NCBI GenBank assembly: GCA_963576735.1
Contig: OY755183.1
Location: 9,009,213-9,073,212, forward strand
Direction: 5' to 3'
Source: Bedellia somnulentella
Lineage: Eukaryota > Arthropoda > Insecta > Lepidoptera > Bedelliidae
Length of the DNA stretch: 64,000 nt
Shown: in pieces, positions 1 through 64,000 of the stretch
Layout: each line of letters starts with the position of its first letter
Numbering within the stretch: the first letter of the stretch is position 1
Program-made: the position numbers and the translations under genes
The notes under the pieces: generated by a model
The model's database searches: none
The model's input: the letters and a program-made list of their open reading frames with translations, nothing else
Told to the model about the DNA's origin: nothing

Positions 1-399
1 GCAAACTTAATAATAAAACACGGGTTCCATTACCGTATTAATTTTCTTTTTTTCTTTTTGTTGGTGTTTTTGTTGCGTTTATTTATTTGTTATGTTGTAA
101 CTTTGTAATATTAAGATACAGAAAAAGTTTATCGCGTTTATCACTTAGCACATTCGTTAAGCAGTAATCTAGTTATAGTCGTCATAGTCGTTATATATAG
201 TCTAGTTATAGTAATTATATCATTTATTGTGTCGCTTAGGTACTTGCCTGTATAAGTAAGTGTATTATTGAATAGCTATTTCGGAGCTTGTGTGAATAAT
301 TGAAACATTTATTATTTAGCTATCTAAGTTATTAGTTCGCTATAGATTTTTTTACGGTATTTATATTTTAGTTTCATAAACAAAGACTTATATCGTAGA
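1..399 (+). other. 5' leader of CR1/Daphne-like LINE
   Basis: AT-rich sequence with no long frame, directly upstream of the original ORF1 start codon at 400. It is assigned to the LINE because the 12 bases at 400-411 are duplicated at 789-800, where ORF1 resumes after a SINE insertion. The true 5' end of the element is not visible and may lie outside the window. An internal LINE promoter would be expected here, but I recognise no specific promoter element. Confidence 0.55.
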
Positions 400-800
400 A
401 TGGAATCAATACATCCGTGATAGCCCAGTGGGTAGAACACTCGGTTATCGTGCAAACGACTAGTGTTCAAATCCTGGGTCGGGCCTACACCAATTTGTCT
501 TTTCTAAAGACATATGTGTGGTTAATTTATCATGGTTGTTAACGGTGAGGGAAAACATCGTGAGGAAACCCACATGGCTGAGTTGTACTTAGTCATGTGA
601 CAGTGTATTCGTACAAAACGGCGATAGGCCTGCCCCCTATCACGTGAGTACACTGTCCATGCAAAACGTGGGTACTCTGAACACCAGGTGACAAAGTCAC
701 TTGATGTTCAGAAGTATTAGTACCTCTGCCAACCCCTTCGGGGATATTCGGCGTGAACGTTTATGTTATGTTATGTTATGTTATGTTTATGGAATCAATA
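400..800 (+). mobile_element. SINE A, full copy with 12-bp target duplication at a LINE start codon
   Basis: The SINE body is 412-788. The target-site duplication ATGGAATCAATA lies at 400-411 and 789-800. The head is tRNA-derived: a TAGCCCAGTGGG A-box-like motif near 421 and a GTTCAAATCC B-box-like motif near 464. The 3' end carries CCTCTGCCAACCCC, a CCCC-TTC-GGGG hairpin, GGCGTGAACG and a (TTATG)n tail. The duplicated bases include the LINE ORF1 start codon, so the insertion displaced ORF1 but recreated its ATG downstream. The SINE is non-autonomous and contains no gene. Confidence 0.9.
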
Positions 801-2180
801 ACAACTCGTAGGATGGCTGCTGAACAAAAGTATGAAAAACTCAAAAGAGAATTTAGTGATGCGGAGGATTTAAAAAATAGGCTTTTAGAAGAACGTGACG
901 AAAACTGTATCACTATTCGTAATTTAAAATCAAAAAATAGTACTCTCGTTGAGAAAGTGGAGTTACTTCGGCAATCTTATGATATGTGTCAATCAGAGCT
1001 GGAAAAACAACAGCTAATAATTAAATCTCATGAAGATCAGTGCGCTAAACATGAAATAGCCGTAGAGCGAATTTATATCCTTAATGAGCAGTTGGCAGAG
1101 GCACACGCTCAATTATCAGAGTTTCATAGACTTAAAGATATAAATGAAGACTCTCACGCACTTTCTTTATGCGCAGAACTTGAAGTGGAGTCAATATCTT
1201 CTTTGAATTCTATCGCGAATCAAAAATCATTAAGTCATAGGCAAATAAAGAAATATAAATTAGTTAATAAACGCATATATAGCTCAACGAAAAATCTGAT
1301 AAATATTAAAAATAGTATTAGAAACATTAATAAAACCTACAAAAAAATAAATTTAATTCAAAAAATCGATAGTTTAAATAGCCAACTAAAAAATATGATT
1401 GCTAGTCAGGAAGAGGTAAAAAAAAGGTATATGAATATAAGTAACCTAATAGAAAAAGAGACGGATTGTCATAAATTGTCTGAAAAATCTTGTAACTTTA
1501 TGTCTCCGCCGTTACAATCAGACAAAGAACAATCCATCCCTACCACTACCACCCCGGTTCGCAAAACTATAATATTTTCCGATGGTATGGGGTTACGTTT
1601 CGGAGAAATATTAAATGATCACATACATCAGACAGTAACAAACTATTGTTATACTGGTGCTCCCTTTAATTATATTATCGATAAAATTACTTTGGGTGAA
1701 TATGACGAGTATACTACAATTGTTATATTATTCGGTAGTAGTATAGGATTAAATAAAAAAATATTGAAGAAAGGCATTAGCCAGCTTTTAGAGATACAAA
1801 AGAAATATAAATGTAAGTTTATATTTTGTACCTTACCATATATATATAATTATATGAGTAAGCATAATAATGATATTCATATGTTTTGTACCTTACCATA
1901 TATATATAATTATATGAGTAAGCATAATAATGATATTCATATGTTGAATAATTTTATATTTAATATGACCAGCCGTCAAAGCGACGTTTTCTTTACTCTG
2001 GACGTGAATAAGTTCATACCTTATTCAAGACAACGATCGGGTACTATATACATACCCTTAAATAAAAAACGTACCATTGCTAAATTATTAGCATATCATA
2101 TATCGAACCCTCCCTTATTTAATATAAGGGAAAACTTACTTACAATATGTGATGGTGGAAACCATAATTTAAACTTTTAA
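789..2180 (+). CDS. LINE ORF1: coiled coil plus SGNH-like domain
   Basis: ORF1 of a non-LTR retrotransposon, expected to be the RNA-binding or chaperone partner of the ORF2 protein. I start it at ATG 789, inside the target duplication, because codons from 753 belong to the inserted SINE tail; the next Met is at 813. The product is about 463 residues. The first ~200 are rich in Lys, Glu, Leu and Gln and look like a coiled coil. After a Pro/Thr linker, a region beginning IIFSDGMGLRFGEILNDHI and containing VILFGSSIG resembles SGNH/GDSL esterase-like domains known in CR1-group ORF1 proteins. A 60-bp in-frame tandem duplication (1824-1883 and 1884-1943) repeats 20 residues. The frame ends at TAA 2178-2180, six bases past a TTTAAAC heptamer, and overlaps ORF2. 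Family placement is moderately sure; activity is unknown. Confidence 0.75.
   Translation: MESITTRRMAAEQKYEKLKREFSDAEDLKNRLLEERDENCITIRNLKSKNSTLVEKVELLRQSYDMCQSELEKQQLIIKSHEDQCAKHEIAVERIYILNEQLAEAHAQLSEFHRLKDINEDSHALSLCAELEVESISSLNSIANQKSLSHRQIKKYKLVNKRIYSSTKNLINIKNSIRNINKTYKKINLIQKIDSLNSQLKNMIASQEEVKKRYMNISNLIEKETDCHKLSEKSCNFMSPPLQSDKEQSIPTTTTPVRKTIIFSDGMGLRFGEILNDHIHQTVTNYCYTGAPFNYIIDKITLGEYDEYTTIVILFGSSIGLNKKILKKGISQLLEIQKKYKCKFIFCTLPYIYNYMSKHNNDIHMFCTLPYIYNYMSKHNNDIHMLNNFIFNMTSRQSDVFFTLDVNKFIPYSRQRSGTIYIPLNKKRTIAKLLAYHISNPPLFNIRENLLTICDGGNHNLNF
1824..1943 (+). repeat. 60-bp exact tandem duplication inside ORF1
   Basis: Two consecutive identical 60-bp units, 1824-1883 and 1884-1943, add 20 residues in frame within the SGNH-like domain. 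The units are identical as read here, so the event is recent or reflects an assembly artefact. Confidence 0.9.
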
Positions 2181-2266
2181 GTGAGACAATAGAAGAGCCT
2201 CCTGTCATCCTTAAGCCGTCACCTTCAATTAATATTAACATTGTAAACAAGGAAGGAGGTTCTTCT
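2168..2266 (+). promoter_or_regulatory. Candidate -1 ribosomal frameshift site joining ORF1 and ORF2
   Basis: TTTAAAC lies at 2168-2174 in the correct phase for ORF1 (T TTA AAC), immediately before the stop codon at 2178-2180. A -1 slip leads into the ORF2 frame, which is open from 2168. Downstream, 2191-2203 can pair with 2254-2266 (13 pairs, one G-U), and 2208-2212 can pair with 2249-2253 after a 4-base bulge. The spacer is about 16 bases, longer than the usual 5-9. ORF2 has no ATG before its endonuclease domain, which supports a fused translation mechanism. This is inferred from sequence only. Confidence 0.55.
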
Positions 2267-3880
2267 GGCAAAATATTTAAAAACCGTGCTTTACAAGGAG
2301 ACCCACAATTTAAATTAGTATTTCAAAATACTCAGGGGTTTTCTTGTAAAGAATTAGAAATTGAATTGTTTTTAGAAAGATATCAAATTGATTGTTTCTG
2401 TGTCTCAGAACACTGGCTTAAGAATTGCGAGCTCATATTTGGTTTTCAAAATTACAACTTAGCTAGTAGCTACTGCCGCAATTCTAAAGCCTGTGGTGGC
2501 TCCGCTATATTTATAAAAAATAGTATTAAATGTAAAAATCGTGAGGATATTGTAAAACTGAGCGTTGAGCAAGTCGTGGAGATATCCTGCATAGAGTTAC
2601 TAAACTACTTTATAGTAAGCGTATATCGAACCCCCTATAGTCAAAATTATGAAAGATTTGAAAGTGTAATGGAAGATGTATTAACTAAAATTTTCAAGAG
2701 TAAAAAACAATTAATTATTTGTGGAGACTTCAATATACAAATTACAAAGGCTTTTGATTGTGCGGATCATAATATTTTATTCATAAAATTGGGACATTAT
2801 GGCATCGAAGGTGACGCACTTAAATTAATAAAGTCCTACTTCTCAGATCGAATACAAAAAGTGCAAATCGATAAAATAAAATCATCTGGAACTCATGTAA
2901 AAATGGGTGTTCCACAGGGATCTATATTAGGCCCATTTTTGTTTCTAGTATATATTAATGATTTGCCGTTCATGGTCGAGAAAAGGTCTGAAATAGTATT
3001 ATTTGCTGATGATACTTCTTTAATTTTTGACGTTAAAAGGAATTCGGAAAATATTGACGATGTAAATAATGCAGTTTCCCAAATTCAAACATGGTTTGCT
3101 TCTAATAATCTTGTACTAAATGCCAAAAAAACCAAATGTATTAAATTTGCATTACCAAATGTTAAAAGTGTTGATAATGAAATTACATTAAATAATGAAA
3201 AATTACCATTTACGGATAGCGCAGTTTTCTTAGGGATACATCTGGACTCAAAGCTCCAATGGGGACCCCACATTAGCGCGCTAGCTGGCAGGCTAAGCAG
3301 TGCTGCCTATGCCGTTAGAAAGATAAGACATTTAACTGATGTACAGACCGCTCGTTTAGTTTACTATAGTTATTTTCATAGCATCATGTCTTATGGCATT
3401 TTACTCTGGGGCAGAGCTGCTGATGTTGGGTCAATATTCATTTTACAGAAAAGAGCAATAAGAGCTATTTATAATTTAGGTTCACGAGATTCCCTTAGAG
3501 AATTGTTTAAAACCATAAATATAATGACACTGCCATGTCAATATATTTATGAAAACATCATGTATGTGAGAAAAAATTTGAAAGCATTTTCCAAAAACTG
3601 TGACAGACATACTAGAAGTCTTAGAGATAATAATAAAATTTCAATTCAAAAGTACAGATTGTCAAAAATAAATACATCTTTTATGGGGTTATGTGTAAAA
3701 TTTTATAATAAAATACCTGATGACATTTTGAATCTAACAGAAAAGAAATTCAAAGTAATTATAAAACGCAGTCTTCATTTAAAAGCTTATTACAGTTTAA
3801 ATGATTATATGATAGATGAAACTGCTTGGTGTCACCAGGGCTCTATTCAGGATATTTCCAGACATACACCAATATTGTAA
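2174..3880 (+). pseudogene. LINE ORF2: endonuclease fused to reverse transcriptase by internal deletion
   Basis: Pol protein of a CR1/Daphne-like LINE, in the -1 frame relative to ORF1. An APE-type endonuclease start is visible (CFCVSEHWL, then CGGSAIFI and ICGDFNI), but at about 2741-2750 the sequence jumps directly to TKAFDCADHN of reverse transcriptase motif A. The C-terminal half of the endonuclease, the N-terminal part of the reverse transcriptase and the motif-A catalytic Asp (expected just before TKAFD) are missing. Downstream motifs remain: GVPQGSILGP, FADD at 3002-3013, and the C-terminal segment SYFHSIMSYGILLWG. The frame is kept across the deletion, so a shortened protein could still be made, but it should be catalytically dead. 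The first in-frame ATG falls only around 2675. Its closest relative in this window is the minus-strand copy at 55515-56750. Confidence 0.85.
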
Positions 3881-4075
3881 TTTGACTAAGAAAAGATGTG
3901 TGTTGCTGAGTTTCTTACGGGTTCTTCTCGCAACAATACACCTTCCGAATCCGAAGTAGAGTCAGTAGAGTAAGATTTAACTTATACGTAAGTTTGTGAC
4001 GTTCAAAAAATAGAGAACAATTCTTTTTATTTTGAAATAAATATTTTTTATCTTTATCTTTATCTTATCTTTATG
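3881..4075 (+). other. LINE 3' UTR with (ATCTTT)n tail
   Basis: Follows the ORF2 stop. It contains GAGTTTCTTACGGGTTCTTC at about 3909 and GACGTTCAAAAAAT at about 3998, both also found in reverse complement in the 3' UTR of the related copy at 51008-51212. It ends in a (TCTTTA)n-like tail near 4050-4074, typical of target-primed LINE insertions. Confidence 0.8.
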
Positions 4076-7000
4076 CTTAGTAATATCAATAGTTTTGTCA
4101 CGTCATCACATCATCACTTGTTCTCTTTTCAACAACCTGTGATGCAATGGCTGCCTGTTTATAGAATATAAGGATATTATGTAATGACATAAAATAAGTA
4201 ATATAATAATTAGTACGATTTTTTATGAGTGTAAGGCCCTTTGAGAGAAGTTTTTACTCAAGTTTGCAACCCCGAAAACCTTCTCACACAAATAATCTAG
4301 GGGACTCCGTGGCACTTCAATTAGTTCATGGATAACTGTTTGAAAGAGTTGCGTGAAAGTGATTATTAGCTGAGAATGGGTGGATTCATCATATATTCCG
4401 GCTTATACGCTGATTATCACGAGTTACTTACATCATCGCTGGAATAGCTGCAAAAAATACTTTAATAATGCATGCACGTCTTCTGAAAAAAAAAATGTGA
4501 AGGTGAATGTCGATAAGCTGTTTAAGGTTGGTCAAAATTTAGTCCAAAGGAGTCGGGTCGGTTATATACAAATATATAGGTGAAGCTAATATAAATAATT
4601 GTGTTAAAAACAAATAAACAAATCATCCTACGACATATAGATATTTTTATAGTACTATGTTTGCAAGGATAGCATTTAACATTAAAATTCAAAGCACTTT
4701 TAATACTGCTGTTATTGAATGAGTTTTTTTTATTAAATGGTCTTGTATTACTATCTGCAAAAGGTCGAAGACAAGTAAATGCTACTTGATTGTACAAAAG
4801 ACTTGATTTATAACAGATTGGAAATAATGGCGTGAGTTTAAGTGAGTAAAGGTTATTTTGCGCCTCGAAACATCAAGATAAATAAAATTCCTTATGGAGC
4901 CACTATCTTTGTATCAACAACTTGTAATATACGTTCATCCTGGTAGCAGAAATTAATGACGAGATTTTGGATAGCCTTTTAACAATATTGTAATTACTAG
5001 TAAAAGAGAGCTTGGTTTTGAAAACAGGATATATGTTTAGGATCAAACTCTGGACCGAGTTTATATTTGTTCGTTTTGTATGATAAACTTGTTTTAGTTC
5101 TGAAGAGTGAGGAAATAATTATGAGGAAACACTTATATAATATATAATAATTAATAATGCTTTGACCGAGATTTCATGTAATCATCAGATGTTTGCAAAA
5201 TACAGAAAATGTTTTCAATGGACAAAAAACTCATTTATGCTAATATCAAAACTAACATACATAAAAAAAAATTGGTATTTCAAAAAATCTATCAAATGAT
5301 AGATATATAAGAGCAAATACAAACATATTTAACTTTTTTAAATATTTGTCGTGTTCCATGTTGTGGAAACATTTCTAAAACCCGTTACTTTATATCTCAC
5401 TATTTTCTTTATATTTTTCCCCTTTTTAACAACTGAAAGCGACAAGTTTTTTTGGTCTCTATGGTGTCTTTGGAGTATGAATGTTAATATATGCAAAGTT
5501 AAAATAGTTTTTTAATCACGATAATTACAGCAGTCATTTTTTTCACATGAACATGAAATGATAAAGCAATATTTAAGCCATATAAAAATTCAAAATGGTG
5601 CTTCTTAGTTACCTTTTTCTTGTCTATTGCCATAAAATAAGAAACCAAAGGCACCTTACTTTAACGAAAATCCTGTCCAAGCTACATTAAATATTGAATA
5701 AAACTACTTGGCCGGGATGAAAGCGTCATCTAGTAATATTTACGAATAGACCGCACGAGAGCACCTCATAAACCATGGTCCTTCTACCATGTAAGCTGTC
5801 CTCATTGACCATTCACGATTGACCTTTCAACCAACATATTTATACTGTGTTTCCATTGAACTCAGAATTTCGTCCAGTTATTCAGAGTTCTAGTTACACT
5901 GGCGACAATATTGATGCAGCTTCGCAACATGCGAAATAAACTATGATAACACCGCGGTTTCACGTTAAATATAACACAAGAGCAGTCTTTGGCGTTAAGT
6001 TCCCGCTTAAATCGTTCTTAAGTGAAGTTTATAGTGAATTCGGTTGGTTTAAAGTGAGATTTAACAGATAATAAGTAGATATTGCGTTTCGTGAAGGCGT
6101 TTCTTGGCAAACAATGACGTGTGGGTGTAGCGATAACATGAAGAGCCCGCTTATGTTTGGCTTGAGATAATTGAATATAATTGAACATTTATTTTAATGG
6201 TGCTCATATTAAAATAGAAACAAAGTAAATGTTTTTGCTTTATTTCTACTTGTACGATAAAAATACAATTGTATTAATGTGATTCATTCTAAGGAATAAA
6301 ATGGCATGTATGAAAATATTGAAAATGATGGATGTAAATGAAGCTATAGTGCTTTAGCTGCTAGGTTCGTCTAAGTGGCGATCGGTAGTCTCTGCCTACC
6401 TTAAACAGTAACTAAAAGCGTGAGCGTAATGCTGATGTGTACTTAATGATTGTATGTATACAATTTTATTTCTGTATATCAGTGCATGCTTAAAACAATT
6501 CATAGTAGCTCTTAGAACAGCTTTCTTTTTTATTCACTTAAAGATATGGCGGAGCTTAACAATATGCATTATTTTAATTTAAAATACGCAGAATTGGTTT
6601 AGCGATTGTTGATATATTTTATGGGAGTCTTTTTTACAAATATTCAGTCATGGACGTCTATTGAGGAAAGTATGATGTATGCTGAAGTAGAAACATTTTT
6701 GTGGGTGAGTAAAACTGGATATTTTTCATCTCAATCCATGTATGAAAAAACATACGTTATGAGTAACATTTAAAATATAGTACAAGTATAATGTTTTGGC
6801 AAGTTTCCCCTTTGATCACAAAACAGATATTGCCTCATATCCTGCTACAGAGTTGGAGTATCACGCTGTGAGCAAAATACACGTTACGCAATATCACAAT
6901 TTGTTACACTTCTAACATTATTTACATATTTTGATACTGGTGAAGTATAATTTATTGTTGTAAAATAATATACATAGTTATACCAATTTATGGCTATATA

Positions 7001-7234
7001 TGCTATACATCTCATAATAAGCGTAGTCAGTGCTTCAGAATTAAAAAATATTCTGTCACATGTCGGAGAAGAGTGGGAAAAGGATTTAAAAACAAAGGAC
7101 GGTTGGTGATTGGTTCTACATCGCTTTATATATTTTATCGCTCAACAAACACTTAAAATGCCTAAACCCCTCAGTCTCTTACGTCACAAGCGGGAAAAAC
7201 GTAGTTTTTAAAGACAATTCATTTGGAACAAAAA
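4076..7234. other. Unrecognised AT-rich stretch
   Basis: No convincing coding frame or known repeat, apart from a degraded RTE-like 3' end at 6301-6420. The short frames at 4380-4583 and 4522-4797 lack coding character. Confidence 0.5.
6301..6420 (+). mobile_element. Degraded RTE-like LINE 3' end
   Basis: Resembles the C-terminal coding end of the RTE-like element at 45292-46049: GCATGTATGAAAA, ATGGATGTAAATGAAGC and AAGTGGCGATCGGTAGTCTC align with the ACMRRIMNVREAR and TKWRSIVSAYP codons. Many changes and stops; no function expected. Confidence 0.7.
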
Positions 7235-7591
7235 ATGATAATCTTCTGAAACCTTCACGCCGATTATCCCCGAAGGGGTTGGCAGAGGTACTCATACTTC
7301 TGAACATCACGTGACATTGTTACCTGGTGTTCAGAGTACCCACGTTTTGCTTGGATAGTGTACTCACGTGATAGGGGGCAGCCTATCGCCGTTTTTGTAG
7401 GAATACACTGTCACATGACTAAGTACATCTCAGCCATGTGGGTTCCCTCACGATGCTTTCCCTTGCCGTTGACAACCACGATAAATTAACCACACATATG
7501 TCTTTAGAAAAGACAAAGTGATGTTGGTCTGCACGATAAACGGTGTTCCACCCATTGAGCTATCACGTCGTCTATTATATGATAATCTTCT
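7235..7591 (-). mobile_element. SINE A copy with 13-bp target duplication
   Basis: Minus-strand SINE body 7248-7578, flanked by ATGATAATCTTCT at 7235-7247 and 7579-7591. The CCCCGAAGGGG hairpin and the CCTCTGCCAACCCC 3' motif lie near 7265-7290 in reverse complement. The tRNA-like head near 7540-7570 is damaged around the B box. Confidence 0.9.
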
Positions 7592-8976
7592 TTTTCTTAA
7601 TTTCAGTGGTTAAGATTGAAGTACCTTTTTCAGTAAAACAACCATAGTTTTAGAAAACCTTTATCTTTAATTTGATGTCTTATTAAACGACTGCAACCTA
7701 GATTGTTCCCTCTTTTCAATAATCATGAAATAAAAACAAACGACAACAACTACCTTTTCAATACATTTTATCTAAGGTAAATAAAATGTTTTACATTGTT
7801 GTTTTTATTTAAAGTTCCTTTATAAATGTCCAATGTAAAACAAGTCATTATTAATTTAGCATTTAAACCAAACTTATTTTTTTATAAAATATCAAAAATA
7901 GTTAAATCGTAAACAGTAATTAAATTAATAGGTCGTCTCAAATAATAACTACATAATTTAATATGTTATCATAACTGTTTTAGTTAGGTTTATTATGTAG
8001 GCTTATGAGTTAGGTTTAAGGTACTGCGATAAATTGTAATTAGTTCATACAGATTCTTATACAACTATAAGTTCTTAACGAAAATAGAATTATTTAAATA
8101 TAAGCACAGTTATCAGAAGATAGGTCATACTAATAAGAACTTTATTATAACAATAAAACACGTCGCTTTATAAATAAAAGCAATTGTAACCAACTATGAC
8201 ACAATTATTTCCACTGCTGAGACCTCGCTAGTCACTAAATTAATACTGATCGTAAATTTTACGAGACCTACACCTAATCCAGTCCTGTCATCAAGGACGT
8301 TATTCCAGCTTTGATAAACGAAACTAGATCAATTCTCGAATATTGTGTCTCTTTCGTTTCACCATCAAATGAGAAAGATGGAAATACGTACAAAGTAAGG
8401 ATTGACGAGAAGTTTCAACATGTACCCTCTCCGTGCTCTCGTTTTAGTTAAAGAGAGAATCGTAAAATTTTGTTGAATCGTCTCGAATCATAATTCTATT
8501 ACCGGAATTAGATTTGACGTCGAAATGGTCGATTCATCTTAACTGTTTCATACAATGTTATTAACGATATCAATTTACATTCCGTGCATTGCATTATTCC
8601 TCGTTTTATAGCTTTGCACTATTCTCTAACTGAAGAGCAGTAATACTCAATTGGTTAATTATCTCATATTATGACATACTCAGTTGTTCACATGTCCTAA
8701 AATAAAGAGTTAAAACTTAATTGATTGGTATCTAACTTTAATAGGAGAAGTAAAAATAATAAGTCATTATTTTACTTAAGATCTCTTTACTGATAATCAA
8801 AAGCCTCCATCGATAATTTTTAAATTACCCGTTTTTTTACCATTATACGAATAAAAAAAAAATGAGCTTAGTAGAATAACTATAATTTACTGATCTTACC
8901 TCCCAAAGGTTGTCTGGACGAGATCGCTTTTAGCAATAAGATCGCCAATTGTACTTTACTGTAAACTGTTTTATTA
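7592..8976. other. Unrecognised AT-rich stretch
   Basis: No coding frame or repeat that I recognise. Probably ancient intergenic DNA flanking the tRNA-like retroposon. Confidence 0.5.
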
Positions 8977-9389
8977 ATTTTGTACATAATTTTTGTTTGA
9001 TGTGCAATAAAGAGTATTTCGGTTATATTCTAGAATTTAATGTTTTTTGACATGAATTCCTCATGTGGGGATTATTACTCATAAATAAAAGATGTTATTA
9101 AAGGAAAGAAAAATTTCGACACTGGCGGGGTTCGAACCCGCGACCTTCGGGTATACTTCGCGCTGGATGCCAACTGACACTGTAGCTCAGTTGGCAGAGC
9201 GACGGGGGCGTATACCCGAAGGTCGCGGGTTCGAACCCCGCCAGTGTCGAAATTTTTCTTTCCTTTAATAACATCTTTTATTTATGAGTAATAATCCCCA
9301 CATGAGGAATTCATGTCAAAAAACATTAAATTCTAGAATATAACCGAAATACTCTTTATTGCACATCAAACAAAAATTATGTACAAAAT
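8977..9389. repeat. 180-bp near-perfect inverted repeat
   Basis: Arms 8977-9156 and 9210-9389 read as reverse complements, with a 53-bp spacer (9157-9209) holding the 5' half of the first tRNA-like unit. The outer 59 bp of the right arm copies host flank (8977-9035, including one target duplication), so this inverted duplication formed after the element inserted. It can form a very long hairpin. Confidence 0.88.
9176..9248 (+). tRNA. tRNA-like unit 1
   Basis: 73 nt that fold with a perfect 7-bp acceptor (GACACTG/CAGTGTC), a D arm GCTC-AGTTGGCA-GAGC, and a T arm GCGGG-TTCGAAC-CCCGC. The anticodon arm is abnormal: CGGG/CCCG closes an 8-base loop, GGCGTATA, without the usual U33. A TTTTT Pol III-type terminator lies 4 nt downstream. 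Best read as the Pol III promoter head of a retroposon, not a working tRNA. Confidence 0.6.
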
Positions 9390-9413
9390 ATGCCAACGCG
9401 CTGGATGCCAACT

Positions 9414-9486
9414 GACACTGTAGCTCAGTTGGCAGAGCGACGGGGGCGTATACCCGAAGGTCGCGGGTTCGAACCCCGCCAGTGTC
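9414..9486 (+). tRNA. tRNA-like unit 2
   Basis: Sequence identical to unit 1 over the tRNA-like fold, with the same 8-base anticodon loop and downstream TTTTT. Preceded by the conserved CGCGCTGGATGCCAACT leader. Confidence 0.6.
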
Positions 9487-9728
9487 GAAATTTTTCTTTC
9501 CTTTAATAACATCTTTTATTTATGAGTAATAATCCCCACATGAGGAATTCATGTCAAAAAACATTAAATTTTGTGATAGTTAGGCGTTTCCAACATTTGC
9601 ATTCTATCTGAAAAGGTAGACAAGTGGCCGTCCGAATTAGTTAAAATTCGGAGGTAGGAAACGCAAACACTACTTGAACGTGTAAAAAAGAAACAAAGGA
9701 TAGAGAAATTTCGCGCTGGATGCCAACT

Positions 9729-9803
9729 GACACTGTAGCTCAGTTGGCAGAGCGACACGGGGGCGTATACCCGAAGGTCGCGGGTTCGAACCCCGCCAGT
9801 GTC
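9729..9803 (+). tRNA. tRNA-like unit 3 with 2-base insertion
   Basis: 75 nt; as unit 1 but with two extra bases (CGACACGGGGG) before the anticodon stem. Acceptor, D and T arms are intact; TTTTT lies 4 nt downstream. Confidence 0.58.
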
Positions 9804-10045
9804 GAAATTTTTCTTTCCTTTAATAACATCTTTTATTTATGAGTAATAATCCCCACATGAGAAATTCATGTCAAAAAACATTAAATTATGTGATAGTTAG
9901 GCGTTTCCAACATTTGCATTCTATCTGAAAAGGTAGACAAGTGGCCGTCCGAATTAGTTAAAATTCGGAGGTAGGAAACGCAAACTCTATTTGAACGTGT
10001 AAAAAAGAAACAAAGGATAGAGAAATTTCGCGCTGGATGCCAACT

Positions 10046-10118
10046 GACACTGTAGCTCAGATGGCAGAGCGACGGGGGCGTATACCCGAAGGTCGCGGGT
10101 TCGAACCCCGCCAGTGTC
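10046..10118 (+). tRNA. tRNA-like unit 4
   Basis: 73 nt; D loop changed to AGATGGCA, otherwise like unit 1. Its tail (10119-10157) ends at the right-hand target duplication, marking the 3' terminus of the element at TTTATGAG. Confidence 0.6.
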
Positions 10119-10424
10119 GAAATTTTTCTTTCCTTTAATAACATCTTTTATTTATGAGTTATATTCTAGAAGTTCAGTTATTTATCATTCCCGTAATATT
10201 CATTCATAAAAGTTGTCCCTGTGCAAATATTGGGTCCAAAATAGACGTTTTCAACAAATTCTTTTTCTCTAGCAATTTAATAAAACGCAACACGGTTAGT
10301 ACCACGTTTTTTTTGCATTTCATTTGTCCTCAAATTTGAACAACTTGTTTTAGTGAATATAAGTATCTTTTTTACCGTTTATCATCAAATTTTATTACTT
10401 TTCTGTTTTAAACTCAAGCTCAAG

Positions 10425-11060
10425 CTGTCACGCCGCCACCGTATCTCTCTGATGGAATGGCAGAGGTACTGTTATTTCTGAACAAATAGTGACATTATGA
10501 TTCATCATGACGTTATGATGATCAGAGTACCTACTTTTTGCTTGGACAGTGTACTGAAATGGTAGGGGTCAGGCTTTCGCCGTTTGGTATGAATACACTG
10601 TCACTTGAGTACGTATAAAAGAAAGCTAAGTGGCTCTGCTTACGAATTTTACCCTATGTGTTAACAACCATGATTAAAATAACCACACATATAAGAAACT
10701 GCTGCTACTTGCTGTGTAGTGTCGGCTTAGAATAGAACTACCCCATTTCTTCCGGTGCGTGTACGTAAGAGGTGACTAACGGTATTGGGGCTTTTAAGGG
10801 ATTTGTGGGCGATGCGGCTGGAGACCCATCACCAATAACCTTTATTTCACCATCTTTTCTCCACTGAACTTTCCAAAACTGGCTGAGGATTTTTTAATTC
10901 TTTAGCTCTGGCTTCCCCTTCTAGGGATTTACAGCCGTGAGTATATGTATGTATGTATGTACATATAAGAAAAAAAAAGTGTAGACCCAACTGAGGATTT
11001 GAACCCAAGCCTGTCTACATCATAGGCGGGTGTCGAACCCACTGAGTTACACCCGTAGTT
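10425..11060 (-). mobile_element. Diverged SINE A split by a SINE B
   Basis: The SINE A body is at 10425-10698 and its tRNA-like head at 10973-11060 (reverse complement: GTAACTCAGTGGG A-box-like and GGGTTCAAATCC B-box-like). The interruption is a SINE B with its own target duplication. This copy is clearly older than the others in the window. Confidence 0.8.
10687..10972 (+). mobile_element. SINE B with 12-bp target duplication
   Basis: Body 10699-10960, flanked by ACATATAAGAAA at 10687-10698 and 10961-10972. The head is GTGTAGTGTCGGCTTAGAAT. The 3' end is CTCTGGCTTCCCCTTCTAGG then GATTTACAGCCGTGAG and a (TATG)n tail. It has inserted into SINE A. Confidence 0.9.
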
Positions 11061-12590
11061 CAGCTTTAAATTATTTAATAAATTAACAAAAACGACTCAA
11101 CACAGTAACTGGGGTTAGTTTTTTTATTACACATCAAATAGGGTTTCACGAAACATTAGTTTGTAAGGTGCGTATAATTATTGTATCTCATTAAGATTCT
11201 ACACTTTCTATACTTAAAAACAACATTCCGTTTAAGGTTTTGTACATATTACAAAACCAGTTAAAACTTAGCTATTGTTTAGAAATTCGAAAATAAGTTA
11301 TGTATTAGTTGAAGTTTGTAGACAAAACATTGTTAAAGGTTATCTAATTTAAATGTCTCTTAGACTTTCCACCCTTTTATGTTTTTATTTATATTAAAAT
11401 CATCATCATACACCGATGTGTTTCGGCAAATGGTATTGTAATATTCTTTATTTGGTACAATTATTAAATATATTGGTGCATAGTAACCACACAACACTGA
11501 AAATAATATTTTTATTGCATATCCATAGTACTAGATAAATTTTATTCCTTTTTTTAACTTTATTACTTTATTGGCAATATTGTAAACTATAAGAATCATT
11601 AAAAAATTCGTGTTTATTACTTACAAAGTTGTATGTCTTGCCCTAACGAAATTAAAACCACATCAATGTGTTTCTTCATGTTTATTGAATTTCTACTTTG
11701 ATCTTTATAATTTTCTCATAAGCGTGGGACAATTTAGTTACTCGTAAATCACCTGTATTCGATCTCATCTATAGCTGAAATAGAAACCATTTTCTCCATA
11801 ATTAATTTTGAAATGCGCCTATAATTTTGAGAGTGCTGGGTCATGTCGCCTGAATTATTTATGGAACTGCTGTAAAGTTCATAATAGTTGGAAATGTAAT
11901 GCCTTATAAATATTTTATTATCTGCGGTCTACCATCTACGTACCTGATTTTCAAATAAATGTGAAATATATTGTTGTGCTTTTTATTGTATTAAAATTGA
12001 AATAAGACAATATTTTTTATGTAATTCTACATGTTCTTAGTTTTATGCATTTCAGATTACTTTTCATATTTAATTACATTAAAAAACTGAAAATTGCGAT
12101 TTATTTATGTACATACAATACATTTACTGGCTTTTTGAAGTAGGGAAGAAGAAGAAGGTTAATTATGTGGCAAGAGAAATTTTTTAAAGCAATTTAGCCA
12201 ATTAATATTATTTTTGTACCAAGTACAAGTTCCATGAACGAAATAGTGAGACATCTCATCATAATCAAATAGTAGAGGTATTTTTTTTGTGAATAACGTT
12301 GGTTAGTGAGTAATTAACTAAGTGTTTAAGAATAAAAAAAATGCAGGTTCGTTCAAGTACTTAAAGAAATTTTTATCAAATTTCGCTTCAGAGATGTTAT
12401 CCTAATTGGAATGTCACTTAATAAATTCGACAGCCATTAAAGAGGGACCAGATGAGATCGTATTTTTATTGCGAATTAAGTAACTATATATGGGCTTTTA
12501 TTAGCCTCGAGTAAATTGATAAAGACTGAAATTGTTAATCTTAGACTCATTATAAAAAGTAATTTGTGAGCACTCTCGTGCAAATTAAAA
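11061..12590. other. Unrecognised AT-rich stretch
   Basis: No frame or repeat I can support. Confidence 0.5.
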
Positions 12591-12971
12591 TATAATTATA
12601 CACATAACGTTCACGCTGTTTATCGCCGACGGGGTTGGCAGAGGAACCAATACTTCTGAACTCACATGGCAGCGCCATCTAGTGTCCAGAGAAGGTACCT
12701 ACGTTTTGCTTAGACAGTGTACTCACGTGACAGGGGGCAGGCTTTTCGCCGTTTTGTACGATACACTGTCACATGACTAAGTACAACTCAGCCATGTGGG
12801 TTTCCTCACGATTTTTTCCCTCACCATTTAACAACCATGATAAATTTAACACACATATGACTTTAGAAAAAAAAATTGGTGTAGGCCCGACCCAGGATTG
12901 GAACTCACGCCCTTGTGTTTTCGGGCGAGTGTTCTACCCACTGGACTATCATGTCATGTACTATAATTATA
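12591..12971 (-). mobile_element. SINE A with 10-bp target duplication
   Basis: Body 12601-12961, flanked by TATAATTATA at 12591-12600 and 12962-12971. It carries a variant middle segment (CATGGCAGCGCCATCTAGTG) shared with the 36429-36773 copy but not with the 412-788 copy, so at least two subfamilies exist. Confidence 0.88.
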
Positions 12972-13207
12972 AACGTAAATATAAAAAAATCGAGACCTTT
13001 ATTTACCTAAATACTCACACCATTAGTCTCGATTAGGCAGAGATTATTGCCACTTTTTAAGATATTGACAAACCCTCGGGCCTTGTTTTTATTGATAAAT
13101 CTTTTCTATATTTTTTATTGTCATATAAGTTACCGTAAAAACTGGTTTGTTGAGAAAACATAGTTTGTTAAACCTAAGCGTTTACGTGAATGTACTGTAT
13201 TTTTGGG

Positions 13208-13468
13208 ATTTTACTGCTGTAATTTAAATCTTTTTGTTCATGAAAACCTCATGTGGGGATTATTACTAATAAATAAAGGAAGAAAAATTTCGACACAGGC
13301 GGGAATCGAACTCGTAAAAAGAATTTCGCGCTGGCAGCCATTGACACGGTAGCTCAATTGGCAGAGCGTCGGGGCGTATACCCGAGGTCGCGGGTTCGAT
13401 TCCCGCCTGTGTCGAAATTTTTCTTCCTTTATTTATTCTTTATTTATTAGTAATTTTACTGCTGTAAT
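13208..13468 (+). mobile_element. tRNA-like palindromic retroposon, single unit, 16-bp target duplication
   Basis: ATTTTACTGCTGTAAT is present at 13208-13223 and 13453-13468, enclosing 229 bp. The left part (about 13240-13315) is an inverted copy of the tail and T arm; the right part holds a tRNA-like unit at 13343-13413 and a forward tail. Same architecture as 9036-10157 but with different inverted-segment breakpoints and a shorter spacer. Confidence 0.85.
13343..13413 (+). tRNA. tRNA-like unit with 7-base anticodon loop
   Basis: 71 nt. Acceptor GACACGG/CTGTGTC (one G-U), D arm GCTC/GAGC, anticodon stem TCGGG/CCCGA with loop GCGTATA, T arm GCGGG-TTCGATT-CCCGC. The loop position would read GTA (Tyr) but with C, not U, at position 33. 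TTTTT follows 4 nt downstream. Structurally the best tRNA-like copy; still probably a retroposon head. Confidence 0.55.
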
Positions 13469-13675
13469 AATGTTATGGTTGGTTAATGTTCATATTCAAT
13501 TTACTTTATAATATAAGTCTTACCCTTAACTTATCAACTTCCAAATGTGGCTGAGTTTCTATGTCTAAATTTATAGATTCTTCTTGCCCTTAGATCTATT
13601 AGATCTTGCCCTTAAATATTTGCCTTATACACTCGTACAAAAGGATCTTTATTATTTTAGATTATTTTCATATGC

Positions 13676-14125
13676 AATAGGCTATTTGACTAAGTTTTAA
13701 TAACTATCTTACGGTGTTTATTTGTTTATATAGAACCCTAAAAAATATATTTTTCTGTCATCATTTTAGCTATTTTATTAAAAAATCGAAAAAAAAAATG
13801 CAATATTCAAATGTGACGCGAAAACGCGACTTTAAGTAATATGGCGGCTGTAGCACAAATGACGTCAATTCCGCATTAAATACTAATGAGCGAAGCGATA
13901 CACAGTCTGTTTATGTGCAATCTACGTCATTATAGAAATAGCCAATCACGTTCGATTTTAGTCACGTGACAGTTCCATCAAAAATACTTATTTTTGAAGA
14001 CGGATTTTAGTGAAATAATGCATTATTTTTATATCGCATTTATTTCACATATTGCTCCAAAAAAGAAATATTAAGACTAATGAAATAAAAGAAATGTATA
14101 TTTTATTACAGTCAAATAGCCTATT
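13676..14125. mobile_element. MITE-like element with 16-bp terminal inverted repeats
   Basis: Ends AATAGGCTATTTGACT (13676-13691) and its exact reverse complement (14110-14125). No coding frame. Copy 2 of the duplication lacks the insert at about 23610. Target duplication unclear: ends can be read as TA-flanked, but copy 2 lacks both TAs. Superfamily not assigned. Confidence 0.7.
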
Positions 14126-14368
14126 AGGTATGGCCACATATTGGTTATTCAATACTCATTTAAATTACGTTTCGGTTGTAAATATACATTCCAAACTGCA
14201 GCTGAGCGAAGCGGAGAAAAGAAAAGCATTTTAAAATATTTTCATTGTGATTGATTTCCCATATATTTCATAAGTGAATTGGTTTTAGACTAAAACATAA
14301 TGTACTAATACTGTTTTAATCTAAAACCAACTTTTATCAGCTGTTTATGCTAAAATATATCATTTTGA

Positions 14369-14590
14369 CTGCTTCCGTGGTCTCGCGGTTAAGCGCTTAA
14401 TTTCAAGTACGGAGGTCTCGGGTTCGATTCCCGGGGGGTGGTAAGCTTTAAAATTTAATTTGCTAGATTTAACGCAGTTTGGAAAGATATTGCAGGCTTG
14501 AATCACCTGATTATCCGAAAATTAAGATGATTCCGTGCTTCGGAGGGTACGTTAAGCCGTCGGTCCCGGTTACTATTACGGTAGTAGTCG
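14369..14590 (+). mobile_element. SINE C, tRNA-derived
   Basis: Head TGGTCTCGCGGTTAAGCGC, B box GGGTTCGATTCCC, then a body ending near GTTAAGCCGTCGGTCCCGG. Present in both copies of the duplication and again at 50757-50975. Confidence 0.75.
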
Positions 14591-14690
14591 TTAGTCTGCC
14601 AACTTTTTTTAAATATAGGTTTTTGGTTAGAGCTGAAAATAGAAGTTTACTGATTACATACATACATACATATAAATAAAATGTAAATTT

Positions 14691-16814
14691 AATCATGACC
14701 TGACAAAGACAGACTGGGATTCAATTAAACAAATTGACAACGTTGATGGCATGATTGCGGAATTCAACTTTCGTGTTACAAAATTATTTGACCTCCATGC
14801 CCCCATTAAAACTGTAGTGGTAAAAGATGCTCCAAAACCTTGGTTAACACCGACTGTGAGATTGATGATGCGGTTACGTGACAGGGCACATCAAAAGTCC
14901 AAGAAGTTGAAAACTGAGGTGAGTATACGGTACTACAAGGACATGAAACACCAGGTTATCCAGGCAATTCATGATGAAAAGAAAGCTTTCTTTAAACATG
15001 CTATTAATGGCAATGCTGGAGATTCGCGTTCACTCTGGAAAAACTTAAAACGTTACATTTTGCCTAACAAACGTGAGACTGAACTACCATCATCTTTTAA
15101 TAACCCTGATGACATCAACCAGTTCTTCAGCAATATTCCTGGTACTAATGACGTCTCCTTATCCAATTTAACTTATTTTGAATTTAACCGATACAGTCAA
15201 TCCACTTTTTCTTTGAAACCTGTGACTTGTGAAACAGTGTCTAAAATTGTTAAAAAAATTAAAACTACAGCTAAAGGACAAGACGACATAGACATTGACA
15301 TGATATTGTTCACTTTACCGATGACATTAGACGTATTGACGTGCATTGTTAACAGAAGTATTGAAACGTGTAAATTTCCTTCTCATTGGAAAATTGCCAA
15401 AATTAAACCGCTTCCAAAAAAACCTAATCCTACTGTCACTTCCGATCTGCGAGCAATTAGTATCTTACCATGTGCATCAAAGATAGTGGAGCGGGTGGTG
15501 TGCGATCAGCTGTCGGGGTACCTGGAGGAGAATAATATCTTACCGGAGTTTCAGTCTGGGTTCCGCAAGGGCCATTCAACGGCGACAGCTTTGCTGGATG
15601 TCGTTGATAACATTTTAAAAGATCGCGACGATGGCTTATCTACATTGCTAACACTATTAGACTTTTCTAGGGCTTTCGATTGTTTATTCACACCCCTGGC
15701 ACTGTCCAAGATGTCGTATTATGGATTTGATGTGCCTACGGTTTACTGGTTCAACAGTTATCTGTCTGATCGAAAACAGTTCGTAGAACTGCGGAAAAGA
15801 AATGGAGAAATCTGTGTTTCGTCTGAAAGTAGATTAGATAGAGGAGTTCCCCAGGGATCGATCCTAGGTCCCTTGTTGTTTATTTTGTATACTGCGGATC
15901 TCGTTGACATCGTTAAGGAATGCAATCTACACATATATGCCGACGACGTGCAATTGTACATTTCTGGAGATCCTAAAAAAACGGCAGAAACTGTCAGTAA
16001 ACTGAATTCTGATCTAGATCGTATTGTTGCTTGGTCCGAGCGAAACTGTTTGGGTTTAAACCCGGCAAAGTCCAAGTATATGATACTCGGAACAAAAACA
16101 CAAATCCATAATACGGTGGCTGCCTTGGCGTCCTGCAATGTAGCTGTTAGAAATCAACCACTGGAAAGGGTGATAGAAGCACGTAATCTCGGTATACTAA
16201 TGGATGGAGAACTTCGGTTTGAAAATCATATTTTGTCTGTAGTTAGTAACTGCTTCTATCGCCTTAAGGTTCTTTATAATATACGCGACTACCTGAGTGT
16301 GGATTTGCGTGTTCACCTCTGTGAGTCGCTGGTATTATCGAGATTAAACTACTGTGATGTGGTTTATGGCAGCTGCATTCTTGGTCGTACACAAAGGCTG
16401 ATACAGCGTGTGCAAAACGCATGCGCACGTTTTTGTTTTCGCATCCCTCCTCGTTCCCATATCACCCCGTATTTGGACGATGCAAAGCTATTGAATATGC
16501 AGGGCCGTAGACGATTACACCTTTCCACTCTGCTGTTCGGTGTAGTTAGGCTGGAATCGCCCACTTATTTGTATAGAAAACTGCAATGGTCAAAAAGTGG
16601 CTATCAGTATAAAGTTAGAGCGATCTTGCCGACGCATCGGTCAGCGGCGTTTCGGGGTAGCTTTAGATTTGCAGCGTCCAAGTGCTGGAATGATATTCCA
16701 CCACCTATACGTGCTGTGACCAGTAGGGAAACTTTTAGGCGTAAGCTTAGAGATTACTTGCTGGCACAGCAAAACCCATCCCGCAATGTCCTACCTGCAG
16801 ACTCCCATTTATGA
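14691..16814 (+). CDS. Reverse transcriptase of a truncated LINE (ORF2 C-terminal part)
   Basis: The frame is open from 14691, with the first ATG at 14751 (687 residues from there). The N-terminus reads as the linker after a lost endonuclease (DWDSIKQIDNVDGM, then LFDLHAPIK). RT motifs are in order: SDLRAISILPCASKIVERV, FQSGFRKGHSTATAL, LLDFSRAFD (catalytic Asp 304 counted from the 14751 Met), RGVPQGSILGPLL, and YADD at residues 396-399 (15936-15947). The C-terminal region RFCFRIPPRSHITPYLDD and AASKCWNDIPPPIR is typical of insect CR1/L2/Kiri-type elements. The coding part is intact from the truncation to the stop, so the insertion is young. It lacks the endonuclease and 5' end, so it cannot move by itself. 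Confidence 0.85.
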   Translation, partial: NHDLTKTDWDSIKQIDNVDGMIAEFNFRVTKLFDLHAPIKTVVVKDAPKPWLTPTVRLMMRLRDRAHQKSKKLKTEVSIRYYKDMKHQVIQAIHDEKKAFFKHAINGNAGDSRSLWKNLKRYILPNKRETELPSSFNNPDDINQFFSNIPGTNDVSLSNLTYFEFNRYSQSTFSLKPVTCETVSKIVKKIKTTAKGQDDIDIDMILFTLPMTLDVLTCIVNRSIETCKFPSHWKIAKIKPLPKKPNPTVTSDLRAISILPCASKIVERVVCDQLSGYLEENNILPEFQSGFRKGHSTATALLDVVDNILKDRDDGLSTLLTLLDFSRAFDCLFTPLALSKMSYYGFDVPTVYWFNSYLSDRKQFVELRKRNGEICVSSESRLDRGVPQGSILGPLLFILYTADLVDIVKECNLHIYADDVQLYISGDPKKTAETVSKLNSDLDRIVAWSERNCLGLNPAKSKYMILGTKTQIHNTVAALASCNVAVRNQPLERVIEARNLGILMDGELRFENHILSVVSNCFYRLKVLYNIRDYLSVDLRVHLCESLVLSRLNYCDVVYGSCILGRTQRLIQRVQNACARFCFRIPPRSHITPYLDDAKLLNMQGRRRLHLSTLLFGVVRLESPTYLYRKLQWSKSGYQYKVRAILPTHRSAAFRGSFRFAASKCWNDIPPPIRAVTSRETFRRKLRDYLLAQQNPSRNVLPADSHL

Positions 16815-17159
16815 TTGTGCTCCTTTATCCCATTTTATCTTTACCATATATCATATCTCTATATTATAAATATAATATTGTATATGTATGTGAACATATA
16901 TGTATAGATGTGTATGTGAATATATATGTAACTTATGTTATATTTACTTTTTATGTACTATTGAATATTGCGATGGTAATATATTCGTCTTCTATATCTG
17001 CTGTATGTTTGTACCTGTAATTATTATATTATAAATTTTTGTTTATTTATTATATAGCGTTGTTAAATATACTTATTAAAATTTAATATATTTAAACATA
17101 TTGTATGTGTGTCCACTACTCTGTTGCGGTTAGTGTAATGCTCGCAATTTCACTTGTGT

Positions 17160-17225
17160 CGGTGCTGACTGAAAATCAGTGTTGTGAGTTCTCAGAGCTC
17201 ACAACGTTATGCTGAGTCAGCACCG
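17160..17225 (+). other. Hairpin in LINE 3' UTR
   Basis: CGGTGCTGACT (17160-17170) pairs with AGTCAGCACCG (17215-17225); an inner stem GTTGTGAG (17181-17188) pairs with CTCACAAC (17198-17205). A plausible structured signal for recognition by the LINE protein, by analogy with known LINE 3' structures. Confidence 0.6.
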
Positions 17226-17815
17226 TTTCGCTGTGCAGAGACCTTTGTATGTAAATGGTAAACTTATGTTGTTATTTAAAAAAAAAAAAGTTTTTTATTT
17301 TCTATCTTTGTCTTCTTCTATCTTTTTTCATGTTTTATTTTTTTTTTCCAATGTTGTTTTTGTCAAAGCTTTTATTTTTTATTTTTATGTTTAACTGTAT
17401 GTCTCTTGCTCATCTGTGCAGCGAATAAATGTCTCTCTTTCTTTCTCTTTCTCTTTCTCTTTCTATATACTCACGGCTATAAATCCCTAGAAGGGGTAGC
17501 CAGAGCTAAGGAACTAGAAGTTCCTCAGCCACTTTTGGAAAGTTGAGTGGGGAAAAGATGGCAAAATAAAGGTTATTAGTGATGGGTCTCCAACCGCATC
17601 GCCCAAAATCCCTTAAATCCCCAATACCGTTAGTCGCCTCTTACGTACACCCACCGGAAGAAATGGGGTAGTGTTATTCTAAGCCGACACTACACAGCAC
17701 ATTTACTGATTGTTGCGGATATATCAAGCTCTGAACCTTATTGTCTTTTGATAATTTTCATTGCCATCAATTAATTTTATGTGATTAAAAAAAGTCTAAT
17801 AATTTACAACTTACT

Positions 17816-17911
17816 GACTTATTCTTATTGGGATAGGCAGAGACCATCGATCGCCACTTTGCATGATTTTGACAAATCTCTCTTGCTTCCCTTACATTCA
17901 TTATTAACATA
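17816..17911 (-). mobile_element. RTE-like 3' end fragment
   Basis: Reverse complement encodes the terminal residues of the RTE-like protein (GATCGTAC-like, GTCTCTGCCTA then CCCAATA). Also in copy 2 at 24249-24345, so it predates the duplication. Confidence 0.75.
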
Positions 17912-17927
17912 CAGTTTTTTTTCTTAT

Positions 17928-18326
17928 GTAGAGCTGTGTAGTGTCGGCTTAGAACAGCACTACCCCATTTCTTCCGGTGGGTGTACGTAAGAGGCGACTA
18001 ACGGTATTGGGGCTTTTAAGGGATTTTTGGGCGATGCGGTTGAAGACCCATCACCATCAACCTTTATTTTTCCATCTTTTCCTCACTCCACTTTCCAAAA
18101 GTGGCTGAGGAACTTCTAGTTCTGTAGCTCTAGCTACCCCTTCTAGGGATTTATAGCCGTGAGTGATATGTATGTATGTCAGTTCATCAGAATTACCCAT
18201 CATATTTTTGCACCATCTTTTCCCCATGCAGCTTCCAAAAGTGGCTGAGGAATTTCAAATTCCTTAGCTCTGGTTACCCCTTCTAGGGATTTATAACCGT
18301 GAGTATATGTATGTATGTATGTACGT
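17928..18326 (+). mobile_element. Two SINE B pieces absent from copy 2
   Basis: A full SINE B at about 17933-18178 is followed by a 5'-truncated one at 18203-18325; both end in TATG repeats. Copy 2 (near 24375) reads straight through, giving an empty site. Confidence 0.8.
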
Positions 18327-19020
18327 CTTATATTACGCAGACGAAGTAACGCGGGTCACTTCGTTGCGTATATAATTATAACAGAAGTGGTAAGAAATTA
18401 CACACAGTATAATAAGTAAAACTAATATTTTCCAACGTATTTAATGACAGTGTTAGTGTGTTGCACAGCTTCAACGTAATGTTATATTACATTAACATTA
18501 TAAACCGATTAAGGTTTACCTGAGCTCAAATTTCCAACTGCGTTGAAAGTTCGACTGATATTTTATTCAGTTGAAGTAATTTATCAGGCTTGATAGTTTC
18601 GCTGCAGGATACAGATGGCATTTTCAATAAGTGAACTTCTAATGTTACTTTGATTACAATATGATGACTGCATACTTTGTGATCAGCTGATAAAACAGTA
18701 ATTATCGCTTTAAAAACTATATATTCGTTTACGCCCGATTTCTGAATTGAGTATTCAAGCTGAGAAAGACTTAAGTATCGTTTTGTCTCATTCAGTTGTT
18801 AAGATTTCAATGTGACAGAACTATAATTTAGTTGTTTTCAGCTGGAATACTCAATTTAGAAATCGGTCGTTAGTGTCTTATATGAGACAAATTAAGATAG
18901 GAAAGGTCCCATGTGTAGAAAAAATTAAATGAGAAACTATAAAACATATCCATCGTAATTTTCAACGCCTATAAGAGATTCAAAACTTCATTAATTCTAC
19001 CTTAGTTGGCTATATACATT
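18327..19020. other. Unrecognised stretch, shared by both copies
   Basis: No coding frame. A partial inverted pair (TTTCTGAATTGAGTATTC near 18739 and GGAATACTCAATTTAGAAA near 18843) is present; the counterpart in copy 2 is 24380-25088. Confidence 0.45.
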
Positions 19021-19112
19021 CGAATAGACTCACAGCTATAAATCCCAAAAAAGAGTAAACCAGAGCTTTAGAATTAGAAATTCTCCTGCCACATGAGAAA
19101 TTTGATAGGGGA
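19021..19112 (-). mobile_element. Degenerate SINE B 3' end
   Basis: Reverse complement of the SINE B 3' half (CTCACAGCTATAAATCCC onward). The counterpart is at 25089-25181. Confidence 0.6.
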
Positions 19113-19189
19113 TAAGGGGATGAAAAGGGGGGGGGGATAGGGGTAAGAAAGGATGATGTATGTTGGTGTTGTTGTAGTCGTCCTATGGC

Positions 19190-19500
19190 ACCCAACTAAT
19201 GCACAGGGCCTGCAGAAGCTCCCAGCACGCCCTCTTGTCTGCCGCGACGTCTTTGGCCGCACTCTAGCTCAGTTCCGCAGCTTGCAGCTCATTCTCCACG
19301 CTCCGGCGCTAAGTGTGTAAGGGACGGCTGCGGGCTCGCGACCCGACTGGTGTTCTCCACTCAAAGCCAATGCCGAAGTTTGTGGCTCCTCTTCAAAGGG
19401 TCTGCCCAATCCACCTCCATTTTCTAAGTGCCATGTAACCGGAAACTGCTGGCATTGTTTCCACAGGTACACGATGGGGATAGTCATTGGCTCGTAAATG
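19190..19500. other. GC-rich island of unknown nature
   Basis: Visibly GC-richer than its surroundings, with a poly-G run just before it (about 19126-19136). No frame has convincing protein content on either strand. It is duplicated at 25250-25580, with a short difference near 19434 versus 25497. It could be an old repeat or an ancient coding remnant; I do not recognise it. Confidence 0.4.
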
Positions 19501-19636
19501 GGAAGAATGATGGTTGGTGATAAATAAATCCCTTAGTTACATCGAACGACATTAATGGAAAATCATTGGAATAAAAAACAAAAATCTACGAACATGATAT
19601 TTTGTTAGATTAAATTATAAATAGTGTGTTTTAGTG

Positions 19637-20100
19637 TAGTGTAGTGCCGGCTTAGAATGTCGCTACCCCTTTCTACCCACGGGTGTCGTAAGAGGCGACT
19701 ATGGGTATTGGGGTTTTTATTGGATTTTTGGGCGATGAGGTTGGAGACCCATCACCAAAAACCTTTATTTTTACCATCTTTTCCCCACTCAACTTCCAAA
19801 AGTGGCTGAGGAATTTATAATTCCTTAGCTCTGGTTACACCTTCTAGGGAAATATAGCCGTGAGTATATGTATGTATGTATGTTGTTTTTTGTCGTGTAG
19901 TGCCGGCCTAGAATGTCACTACCTCGTGTTACGGGTGTCGTAAGAGGCGACTAAGGGTATGGAGCTTTTTAAAGTGGTTTTTGACTACCATCTTGCCCTC
20001 TATCAACTTCCAGATGGGGCGAAAGAGTTTCAAGCTCTGAAACTCTGAAACTATCCCTTTTTGGGATTTATGTCCGTTAGTATATGTACGTATGTGTTTT
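19637..20100 (+). mobile_element. Tandem pair of SINE B copies
   Basis: A full-length copy at 19637-19883 with a (TATG)n tail, then a diverged copy at 19895-20100. Both are present in copy 2 (25702-25952 and 25960-26165), so they predate the duplication. Confidence 0.8.
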
Positions 20101-21156
20101 ATAATCAGTGGTTTGGTGTTGGAGTCCAACTAGCAACTAACTGTGTTATTTTAAGTACGTATTGTATTTATCAAACTTTATGTCAAAGCGAAACGTATGC
20201 AGAGAAAACTAATAACATTCAGTTAACAACTTGAAAACCAAGATAGTGTGTGATTATAACTTTGATATTAATTTTAAGGACGGCGGCATGTTATGTTGAA
20301 ATTCATTTCTGTTTAACTAACTTTCCTTTGTTTCGATATTAGCTGAAGATTTATTACACAATGATAGAGTTAATTTGTGTATTTGAAATTTCTATGAGAT
20401 CTTCGTAGCTAATAAAGTTTTTTGCATACATACAACATAGAAATAGTACAGATTTAGATTCCTAAAAAGGGAAAAATAATACGGACGGATGTTTATTTGC
20501 CATTTCAGGCACAAGAAAAGAAATAATGAACAAAATAAATACAAACAGTGTAAAGTGACATTGGCTTACTAAAAATCTTAATTATATGGCCAAACTATTC
20601 CTTTAAACATTGACAATCGCAGCGTAATAAAAACACAGAAATTTGTATATGTATAGCAATAATAAAAATGTTAGTTTTACACATACAAAAACCAATTTTC
20701 AGAAGAATTATGAATCTAGAGAAGCAGCGGGTGGATATCCTATATAAAATTTCATGTAGTCTGTCAATACTACATTTCTCAACAGAGCTTTTAAGTAATA
20801 AGATAAAATTGTAAAACAAGTTTAACTATTTACTGGCAACAAAATACCTCTTACATATGAAGAACAACAATGTTCTTATTGAAACAGTACTCTCTGATCC
20901 AATTGCATCGTAAACAGGACATTACTCCATCCATTACTCTACTAATGCATACGTTTCCTTTGGCGCACCTTCTATTATTCAGAAAGCGGAAACACTCTAA
21001 TTATATTGCCGTGTCTTCGCGATTTGAATCAGTAGTGCATAGTTTCTGTTCCTACGTAATTAAGGTATATACGAGATGTATGAGATGTTGCGAATTAGGG
21101 AATTGTTAACTGAAAAGAGATTGGTATGGTATACGAATTAAGTAAAACTGTTCAGA
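20101..21156. other. Unrecognised AT-rich stretch
   Basis: Short frames on both strands are not coding-like; the same sequence is found at 26166-27223 with few changes. Confidence 0.45.
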
Positions 21157-21460
21157 AGCTTCATAGCTCAGTAGGAAGAACACCGCTTCTAATGCTGGCA
21201 ACGCAAGTTTGTAATACTGAGTCTAGCTTACACCGACGTGCTGTTTATTGAGTCATTTATTTCGCTTATTCATAAAGTTGTTAACTGTTAAGGAAAACAT
21301 CGAAAAGAAAGTCACATAGCTGAATTGTAGTTATCCTTGCGGCAAAGTGGCGAAAAGCCTGCCTCTATCACGTGAATGCAAAGTCCAAACAAAAAGTGGT
21401 ACTCACTTTTTGTTTGAACTCTGAACACCAGGTGGTAAATGGAAGTATTAAGATCTCCCC
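21157..21460 (+). mobile_element. Old SINE A copy
   Basis: tRNA-like head CATAGCTCAGTAGGAAGAAC and a body matching SINE A. It contains a 13-bp hairpin CAAACAAAAAGTG / CACTTTTTGTTTG (about 21373-21413) absent from other copies. Counterpart 27224-27545. Confidence 0.7.
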
Positions 21461-21624
21461 TCCACAAAATAAATTCGAAATACATCGCATCATCATCATC
21501 ATAGTTTATTAAGATTTTTTTTTTAAATTGCTTGTTTATCACTAGGAGAACAAATATATATTCAAGTTAGGCAGTGTTGAAAATGTTATAAAATACAAAA
21601 ATAATAATACTACTTCTAAAACTT

Positions 21625-21705
21625 TGTAGTGTTGGCTTAGAATAGCACTTACATATTTCTTCGCGATGTAATCGTAAGAGGCGATTTAGGGCATTGTGGC
21701 TCCGT
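21625..21705 (+). mobile_element. SINE B head fragment
   Basis: GTAGTGTTGGCTTAGAATAG then GTAAGAGGCGA; 3' part lost. Counterpart near 27708-27788. Confidence 0.6.
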
Positions 21706-22303
21706 CTTCGTCTTAATATAATATGGTGAAGACAGCGACTTTATAATTATTTGTAAAAGTAAATTATTATTTTTTTATTCATAGAGTTGTTAAACTTATT
21801 AATAGTTAGTAACCTCCAACGGATGACTTATGAAATAAGTTCATTTTTTCACCATTGCACCCTTACAGAATATAATTAACAAACGTTATAAAACTAAGTT
21901 GGAATCTACTTTGTTCAAAAACATTTGTAGCTATCTTAAAATACTGTCCTTTAATTTGATAAAAGTAAAACAAAATAATTGTCAAAAGAATATTTACATT
22001 TTACAATTACATAGTAAATTATAATGTTATGAAATAATATATATTTAAATGGAACAACAACTACCATCGAAAGCTTAACGATTAATTTATGCCATCAAGG
22101 AATAGTTAAACAGTATTTAAAATTCTTAAACAGCAAGCACCTTAAGTGCAAATTACTAATTAATATCAGTATAGTGCAATACCAAGAACTGTGCAGTTTC
22201 CAAGATGATAGATTCTGTTTCGCAACACTGTTTAATTAAATTGCTCTGAATATTATAATTGTGTGACTCATCCTAGGAAAACTTCCTTTGGGTTAATATT
22301 AAT

Positions 22304-22597
22304 TTACATACATACATACATATACTCACGGCTGTAAATCCCTAGAAGGGGTAGCCAGAGCTAAGGAATTAGAAATTCTTTAGCCACTTTTGGAAATGTG
22401 AGTGGGGAAAAGATGGTAAAAATAAAGGTTATTGGTGATGGGTCTCCAACCGCATCGCCCAAAAATCCCTTAAAAGCCCCAATACCGTTAGTCGCCTCTT
22501 TCGTTCACCCATCGGTAGAAACGGGGTAGTGACATTCGAAGCCGACACTACACGGCAAAGCCGACACTACACGGCAAAGCCGACACTACACGGCAAA
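22304..22597 (-). mobile_element. SINE B with amplified 5' end
   Basis: Full SINE B on the minus strand. Its 5' boundary is repeated: a 19-bp unit (GCCGACACTACACGGCAAA) occurs three times here (22541-22597) but twice in the duplicate (28630-28667). Confidence 0.8.
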
Positions 22598-22659
22598 AAA
22601 AATAATTTGTTGTTAATATTACTTTAAGTTTAAATACTTTGTATGAATAAAACTACGTG

Positions 22660-22895
22660 GAATATGAATGAATGTGGTGAACGGTAAGTGAAAATATTGT
22701 GTGAAATTCTTTTTTCTTTGTTGAGCTTAGTCATATGATATTCATTCAAAGCGGCAACAGGCTTGCCACCTTTCCCGTAAATAAAATATCGAGGTAAAAA
22801 AATAAATTACCTTAACAGGTGACAAAAGCTACACTACACATCGTGTCATAAGTAGTTACACCTCTGCCGTACTTTCGGGATGATACGGCGTAAAC
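22660..22895 (+). mobile_element. Very degenerate SINE A
   Basis: Recognisable from AACGGTAAGTG, CAACAGGCTTGCC, CTCTGCCG and ACGGCGTAAACG in the family order. Counterpart 28735-28975. Confidence 0.6.
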
Positions 22896-23577
22896 GCTGA
22901 GGTGAAAATCTTTCATAATATAATAAATAGATAGTCTTTTCTCTAAGTCTAGTTACAATTTCCCATACAAACTTTTTTATAGTTTCATTTGCCGGCAAAA
23001 TGTGACACTAATCGTATTGATATTCAAGGACTGTATAATAAAAATTTAGAAAAAAATTATATAGTTTAGAACTGTAACAGCCCTTATCACTTAGAAGTGT
23101 TAAATAGTGATAAACCTATTTTCTGACTAACCGAGTGTATATGCAAAATTTCACATAAATGGTTTTAGCCGTTTCGGAAGAGTGTGGTGAAAAACACAGT
23201 GATACATGAATTTTAAATATAAGAAGATTATATGATGAAGGATGTTCCAATCTTAAAAAATATACCTGCGAATTTAAATCAAAACTGAACGTGTTATTAA
23301 GTAAAATTATGTTCATTGAAATTTGAAATAGATGTTCATGATAAATATATGGAGTAAGGAAGTAATAGGAAACTTTGATTGAAGTAAGTTACTGCAGACT
23401 TAGTTCTTTACAAACCGCTTGAGCAGCCAATTTCTCATTTAAAAATTACCTCTCATAGTTTAAACCGTCAACTGAAACTTAATTTTTGCATAAAATTGCA
23501 ACAATCATAGCCTATGGAAAGTAAATCATTTATAAATTCTCTATTTTACAAACCCGTTGATATTTACGCTTGATAAT
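22896..23577. other. Unrecognised end of duplication copy 1
   Basis: No gene or repeat recognised; the counterpart is 28976-29646. Confidence 0.45.
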
Positions 23578-23858
23578 AAGGATCTTTATTATTTTAGATT
23601 ATTCTCATATACAATTTGGTTTGGTCAAATATTGGTTATTCAATACTCCTTAAAATACGTTTGTGTTGTAAATATACATTCGAAACTGCAGCTGAGCGAA
23701 GCGAAGAAAAGAAAAGCATTTGAAATCTTTTCATTGTGATTGATTTTCCATTTATTTCATAAGTGAATGGGTTTTAGACTAAAACAGAATGTACTAATAC
23801 TGTTTTAATCTAAAACCAACTTTTATCAGCTGTTTATGCTAAAATATATCATTTTGAC

Positions 23859-24075
23859 TGCTTCCGTGGTCTCGCGGTTAAGCGCTTAATTTCAAGTACG
23901 GAGGTCTCGGGTTCGATTCCCGGGGGGTGGTAAGCTTTAAAATTTAATTTGCAAGATTTAACGCAGATTGGAAGGATATTGCAGGCTTGAATCACCTGAT
24001 TATCTAAAAATTACGATGATTCTGTGCTTCGGAGGGTACGTTAAGCCGTCGGTCCCGGTTACTATTACGGTAGTA
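23859..24075 (+). mobile_element. SINE C (copy 2 counterpart)
   Basis: Same tRNA-derived head and B box as 14369-14590; few differences. Confidence 0.75.
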
Positions 24076-25701
24076 GTCGTTAGTCTGCCAACTTTTTTTA
24101 AATATAGGTTTTTGGCCATAGCTGAAAATAGAAGTTTACTAATTGTTGCGGATATATCAAGCTCTGAACCTTATTGTCTTTTGTTAATTTTCATTGCCAT
24201 CAATTAGTTTTATGTGATTAAGAAAAGTCAAATAAATTACAACTTACTGACTTATTCTTATTGGGATTGGCAGAGACCATCGATAGCCACTTTGCATGAT
24301 TTTGACAAATCTCTCTTGCTTCCCTTACATTCATTATTAATATTAAATACATATTTACATACAGATTTTTTTCTTATAGACGTCTTATATTACGCAGACG
24401 AAGTTACGCGGTTCACTTCGTTGCATATATAATTATAACAGAAGTGGTAAGAAATTACACACGGTATTATAAAGTAAAACTAATATTTTCCAACGTATTT
24501 AATGATAGTTTTAGTCTGTTGCACAGCTTCAATGTAATGTTATATTATATTCACATTATAAACCGATTAAGGTTTACCTGAGCTCAAAATTTCCAACTGC
24601 GTTGAAAGTTCGACTGATATTTTATTCAGTTGAAGTAATTTATCAGGCTTGATAGTTTCGCTGCAGGATACAGATGGCATTTTCAATAAGTGAACTTCTA
24701 ATGTTACTTTGATTACAATATGATGACTGCATACTTTGTGATCAGCTGATAAAACAGTAATTATCGCTTTAAAAACTATATATTCGTTTACGCCCGATTT
24801 CTGAATTGAGTATTCAAGCTGAGAAAGACTTAAGTATCGTTTTGTCTCATTCAGTTGTTAAGATTTCAATGTGACAGAACTATAATTTAGTTGTTCTCAG
24901 CTGGAATACTCAATTTAGAAATCGGTCGTTAGTGTCTTATATGAGACAAATTAAGATAGGAAAGGTCCCATGTGTAGAAAAAATTAAATGAGAAACTATA
25001 AAACATATCCATCGTAATTTTCAACGCCTATAAGAGATTCAAAACTTCATTAATTCTACCTTAGTTGGCTATATACATTCGAATAGACTCACAGCTATAA
25101 ATCCCAAAAAAGAGTAAACCAGAGCTTTAGAATTAGAAATTCTCCTGCCACATGAGATATTTGATAGGGGATAAGGGGATGAAAAGGGGGGGGGGGGATA
25201 GGGGTAAGAAAGGATGATGTATGTTGGTGTTGTTGTAGTCGTCCTATGGCACCCAACTAATGCACAGGGCCTGCAGAAGCTCCCAGCACGCCCTCTTGTC
25301 TGCCGCGACGTCTTTGGCCGCACTCTAGCTCAGTTCCGCAGCTTGCAGCTCATTCTCCACGCTCCGGCGCTAAGTGTGTAAGGGACGGCTGCGGGCTCGC
25401 GACCCGACTGGTGTTCTCCACTCAAAGCCAATGCCGAAGTTTGTGGCTCCTCTTCAAAGGGTCTGCCCAATCCACCTCCATTTTCTAAGTGCCGTGTCAG
25501 TTACAACCGGAAACTGCTGGCATTGGTTCCACAGGTACACGATGGGGATCGTCACTGGCTCGCAAATGGGAAGAATGATGGTTGGTGATAAATAAATCCC
25601 TTAGTTACATCGAACGACATTAATGGAAAATCATTGGAATAAAAAACAAAAATCTACGAACATGATATTTTGTTAGATTAAATTATAAATAGTGTGTTTT
25701 A

Positions 25702-26165
25702 GTGTAGTGTAGTGCCGGCTTAGAATGTCGCTACCCCTTTCTACCCACGGTTGTCGTAAGAGGCGACTATGGGTATTGGGGTTTTTATTGGATTTTTGGG
25801 CGATGAGGTTGGAGACCCATCACCAAAAACCTTTATTTTTACCATCTTTTCCCCACTCAACTTCCAAAAGTGGCTGAGGAATTTATAATTCCTTAGCTCT
25901 GGTTACACCTTCTAGGGAAATATAGCCGTGAGTATATGTATGTATGTATGTTGTTTTTTGTCGTGTAGTGCCGGCCTAGAATGTCACTACCTCGTGTTAC
26001 GGGTGTCGTAAGAGGCGACTAAGGGTATGGAGCTTTTTAAAGTGGTTTTTGACTACCATCTTGTCCTCTATCAACTTCCAAATGGGGCGAAAGAGTTTCA
26101 AGCTCTGAAACTCTGAAACTATCCCTTTTTGGGATTTATGTCCGTTAGTATATGTACGTATGTGT
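25702..26165 (+). mobile_element. SINE B pair (copy 2 counterpart)
   Basis: Near-identical to 19637-20100; both copies and their order are conserved. Confidence 0.8.
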
Positions 26166-27223
26166 TTTATAATCAGTGGTTTGGTGTTGGAGTCCAACTA
26201 GCAACTAACTGTGTTATTTTAAGTACGTATTGTATTTATCAAACTTTATGTCAAAGCGAAACGTATGCAGAGAAAACTAATAACATTCAGTTAACAACTT
26301 GAAAACCAAGATAGTGTGTGATTATAACTTTGATATTAATTTTAAGGACGGCGGCATGTTATGTTGAAATTCATTTCTGTTTAACTAACTTTCCTTTGTT
26401 TCGATATTAGCTGAAGATTTATTACACAATGATAGAGTTAATTTGTGTATTTGAAATTTCTATGAGATCTTCGTAGCTAATAAAGTTTTTTGCATACATA
26501 CAACATAGAAATAGTACAGATTTAGATTCCTAAAAAGGGAAAAATAATACGGACGGATGTTTATTTGCCATTTCAGGCACAAGAAAAGAAATAATGAACA
26601 AAATAAATACAAACAGTGTAAAGTGACATTGGCTTACTAAAAATCTTAATTATATGGCCAAACTATTCCTTTAAACATTGACAATCGCAGCGTAATAAAA
26701 ACACAGAAATTTGTATATGTATAGCAATAATAAAAATGTTAGTTTTACACATACAAAAACCAATTTTCAGAAGAATTATGAATCTAGAGAAGCAGCGGGT
26801 GGATATCCTATATAAAATTTCATGTAGTCTGTCAATACTACATTTCTCAACAGAGCTTTTAAGTAATAAGATAAAATTGTAAAACAAGTTTAACTATTTA
26901 CTGGCAACAAAATACCTCTTACATATGAAGAACAACAATGCTCTTATTGAAACAGTACTCTCTGATCCAATTGCATCGTAAACAGGACATTACCCCATCC
27001 ATTACTCTACTAATGCATACGTTTCCTTTTGCGCACCTTCTATTATTCAGAAAGCGGAAACACTCTAATTATATTGCCGTGTCTTCGCGATTTGAATCAG
27101 TAGTGCATAGTTTCTGTTCCTACGTAATTAAGGTATATACGAGATGTATGAGATGTTGCGAAGTAGGGAATTGTTAAGTGAAAAGAGATTGGTATGGTAT
27201 ACGAATTAAGTAAAACTGTTCAG

Positions 27224-27545
27224 AAGCTTCATAGCTCAGTAGGAAGAACACCGCTTCTAATGCTGGCAACGCAAGTTTGTAATCCTGAGTGTAGCTTACA
27301 CCGACGTGCTGTTTATTGAGTCATTTATTTCGCTTATTCATAAAGTTTATTAACTGTTAAGGAAAACATCGAAAAGAAAGTCACATAGCTGAATTGTAGT
27401 TATCCTTGCGGCAAAGTGGCGATAAGCCTGCCTCTATCACGTGAATGCAAAGTCCAAACAAAAAGTGGTACTCACTTTTTGTTTGAACTCTGAACACCAG
27501 GTGGTAAATGAGTCATGTTACGTTCGGAAGTATTAAGATCTCCCC
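27224..27545 (+). mobile_element. Old SINE A (copy 2 counterpart)
   Basis: As 21157-21460, retaining the same private hairpin and about 15 extra bases near 27509. Confidence 0.7.
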
Positions 27546-28392
27546 TCTACAAAATAAATTCGAAATACATCGCATCATCATCATCATAGTTTATTAAGAT
27601 TTTTTTTTAAATTGCTTGTTTATCACTAGGAGAACAAATATATATTCAAGTTAGGCAGTGTTGAAAATGTTATAAAATACAAAAATAATAATACTACTTC
27701 TAAAACTTTGTAGTGTTGGCTTAGAATAGCACTTACATATTTCTTCGCGATGTAATCGTAAGAGGCGATTTAGGGCATTGTGGCTCCGTCTTCGTCTTAA
27801 TATAATATGGTGAAGACAGCGACTTTATAATTATTTGTAAAAGTAAATTAATTTTTTTTGATTCATAGAGTTGTTAAACTTATTAATAGTTAGTAACCTC
27901 CAACGGATGACTTATGAAATAAGTTCATTTTTTCACCATTGCACCCTTACAGAATATAATTAACAAACGTTATAAAACTAAGTTGGAATCTACTTTGTTC
28001 AAAAACATTTGTAGCTATCTTAAAATACTGTCCTTAAATTTGATAAAAGTAAAACAAAATAATTGTCAAAAGAATATTTACATTTTACAATTACATAGTA
28101 AATTATAATGTTATGAAATAATATATATTTAAATGGAACAACAACTACCATCGAAAGCTTAACGATTAATTTATGCCATCAAGGAATAGTTAAACAGTAT
28201 TTAAAATTCTTAAACAGCAAGCACCTTAAGTGCAAATTACTAATTAATATCAGTATAGTGCAATACCAAGAACTGTGCAGTTTCCAAGATGATAGATTCT
28301 GTTTCGCAACACTGTTTAATTAAATTGCTCTGAATATTATAATATAATTGTGTGACTCATCCTAGGAAAACTTCCTTTGGGTTAAAATTAAT

Positions 28393-28667
28393 TAACATAC
28401 ATACATACATATACTCACGGCTGTAAATCCCTAGAAGGGGTAGCCAGAGCTAAGGAATTAGAAATTCTTCAGCCACTTTTGCAAATGTGAGTGGGGAAAA
28501 GATGGTAAAAATAAAGGTTATTGGTGATGGGTCTCCAACCGCATCGCCCAAAAATCCCTTAAAAGCCCCAATACCGTTAGTCGCCTCTTACGTTCACCCA
28601 TTGGTAGAAACGGGGTAGTGATATTCTAAGCCGACACTACACGGCAAAGCCGACACTACACGGCAAA
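28393..28667 (-). mobile_element. SINE B (copy 2 counterpart)
   Basis: As 22304-22597 but with two, not three, 19-bp units at its 5' boundary. Confidence 0.8.
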
Positions 28668-29646
28668 AAAAATAATTTGTTGTTAATATAACTTTAAGTT
28701 TAAACACTTTGTATGAATAAAACTACGTGGATTATGAATGAATGTGGTGAACGGTAAGTGAAAATATTGTGTGAAATTCTTTTTTCTTTGTTGAGCTTAG
28801 TCATATGATATTCATTTAAAGCGGCAACAGGCTTGCCACCTTTCTCGTATATAAAATATCGAGGTAAAAAAATAAATTCCCTTAACAGGTGACAAAAGCT
28901 ACACTACACATCGTGGCATAAGTAGTTACACCTCTGCCGTACTTTCGGGATAATACGGCATATACACTGAGGTGAAAATCTTTTATAATATAATAGATAG
29001 TCTTTTCTCTAATTCTAGTTACAATTTCCCATGCAAACTTTTTTACAGTTTCATTTGTCGGCAAAATGTGACACTAATCGTATTGTTCTCCAAGGACTGT
29101 ATAATAAAAATTTAGATAAAAAAAAATATATTTTAGAAGTGTAACAGCCTTTATCACTTAGGAGTGTTAAATAGTGATACACCTATTTTCTGACCTACCG
29201 AGTGTACATGCAAAATTTCACATCAATGGGTTTAGCCGTTTCGGAAGAGTGTGGTGAAAAGCACAGTGACACATGAATTTTAAATATAAGAAGATTATAT
29301 GATGAAGGATGTTCCAATCTTAAAAAATATACCTGCGAATTTAAATCAAAACTGAACGTGTTATTAAGTAAAATTATGTTCATTGAAATTTGAAATAGAT
29401 GTTCATGATAAATATATGGAGTAAGGAAGTAATAGGAAACTTTGATTGAAGTAAGTTACAGCAGACTTAGTTCTTTACAAACCTCTTGAGCAGCCAATTT
29501 CTCATTTAAAAATTACCTGTCATAGTTTAAACCGTCAACTGAAACTCAATTTTTGCATAAAATTGCAACAATCATAGCCTATGGAAAGTAAATCATTTAT
29601 AAATTCTCTATTTTACAAACCCGTTGATATTTACGCTTGATAATAA

Positions 29647-30556
29647 TATAACAGCTTCATCAGCTAAACGCCACGAGCGCAAACAATTTCGTAGTCACCA
29701 ACATCAAATGTTATGCAGTCCATTATTTTCATTAATAAATCAAGTGGAGCCACTCAATTTTGCTTTCGACAGGAACATTAAGGGGCCAATTTGCTGACGC
29801 CAGTACTTATTGCCTGTCGCTTACAATTATGAATTTTACTAAGCATCCGAAAAGTCTTTCGAAAAATCGTTTATGACATTTTGAAGAAAATTTATTAAAC
29901 ATTAAACATTTTATTTTTTATGATTTTGGGTGTGAATATCTATTGTGGATATATTGGTTTTTGCAACATATTTATTGGATTAACATAATATGTACATTAT
30001 ATTTTGAGGTCTTGGTTTGAAGAAGAAGATTAGAAAATTTTCAGAGAAATTACTATAGACTGTGAAAAAAGTTTGCGTGCTGTGTTCAATTCTTAATCTC
30101 GCTAATTTAATTCTTTTCTTTTTTTTAATTTCAATTAGACCTTATCTTTAGCGAGCTCGGTCTGCATAGAAATGTTATATTTATGTTATACTATTTCGTT
30201 CTTTTATGGTTGGAATTTCTGAAATACCCGTTTAGTGCTTACTAACATCGTAAAAGACAACCCTAGTGAAAATTTCATGTTTTTAGGTACAAGGTATATT
30301 TTAGGTTTATAGGTATTTTTTATAAGTTTTGGCTGTGCGTTGATTCGAAGCAACTCAGTCAGAGGTCTAGCACGGGCGCATTTTATTGTCACGAGATGGG
30401 TTTGAATGAGATGACAGTATACGATATGACATAAGTGCGAAAGAGGTGGCCGTTTTATACCACGCGATATCTATTTAAAAGGTCGCTCGTACTAGCTATG
30501 CTATGTTTACTCTTATATACCTAATATAACATGTAATAATATGCTCTTTTTCCGGT
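29647..30556. other. Unrecognised stretch between the duplications
   Basis: Unique within the window; no convincing gene. The 62-residue minus frame at 30204-30392 has no recognisable features. Confidence 0.45.
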
Positions 30557-32339
30557 AAAGTTATTGTTAAATATTTTTCTGTTACAAAAAACTTACTAAT
30601 TTTATCTTAGATACTTTGAAAGTAATTTAAGTCGTAAAGAATAAAACCTTGAGCTCATTAAGAAAAAACTAAGTATGCATGACGATCTGTCATCATACCT
30701 GCATATAAGACACATACATGCATGTACTCAAATCCATTTATCCTAAAACATAGAGCTTTTAAACTAGAAATTCCTAAGTCACTTTCGGAAGTTGGGTAAA
30801 GAAAATTACTTTTACATCCCCAAAAACTCTAGTCGTCTCTTACGACATTTTCACGGGAAGAAATGTGTTAGTGTCTTTTTAAGTCAGTGCTATGTTTGTT
30901 AGATAATTTCGTAAATACTTGAACAATGCTTTATAGACATTCGCGAAATATTTCGTATAAAGGTGCTCGTATATGATGTTCACAATTTCATTGAAGTCAG
31001 AAAACTGCTTGCTTCTACGTTATACGCAAAGAGTTTACTGCTCCTCAGGGCATTCACTTCAACGGGTTCCGTTGTCTTGTGATAGCAACCAAACTTTATA
31101 TGCTTCTGTACATTAGTTTCCTTAGGTGATTCAGAATTTATAGCTTTTGATTCCAATAAAAATGTTCTATGTTATTCTAGTTATCTTGTTGTTACGCGAG
31201 CGGAACTGTGTTGGAAATATTTTTCTTTGTAAATAAATTTTTACTTACTGACACATGCATCTTTATTCATCAGGAAAAACTATAGTACGCTATAATGTAC
31301 AAAATTGGCGTATAAAATTTTGTCACGCTTATAAATGCGAAAATGTTTATTGTAACAGTTACCAAAATTGCTGTTTGTTATATGCATACATACATATACA
31401 AATACAAAATTCCTCAGCCACTTTCAGAAGTTGAGAGGAGGAAAAAAAGATTTTAATAAAAAGGTTGTAGGTGATGGGTTTTCAACCGCATCACCCAACA
31501 ATCACTTAAAAATCCGCAATACCCTTGGTCGCCTCTTACGAACACCCACGGGAAATAATGAGTAGTGCTATTCTAAGCCGACACTACACAGCTATGAAAA
31601 AGGTTTATATTTGTTTGTATCTGTGTATCTGTATATTTGTTTGCCAAGCCGGTCTAAGCCAGCGCTGTGGGCTAAAGGCCAACTTGCACTGTTCAGGGTA
31701 AGCTCGTGTTCCTCACTACACAATACGGGTAGAAATGTGTTATTGCTATTGTAGTAAATGGGGTAACCTATAGTTTAAAACAGTTTTTAAAACAAGATAT
31801 GGTTCTGGAAATACAAAGCAACGAAGAACAGCATTGTTATACCGTTCTTAAAACACATTAGTAGTTCAAGTAAGGTACTTAAAGACATATACATACTTGA
31901 AACTTTTTCATACATGCTCAAATTGTTGTTAAGTCTAGACCTGAATGTTTTTTGCAAGGCCTAATAATCTCTTTTTGACACAAAAAATACTAGGGTCCTA
32001 CCATTTATTACTTACGCCAAATAATGCAATATCAAATTAGAAATTATTATTATGAGTTCAGAAATCTAATTACAAGAGCTGTAACAAAACTTTCCTCATA
32101 ATTTTCTTAATAACCTACCATGAAGCTTATGATTTATGAAGCGTGACGTCACGGTGGGTTGCTCTGAAAAATAAATTGGCTCATTTGTAATTGAACTAAT
32201 TTAAATTGAGTTCGACAAAGCTTTTATTCTTAAGAACTTGCTCGTTCCTTGTTATTTATCATTATTATTTTCTTCTACAGTCTGAAACTTAATAAAGACT
32301 GTTCATTTTCTAGATATTATTGTTTATAAAACAAAGTTT
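30557..32339. repeat. 1.78-kb tandem duplication, copy 1
   Basis: Direct repeat with 32353-34137, offset 1796 bp, with only scattered substitutions and small indels. It contains a degenerate SINE B (about 30703-30895, minus) and a better one (31378-31595, minus) that lacks its 3' hairpin segment. No coding frame. Confidence 0.93.
31378..31595 (-). mobile_element. SINE B lacking its 3' hairpin segment
   Basis: Tail-like CATACATACATATAC followed directly by the mid-body; head GTGTAGTGTCGGCTTAGAAT on the minus strand. Duplicated at 33176-33393. Confidence 0.75.
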
Positions 32340-32352
32340 ATTACATTTTTAC

Positions 32353-34137
32353 AAAGTTATTGTTAAATATTTTTCTGGTACAAAAAACTTACTAATTTTA
32401 TCTTAGATACTTTGAAAGTAATTTAAGTCGTAATGAATAAAACCTTGAGCTCATTAAGGAAAAACTAAGTATGCATGACGATCTGTCATCATACCTGCAT
32501 GTAAGACACTACATGCATGTACTCAAATCCATTTATCCTAAAAACTAGAGCTTTTAAACTAGAAATTCCTAAGCCACTTTCGAAAGTTGGGTAAAGAAAA
32601 TTACTTTTACATCCCCAAAAACTCTAGTCGTCTCTTACAACATTTTCACGGGAAGAAATGTGTTAGTGTCTTTTTAAGTCAGTGCTATGTTTGTTAGATA
32701 ATTTCGTAAATACTTGAACAATGCTTTATAGACATACTACGCGAAATATTTCGTATAAAGCTGCTCGTATATGATGTTCACAATTTCATTGAAGTCAGAA
32801 AACTGCTTGCTTCTACGTTATACGCAAAGAGTTTACGGCTCCTCAGGGCATTCACTTCAACGGGTTCCGTTGTCTTGTGATAGCAAACAAACTTTATATG
32901 CTTCTGTACATTAGTTTCCTTAGGTGATTCAGAATTTATAGCTTTTGATTCCAATAAAAATGTTCTATGTTATTCTAGTTATCTTGTTGTTACGCGAGCG
33001 GAACTGTGTTGGAAATATTTTTCTTTGTAAATAAATTTTTACTTACTGACACATGCATCTTTATTCATCAGGAAAAACTATAGTACGCTATAATGTACAA
33101 AATTGGCGTATAAAATTTTGTCACGCTTATAAATGCGAAAATGTTTATTGTAACAGTTACCAAAATTGCTGTTTGTTATATGCATACATACATATACAAA
33201 TACAAAATTCCTCAGCCACTTTCAGAAGTTGAGAGGAGGAAAAAAAGATTTTAATAAAAAGGTTGTAGGTGATGGGTTTTCAACCGCATCACCCAACAAT
33301 CACTTAAAAATCCGCAATACCCTTGGTCGCCTCTTACGAACACCCACGGGAAATAATGAGTAGTGCTATTCTAAGCCGACACTACACAGCTATGAAAAAG
33401 GTTTATATTTGTTTGTATCTGTGTATCTGTATATTTGTTTGCCAAGCCGGTCTAAGCCAGCGCTGTGGGCTAAAGGCCAACTTGCACTGTTCAGGGTAAG
33501 CTCGTGTTCCTCACTACACAATACGGGTAGAAATGTGTTATTGCTATTGTAGTAAATGGGGTAACCTATAGTTTAAAACAGTTTTTAAAACAAGATATGG
33601 TTCTGGAAATACAAAGCAACGAAGAACAGCATTGTTATACCGTTCTTAAAACACATTAGTAGTTCAAGTAAGGTACTTAAAGACATATACATACTTGAAA
33701 CTTTTTCATACATGCTCAAATTGTTGTTAAGTCTAGACCTGAATGTTTTTTGCAAGGCCTAATAATCTCTTTTTGACACAAAAAATACTAGGGTCCTACC
33801 ATTTATTACTTACGCCAAATAATGCAATATCAAATTAGAAATTATTATTATGAGTTCAGAAATCTAATTACAAGAGCTGTAACAAAACTTTCCTCATAAT
33901 TTTCTTAATAACCTACCATGAAGCTTATGATTTATGAAGCGTGACGTCACGGTGGGTTGCTCTGAAAAATAAATTGGCTCATTTGTAATTGAACTAATTT
34001 AAATTGAGTTCGACAAAGCTTTTATTCTTAAGAACTTGCTCGTTCCTTGTTATTTATCATTATTATTTTCTTCTACAGTCTGAAACTTAATAAAGACTGT
34101 TCATTTTCTAGATATTATTGTTTATAAAACAAAGTTT
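32353..34137. repeat. 1.78-kb tandem duplication, copy 2
   Basis: Separated from copy 1 by 13 bp. The near-identity indicates a recent event, clearly younger than the 6-kb duplication upstream. Confidence 0.93.
33176..33393 (-). mobile_element. SINE B (duplicate of 31378-31595)
   Basis: Same truncated SINE B carried by the duplication. Confidence 0.75.
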
Positions 34138-34321
34138 GTGCCTAATTATTTTAACCATTATATACATATTTTATTAAATGGATTGTCATTAAACTGTTAT
34201 GGAACACGTTTTGGGCGATAATAAACAAAAAATAACCATTCAAAAACACTTACCGACCAAAATAATTTAATCAATAATTTCACTTGACAGTTTCTAAAGC
34301 TGGAAAATTGTAATTTGTATT

Positions 34322-34577
34322 ATTTGCCGTGTAGTGCTGGCTTAGAATGTCACTACCCCTTTCTACCCACGGGTATCGTAAGACGCAACTCAGGGTATTG
34401 GGCTTTTTTAAGTGGTTGTTGGGCGATGCGGTTGGAAACCTATCACCAATGATAATTTATTTCTACCATCTTCTCCCCTATCAACTTCCAAACGTAGCTT
34501 AGGAATTTCTAGCTCTAAAGCTCTGGCTGCCCCTTTTTGGGTTTTATTGCCGTAAGTTTATGTATGTGTGTATTTGT
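34322..34577 (+). mobile_element. SINE B
   Basis: Head GTGTAGTGCTGGCTTAGAAT, 3' CTCTGGCTGCCCC and a degenerate GT/TATG-rich tail. Confidence 0.78.
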
Positions 34578-35049
34578 GTAGTATAAACAATAAAATTAAA
34601 TATAGTAAGTCATAATATAGGAACAAAAAATCTTAAACAGTACCCTGGACCTAATAAAGTATTTCCCCAACTAGAGAGTTAAAAACATGTATAACATGCT
34701 CTATGCTTTGCTCACGACTAAAAATCTTCAATCGTATATACCAAAGATACACCAAAAAAACACGAAACACGGCCCGAGCAAACAGTGCTTTTTTATATGG
34801 TAAGCACTGTTTCACTGACAGTCGCTTGCTAGATCTTGCAATAAATTAAATAGGTCTGAAGAAAATGCGGTAAGGTCGATAATTGTAGTAAAATAAATAT
34901 TAAATAAATCAATGAGTCTTGTCATTCTCGCGGTTCTCTTTTGCGCGTTGACTTTGTATGGAGTACGGCATCTTTGGTATATAAGATCAAAGCTAAAAAC
35001 CCAAAAAAGGTATCAAGAACCATAATTATGAATTCTTCGACTACTTTTT

Positions 35050-35220
35050 CGACGACATATCCGTGGCCGAGAGGATAGGTGACTAGATTCTCGGTCCGGA
35101 GGTTGCGGGTTCGATACTCGCTAAGAGCAACATGGATGTGATGAAGATGATTGTTTATTAGTCTTGGATGTTATTTATGTGTGAATTATATAATATTAAA
35201 TATATCATTGAGTTAGCATC
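35050..35220 (+). mobile_element. SINE D, tRNA-derived
   Basis: A-box-like TGGCCGAGAGGATAGG and B-box-like GGGTTCGATACTC, about 36 bp apart, followed by an AT-rich body. A relative lies on the minus strand at 44790-44870. Confidence 0.65.
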
Positions 35221-35237
35221 CCATAAAACGAGTCTTT

Positions 35238-35385
35238 TGTACTTTTGAAATTTGAGTGTGGAAAGTATGGGTAAATAAATGTTATTGGTAATTACTAAAG
35301 GCCCCCAACACCCTAAGCCGCCTCATAGAATACCTACGATTAAAATTGGGTAAGTGCTATTATAGCCGACACAACACAGCATAGA
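35238..35385 (-). mobile_element. Degenerate SINE B
   Basis: Reverse complement head CTGTGTTGTGTCGGC, then TAAGCCGCC and the GTGTGGAAAG region; 3' end lost. Confidence 0.65.
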
Positions 35386-35891
35386 GTATTTTAATATGGT
35401 AATATTTATGATTAATTATATTAAATACGATTCTTATTATTTAAGCTAATAATAAGTTGCTACTGATTTCGTTTACAATTCAATGAACATCATTGGAATA
35501 AGTGAACCATAAGAAAATAAAACCTATTACCAAATCTATTTAGAGCCATTTTATATAAACCATATTTTTATGATGCATTTAATTCTGATAAAAAACATAC
35601 AAGATTCATCCACATTACTAGCATATTTTCGAAAATATTCTCAACAACAATTATACAAGTAGGCTGTCAAAACGATTGTAGTAAATTACACAGTATTTCA
35701 CAACTACCACTATAATCAAAATAACGTGTTATTATAGGTACCTTATCAAAAGATAAAATCTTTTCATCGGCTGATGCCACCAAGGTGCCCTTTATGGGTT
35801 GTTATCGCTGCTGGCGGCAATATTTACAATGGATTGAACAATCATACCTCGGCTATTACTTTAGTGTAGTTATAGTATGGAACATCACCTG

Positions 35892-36045
35892 ACTTCCGTC
35901 GTCTAGTAGTGACTAGCTTCTAGAACAGGCATGACGGGTTCGATTCCCACAGAGGGCAATTATTATGATTTGATGTTTGGTTTCTGGTTTAGGATTAAAT
36001 TTGTATTTGCTTTATGTTTGATAAAATAAAGCAACAAGTTAGCAA
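35892..36045 (+). mobile_element. SINE E, tRNA-derived
   Basis: A-box-like TCGTCTAGTAGTGACTAGC and B box GGGTTCGATTCCC, then an AT-rich tail ending in GATAAAATAAA. Only one clear copy in the window. Confidence 0.55.
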
Positions 36046-36417
36046 TCTTGATTCGTGTTATGTCGCTACTTTTTATTTCGAACCTAAACTAACTCAAATT
36101 ATCTTTTCAAATTGGACTGGCAGACTTATCACAATATTTGGTTTTCATAATCTAATAACAGTTTTCTCAGCTCAATAGTTTTATTTATATTTAATTTACT
36201 TTAGTATTATGATTGCTCGAAAGGAGTAGGTTCTTGAATGAATTCAGTAATGCAAAACACCAAATAAATCGGCAAAGAGCGTGTTGGGAAAAGCGCAAAG
36301 GGAGGTTTTGCAGATACTAAGCGTTTTTAGCCGTGCACGCTATTAGTTCCTTACTTACATTAATTTTGTCTTTGGACTTCTGTATATTTAGCACTTTTCC
36401 ATTTGACCAGTATACTG

Positions 36418-36784
36418 TAATTCATTTAAACATAACATAACATAACATAAACGTTAACGCCGTTTGTCCCCGAAGGGGTTGGCAGAGGTACCAATACTTC
36501 TGAACTCACATGGCAGCGCCATCTTGTGTCCAGAGAAGGTACCCACGTTTTGTTTAGACAGTGTACTCACGTGATAGGGGGCAGGCCTATCGCCGTTTTG
36601 TACGAATACACTGTCACACGACTAAGTACAACTCAGCCATGTAGGTTTCCTCACGATGTTTTCCCTCACCGTTAACAAACATGATAAATTAACCAGACAT
36701 ATGACTTTAGAAAAGACAATTTTCTTTCTGTTTTCGGGCGGGTGTTCTACCCACTGGACTATCATATCGCTATTAATTCATTTA
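36418..36784 (-). mobile_element. SINE A with 11-bp target duplication
   Basis: Body 36429-36773 flanked by TAATTCATTTA at 36418-36428 and 36774-36784. The reversed tail is (CATAA)n; the CCCCGAAGGGG hairpin and the CATGGCAGCGCCATC subfamily marker are present. The tRNA-like B box is deleted. Confidence 0.9.
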
Positions 36785-37011
36785 GCTGAAATAAAAGAAT
36801 TAATGAAGATTAAATACTGAAAAACATACCAAAATTGAAATCTTTAAATACCTCCATATTATTGAATTTTTTATTAACAATTATTATTTGATTGAAATAT
36901 TTCTTATGGTCTATAAACTTTGGTAATGGGATGCAGTTAATTAAACTACTATACCCTTCACTAAAATCCTAACATAGAATTATACTATATACTACTATAT
37001 TTAATTAACGT

Positions 37012-37257
37012 TATCATCAACTGTGTAGTGGCTGTGTAGTGTCGGCTTAGAATAGCACTACCCCATTTCTTCCCGTGGGTGTACGTAAGAGGCGACTAAC
37101 GGGATGCGGTTGGAGACCCATCACCAACAAACTTTATTTTACCATCTTCTCCCCACTAAACTTTCCAAAAGTGGCTAAGATTTTTTTTATACCTTAGCTC
37201 TGGATACCCCATCTAGGGATTTGTAGCCGTGAGCATATGTATGTATGTATCATCAAC
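37012..37257 (+). mobile_element. SINE B with 10-bp target duplication
   Basis: Body 37022-37247 flanked by TATCATCAAC at 37012-37021 and 37248-37257. An internal deletion shortens the region after GTAAGAGGCGACTAACGG. Confidence 0.9.
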
Positions 37258-37621
37258 AGCCAACAGACGTCCACTGTTGTACATAGGCATCCACCAAAAA
37301 ATTACGCAATGACCAGCCCTATGATGCCCACATCCATCGGTTTCCCGAAATAAAAACGGACAAAATGGAAAATGATATAAAAAATGCAGGTGTAAAGTTA
37401 TTTATATTTATGAATCTTAATGAATGATAATTGGTAAAATTACTAAATATTCAGTTATAAATCCACAAGATTGGAACCTTCTTATGCGAATATTCTGCTA
37501 TTGCGCATGACTTAAAAAACGGTTGTCATGCTACTGTTTAATACATTAGTAGAATTTAAAAAAAGCTCTATAGGAAAGCCGATAAATTAAAAAATAAATA
37601 AAATTAATTCAAACTTAAACG

Positions 37622-37980
37622 ATCACGCCAAATATCCCCGAAGGGGTGGGCTCAGGTACTTTTTAACCAACTTCAAAAAAAGGAGTGTCTCAATTCGACC
37701 TTTTTTTTATGTTTGTTCGCCGATTACTTCTCCATTTGTGAACCGATTTTGATTATAATTTTTTATTTGAAAGGAGATACTCCCGGTACCAACCATGATG
37801 AGGATATCAGGGTCTGATGATGGGATCCTGGAGAAAGCGAGGGGAACCCTGAAATTTTATAGGCAATATTACCGCGTTTTACATATTTTCTGAATTTATA
37901 TTGGCATTTGCTTCTGAAAATCATATTGTTATGCTGCTGAGCTGATGATGGAAGGTGTGGGTCCTTAATCACTAGGAGTT
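37622..37980. mobile_element. Unclassified repeat beside a SINE A 3' fragment
   Basis: A SINE A 3' end on the minus strand (37622-37664, with CCCCGAAGGGG) abuts AACCAACTTCAAAAAAAGGA and a following block with GATGATGG motifs near 37811 and 37945. This resembles dispersed lepidopteran repeats I have seen but cannot name. The 69-residue minus frame here is not convincing. Confidence 0.45.
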
Positions 37981-38159
37981 AGGAAACAGTTCTCTCACCA
38001 TTCCATAAAGATTTAGCTCCTCTTCGTAGCTTTTATGAAGAGAAGTACAGGTTCACTCAACATTTCTTTTGTTATGTTATTGTTACCGAGAAAGTACCAT
38101 GAGACCAGGATCTGATGATGGCATCCCAGAAAATCGAGGGGACTGTAAAAACTCACAAT

Positions 38160-38335
38160 CATGACAGTGTATTTCTTCAAAACGCCGATATGCCTGCCCT
38201 GTATAACGTGAGAACACTGTCCAAGCTAATCGTGGGTACTCTGAACAACAGGTGACAATGTCACGTGATATTCAAAAGTATTACTACCTCTGCTAACCCG
38301 TTCGTAGATATTCAGCGTGAATGTATTTTTATATA
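38160..38335 (+). mobile_element. 5'-truncated SINE A
   Basis: Starts at GACAGTGTATTTC and runs to the CTCTGCTAACCCG and ATTCAGCGTGAATG 3' end. Confidence 0.75.
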
Positions 38336-38540
38336 TTTTTTGAGATGTAGAATTGTAGAACATCGCCTTTCGAGGGATTTCAAGAACAATGTAAAGTTAC
38401 ATATGGTTGAGCCTATTTAATATCGTATAATAATAGAAATACCGGAAATACGAAGAATAATACAGTAACCGTCGCACTGCCTCATCAGAGAGGCATCTTT
38501 GCCAGGTCTACCCATCTCTAAAACTCGTAAAATAAATTAT

Positions 38541-39141
38541 TTTTTAACAAAAAGAAAACCGACTTCATAGTTGGAAAAACAACCGAAAATAAACAATCTA
38601 GTACTAAAAAGTACGAAATAAGTTTTTTAATTGAATATGAGTACTTTGATTAATACCTTAGCAATTTCTTTATTCCACACACGTCAGTTCAACCTACCTA
38701 AAAATTAAAATTCTCTTAAATTAATTTTTGAGTCGGTGCCAGTCAAACAAAAGTGAATTCACCCTACTGTCTATCTCTGATTATTACAATTTAAACAATA
38801 TAAATCTATCGCCTAACGTTTTAAATGGTAATGCGTACAAAAATAAATTTACCCTACAACTACAAGGTATCCTTCATTGTACATGTGTATGAAGCGCGAA
38901 ATACACACTTATTATTGTCAATCATCATCACGCAGGCTGGCACCGGCTCACAAATTTTATATTTATATTTATTTAATATTTAGGTAGGTTGAACTGACGC
39001 GTGTGGAATAAAGAAATTGCTAAGGTATTAATCAAAGTACTCATATTCAATTAAAAAACTTATTTCGTACTTTTTAGTACTAGATTGTTTATTTTAGGTT
39101 GTTTTTCCAACTATGTAGTCGGTTTTCTTTTTGTTAAAAAT
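38541..39141. mobile_element. Foldback element with ~160-bp inverted arms
   Basis: Arms 38541-38701 and 38981-39141 are near-perfect inverted copies (left end TTTTTAACAAAAAGAAAACC, then GACTTCATAGTTGG). The spacer of about 280 bp (38702-38980) has no coding frame. It is probably a non-autonomous DNA transposon of foldback type; superfamily and target duplication are unclear. Confidence 0.75.
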
Positions 39142-39164
39142 TAATTTTTCTTTTGAAAATAACG

Positions 39165-39255
39165 TGGCTGTGTCACCTGACGTTCAGATTATCCAAGTTT
39201 TGCTTGGACAGTGTACTCATGTGATAAAAGGCAGGCCTATTGCCGTAAATAAATA
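39165..39255 (-). mobile_element. SINE A fragment
   Basis: Reverse complement of the mid-body only (GTGTCACCTGACGTTCAG and GCAGGCCTATTGCCGT). Confidence 0.65.
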
Positions 39256-39859
39256 AAATGTTATACTTATTTATACACATTGACTACCAATGACTTAAAA
39301 AGGTTAAATACACATTGAGAAAGGATTGACTATTGATCGCTCCTTTGTCGGATTCTGTTAAACCATAAAAGATAATTAAAATTCATCAATCGTATCACGA
39401 AATAGTATAAATTTGTTTTTCAGACGGCTTTTTCTCATAAATTGTACAGTTACACCTCCATGATTAAGATAAGTAACTTTACTTCTTCACAAAACGTATT
39501 TTAGAGAGAGTCGTAAGTAGACCTTTCAAATATAAATGTCAATTTCGTTTGTTATCTGTCAAATAATAACCAACGAACATAGATCATCAGTGGATGACGG
39601 GCAAATATTGGTGGATGGACAGAATCGGAGCACACCCTCAAATATTGCCGGTCATTCTCATCAATCACTTTTGGATTACGCAAACGAAACTAAACAACGA
39701 TACGGAATTATTTTTCTCGGCACATATGACCGATGACGGGGCAGTTTTGCTAATTATGTGGTTTATACTTTGGGATGTTATTATCTATTATAACTATTTA
39801 AATAGATTTTCGTAGGTTTTTCTTTAAAGTTTACATGGATTAAAATTATTATTTTTCTT

Positions 39860-40320
39860 TACATACAGATACTCAAGACTACAAATCGCAAAAAGGGGTA
39901 ACCAGAGCTTCAGAGCTAGAAACACCTCAGCCACATTTGGAAGTTGATAGGGGAGATACACATGCATACATATACTCTCGACTGTAAATCCCTAGAAGGG
40001 GTAGCCAGAGCTAAGGAATTAGAAATTCCTTAGCTACTTTTGGAAATGAGAGTGGGGAAAAGATGCCGCATCGCTAAAAAATCCCCTAAAAACCCCAATA
40101 CCGTTAGTTGCCTCTTACGTACACCCACCGGAAGAAATGGGGTAGTTCTATTCTAAGCCGACACTACACAGGGGAGATGGTAGAAATAAAGTATTGTTGG
40201 TGATCATCATCATCATCAGCCAACAATGACTTACAAAGTTCCATTACCCTATTCCATTTTACTCTTACACACCCGCGGGAAGCAATGTGTAAATTCTTTT
40301 CTAAGTTGGCAATCCACAGA
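39860..40320 (-). mobile_element. Old SINE B split by a younger SINE B
   Basis: The halves 39860-39957 and 40179-40320 form one diverged minus-strand SINE B. Confidence 0.8.
39949..40178 (-). mobile_element. SINE B nested in SINE B, 9-bp target duplication
   Basis: AGGGGAGAT at 39949-39957 and 40170-40178 flanks a minus-strand SINE B (39958-40169). Direct proof of successive waves of the same family. Confidence 0.88.
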
Positions 40321-40435
40321 AATAATGTTTTAAAATATCACTAATTTCCCATATCTTTAATCAAATCCCAATTTCCATTAAGGTCATTGAGAATTATTGA
40401 GCGATCGTCTGGGAATGTGGTATGATTGAGAAACT

Positions 40436-40712
40436 CAACACCATCATCATACATACATACATATACTCACGGCTTTAAATCCCTTAACAGGGTAGCCAGA
40501 GCTTTGGAATTAGAAATTCCTTAGCCACTTTTGGAAGTTGATTGGGGAGAAAATGGTAATAATAAATGCTTTTAGTGACGGGTTTCTAACCACATCGCCA
40601 AAAAATCACTTAAAAAGCCCCTATACCCTTAGTCGCCTCTTACGATCACCCACGGGTAGAAATGGGGTAGTGTTATTCTAAGCCGACACTACACGGCAAC
40701 ACCATCATCATA
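40436..40712 (-). mobile_element. SINE B with 16-bp target duplication
   Basis: CAACACCATCATCATA at 40436-40451 and 40697-40712 flanks the body 40452-40696. Well preserved, useful as a 245-bp family reference. Confidence 0.92.
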
Positions 40713-40926
40713 TTTTTACTGAATACCCTTTTGGAACTGTAGCTTTCATTATACCAGTAACACTATGTCAAAACTGTGTTGTAACGAAAATACTTCCATA
40801 TTCGATACCAGATAGTTTTATCATTCTATTAGAAATCAAAATTAGAAGTCTTGATATAGTGAATCATTGCTAGACAAATCTCAATCATTATCATAAGGTC
40901 TGATAATATCTTAATCACCCTGTGTC

Positions 40927-41149
40927 TTAGGGCCAGTTTTTTGATCCGTGGTTAACTCAACAATTTGTTAAATATCGTAACTATTAGTTAGATATCAGCA
41001 AAATACATTTTTTGACCCGTGGTTAGAGTAACTAATGTCAAATATCGAACCAAAATGGATTTACGATTTGACTACTGGTTAGTCATTTAACTATAGTCAA
41101 TGTGACAAATGGTTATATTTTTAACTAAGGATCAAAAAACTGGCCCTTA
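40927..41149. mobile_element. Harbinger-like MITE with TTA target duplication
   Basis: Terminal inverted repeats GGGCCAGTTTTTTGATCC (40930-40947) and reverse complement (41129-41146), flanked by TTA at 40927-40929 and 41147-41149. A 217-bp non-coding element; the 3-bp TWA target and the GGGCC start fit the PIF/Harbinger superfamily. An internal imperfect repeat of the end sequence is at about 41015-41030. Confidence 0.85.
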
Positions 41150-41280
41150 ATCAATCTTAATCATCGGTGGATCATTAGGTAAATTATTCTAAACGCTTCC
41201 ATTAAATATTGGGGAATCGGAATAGTGATGTGCTTAATGTTTACTATGAATATGTAATGAAAACTAAATATAGGAGTAAA

Positions 41281-42250
41281 TATTTTATTTATTTATTTCT
41301 TCGTTGACCACCAACAGCAAACACAACAAACATGGCACAGAACATACAATTGTTTTACAAAGCCAATGACAGGTGATTACAATTACCAGTTCAAAACAAA
41401 AGAGTAACGAAATTAAGGCGGTTGTCCTCGAAAATACAGCAAGTACATTAGAAAAAAGAATAAATAATAATATTATAAATAACGTTTAAAAAATACAAGG
41501 AAAGAAAGAGATTTTTTTTAAAAAAAAATGAACAAAACCAAAAAAAAAGACCGTGAATGATGATACTATGATGATAATGAAGGAAATGTATATAGATATG
41601 TGTGTGCGTGTGTTCGTGTATGTGTGTATGTATGTTTTAATTATGCTTATACTGGTTAACTTTGACTTGACTTGTTTTAAATGTTTCTATAACATTCTTA
41701 CGAAATTCAAATCTGTTTGAAAAAAAAGGGTCCAAATCACTAAAGGTGTTGTGTGTTGTGAATGTGTGTGTGTGTTGTGAATTCGTACAAAATACGGCGG
41801 ATGGGAGCATTTTGAGAGTAGTTTGTTCTTGACCGTGGAATATGAAACAAACATTTAAGCTTATGTCGAGTTCTGTAAGTTAATTCCGATTTGGCATAAA
41901 ATGTTGGGGCTATCTATGCGGTCATTCAACAAATCGTGTAAGACAGACATATCTGTAAGTAAGCGACGTTCATCAAGTTTGAGGACTTCGTGATATTTAC
42001 ACGATGATACGTAATCCTTGTTCCAAACTCGAGCTCTGTAATTTAAATGTTTAATGAAAGAGCGCTGCACGGACTCAATTTTCTGAGCATATTTTATATA
42101 TTGGGGAAACCAGTCGGAGCAAGCAAACTCGAGGATACTACGAACGTAGGCATTAAAGTAAATGGTTCACAGACTCTCATGACAAATCCTAGATTTTTGT
42201 AAGCCCTATCTACTATTTTCTCAATCTTCAAAATATGTGTTGATGTCATT
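41281..42250 (-). pseudogene. LINE 3' fragment with decayed reverse transcriptase C-terminus
   Basis: On the minus strand a broken frame can be followed upstream of 42070 (KIEKIVDRAYKNLGFVMR-like, then ILEFACSDWFPQYIKYAQ) into the 69-residue frame 41861-42070 (VQRSFIKHLNYR, DERRLLTDMSVLHDLLN). These are typical of the region after the RT domain in CR1/jockey-type elements. At least one frame change or stop lies upstream of 42070. The 3' UTR ends at 41281 in an (AAAT)n-type tail. A 5'-truncated, dead copy. Confidence 0.7.
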
Positions 42251-42865
42251 GAAGGAATAATTTTAAACTGAATAATAAATTTTAAGTAGATTTAAATAAA
42301 TTATAATATCATTTGTTAAACATGCCAACCAAATTTTTTTTTATTTACTAACTGATTGTTGAGAGGACATCTGCTACGAGTAAACAATATTTACAAAATT
42401 CACAACTAAAGATGATATAAGTGTAATTACTTGTTTGAATACTTCTTAAACCCTTTTTAGTTTAAATTAAGCAACAGGTTGTAGAAGTTTTTAACTAAAT
42501 ATACTTCGTTTGAATTGCTTAAATGCATTTCATACTTCGAAACACAATACACTTTTTTTTATTCACATCACTAGCTGATATCATTAAAGGCGCTTCATAA
42601 TTAGTCGGCATCCTTTTATAAATAACAGAGTAACAAAATGTACGATAGATTAAACATATTTATTAACGATGTCAGCCTTTAAGCGGCGGACACTATGTCA
42701 TCATTATGTTATAGGGGACATCGTTTCTACGCGATATGAGTTGTTGAATTAAACGATTGTTCTAATTTGTTTGACTTTTTAGTTTTGGTTTGGTTCATAT
42801 TACTTAACTGTTACTCTTTAATTAATTGTACAAAGCTATAAGAACAACAATGTTCAATCTATGAT

Positions 42866-42955
42866 ACATGCATACATACACGCAGTCATGGCCATAAAAC
42901 TCAAGAAGGGGTAACCAAAACTACAGAGCCAGTTACTCCTCAGCCACTACTACAC
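42866..42955 (-). mobile_element. SINE B 3' fragment
   Basis: Reversed tail CATGCATACATACA then GGGGTAACCA and the TCAGCCACT region; short. Confidence 0.6.
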
Positions 42956-43149
42956 TACAACTATGTTACATCAAAATAAATATACGGTTAAAAGAATATT
43001 ATATTACTAGTTCAACCGCGCAACTTCATCTGCGTGACATAAGACTTAATTGTAAATACATTTCCTTTGACTTAACAAATATCATGTATATTATACGAGT
43101 ATATGAAAGAAATGTGTGCAATGGCGAGCGATAACAAAGAAGTTTATTT

Positions 43150-43235
43150 TTCATCCATTCCAAAAGTGAGGAGTTTCTAATTCTGAGACTATGGTCTACC
43201 CATTTATGGAATTTATAGCCATGAGTATATGTTTG
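43150..43235 (+). mobile_element. SINE B 3' fragment
   Basis: CCAAAAGTGAGGAG followed by ATTTATAGCCATGAGTATAT; lacks head and hairpin. Confidence 0.6.
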
Positions 43236-43385
43236 ATGTCAGTTAGATTTTGTTGCAATCTATCTATACAGCTTTTAACCACGTAGTCTAAAATGCTGTG
43301 AGTCACGGGATGAATAACAATAAAGTTATTGAACTTAAAATTGAGAAATGCACAGTCCCATACTTCAATTAGTGAGTTACGACTT

Positions 43386-44240
43386 TAAAAGTGCTAATAG
43401 ACGATCGAACATGTACGGCGCGCACCAGTGTTCGTGGTACGGGCCGTACCAAAAACGAACGTGTGTAGCGTGGTTCGCCGCACATAAAAGTATTAGCACT
43501 TTAAAAGTGCTAATAGACGATCGAACATGTACGGCGCGCACCACGCACTGTGCGGTGCGCTCTAGCCTACAGACGATCGAACATGTACGGCGCGCACCAT
43601 CGCACAGTGCACCGCAAGCGCTTCGAACCAGCCCGCACCAAGATTAATAATAATTATGTGCGGCGAACCACGCTACACACGTTCGTTTTTGGTACGGCCC
43701 GTACCACGGACACTGGTGCGCGCCGTACATGTTCGATCGTCTATTAGCACTTTAAAAGTGCTAACAGACGATCGAACATGTACGGCGCGCACCATCGCAC
43801 TGTGCGGTGCGCTCTAGCCTACAGACGATCGAACATGTACGGCGCGCACCATCGCACCGTGCACCGCAAGCGCTTCGAACCAGCCCGCACCAATATTAAT
43901 AATAATTATGTGCGGCGAACCACGCTACACACGTTCGTTTTTGGTACGGCCCGTACCACGAACACTGGTGCGCGCCGTACATGTTCGATCGTCTGTTAGC
44001 ACTTTAAAAGTGCTAACAGACGATCGAACATGTACGGCGCGCGCCGCCATCGCACTGTGCGGTGCGCTCTAGCCTACAGACGATCGAACATGTACGGCGC
44101 GCACCATCGCACCGTGCACCGCAAGCGCTTCGAACCAGCCCGCACCAATATTTATAATAATTATGTGTGGCGAACCACGCTACACACGTTCGTTTCTGGT
44201 GCGCGCCGTACATCTTCGATCGTCTGTTAGCACTTTTACT
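43386..44240. repeat. GC-rich palindromic tandem array
   Basis: Three units of about 251 bp (43501-43751, 43752-44003, 44004-44235) preceded by an inverted half-unit (43387-43500). Each unit begins AAAAGTGCTAA then AGACGATCGAACATGTACGG and ends with the reverse complement, so every unit is a foldback of nearly 40-bp arms; a second direct copy of the arm lies inside. Very rich in CpG and in small palindromes (CGATCG, ACATGT, GGCGCGCC-like) compared with its surroundings. Short frames here merely reflect the absence of stop codons in GC-rich DNA. Confidence 0.85.
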
Positions 44241-44700
44241 GGACTGCACCACAGCGTATGATTACAGTTCGGAATCTTTTACAGTATTGTATTGTCTGTG
44301 AAACCTATGAAATGCTATTTGAAGTTTTGGTATGGCAATGTTGACCACAATTAATCGCATCGGCCTATCGTGCGGTTTCGCTTGCGGAAAAATATTTTTT
44401 TGGGCGTAAAGCCGGTATTAAGTGATTTATTATATGGTATAACGTAATAATAATATTATTATACGGATATATTATACACAAAAGTTCATGTTAACCCCAA
44501 ACTAAGTGAGTCTTGTACTATGGGAGACTAATTCAACGATATATCGTATTGTATATAATACACATATAAATAGTAAAAGTAAGAAAGTTAAAGTAAAAAA
44601 AAAAAAAATCAGTCCCTCATATGATACAACATGTAAATACAACAATCGCACAAATTACACACAATGAGAGCCAAAAAGGCGCCGACTCAGCATATGTACA
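44241..44700. other. Unrecognised stretch
   Basis: No gene or repeat recognised. Confidence 0.4.
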
Positions 44701-44789
44701 CTAGAGTTTTAGCTTTAATGCACGCTGATTTTCATCCGGGACCCAATCATTTACAAATAGGATCTAATCATTTACGCTCATCACATAAA

Positions 44790-44870
44790 TGGTCGCTCTC
44801 AGCGGAGACTGAACCCGCAACCTCCGGACTGAGAAGCTAGTTACCTATCCGCTCGACAACGGATGTCGCC
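44790..44870 (-). mobile_element. SINE D relative, tRNA-like head
   Basis: Reverse complement has TGTCGAGCGGATAGGTAACT and TTGCGGGTTCAGTCTCCGC, matching the 35050 copy. Confidence 0.65.
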
Positions 44871-45282
44871 AATATATATGTAAAATCTAAATACTAATAA
44901 CTGATTAACCAATCAATAGACATGTTATGTGGAACTCTTCTTAGAACTATATCTACTGCTTACTAGCCATGAGCATGGATTATACTCATATAAGGACTTC
45001 TTTTTTAATCTAAAAGTTTTGTATTGAAATGTGGTGTAAAGGTTATTCACACCAATTTTGAATTGTGATATTAAATATATACGGATAGAGATCAATTACG
45101 GACATATTAGACCCAAATTAAGTTCGGCATAATGACTTTCGGTATGATATATTTAATACGAGTCTATCATCTGGGTGGATGAAGTGTCGTTCGTACTATA
45201 AGTACTCGTGGATGTAATCTAATTACATCAAATCAAATCCGTGAGATTCCGAAGGATTTCGCCATATTTTTATGTGTAAAGG

Positions 45283-46058
45283 CAGTGATATACTTACTTA
45301 CTTACTTATACTCACGCCCATTATTCCCATTGGGGTAGGCAGAGACTATCGATCGCCACTTAGTACGATCTTGACAAACCTCTCTTGCTTCCCTTACATT
45401 CATTATTCTTCTCATACATGCTCTTTTATTCTTCTCACTTCGGACCCCCGCCTTTAAAAGAACGTTTTCTATCTGGTCAAGAAACGTTTTACGAGGCCGT
45501 CCTCTACTAACAATCCCATCCACATTGGCTCTATATATCTCTTTCGCTACTTTATTTTCATCCATCCTCTCTATGTGCCCAAACCACCTCAACATTCCTT
45601 TTTCTATCTTGCATACTATGTCATCTTTCAAACCTACTCGTTCACGGATCACAGTATTTCTCACTCTATCACACAGCCTTACATTACATATACTTCTGAG
45701 GGATCTCATTTCCACTGCATTAACTCTACTTTCATGCTTCTTCTGCCAGGCCCAACATTCACTACCATACATCAGCGTGGGAACCAGAATAGCATTATGC
45801 ACAGCCATTCGAGCCTCTTCTGACAACGACTGGCTCAACATCAGACTGTTCATGGCTCCATTCACCGCGTTTCCCTTTTTAACTCTCCTTTCAATATCTT
45901 CCTCACATTTTCCATCCCTAGTAAACAAACTCCCCAGATATACAAATTCTTTCACTTGTTCCACTTTCTTACCATTTATAACAATGTCACATTCTGTCAT
46001 ACTTTCCTCTCTTTCAAAAACCATTGTTTTGGTTTTGTCCACATTCACTCAGTGATAT
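45283..46058 (-). mobile_element. 5'-truncated RTE-like LINE, 9-bp target duplication
   Basis: CAGTGATAT occurs at 45283-45291 and 46050-46058, enclosing 45292-46049. The 3' end on the minus strand is CTCTGCCTACCCC, AATGGG, GGGCGTGAG and a (TAAG)n tail. The best-preserved member of the family that also appears at 6301, 17816, 24249, 49419, 56988 and 62030. Confidence 0.92.
45302..46048 (-). CDS. RTE-like reverse transcriptase, C-terminal part
   Basis: 248 residues, uninterrupted, beginning just inside the 5' truncation. MNVDKTKTMVF matches the end of the RT palm/thumb region. FVYLGSLFTRDG and YGSECWAWQKKHESRVNAVE are hallmark post-RT motifs of RTE-type and related insect elements, followed by MLRWFGHIERMD and ending with KWRSIVSAYPNGN. 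The catalytic YADD region and endonuclease are missing, so this copy has no enzyme activity. The intact frame and clean target duplication indicate a recent insertion. RTE assignment is from memory of family motifs; another clade with the same C-terminus is possible. Confidence 0.82.
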   Translation of the reverse strand: MNVDKTKTMVFEREESMTECDIVINGKKVEQVKEFVYLGSLFTRDGKCEEDIERRVKKGNAVNGAMNSLMLSQSLSEEARMAVHNAILVPTLMYGSECWAWQKKHESRVNAVEMRSLRSICNVRLCDRVRNTVIRERVGLKDDIVCKIEKGMLRWFGHIERMDENKVAKEIYRANVDGIVSRGRPRKTFLDQIENVLLKAGVRSEKNKRACMRRIMNVREAREVCQDRTKWRSIVSAYPNGNNGREYK

Positions 46059-48117
46059 GGTTTCAATTTAAGTGTATGCAAATGTGTTTTTAATGTGAAT
46101 GCGGTTAAAAGGTTTATTTAGATTAATTGAATAAAATGAAATTTCTCTTGTAATTAGATTGATTCACTATTGAAAACCAGGTCACACGCAAGCTGCGCTC
46201 AATTTTATAGCAGAAACTATGATGACGGTTGATTTCAAATAATCGCATTACGTTGATGATCAATTAAATAAAATCCCACGTCAAGTTTTATTCAGCCACG
46301 TATTTCCGATCCAGTTTGTAAAAGTATTTAAATGTCCGATCGTTCCGTTGAAAATGTATTGACAATTTTCGTTTTAAATACATGAATTCTGTATTAACAG
46401 AAAAGGCACTATAACAAAGACCGGGTTTCAAAGAGTGACGTGTTCACAAATTAATTATTTTCACTGAGGCACGCAGGCATTGGTGTATTGTTTAATCGCC
46501 TCATGAAATGAGTGTGTATTTATTACATATTAATTGTCCCTGTGAAGTAAAAGGTAGAGTGATAACTACATTCAAAGTTGTAAACGCTTACATATTATTT
46601 ATCTCATAAGTATCCTTTTTAGCTTTCGTTCTTAATCTTTATACAATGAAGATCAACTCAACCCAGGAACAACTCAAACGTTCACGTACTCAATTTACTA
46701 ATAACAAAACTAGAAATTTGCTAGAAATAATTAATATGACAGGACAATATTTGCCAGGTCGACTAGTTTTTTATAAAATCTACAATTAGTTATTAATAGA
46801 TTTTATAAAAATATTTATTTCAGATTACGCTTTTGTTTTTTATAGTCGTGAAATTCACCAGCGTTGAGAACAATTTGTCCAACATTTTAATTTTGGTAAA
46901 GACTATCACACAAAGCATAGTGGTAACTACTAGATACCGGAACCTTAACGAGGAAAGTTTTCTAATAGAAGCCTGTATTGAATATTAACATGGTACGTAA
47001 TGCCCCTGAAATCCTGCTAACAACTAGCTTACAAGTTACGATACTTTTAAATTAAGTTGTAGTGCAGTTTTATGCAAGTTCTACTCGATTAGTTTGAAAC
47101 TGTTTTGTTGAGCTATTTAAGTTTTTTATGTTACTTACCTTACTTTGTTCTAGCTTACTGCGGTTTCTATTAAAACTTGTTGGCTCTTCTTATCTATGTT
47201 CGAGAAAAATGTGGGTTGATAGAACATTTCAGCTTAAAGTAATCTTATTGGTGGTTTTTTATAGTGCCATTTATTTATATGTCATGAAGGATTTTGATAG
47301 CGTATTGAAACTATTTTAAATACCCAAATATTGCAGTAAAGTCGGTTATAGTATTGTTTTTGGTCTATATCTGAAAAAACTATAATTATTTCGTAACTTT
47401 AGCTATTTACGTTTCCGAGATAGTCTCAAACTTCATTGACTGAAAAAGAGCATTTAGAATGATACTATATGGCCTTTTTTTTCTTTTGATGAAAATATTT
47501 TTTCTCTTATAATATAAGTTACGTGTCGTTAATGATTGCTTTCGAGCAAGTTAAATATTGTTTCTTTTTGTAATTCCAAAGTTTATACTCTGATAAACTA
47601 TCAAGATCAAAGTATATCAAGATCTATCGATACTTTAAAAACAACCCTTTCATTTGAATATCAGTGAAAATTAAAATCAGTACAAGTAGAAATCAAGGCA
47701 TTTAGAAATTAGATTCACCGCAATTTAATGTTTCTCCAAACACAAATAAATTACATGCCACATCCCTTAAGTATTAACCTAACACATTGTTAATTGGATC
47801 TGAAATTCTAACGTTGTTGTCGAATCTAGCCCTTACCTTTGGGGAGTCAAAGAAACCTTCTCGATCCCAAACCTCAAATCAGGATAACAAATCTAATACG
47901 CGATAGCATTTTAACAAAGGAAGCATTGTTATCGTGATCTATTGAATAATTATTCAACCCGCACAGATTGGTTTACGTTCGTTATATTGGGATTAAAAGT
48001 TAACTGACACTTGTTATGTTATGGTGCTAATTTATAATACATTTGAATTAATTTTCTTTTCTGAACAAAATAAGCCTAAAATCGATAATCACCGTTATTA
48101 CGAATACTATATTCTAC
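46059..48117. other. Long unrecognised AT-rich stretch
   Basis: No frame with coding character or known repeat. One of the least repeat-laden parts of the window. Confidence 0.5.
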
Positions 48118-48352
48118 ATACATACACTCAAGGCTATAAATCCCTAGAAGGGGTAGCCTGAGCTTTGAAATAAGCTATTCTTTAGCCACTTTTGGAAATT
48201 GAGTGGGGAAAAGCTGGTAATAAGAAATGATTGTTGGTGATGAGTCTCAAACCATATCGCCGAAGAATCATTTAAAAAGCCCCTATACCCTTAGTCACCT
48301 CTTACGATCACCCACGGGTAGGTGGGGTAGTGCTGTTCTAAGCCGACACTAC
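48118..48352 (-). mobile_element. SINE B
   Basis: Nearly complete, minus strand, from CATACATACACTCAAGGC to the head CTGTGTAGTGTCGGCTTAG. Confidence 0.82.
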
Positions 48353-49254
48353 ACAGCTTACTTTATACTTTCATGCTATAAAATGTAAAAATTAGAGTTG
48401 AACAGTTTTTTTTCCGATATTGGGTAAGACTATTGGAGCCTAGGTTATTACTGAATATTGACTGTTCAATCGCTCTCGCATTGAACGGGACAGGAAAAGT
48501 CTATCTTTATAAAAGTATTTAAACAAAAAAGTAACTATTGTGACCGTAGTTTTGTTCCAAAGCACTGAATCATATCGGGCATATTGTATTCGTTTATTTA
48601 ATTTAGACCGCCAATTTGGTAATTTTTAACTTCCCGTATTGACTCCGTGTACTACGTGGTATAAAAGGCATCATGTATCCGCAGATGCTTGCGCTACGTT
48701 AATTATTTTGTGAAAGTGTTCTCGCCTCCCCCAAGTTTAAAGCTGGGTTTTCTGGGTGTTGAGTCCAGTTTTCTAACAGGTACACGACAAATCTATCCCA
48801 TATATCCCAAGTAAATATATTAAGCATGCGTATAACCTTACAAAGGACTAACTCTGCATAAATAAATTTTGTGCGATTTCGGCCAAGCAGTTCAACACTG
48901 AATAAACAAAGTTATATGTACAAAATCTACGTATTTTCTGTAATTCATTATTCATCTCATCTTGTACATTTGGGCGCAAATCTGGATTGAAATACCGATC
49001 ATGCCGCAAATTTGGGATTGGTCCGGCGACGTGCGGCTAGTTCGTCTGTCGATTTGATTGGTTTTATTACTGACGCGAAATGAATGTCCAATCGCATGTG
49101 TCAAGATGAAATCAGATGGAATCGGGTATTTATAGCTCCAAATTCAGAATGCTATTGTTACAAATTATAATCTTGTAGTGGATTTGCTGGTATTTTAAAT
49201 TATGCCTCGTATTATACAATTTCATATTTCTGAACAGCAGTTGCTATAATAATC
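48353..49254. other. Unrecognised stretch
   Basis: No gene or repeat recognised. Confidence 0.45.
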
Positions 49255-49412
49255 CAGCAATAATGGTATAAATAAAGTTAAGTTGGTGAGAGGATTTAGC
49301 TACATTGCCCAACAACTACTTAAAAAGCTCTTAATTACCGGTTAGCCTCTAACGCCAATCGCGGGAAAAAAATGGGTAATTGCTGTTCTAAACCGACTCT
49401 ACAAAACTATAT
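49255..49412 (-). mobile_element. Degenerate SINE B
   Basis: Reverse complement of the 5' two-thirds (TTGTAGAGTCGGTTTAGAAC head). Confidence 0.65.
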
Positions 49413-49469
49413 TTTCTCATGTCACGCTGTACTATACGTGGGCAAATATACTCACAACTCAATGTGAGA

Positions 49470-49700
49470 AAATGTCACGTGTGTAGAGGTGGAATGCTAG
49501 TAGAGGATGACCTCGGAGGACTCATTTGGAAATACCAAATAGAGAATGTGCTCAAAAAGGCAGGCGTCCGAAGTATGAAGAATAAAAAAGCATGTATGAA
49601 AAGATTGATGGATATGAACGAAGCCAGAGAGGTTTGCCAGGATCGTACAAAGTGGCGATTGTTAGTCTCTACCTTCCCAAATGGGAACTAAGGACGTGAG
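49470..49700 (+). pseudogene. RTE-like LINE C-terminal fragment
   Basis: Encodes the last ~75 residues of the RTE-like protein: YQIENVLKKAGVRSMKNKKA, then MNEAREVCQDRTKWRLLVST. Ends FPNGN and stop, followed by a degraded 3' end (GGACGTGAG). No catalytic part. Confidence 0.8.
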
Positions 49701-50756
49701 TCCTATATGTATGTTTGATATAACGATTTTTACATTTACGGTACGTATTTATACGTATCGCCTAAATCGGTATACATATACCTTACCCAGTATACCTTAA
49801 CGTAGCCGACGTAATTTGTTGTAAACTTTTTGTTAACTTATTCAAAACCATTAATTATTCATAATTCAATTCGGCACATTGATTAAACAATAGGATTGGG
49901 AGATAATTATTTAACGAAATGACCGAAGTTCTGTTGATGACGTCGTTTTAAACCACCAGATTAACTTTCTTAATGCAATAAGGAGAATTTATGTTATTTG
50001 GTAACTCAACAGCAATATTAAATCAAGTATTTTTTATATCAAAAATGAATTTGATGTATAAGAGTACCTTTCACTAGGTTATAAATCCCAAAAAAAAGGT
50101 AGACAGGGCTTTAAAACAAAACTGACATATTTCTGGTGGTAAGGCTGATTATAAGAAAGACCAGCAAGGTATTAATTATAAAATCAAACAAATAGTTAAA
50201 CATGATTAAGGACATAGAATTTTCAATTACCAAATGATGATCATAAAAAAGTTACTATTTTAACTTTTCGCTTAGCGAATTCTAGAATCACAAATATCAT
50301 AATATCATACAGATATATTATGTTACAGACATATTATAAAATAATAGTACAATTCACTCTAACTAAAGATATAAAAACAAATATTGGTAATATGCAATAA
50401 ATCAAAACCAAAAAAGATTATTATAATTAATTTTTAAATCATTTGTAATGCCGAATAACAAACTGAAGTCGTTCAAACAATTTTATATAATCGAGCAAAT
50501 TATTTTTGTTTTACATTTTATGCAATAAAGAATATTTAGCTTTTTACCTTCGGTAAATTTAAACTTTATGTCCGCAGTCGAAGAAGCGTATCATCAATTT
50601 AATTTTCATTTTTATAGAGTAGTTAACTGCTAATGGAAAATATAACCGCGTTTTATGAATCATAATGTTTTGTGCCGAACGTGATCTGTGAAATCCACTC
50701 AGTATATCATGAATATATGAAAATGTTGCTGGTGTATTTATGTTATACTAATATTG
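49701..50756. other. Unrecognised AT-rich stretch
   Basis: Contains a tiny SINE B relic near 50079-50130 (TATAAATCCCAAAA on the plus strand) and nothing else recognised. Confidence 0.45.
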
Positions 50757-50975
50757 CTGCCTCCATGGTCTCGCGGTTAAGCGCTTGGTTTCAAGTACGG
50801 AGGTCTCTGGATCGATCCGCGGGTTGTGGTAACCTTACAAATTTAATTTGTAAGATTTGACTCAGTCTGGAAGGATATTGCAGGCTTGAATCACCTGATT
50901 ATCCGAATATTAATATGATTCCGTACTTCGAAGGGGCGTTAAGCCGTCGGTCCCGGCTACTATTACGTTAGCAGC
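50757..50975 (+). mobile_element. SINE C
   Basis: Head TGGTCTCGCGGTTAAGCGC with a mutated B box (GGATCGATCCGCG), then the GTTAAGCCGTCGGTCCCGG 3' region. Third copy in the window, outside the 6-kb duplication. Confidence 0.75.
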
Positions 50976-51007
50976 GCAATTGGCCAAATCGCCCAACATA
51001 GGGTCAA

Positions 51008-51212
51008 AAAAAAAAAAAGTCAAAAAGTTTATTTTTCAAAATTAAGTTAAAAATTAACATTTTTTGAACGTCAATTTTTTTTAAATTTATCATTAGTCCG
51101 TTGCTTCGGAAGGTGTTCGTAAAGAGAAGAAGCAACAAAGAAACTCTTTACATACACATTTTTTCATTTTTTCAAAACATGGTTTGTACAATTTCAGTTT
51201 ATTAACAGCATG
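51008..51212 (-). other. 3' UTR end of the split LINE
   Basis: In reverse complement it carries GAGTTTCTTTGTTGC, ACACCTTCCGAAGC and TTGACGTTCAAAAAATG, matching the 3' UTR of the LINE at 3881-4075. The rest of the LINE resumes at 55340, on the far side of the DNA transposon. Confidence 0.8.
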
Positions 51213-51236
51213 CTTAGTAATAAACGGGCCTAACTC
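51213..51236 (+). repeat. Left terminal inverted repeat of the DNA transposon
   Basis: 24 bp beginning CTTAGTAATAAACGGGCC. The mate is at 55312-55335. Confidence 0.85.
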
Positions 51237-51861
51237 AAAAATGGGACAAAATTAGTTATTGTAATAAAACGGCTTTTAACGAACAGGACTATCGGCTCTC
51301 TTTCTTAAACAAGCCTAAATCAAGCAATAAACAGAGATAGCACGAGTTACTGCGTTTCACTTTTAACAAGATTGCGAATATGATTTGGTGGTAAAGCAGC
51401 TAACTTCAGTTTTGTTCCGACTAGCTTAGAGGCAAGACGTCGCTTTCGTGGCACATTTGGAGATAGAACGTTATTCGATTCAAGATAACGTGAGTATTTT
51501 TACCAATTTTAATCAAACATAAGCCTATTTGGACTTACCTCATTTTATCACAAATTAAAACGCAAAATGGAGTGATCTAATTCGATATGGTTCTTTTTAT
51601 GAGAAAAAACACTTGGAAGCTTGGTGTACTATTAAGACAAACATTAGTTTATTACTTCAGGGCGGGTTTATTCATAGGACTATGTCTTGATATATCGATT
51701 TATGATTTTTTTTGTTGTGAATTTTGTTGCTACAGTATGACATATTCATTTATTTTTATGGAATACAACGCAAAATTATGTGCTTTATTTGTAGGTATCT
51801 CGTTTTATGTATATGAAAATGTATAAATTTCAAATTCATTTATGTTTTAACTTATTTTAGC

Positions 51862-54310
51862 ATGAGTAAAAGAATAAAAGAAATTTTGCGGCTTGCTGGT
51901 GCCGCTAATGAACTGCGAGAAAATCTCGGGCAATCGTGTCTGGGTGCCGAAAACACTTCAAATGCAGGTGCCATTAATTTGGTAAGTCCAGGTTATAAAT
52001 TCTTTTAGAATCACTTTAAAATTTCGATGCTTAAATTACCCCTATTATATTTATTGCAATCGCCTATTGCTATGAAGCTTAATCTTATTTTTAGCTTCTA
52101 GTTATGTTCTCCTAGCTATCTATGTTTAATTTCGCAATAAAAACTTTGTTTATTACAGTCACAGTCGATCAATCTCACTCAAAATCAAGAGTCCCTGAAA
52201 ACACTAATTAATCAAAATGAGCCGACCGAAAAGGAGAATAGTGATATTATTGAGAATTCTTTTAATTCTTCTACGGACCAGGTAAATTATTTAGATCCGA
52301 AGTTGCTTAGAAGCCAAAGTGGTTCGTATGAGACAAGGAACATGATGCCTGACCCGCGATACGTATTTTCACCCATAAATTCAGGGGAGAGTGAAGTTGA
52401 TCTGAGTGATATTGACCCGACCTTCAATGTGGGTACTTTGCATCATAGTCGACCTAGAATTATAGAAAATTCATCTTCATCATCTGGATCTTCAACTAGC
52501 AGTTCTTCTTCTAGTTCTTCAGATTCCGACAGTTCTAGCTCAACGTCAGCTTCGGAGAATACACAATTGCCCAATACCACCCAAAAGCGAGGTCGAAAAA
52601 AAGTTAGTAAGCCGGAAACCTGGAGGCAAAACAAAGTACAGAAGTTAAGAAATAGCGGTAAACCCTACACGTCGTTATCTACTTCATCTAGATTGATTCC
52701 CGGTCGCAGCGTCAAAGCTCCTTGCACGGAAAGGTGTAGACTTAAGTGTCAAGAAAATGTTAATGAGGAGTCACGATTGGCCATATTTAATGCTTTCTGG
52801 GAGTTAGCAGATTTATACAAACAAAGGACTTTCATTGGCTCGTGCATGATTGATGTACAGCCCAAGTATAGGTATACGAATGCTGAAAACCCAAGGTGTT
52901 TTAATAAAGCTTATCACTTTACCGTTGATAATAAGCGAATTCGCGTCTGTAAGAAGTTTTTCAAAAGTACCTTAGATATTACCGATAGAATGATTCAGAC
53001 AACAAAAACTAAATATGGACGCAAATGGCATAGTACAAGAAGATTTTCGTGGAAAACACGAAAATCATAAAAAAATATCTGCTGAGCTGACGAGCGATAT
53101 TAAGGATCACATTAACTCTATACCTCGAATAGAGTCGCATTACCTGCGAAGTATGACGTCTAGGGAATATATTGATGGGTCAAAAACCATCACAGATTTG
53201 TACAAACACTTCGAAAAACAACAAACCGAAAAGGGAAAGGACCCAGGAAAATACAGTTCCTATTATAAAATATTTACCTCGGATTATAATTTAGGATTCT
53301 TCCAACCAAAGAAAGATCAATGTGATCTATGTATGACATATCAAAATGCTTCTCCTGGCGAAAAAGAACAGTTAAAACACAAAATTGAGGTTCATTTGAG
53401 AGAAAAACAACTGTCCCGCATCGAAAAAGATCTCGATCGTCAAAATATATCTGCAACTAATAGGGTTGTTGTATACGATTTACAGGCTGTAATGTCATGC
53501 CCTGATGGTGACACGTCCTCCTTTTATTATAAGTCAAAGTTAAATAGCTATAATTTTACTTTGAATAATCTTTTCAAAAAAGACGTTAATCATCTCTCTC
53601 ATAACCAGACACGGAAAAACAAAGAGTACGTAGCATATGATAAGGTTGATTGTTTTTTCTGGACGGAGACCGATGGCAAAAGAGGGGCAAACGAAATTGG
53701 GTCCTGTATTTATAAATACCTACAAGATATGAACAATAACGCGGAAGGTGATACAGATGTGATATTTTACTCAGATAACTGCTGTGGGCAGAACAAAAAT
53801 AAATATGTTACAACCATGTACATCTATGCAGTTTATTCATTAGAGAAAATAAAATCTATTACACATAAATTTCTTATAAAAGGCCACAGTCAAAATGAAG
53901 CTGACAATGTACACAGTTTAATCGAAAAAGAGATCAAGAAAAATAGAAAATCTGGCCCTATATACTGCCCACAGCAATATATAGCGTTAATAAAAAATGC
54001 AAAGAAAAGTAAACACCCTTTTGTAGTCCATGAACTTACATTTGATTTTTTCAAAGACCTAAAATTATTGCAAGAAGAATGGGGCTACAACTACAATGTC
54101 AATGATGAGGGTGAAAATGTTATATGGAATGATATTAAAGTTATAAAAATTACTAAACAGGATCCTTTTGTATTTTACTACAAAAATTCATTTGATCAAA
54201 AAGAGTATAGTAAAATATTTCTGCGAAATAAAAGGAAGAAGATGCCCATCATATCGGATATTTGTTTACACACATTATACAGGGAAAAGTTGAAATTGAC
54301 TGATAACTAG
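51862..54310 (+). pseudogene. Transposase-like gene, two coding exons, one frameshift
   Basis: Exon 1: ATG 51862 to 51981 (40 codons, MSKRIKEILRLAGAANELRE at the start). Intron 51982-52158 (GTAAGT...TTATTACAG). Exon 2 continues in frame from 52159; a Ser-rich tract lies near 52471-52556. A possible 5' UTR intron (51490-51860) precedes. Next come Cys-rich CTERCRLKCQENVNEE, then RVCKKFFKSTLDIT. The frame breaks at about 53014, where one extra T separates TTKTK from MDANGIVQEDFRGKHENHKK (frame 53015-54310). Downstream: FFQPKKDQCDLC, VVYDLQAV (D155 of the 53015 frame), FYSDNCCGQNKN (D254) and KGHSQNEADNVHSLIE (H291, E295, D297). These acidic motifs resemble an RNase H-fold DDE/D transposase core and match a common uncharacterised insect family (DUF7869, from memory). 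About 756 residues if the frame is repaired. The single indel makes this copy probably inactive. Confidence 0.75.
51982..52158 (+). other. Predicted intron of the transposase-like gene
   Basis: GTAAGT donor after ATTAATTTG and a TTTATTACAG acceptor; both neighbouring exons are in the same phase and read through cleanly. 177 bp. Confidence 0.65.
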
Positions 54311-55311
54311 AAAAAAGATTTACGACAATTGATTTCACAGAAACTCATACCAAACTACTACGTAGATTATTATAACGCTATATTGTAACTTATCCTTATT
54401 GTATTTGTAGTTATTATATTATTTTGATACTGGCTTTTATATATATATATATAATAGCTAACTTTTGTTTTACACTTACAGAAAGTGTATTGTATCCAAA
54501 GGAGATTATTATGGTTTTTATGTTGTTCTCAAGAAGTAAGATAATTTGATTTTTGTTCTTTTGAAGTTCACTATTGTAAAGCAAAGTGTATAATATATTG
54601 TTTTTAATGTTAACTGGACGCTGATAGGGATAGGTACTTAGTGGATTATTGATTGTGCACTATGCAGCATAGATGTCAATAATTTTATAACTACTTACTA
54701 CGAATTATGGCTTGATCTCATTGTGACTAGACAAGACTGATTGATACTTTATCGTCAAAGACGAGTTTAGATATTTAATAGTTTGGTGCCATAAGATTTG
54801 ATTATCTTTCTATTGTCAACAATTTGGTAACACCTATGTTATTTTTTATGATCATGATGATTACAATTTTCATACTGCATTTTTATTTACGCCCTCTTAA
54901 TATTACTGGTTATTACTACTAAAACGCCATATTCACAATTAGCATGTCGTTATTTTGAAACTATTTTGTAGTAATTAGGATTAATACGAATTATTGACCT
55001 AGTAAGTAATATTGATTTTGTACAAAAAAGCATTATTTGGGCTTAATTTGATAATACAATTGAGTTTTTTTGCTAAATTTTGTGATAAAGTGACTTATCA
55101 CTGCAACATATTTTTTAAAGCCCTAATAATATTATCCAAAATGTAAAAATAACTTAGTTTAATTAAAAATGTGCAAGCAAGCATTATAACCAACACGAAA
55201 AATAGGAAAAAAAATATAAAAATAATAAAAATCTCACAAACAATTTAACTGAAACGAAAAGTGCTAGTTACTGCAAACTTTAAACACGATTTACCACAAT
55301 TCACCTTTTTC

Positions 55312-55335
55312 GAGTTAGGCCCGTTTATTACTAAG
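55312..55335 (-). repeat. Right terminal inverted repeat of the DNA transposon
   Basis: Exact reverse complement of 51213-51236. Confidence 0.85.
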
Positions 55336-55514
55336 CATGCGACATGTTTTTACTTTATAAAAGATTTTCTATGCGACAAAACCAACGCTAGTTTGACATA
55401 TTTAAAATAAATTGTCCATCACAAAAACCAATCACATAACGTGAGAAGAAAAATCCTCACCAGACAATTATTCCTAGGAATAACGAGGGAAGATTTATAG
55501 CTTTACGGACACGG

Positions 55515-56750
55515 TCATGTGCGCGTTGGGTCCTTGTCGTTTAAAAAATCTTGAACACTGTAGTAAGACTTCTTTAAAAGCATGGCTTTTATTGCCTTTT
55601 TAAAAGATGCCACAGGCAATTCCAATATGTCAGAAGGAAGTTTGTTGAACATTTTCAGGGATAGTCCCATAAAGGAGTTACTTACTTTATTAAGTCTCCA
55701 CTTCGGTACGTCAAGTTTCTCCTTATTTCGAGTATTAACAGTATGCCTATCACTAACTTTACTAAATTGGCCTATATTCTTTTTGGCATACATTAAATTC
55801 TCAAATATGTATTGGCAAGGGACAGTTAAAATGCCAATATCTTTAAATTTTTCGCGCAACGAATACCTCGACCTCAACATGTAAATAGATCGGATAGCTC
55901 GCTTTTGTAAGACGAAAACTTTATGAACATCAGCCGCTTTACCCCATAATAAAATACCGTACGACATAATACTATGAAAATAACTGAAATACACAATACG
56001 AGCTGTTTCTACGTCTGCTATTTCTCTAATCTTACGCACGGCATACGCTGCTGAGCTCAGCCTTTTAGAAAGTGTTAGTATATGGGGTCCCCATTGCAAC
56101 TTAGAATCGATTATTATCCCTAGGAATTTTGTTTCTTTCACTAATTCTACTTGTTCACTATCAATAACAATATTGTTATCAACTTGCCTAACATTCGGTA
56201 AAGTAAATTTAATACATTTAGTTTTTTTGGCATTTAGAACCAGGTTATTTACAGTAAACCAATGCAATACCAGTGAGATAGCTTTATTTACGTCGTCAAG
56301 AGATGTAGAGGATCTCGCTACATTAAATATTAAAGATGTGTCATCTGCAAACATAACTATCTCAGAATACTTTTGTACCATAAATGGTAAATCATTAATG
56401 TAAATCAGAAACAGTAATGGGCCAAGTATAGAACCTTGAGGAACGCCCATCTCTATTTCCGATCCTTCCGACGTGGTTCCATTAATATCAACCTTTAAAG
56501 TTCTTTTATGAAGATATGATGCCATTAATTTCAGTGCTTGCTCGTCAAAACCGTAATATTTAAGTTTAATCAACGCTATTTCTTTTTTTACACAATCAAA
56601 AGCTTTTGTGAGGTCACAAAATATACCTAATGCATCCCGGGAGTTTTCCCATGAATTAAAAATATGTTTCATTAGTGACACTCCTGCATCTACAGTAGAC
56701 CTACCTTTGGTGAAACCATATTGCTCGTCATGGAATATATTATGATTGGG
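55515..56750 (-). CDS. LINE reverse transcriptase, 5'-truncated
   Basis: The long minus frame starts at 56798, but its first ~18 residues come from flanking DNA; LINE homology begins near HNIFHDEQYGFTKGRSTVDA (about 56745). RT motifs: GIFCDLTKAFDCV (catalytic Asp before LTKAFD present), MGVPQGSILGPLLF, MFADDTSLIF (FADD at residues 150-153 counted from 56798), FLGIIIDSKLQWGPHI, and the C-terminal SYFHSIMSYGILLWGKAADV. It is the closest relative in this window of ORF2 at 2174-3880 and retains the motif A that copy has lost. Endonuclease and ORF1 are missing. The frame is open to its stop; the 3' UTR is cut by the DNA transposon and resumes at 51008-51212. Confidence 0.85.
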   Translation of the reverse strand, partial: PNHNIFHDEQYGFTKGRSTVDAGVSLMKHIFNSWENSRDALGIFCDLTKAFDCVKKEIALIKLKYYGFDEQALKLMASYLHKRTLKVDINGTTSEGSEIEMGVPQGSILGPLLFLIYINDLPFMVQKYSEIVMFADDTSLIFNVARSSTSLDDVNKAISLVLHWFTVNNLVLNAKKTKCIKFTLPNVRQVDNNIVIDSEQVELVKETKFLGIIIDSKLQWGPHILTLSKRLSSAAYAVRKIREIADVETARIVYFSYFHSIMSYGILLWGKAADVHKVFVLQKRAIRSIYMLRSRYSLREKFKDIGILTVPCQYIFENLMYAKKNIGQFSKVSDRHTVNTRNKEKLDVPKWRLNKVSNSFMGLSLKMFNKLPSDILELPVASFKKAIKAMLLKKSYYSVQDFLNDKDPTRT

Positions 56751-56987
56751 TAGGCTCGAGCCCCTTGGTGGGGACATTATATGGGCTGGGAGGAACAATA
56801 AGTTAAATTTTCAAAGACTGTACTACATGTACATACAAAGTGTGTCTAGTGCTCCGTGGTATTCTCTGCTTTTTTTACTGCTTTCTATATTATTTTAAGG
56901 TATATCCTGCCGAAAAAAATGTCTTAAGTCTAGAGTTCAAATAAACTGTGAACGGACTGTAAAGTCTGGCGGCCCTGGGATCTTACT

Positions 56988-57205
56988 CTATAACCTAACA
57001 TTACATTTTTTTCTGAGGGACCGCATCTGTGCTACCACTACATTCACGCTGCTCTCATGCTTTTTCTGCCTCATCCAACATTCGCTGCCATACATAACCA
57101 TAAGAACAAGAACAGCATCATGCATATCCGTTCGGGCCTTTTTAGAAATCGATTTTGTGGTCATTAGGCTATTCATTGATCCATATACCGCATGACCCCT
57201 TTTTC
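56988..57205 (-). pseudogene. RTE-like LINE fragment
   Basis: Encodes MNSLMTTKSISKKARTDMHD, then VMYGSECWMRQKKHESSVN, matching the middle of the 45302-46048 protein with several changes. Breaks off at both ends. Confidence 0.78.
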
Positions 57206-58245
57206 CGTATATTGGCCGGATTTTAGATAAAATCGTAAAAGCTAGTCAGACTAGTACGTTTTATACATAAAAGCGTTATTAAAATAAAAATATTTTTTAC
57301 TCATTTTTAGAAAGTCCTAAGAGTGAATTTTGTTGCCTCATTTCTCTTCAAAGTAATTTTATTATTCGTGTTACAGACTGTCATTTCATGCGGCGCCATA
57401 TAAATGAAGTGTGGCTGACTTGCAAACCGCTTTTGATGGATTTTTCAATGGGAGCGACATCGCCTTATATAAGGGAGGAAGGGTAATTTATGATGAAACG
57501 AAAGCTTTTAAAAAGAAAAAATATTGTACTTTTTATAACAAAGGTAAGCACTTCTTAAGGGACAGTAAATTTATTCATTAAATCTGTTCTGTAAAAATAC
57601 ATTCGTTAAAGATAAATAAAGATCCAGCTGGAGTTATCTGTCAATAATGAAATTATATCATTATTATAATTTTGCGATAACACCTTTTGGCCAATTCTTA
57701 AGTTATATGCTCCTGCTTCTGAACCAGTGGATTCGATCCCCTCGAAAACTTTACTCGCAATGGGTAGACAATTCGCACTGAATTGACGTTTCAGTTGATA
57801 ATGATTAGCAAATTTCTTTTATCTGTTGGTGGTTAAACTTCTATCCAGATTTTGTTGAGCTGAGAGTTGAATATCTAAATTTTTTAATCATGTTTTGGTA
57901 ATATTGCTTCCATTATAAACTTGCACTTAATGATTGAAATCTCACTTCTTTTTTGCTCATGTTATTTTAAATATTTCATCTGCAAACAGATCTGTGAAAA
58001 ATATTCCGATTAAAAAGTTGGTGCGTGGAATTTTCAATTATACGCGTCGTGCACTGTGAATATATTTTCAAATAACTTTAGTGCGGTTACTGGAAAAATC
58101 TAAAATTTGCATTTTTTGATGGCACAGAGAAAACTGTTTTAAATTTGACCTTTTTTCCAATACTTAACGAAATTATAAATTCTACGCTCACACTAGATAT
58201 ATAAACAAAAAAACGCGTTTTTTACTGGACATACATAAATTAGTA
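57206..58245. other. Unrecognised stretch
   Basis: No gene recognised. A possible B-box-like GGATTCGATCCCC at 57731 is isolated. Confidence 0.45.
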
Positions 58246-58249
58246 TATC

Positions 58250-58365
58250 TACTCACGGCTATGAATCCCAAATTGGAATGGCCAGAGCCTCAGAATTAAC
58301 AATTCCACAGCCAGGTTAAGAGGTAAACTGCGGAAAAGATAGTAAAAGTAAAGTATTGATGGTTG
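58250..58365 (-). mobile_element. Degenerate SINE B
   Basis: 3' half in reverse complement: CTACTCACGGCTATGAATCC and CAGAGCCTCAGAATTAAC. Confidence 0.65.
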
Positions 58366-58583
58366 ATTTAAAAATAGGAACAAAACATTATACTTTACAG
58401 TAAACTAATATTCAATTTTAGAGATGTTACCATGGAGATGTAATTATTTTTGTTTTACCACTAAATAAACGTTTTTGTAATTTATTTTTAACATACATAC
58501 TCATACAGTTAGTAATTAAGTGGGGATACTTATAAAGTGAAGATTTAAGCTTTTTGTTGTAATCTTGTTTATTTCTATTTAGC

Positions 58584-58734
58584 AACCGTGGTAGCTCAGT
58601 GGGTGGAACACCGCTTATCGTGCAGACGATTAGGGTTCAAATTCCGGATCGGGCCTACACCAACTGTCTTTTCTAACAGACTTTTGTGTGGTTAATTTAT
58701 CATAGTTGTTAACGGTGAGTGTAAACATCGTGAG
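58584..58734 (+). mobile_element. SINE A head, 3' part missing
   Basis: The best tRNA-like head in the family: GTGGTAGCTCAGTGGGTGG A box and GGGTTCAAATTCC B box. It stops at CATCGTGAG, shortly before a LINE 3' tail at 58757. Confidence 0.8.
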
Positions 58735-58756
58735 GCCATCCATCCATGGCAAGTCA

Positions 58757-60905
58757 GACTTATTTATTTATTTAAACACTTTATTGCATACACAAACAGT
58801 ATATTACACAATAGTTACAACAGTACATGTACACAAAGGCGGACTTATCGCCTTAACGCGATTTCTTCCAGTCAACCTTTATGGTGAGGAACAAATTAGA
58901 CAACTCTTTAAAACATTATGGTCAAGTATATATGCAACTTAAATAGAACTTAACTAAACATAACTTATTTACAACCTGTATATTAATTATATATATAATA
59001 ATTATTATATCAAATATACTATACAATATCTTAATAAATATACATGTATATACATACTTATATAATATAATATAATAAATACAAATAAATACATATACCT
59101 ATCTTTATAAAATCTACCAACCTAAGGTTTTAAAAAAATGGGATTTCAGTTTATTTTTAAATATATTTAGTGATGATGACAGCCGTATGTCAACTGGTAG
59201 TGAGTTCCATAAATTAACTGCTCTGGCTGCAAAGGAATCACCATATGTAGCACTGTTATGAGAAGGTACACTCAACATCTTATTCTCCTGTGATCGCAAG
59301 GCACGGCCGTGGGAGCACAAGTATGTGAACTTGGAACGAAGATAATGGGGGGCAGCAGGATTATTAAGGGCATTATATAAAATACAGAGAATATGAGTAT
59401 TCCTCCGAAGTCGAATTGGGAGCCACTTTAGTTGAGCGCGGTACTCAGAAATATGATCATATTTACGTAATCCAAAAATAAATCGGATACATAAATTCTG
59501 GAGACGTTCGAGTTTGTTAAGTAGCTCCTCTGTGAGGTCAAGATAGCTTACATCTGCGTAATCGAGAATCGGAAGCAGTAGAGACTGCGCCAGCGTAATC
59601 TTAGTGTGGTGAGGCAGGAAAAATTGCAAGCGCTTAAGTGAGTGACAGGATGCAAAGACTTTTTTACTTACGGCTTCCACTTGGGGCAACCACGAAAATG
59701 TACTGTCCATAATAACTCCCAAATTCTTGACAGAATTGACGAAGCGAATATCAGTGCCATCATAGGTCAACTTCTTATCTAGAGCAATATTTGCTTTGTT
59801 CAACAACCTCGAACTGCCAAAAATAATTGCCTGTGACTTATCAGGATTCAGCAGAAGTCCAAACTTCTTCACCCATTTCGATATTATCTCCAGGTTATTA
59901 TTTATGACATCAACTGCCGAGTTTATATCTTCCGGAAGAGCACTTGTGTAGATTTGAAGGTCGTCTGCATATAGGTGATAGAGAGAAGTAAGTTCTTTAG
60001 CTAGGATATTAATAAATAGTGAAAAAAGCAAAGGAGAAAGTACGCCGCCTTGCGGGACGCCAGCCAGTACCGGGCACCAAGCAGAGCTCTCTGCGTCTGT
60101 GCGCACGCACTGCTGACGACCTTTAAGGTAAGATTCGAACCAATTGGTGACTGTCGGAGATACGTTAAGAGATCTTAAAATGCCAAGAAGTATATCAAGA
60201 TCCACAGTGTTAAATGCGTTACTGAAATCTAAAAGTGTAAGCACTGTAACTTGGTGATTTTCCATATTTAAGCGAATATCATCCGTGACCTTGATAAGAG
60301 CAGTAACAGTGCTATGACCTGTTCGGAACCCAGACTGGAAATCGTTCAGCAAGTGGTGAGTGGAAAGGAAGTTGGAAAATTGTTCGAATACGAGGCGTTC
60401 AAGAACTTTTGATAGGAATGGTAGGATGGAAATTGGGCGAAATTGGGATAAGGTGGTTGGGTTAGGAACTTTAGGAATAGGGACAATGAAGGCATTCTTC
60501 CACATTCTAGGGAATGAACAAGAGAGTAGGGATAAGTTCATTAAATTTGTAATGTGTGGCAAAATTATTTCCAGAATGGGATTAATCATTAAAGTACTAA
60601 CGTTGTCAGTACCTGTTGCCTTACTGGTTATATTAGAAATACATCTTTTAACGTCACGACCAGAGACCAATTTGAAAGTGAATTGTGGGCAATCAGGGGT
60701 AGGTGTAGAAACAAGATTGTTCAGAGCCTCAGCTTTACATTGATCACTAATGGTCAAGGGAGGAGTGGAGAAATGCGTATTAAGTGCATTGAGGTCTGTA
60801 TCTATAGGAGAATTGGCCTGAGATTTTCCTATGCCCAGTGATTTAAGGAATGACCATAACTGTGAGGTGTCACAATCGTCAATCGAAGTATCGTAGTATA
60901 TAATT
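58757..60905 (-). mobile_element. 5'-truncated LINE with (TAAA)n tail
   Basis: 3' UTR 58757-59113 ends in a (TAAATAAATAAG)-type tail; the coding part is 59114-60905. It abuts SINE B sequence at its 5' end. Confidence 0.82.
59114..60905 (-). CDS. LINE reverse transcriptase, 5'-truncated
   Basis: The frame opens at 61045, but its first ~46 residues are SINE B and flank read through in minus sense; LINE sequence starts near IIYYDTSIDDCDTSQLWSFL. RT motifs in order: FRPISILPFLSKVLERLVFE, FQSGFRTGHSTVTAL, LLDFSNAFNTVD (Asp of LLD present), LAGVPQGGVLSPLLFSLF, YADD at residues 359-362 (59960-59971). The C-terminal region RFIFGLRKYDHISEY, LKWLPIRLRR and RAVNLWNSLPVDIR is typical of insect LINE ORF2 proteins. 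Uninterrupted to its stop. Clade uncertain (jockey/CR1 superfamily); distinct from the other LINEs here. Confidence 0.84.
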
Positions 60906-60924
60906 ATCTTTTTCTTACTCACAT

Positions 60925-61632
60925 TTCCAAGTGGCTGAGAAATTTCTAATTCCCTAGCTCTGGCTACCCCTTCTAGGGATTTACAGCCGTGAGTATATGT
61001 ATGTATGTATTTTTTTAACTGAATTGTTATTTTTTTACACAGCATAAAATGTGTATGGTTTATTAGTATGACTTAAAAGTGTTCGTTTTGCTTGTGCAGT
61101 GTACCCACGTGATAGGGGCTGGCGTATCGACGTTTTGTACAAATAGACTGTCACATGACTAAGTTACATTTGCGTTAAAATTTTGTGAAGGTAGTTAGTA
61201 TTAATAATTTTATAGTACTGTATAATGACAAATAACATCTCAGTCTTCCCGTGACCATGATAACTGAAAAGTTTTCGAAACGTCGGGCTTTAAAAATAAT
61301 GTAATAACACGCGATTAAAATATCCGAAAATCAATAGTTGTTTCAATTATAATGTGCAATCGTGAAAATCTTAGAAAATACTATGGGAAAAAGATGTTAA
61401 AAATAAAGGTTATTGGGTAAAATAAATTGGTTGGATGGATGGTAAAAATAAATTGACCCATCAGGGTCTCCAACAGCATCGCCCAAAAATCCTTTAAAAG
61501 CCCCAATACCGTTAGTCGCCTCTTACGTACACCCATCGGTAGCAACGGGGTAGTGCCATTCTAAGCCGACACTAGACGGCGAACAACACATTTTATGCTG
61601 TGGAAACAAAAATAACAATTCAGTTAAAAAAT
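60925..61632. mobile_element. Rearranged SINE B halves with inverted 44-bp flanks
   Basis: The 3' half of a SINE B lies at 60925-61009 (plus) and the 5' half at 61386-61583 (minus). The block 61010-61053 reappears inverted at 61586-61631, adjoining the other SINE end. A SINE A mid-body fragment (61079-61180, minus) lies between. Confidence 0.7.
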
Positions 61633-61816
61633 ATATATACTTTTTACAATTAAATACTTTACAATTTCCACAATAACCTAAATCAGGGTTACTGTTTTTC
61701 CCAGTAAATTTAATATTTACCTATATATATTTGTCCAGTTAAGCTCTGATTTGGCATTGAATAAGCGTGTGTACTTAACTGCAATGATTAAGTTCTTATA
61801 TATTCAAGTATAAGTT

Positions 61817-61935
61817 GAGGTGGACCAACATAGCCGGCGTCGAAGACCTGTTTCGCCTAGCGTACCTAGACCGAAGGGGATACTCGGAGCTGACTGCCAA
61901 CCTCCAGTAGTGGAGAGGCACTGGAAGAAGAAGAA
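61817..61935 (+). mobile_element. 3'-terminal fragment of an unidentified retroelement
   Basis: GC-richer block (ATAGCCGGCGTCGAAGACC onward) ending in GAAGAAGAAG, a tail seen on many lepidopteran non-LTR elements. No coding frame long enough to classify. Confidence 0.5.
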
Positions 61936-62029
61936 GTTTAGAAAAATAAGCAATTATAATCATTAAACAAAAAAAAACTACAATCTACTAATGCCTTGAG
62001 TATAAGTATGAGTAATATATATACTCACG

Positions 62030-62160
62030 CCATTATTTCCCATTGGGATAGGCCGAGACTATCGATCGCCTCTTTGTGCGATCCTGACAATCCTCTCTAG
62101 CTTTATGTACATCTATTTTGACGCCTGCTTTTTTGAACACACTTGCTATTTGGTCCAAAT
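62030..62160 (-). mobile_element. RTE-like 3' end fragment
   Basis: Reverse complement of the RTE-like 3' end (ATACTCACGCC, CCCATTGGGATAGG, CGATCGCC). Confidence 0.75.
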
Positions 62161-62161
62161 G

Positions 62162-63262
62162 TAACAACAACAACAACAAATAACTTTATTTACTAAATTA
62201 ATCTATATACAGTTTCAATTTACATTTGCCCTCGCACTAGGCTAAGCCTGTATCGCGAGGACCAATTTTAATTTGCCATAATTTGATTAACTATATTAAA
62301 AATTTTGTAATTAATAAGACTTTATATTTTTATAAAATATGCAATACTAAAAGGGTAATGAAAATAAAAATATTGAAGAAAAAATAATAGTAAATAAAAA
62401 AACAAACGTCCTCCAGCTGTACTATATGTGCGTGTGATTATAAACATGTGTGTATGGGGTGTAATGGTGTGTGTGTGAGTATGTGTGTGCGTAGGTATGT
62501 GTGAAAGCGTATGTGTACTGTACACACACACGTGTGTGTGAGTAAATAAAGTTTAGCTAGTTACTTTCAGTAGCGCCTCGCAGTCCTCGTAACCCATGTC
62601 CAATAAAATTTTATAGACGACTTTCTTAAATTCGTATGCGTTTCCGCTTACCAGATTGTCCTTGAATTTCACTATTTTATTATAGACAAAGGGCGATAAG
62701 AATCTGAGGAAGCGTTGGCCAAAAGCTGTATTCATTCTCTTAGTTACTCTGAAGACACGTTTCTTACTATTTACCTCAAGCGAAGTTGTTTTATTAAATT
62801 CCCTGAATGAATACATTGCTAGTCTCACAACAAATAACTTGCGCACACTCAAAACATTTTCCTCCGTATACAGGCATTTTGTAGAGAACCTTCGCGGCTT
62901 ACCCAAACAGGTCTTGAGGACTGCTCTCTTTGCTCGCTCCGGTATAATCATGTTTGAAGAAGCACTCCCTCCCCAGGCCAAAATACAGTAGTCAATTACA
63001 GACTGGCAAAGAGTGAGATAGACCATCCTGGTAGTATCTCCATCGGCGGACTGACGTAGGACTCTCATAGCGTGGACCAATTTACGCGTTCGGGACGCTG
63101 TGCAACTTAATTGAAGCTTGAAATTAAGGTTTTCGTCAACAATCACACCGAGATATTTGTAACTTGGCGGCCTTATAAGATTCTCACTCAAACAAGATAT
63201 AGTTGGATTATTGTGATATCGGGGACAGGACATTTCATGCACTTTAACCCACTTGTTGCTAC
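62162..63262 (-). mobile_element. 5'-truncated LINE with (TTG)n tail
   Basis: The 3' end on the minus strand is a TTGTTGTTGTTGTTAC tail at 62163-62178; the long 3' UTR (62179-62552) includes a GT-rich microsatellite (about 62440-62545). It abuts the RTE-like fragment directly. Confidence 0.75.
62553..63242 (-). CDS. LINE ORF2 C-terminal part
   Basis: 229 residues. YKYLGVIVDENLNFKLQLSC followed by LCQSVIDYCILAWGGSAS and ERAKRAVLKTCLGKPRRFST are the post-palm region of a CR1/jockey-superfamily LINE protein. The catalytic domain is lost by 5' truncation. Intact to the stop. A fifth distinct LINE lineage in the window. Confidence 0.8.
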   Translation of the reverse strand: MHEMSCPRYHNNPTISCLSENLIRPPSYKYLGVIVDENLNFKLQLSCTASRTRKLVHAMRVLRQSADGDTTRMVYLTLCQSVIDYCILAWGGSASSNMIIPERAKRAVLKTCLGKPRRFSTKCLYTEENVLSVRKLFVVRLAMYSFREFNKTTSLEVNSKKRVFRVTKRMNTAFGQRFLRFLSPFVYNKIVKFKDNLVSGNAYEFKKVVYKILLDMGYEDCEALLKVTS

Positions 63263-63441
63263 CGTCGTTTTAAAACAACAGCATGAATAATAAAATCTAC
63301 ATCGAAATGTATGTAGTTTTAATGAAATTTTATAATGTGATTGCTTTCGTCAGTGCAGCATCTAACCGAGGAAAAATACAGTTTACATCAAGATATTACG
63401 TGTTTTTTTGTATAAATATCTATAAAATACGAAAAATAATC

Positions 63442-63858
63442 ATGTCTTTTCAAGGGTAAGTACAATATCATTTGAATATATTATTGGCCTGAAGTTACAT
63501 TTAACTTGTTGTTATAACGTAGTTTTATCTATGCAGAAAAATAATATGCCTTACAATTAACAATTTGGTACCTTTTTTGTCGAGAAAAGTAGGTGTTGTT
63601 TATAAACGACGATCGTAAAATGAACTACCTTACCTACTTATGCAGTGAGGATGAGGACGGTGCATAGAAATACATTCTTCCTACTTGAAATCTTTTGTGT
63701 TACCTCCGTTCCGTTTTATCTGTGTTTTTGAAGTAGGTATTTCTTATTATTACAGATCCCGTTTCCACTCTTTGAGGCTTCATGAAATCGTTGAAGAATT
63801 GGAGAAGGACGATGACGGTCCTTTGCCAGATTACGTACATACGCTAATGCTGGCTTAG
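63442..63858 (+). CDS. Possible small two-exon gene or transposase start
   Basis: Exon 1 63442-63455 (ATGTCTTTTCAAGG) ends at a GTAAGT donor; exon 2 63756-63858 follows a TTATTACAG acceptor. The splice is in phase, giving 38 residues (MSFQGSRFHSLRLHEIVEEL at the start, then acidic EKDDDGP) and a TAG stop. The acidic N-terminus could be the start of a transposase cut short by mutation. Weak: short, with no homology I can name. Confidence 0.3.
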
Positions 63859-64000
63859 GTGCTAGTGTAATTCTTCACTTTGCGGACGTATTACGAACTA
63901 TCGACAGCGATGCCGTATTTCACCTCTATTTTGATTTTTTTTTCACGTCAATTCCTCTTTTGTAAGAGCTTAAAAATAGTGGTTTTAGAGCTACTGGTAC

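Follow-up and report, generated by a model that had tools for sequence, protein, structure and literature searches.

The locus described here raises the question of whether a repeat-bounded unit in a moth genome is a DNA transposon and, if so, which protein moves it and to which known group it belongs. The unit lies in the window, the whole 64,000-nucleotide stretch that was analyzed (C15:9009213-9073212 of the moth's own 549-Mb genome, G000). We put the probability that the window holds a DNA transposon whose DUF7869 protein is the transposase at about 0.92.

The initial annotation had described a 4.1-kb unit with perfect 24-bp terminal inverted repeats (TIRs) starting with CTTAG, set within a duplicated CATG target. 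The inverted repeats are real, but the ends have to be shifted: the element occupies positions 51208-55341 (4.13 kb) and its TIR is 30 bp long, starting with CGCATG. The left TIR (GCATGCTTAGTAATAAACGGGCCTAACTC; 51208..51236, plus strand) has apparently lost its outermost C; counted from the G, the two ends agree at each of their first 29 positions (29/29), and the same sequence occurs in four other copies. The right TIR (CGCATGCTTAGTAATAAACGGGCCTAACTC; 55312..55341, minus strand, 30 bp) reads CGCATGCTTAG... inward, and its outer end was set by the unoccupied sites of copy C38 described below. With up to three mismatches allowed, an 18-mer from the TIR is expected 0.04 times in the window and is found twice, and searches for the exact TIR in viral contigs and in prokaryotic contigs gave 0 and 0 occurrences. 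The element is flanked by ACA on the left (51205..51207) and ACAT on the right (55342..55345). Judged by position from other copies, the right ACAT is probably one half of a target-site duplication (TSD), and comparison with it and with other copies suggests that the left half is the same sequence with one T apparently lost.

At least five copies in the genome, that of the window among them, have both ends, and their identity is 99.0-99.7%. The sequence GCATGCTTAG is present at all 10 ends of five copies and CGCATGCTTAG at 9 of the 10. CATG is a palindrome, so the window by itself does not separate a duplication from a repeat, and the presence of CATG on both sides of the window copy is what a duplicated CATG target would give. 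However, CATG occurs at 10/10 ends of the five copies and adjoins CG at nine of them, which points to a repeat rather than a duplication. A comparison of 1-kb flanks between copies gave a single similarity (94 bp at 74%, the left flank of C22 against the right flank of C19). The flanks of copy C38 (G000:C38:49613-54159) were joined into a 400-base query, and 26 of the 40 listed matches span the whole query at 96-97% identity. All 26 are shorter than the query, 25 of them by 12 bases and one by 10, and the six unoccupied sites that were read all lack CGCATGCG plus one ATAT. These sites read CCAATATATATC, whereas copy C38 reads CCAATATAT, CGCATG, element, CATGCG, ATATATC. The duplication of C38 is thus ATAT, the 30-bp TIR includes the CGCATG, and the TSD consists of the next 4 bp outward. 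The CATG duplication, together with the 24-bp TIR starting with CTTAG, is refuted for C38 and retains next to no probability for the family as a whole; CATG is TIR sequence. The gene interrupted by copy C38 is family-B DNA polymerase-like (named by eye from the translation) and belongs to a repeated element (L057-L062).

Two further copies agree with a 4-bp TSD, C22 with flanks ATAT/ATAT and C24 with ATGT/ATGT; as ATGT is not palindromic, the duplication of C24 is a true direct repeat. Copy C19 (G000:C19:16209665-16216789, L021) has intact ends with flanks CATA/TAAG and lacks a 4-bp duplication, and its joined flanks gave no insertion-spanning match among the matches listed. This copy stands between the arms of a 232-bp inverted repeat at 75% identity.

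Elements of related families were found with the catalytic half of the window protein, which gave at least 109 matched stretches in the genome (658 candidates, 96 scored), where one copy may give several stretches. Five places outside the window element's own family, chosen as top-scoring with open frames, were completed. All five have inverted repeats starting with CGC and exact 4-bp duplications (ATAA, ACAT, AAAT, ATTT, and ATAT), and they fall into three families of 4.2-5.3 kb. The initial annotation had proposed looking for other copies bounded by the same TIRs and tabulating their flanking 4-mers. Four other copies do carry these TIRs, and exact 4-bp duplications flank 8 of the 10 insect copies examined, but the window copy agrees in three of four letters and C19 has none. 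Five of the eight exact duplications fit AWWT and seven fit ANNT; ATGT and ACAT are outside the former and inside the latter, and ATAA is outside both. The ten copies are 4.1-5.3 kb long, with TIRs of about 30 bp.

The window element is inserted in a LINE, as the initial annotation had read from the collinear sequence on both sides. With the element removed in silico, the joined flanks match a LINE copy elsewhere in the window in two stretches, 3415-3806 (60%) and 3881-4061 (66%), which keep their order and fall one on each side of the insertion. The unmatched stretch between the two matches is 243 bases at the insertion vs. 74 in the LINE copy. Two LINE open reading frames (ORFs) are found at 705-3880; the first contains a tandemly repeated FCTLPYIYNYMSKHNNDIHM, and in the second an endonuclease match is directly followed by one that starts midway through the reverse transcriptase profile, a pattern that an internal deletion would leave. 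More LINE reverse transcriptase ORFs are located at 14676-16814, 55515-56810, and 59114-61072. The window also contains a 5.3-kb direct repeat (18323-23579 and 24380-29646, 97.4% identity), a second direct repeat pair (30557-32339 and 32353-34137, 99.0%), and five plus-strand tRNA genes at 9175-13415 according to Rfam, for which ARAGORN calls four, of which one is Tyr(gta) and the other three are read with unusual 4-base anticodons.

The element encodes one long gene on the plus strand, and no second frame inside it exceeds 81 aa. The gene probably has a 5′ intron. A probable exon 1 of 40 aa (MSKRIKEIL...; 51862..51981) is open and in phase with a probable GT-AG intron (51982..52158) in 5/5 copies, all of which keep the splice signals; exon 1 is matched by none of the 164 relatives. 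The first part of exon 2 (52159..53070) holds a Ser-rich stretch, CxC...C cysteines, and the N-terminal region, and leaves the family frame near 53017. The second part (52994..54310) holds the DUF7869 domain, a putative RNase H-like catalytic domain, and ends at an in-frame TAG (54308-54310), behind which lies a C-terminal tail kept in relatives (54311..54385). Relatives have a single frame in place of the two long frames of the window copy (52141-53070 and 52994-54310), which are separated by a one-base frameshift near 53017. An intron between them was considered and ruled out: 163 of the 164 relatives match at the junction, 148 of them in two frames, and since the matched stretches touch or nearly touch, there is no room for an ordinary intron. 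The window copy is therefore damaged, by the frameshift and by the TAG that cuts off the conserved tail. In the four other copies both of these positions are open, and each copy has one uninterrupted frame of 744-748 codons. Of the single spliced gene proposed initially, a probable 5′ exon and its intron are kept in 5/5 copies, but the long frames are split by a frameshift and the tail is trimmed by the TAG.

The window protein matches Pfam PF25273 (DUF7869) at 43.1 bits, above the gathering cut-off of 26, and this is the only Pfam family whose cut-off it passes. The motifs DLQAV, SDNCCGQNKN, and KGHSQNEAD, from which an RNase H-fold DDE/D enzyme had been proposed, are all located in the ORF at 52994-54310. 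Conservation was counted over 164 insect-set relatives and 124 bacterial-type relatives. The first Asp (YDLQAV; codon 53477..53479, plus strand) is kept in 163/164 and 124/124 relatives, and the second (SDNCCGQNKN; 53774..53776, plus strand) and third (GHSQNEAD; 53903..53905, plus strand) are kept in every member of both sets. The Glu of the IEKE motif, seven residues past the third Asp, was a candidate for the third catalytic acid; it occurs in 158/164 insect-set proteins and is ruled out because Lys or Arg replaces it in all 124 bacterial-type proteins. Judged by conservation, the catalytic triad is thus D-D-D, with 41 or 42 residues between the second and third Asp where a pattern found both motifs (155/164 and 117/124). 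Both sets of relatives also share cysteines at four positions in the N-terminal region and a C..C..H group that precedes the catalytic domain; these are probably zinc sites.

The predicted models have the strand and helix order of an RNase H fold, and the top-scoring solved structures in comparison with them are mariner-type transposases and retroviral integrases. The DUF7869 protein is thus predicted to resemble a transposase of the RNase H fold, in line with the enzyme class first proposed. A Foldseek search with the predicted models returned nothing at E 0.001 or better, and a sequence search of solved structures gave one chance match (E 5). The third catalytic acid of mariner is also Asp. 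Tc1/mariner elements, represented by Mos1 and Metnase/SETMAR, thus share the predicted fold and the third Asp with the DUF7869 elements, but no sequence match to them was found in the Pfam and PDB searches, the DUF7869 proteins have 41-42 residues between the second and third Asp, and the duplications are 4 bp rather than TA.

The DUF7869 protein also occurs in bacteria. A scan of prokaryote genomes identified nine DUF7869 loci, the bacterial proteins tested exceed the PF25273 cut-off, and the alignment of the insect profile with the bacterial one extends over 464 columns (E 1.1e-13). An inverted repeat starting with GG brackets the gene in six of the nine loci, giving units of 2.0-2.7 kb in which 25-30 of the first 30 repeat bases are identical. 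Three of the six have exact 4-bp flanks (ATTT/ATTT, AAAT/AAAT, and AATT/AATT), and the other three have one mismatch (ATAT/ATGT, and ATAT/ATTT twice). With the boundary set by eye at the first G and the flanks in view, 11 of the 12 flanks fit A(A/T)(A/T)T, a pattern that makes up 3.5-5.6% of the 4-mers in those loci. No convincing inverted-repeat bracket was found in loci L002, L005, and L007, two of which are contigs of less than 4 kb, and the gene of L001 is split across two frames. Copy number is one in each of five of these genomes, which are draft assemblies. For 70 of the 120 bacterial-type proteins listed, the longest contigs are 2.0-2.5 kb, a pattern compatible with, but no proof of, assemblies breaking at repeated elements. 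Pattern searches for relatives among viral contigs gave 28, 8, and 31 matches, none of which was confirmed, and searches of phages and plasmids led to no relative either.

Classification was approached by comparison with published descriptions. Sola elements are described as having a DDD transposase, a 4-bp TSD, TIRs of 11-1124 bp, a length of mostly 2-9 kb, and a range from bacteria to metazoa (PMC10741241), and dictyostelid Sola2 is described with AWWT TSDs and short TIRs of 12-13 and 21 bp (PMC3627910). The DUF7869 elements have a DDD triad by conservation, a 4-bp TSD, a range that includes bacteria and insects, and lengths (4.1-5.3 kb in insects, 2.0-2.7 kb in bacteria) and TIRs (about 30 bp) within the ranges given there. 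The window element is probably a Sola2-like member of the Sola superfamily, given the agreement in triad, length of the TSD, and AT-rich target. It differs from Sola2, which was compared by description only, in the CGC ends of the insect elements and in the duplications that depart from AWWT, two of the eight being ATGT and ACAT and one ATAA. The initial annotation had called the transposon possibly undescribed. The word DUF7869 was not found in the literature searched, a search on the motif words returned only titles on unrelated subjects, and no relative listed (up to 120 per search) is named transposase or Sola. However, the features match the published description of Sola, and novelty is lowered because Sola elements have been reported from a moth (PMC8634313) and mosquitoes (PMC7728395). 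The element likely represents a new family within a known kind of transposon, with an enzyme that the databases do not recognize.

Other readings are less probable. The DUF7869 elements could instead form a superfamily apart from Sola, with an animal branch (5′-CGC ends) and a bacterial branch (5′-GG ends). Such an unrecognized superfamily would comprise bacterial insertion sequences and insect transposons whose transposases are of the DD(41-42)D type, carry two cysteine/histidine sites, and use 4-bp A..T targets; if real, it would make hundreds of insect “uncharacterised proteins” its transposases. The missing Sola and transposase names and the silence of the literature searched would suit it, as would the failure of every Pfam and NCBIfam transposase model to score above its cut-off, but the DDD triad, 4-bp TSD, and phylogenetic range printed for Sola, and the AWWT duplications printed for dictyostelid Sola2, argue against it, and we regard it as a tentative, rather unlikely alternative. 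A weak match of one bacterial relative to the ISAzo13 transposase family (L004, 1806-3692; E 0.018, below cut-off), situated in the catalytic region, may reflect a distant link to ISAzo13/Zator (PF07592); the TSDs given for Zator and ISAzo13 are 3 bp (PMC10045372) rather than 4 bp.

It is very improbable that the real transposase lies elsewhere and that the unit carries the DUF7869 gene only as a passenger, or as a gene that once belonged to the host. The transposase activity is deduced and the window copy is broken, as a passenger might be, but DUF7869 is the sole long gene of the unit, it lies between repeats in copies of four insect families and in six bacterial units, and it has a predicted RNase H fold with a near-invariant triad. 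Slightly more improbable still is membership in another superfamily with short duplications, such as piggyBac, Kolobok, Ginger, or mariner. The top-scoring solved folds would allow it, and one of the eight exact duplications in insects, ATAA, has also been given for piggyBac insertions (PMC8634313). Against this, none of the eight is the TTAA of piggyBac and Kolobok, all are 4 bp and none is TA, and DUF7869 is the sole Pfam family above cut-off; the Ginger integrase model (rve, PF00665) is absent among the families listed for the window protein, a list from which HMMER filters drop most matches above E 0.1.

If the DUF7869 protein is the transposase, as we prefer, its N-terminal cysteine-containing region would probably bind the 30-bp inverted repeats (5′-CGCATGCTTAG), and the RNase H-fold domain with its three conserved aspartates would cut and join the DNA. 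Insertion with a 4-base stagger, mostly at A-N-N-T, would duplicate 4 bp of the target. Movement would be by cut-and-paste rather than by copying, and the damaged window copy could move only with enzyme supplied from another copy.

The initial annotation's link between this protein family and a mobile element is borne out by visible boundaries, further copies, and TIRs. Pfam assigns no function to DUF7869, and the present analysis provides a putative transposase role together with element ends. Hundreds of predicted proteins contain this domain, those with names being from insects; they can now be viewed as a probable family of transposases for which element ends and target are defined, with bacterial counterparts that show similar target duplications. 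As the four other copies have an open main frame and are 99% identical, activity is testable. Many of the “genes” predicted in insects could accordingly be reassigned to mobile DNA.
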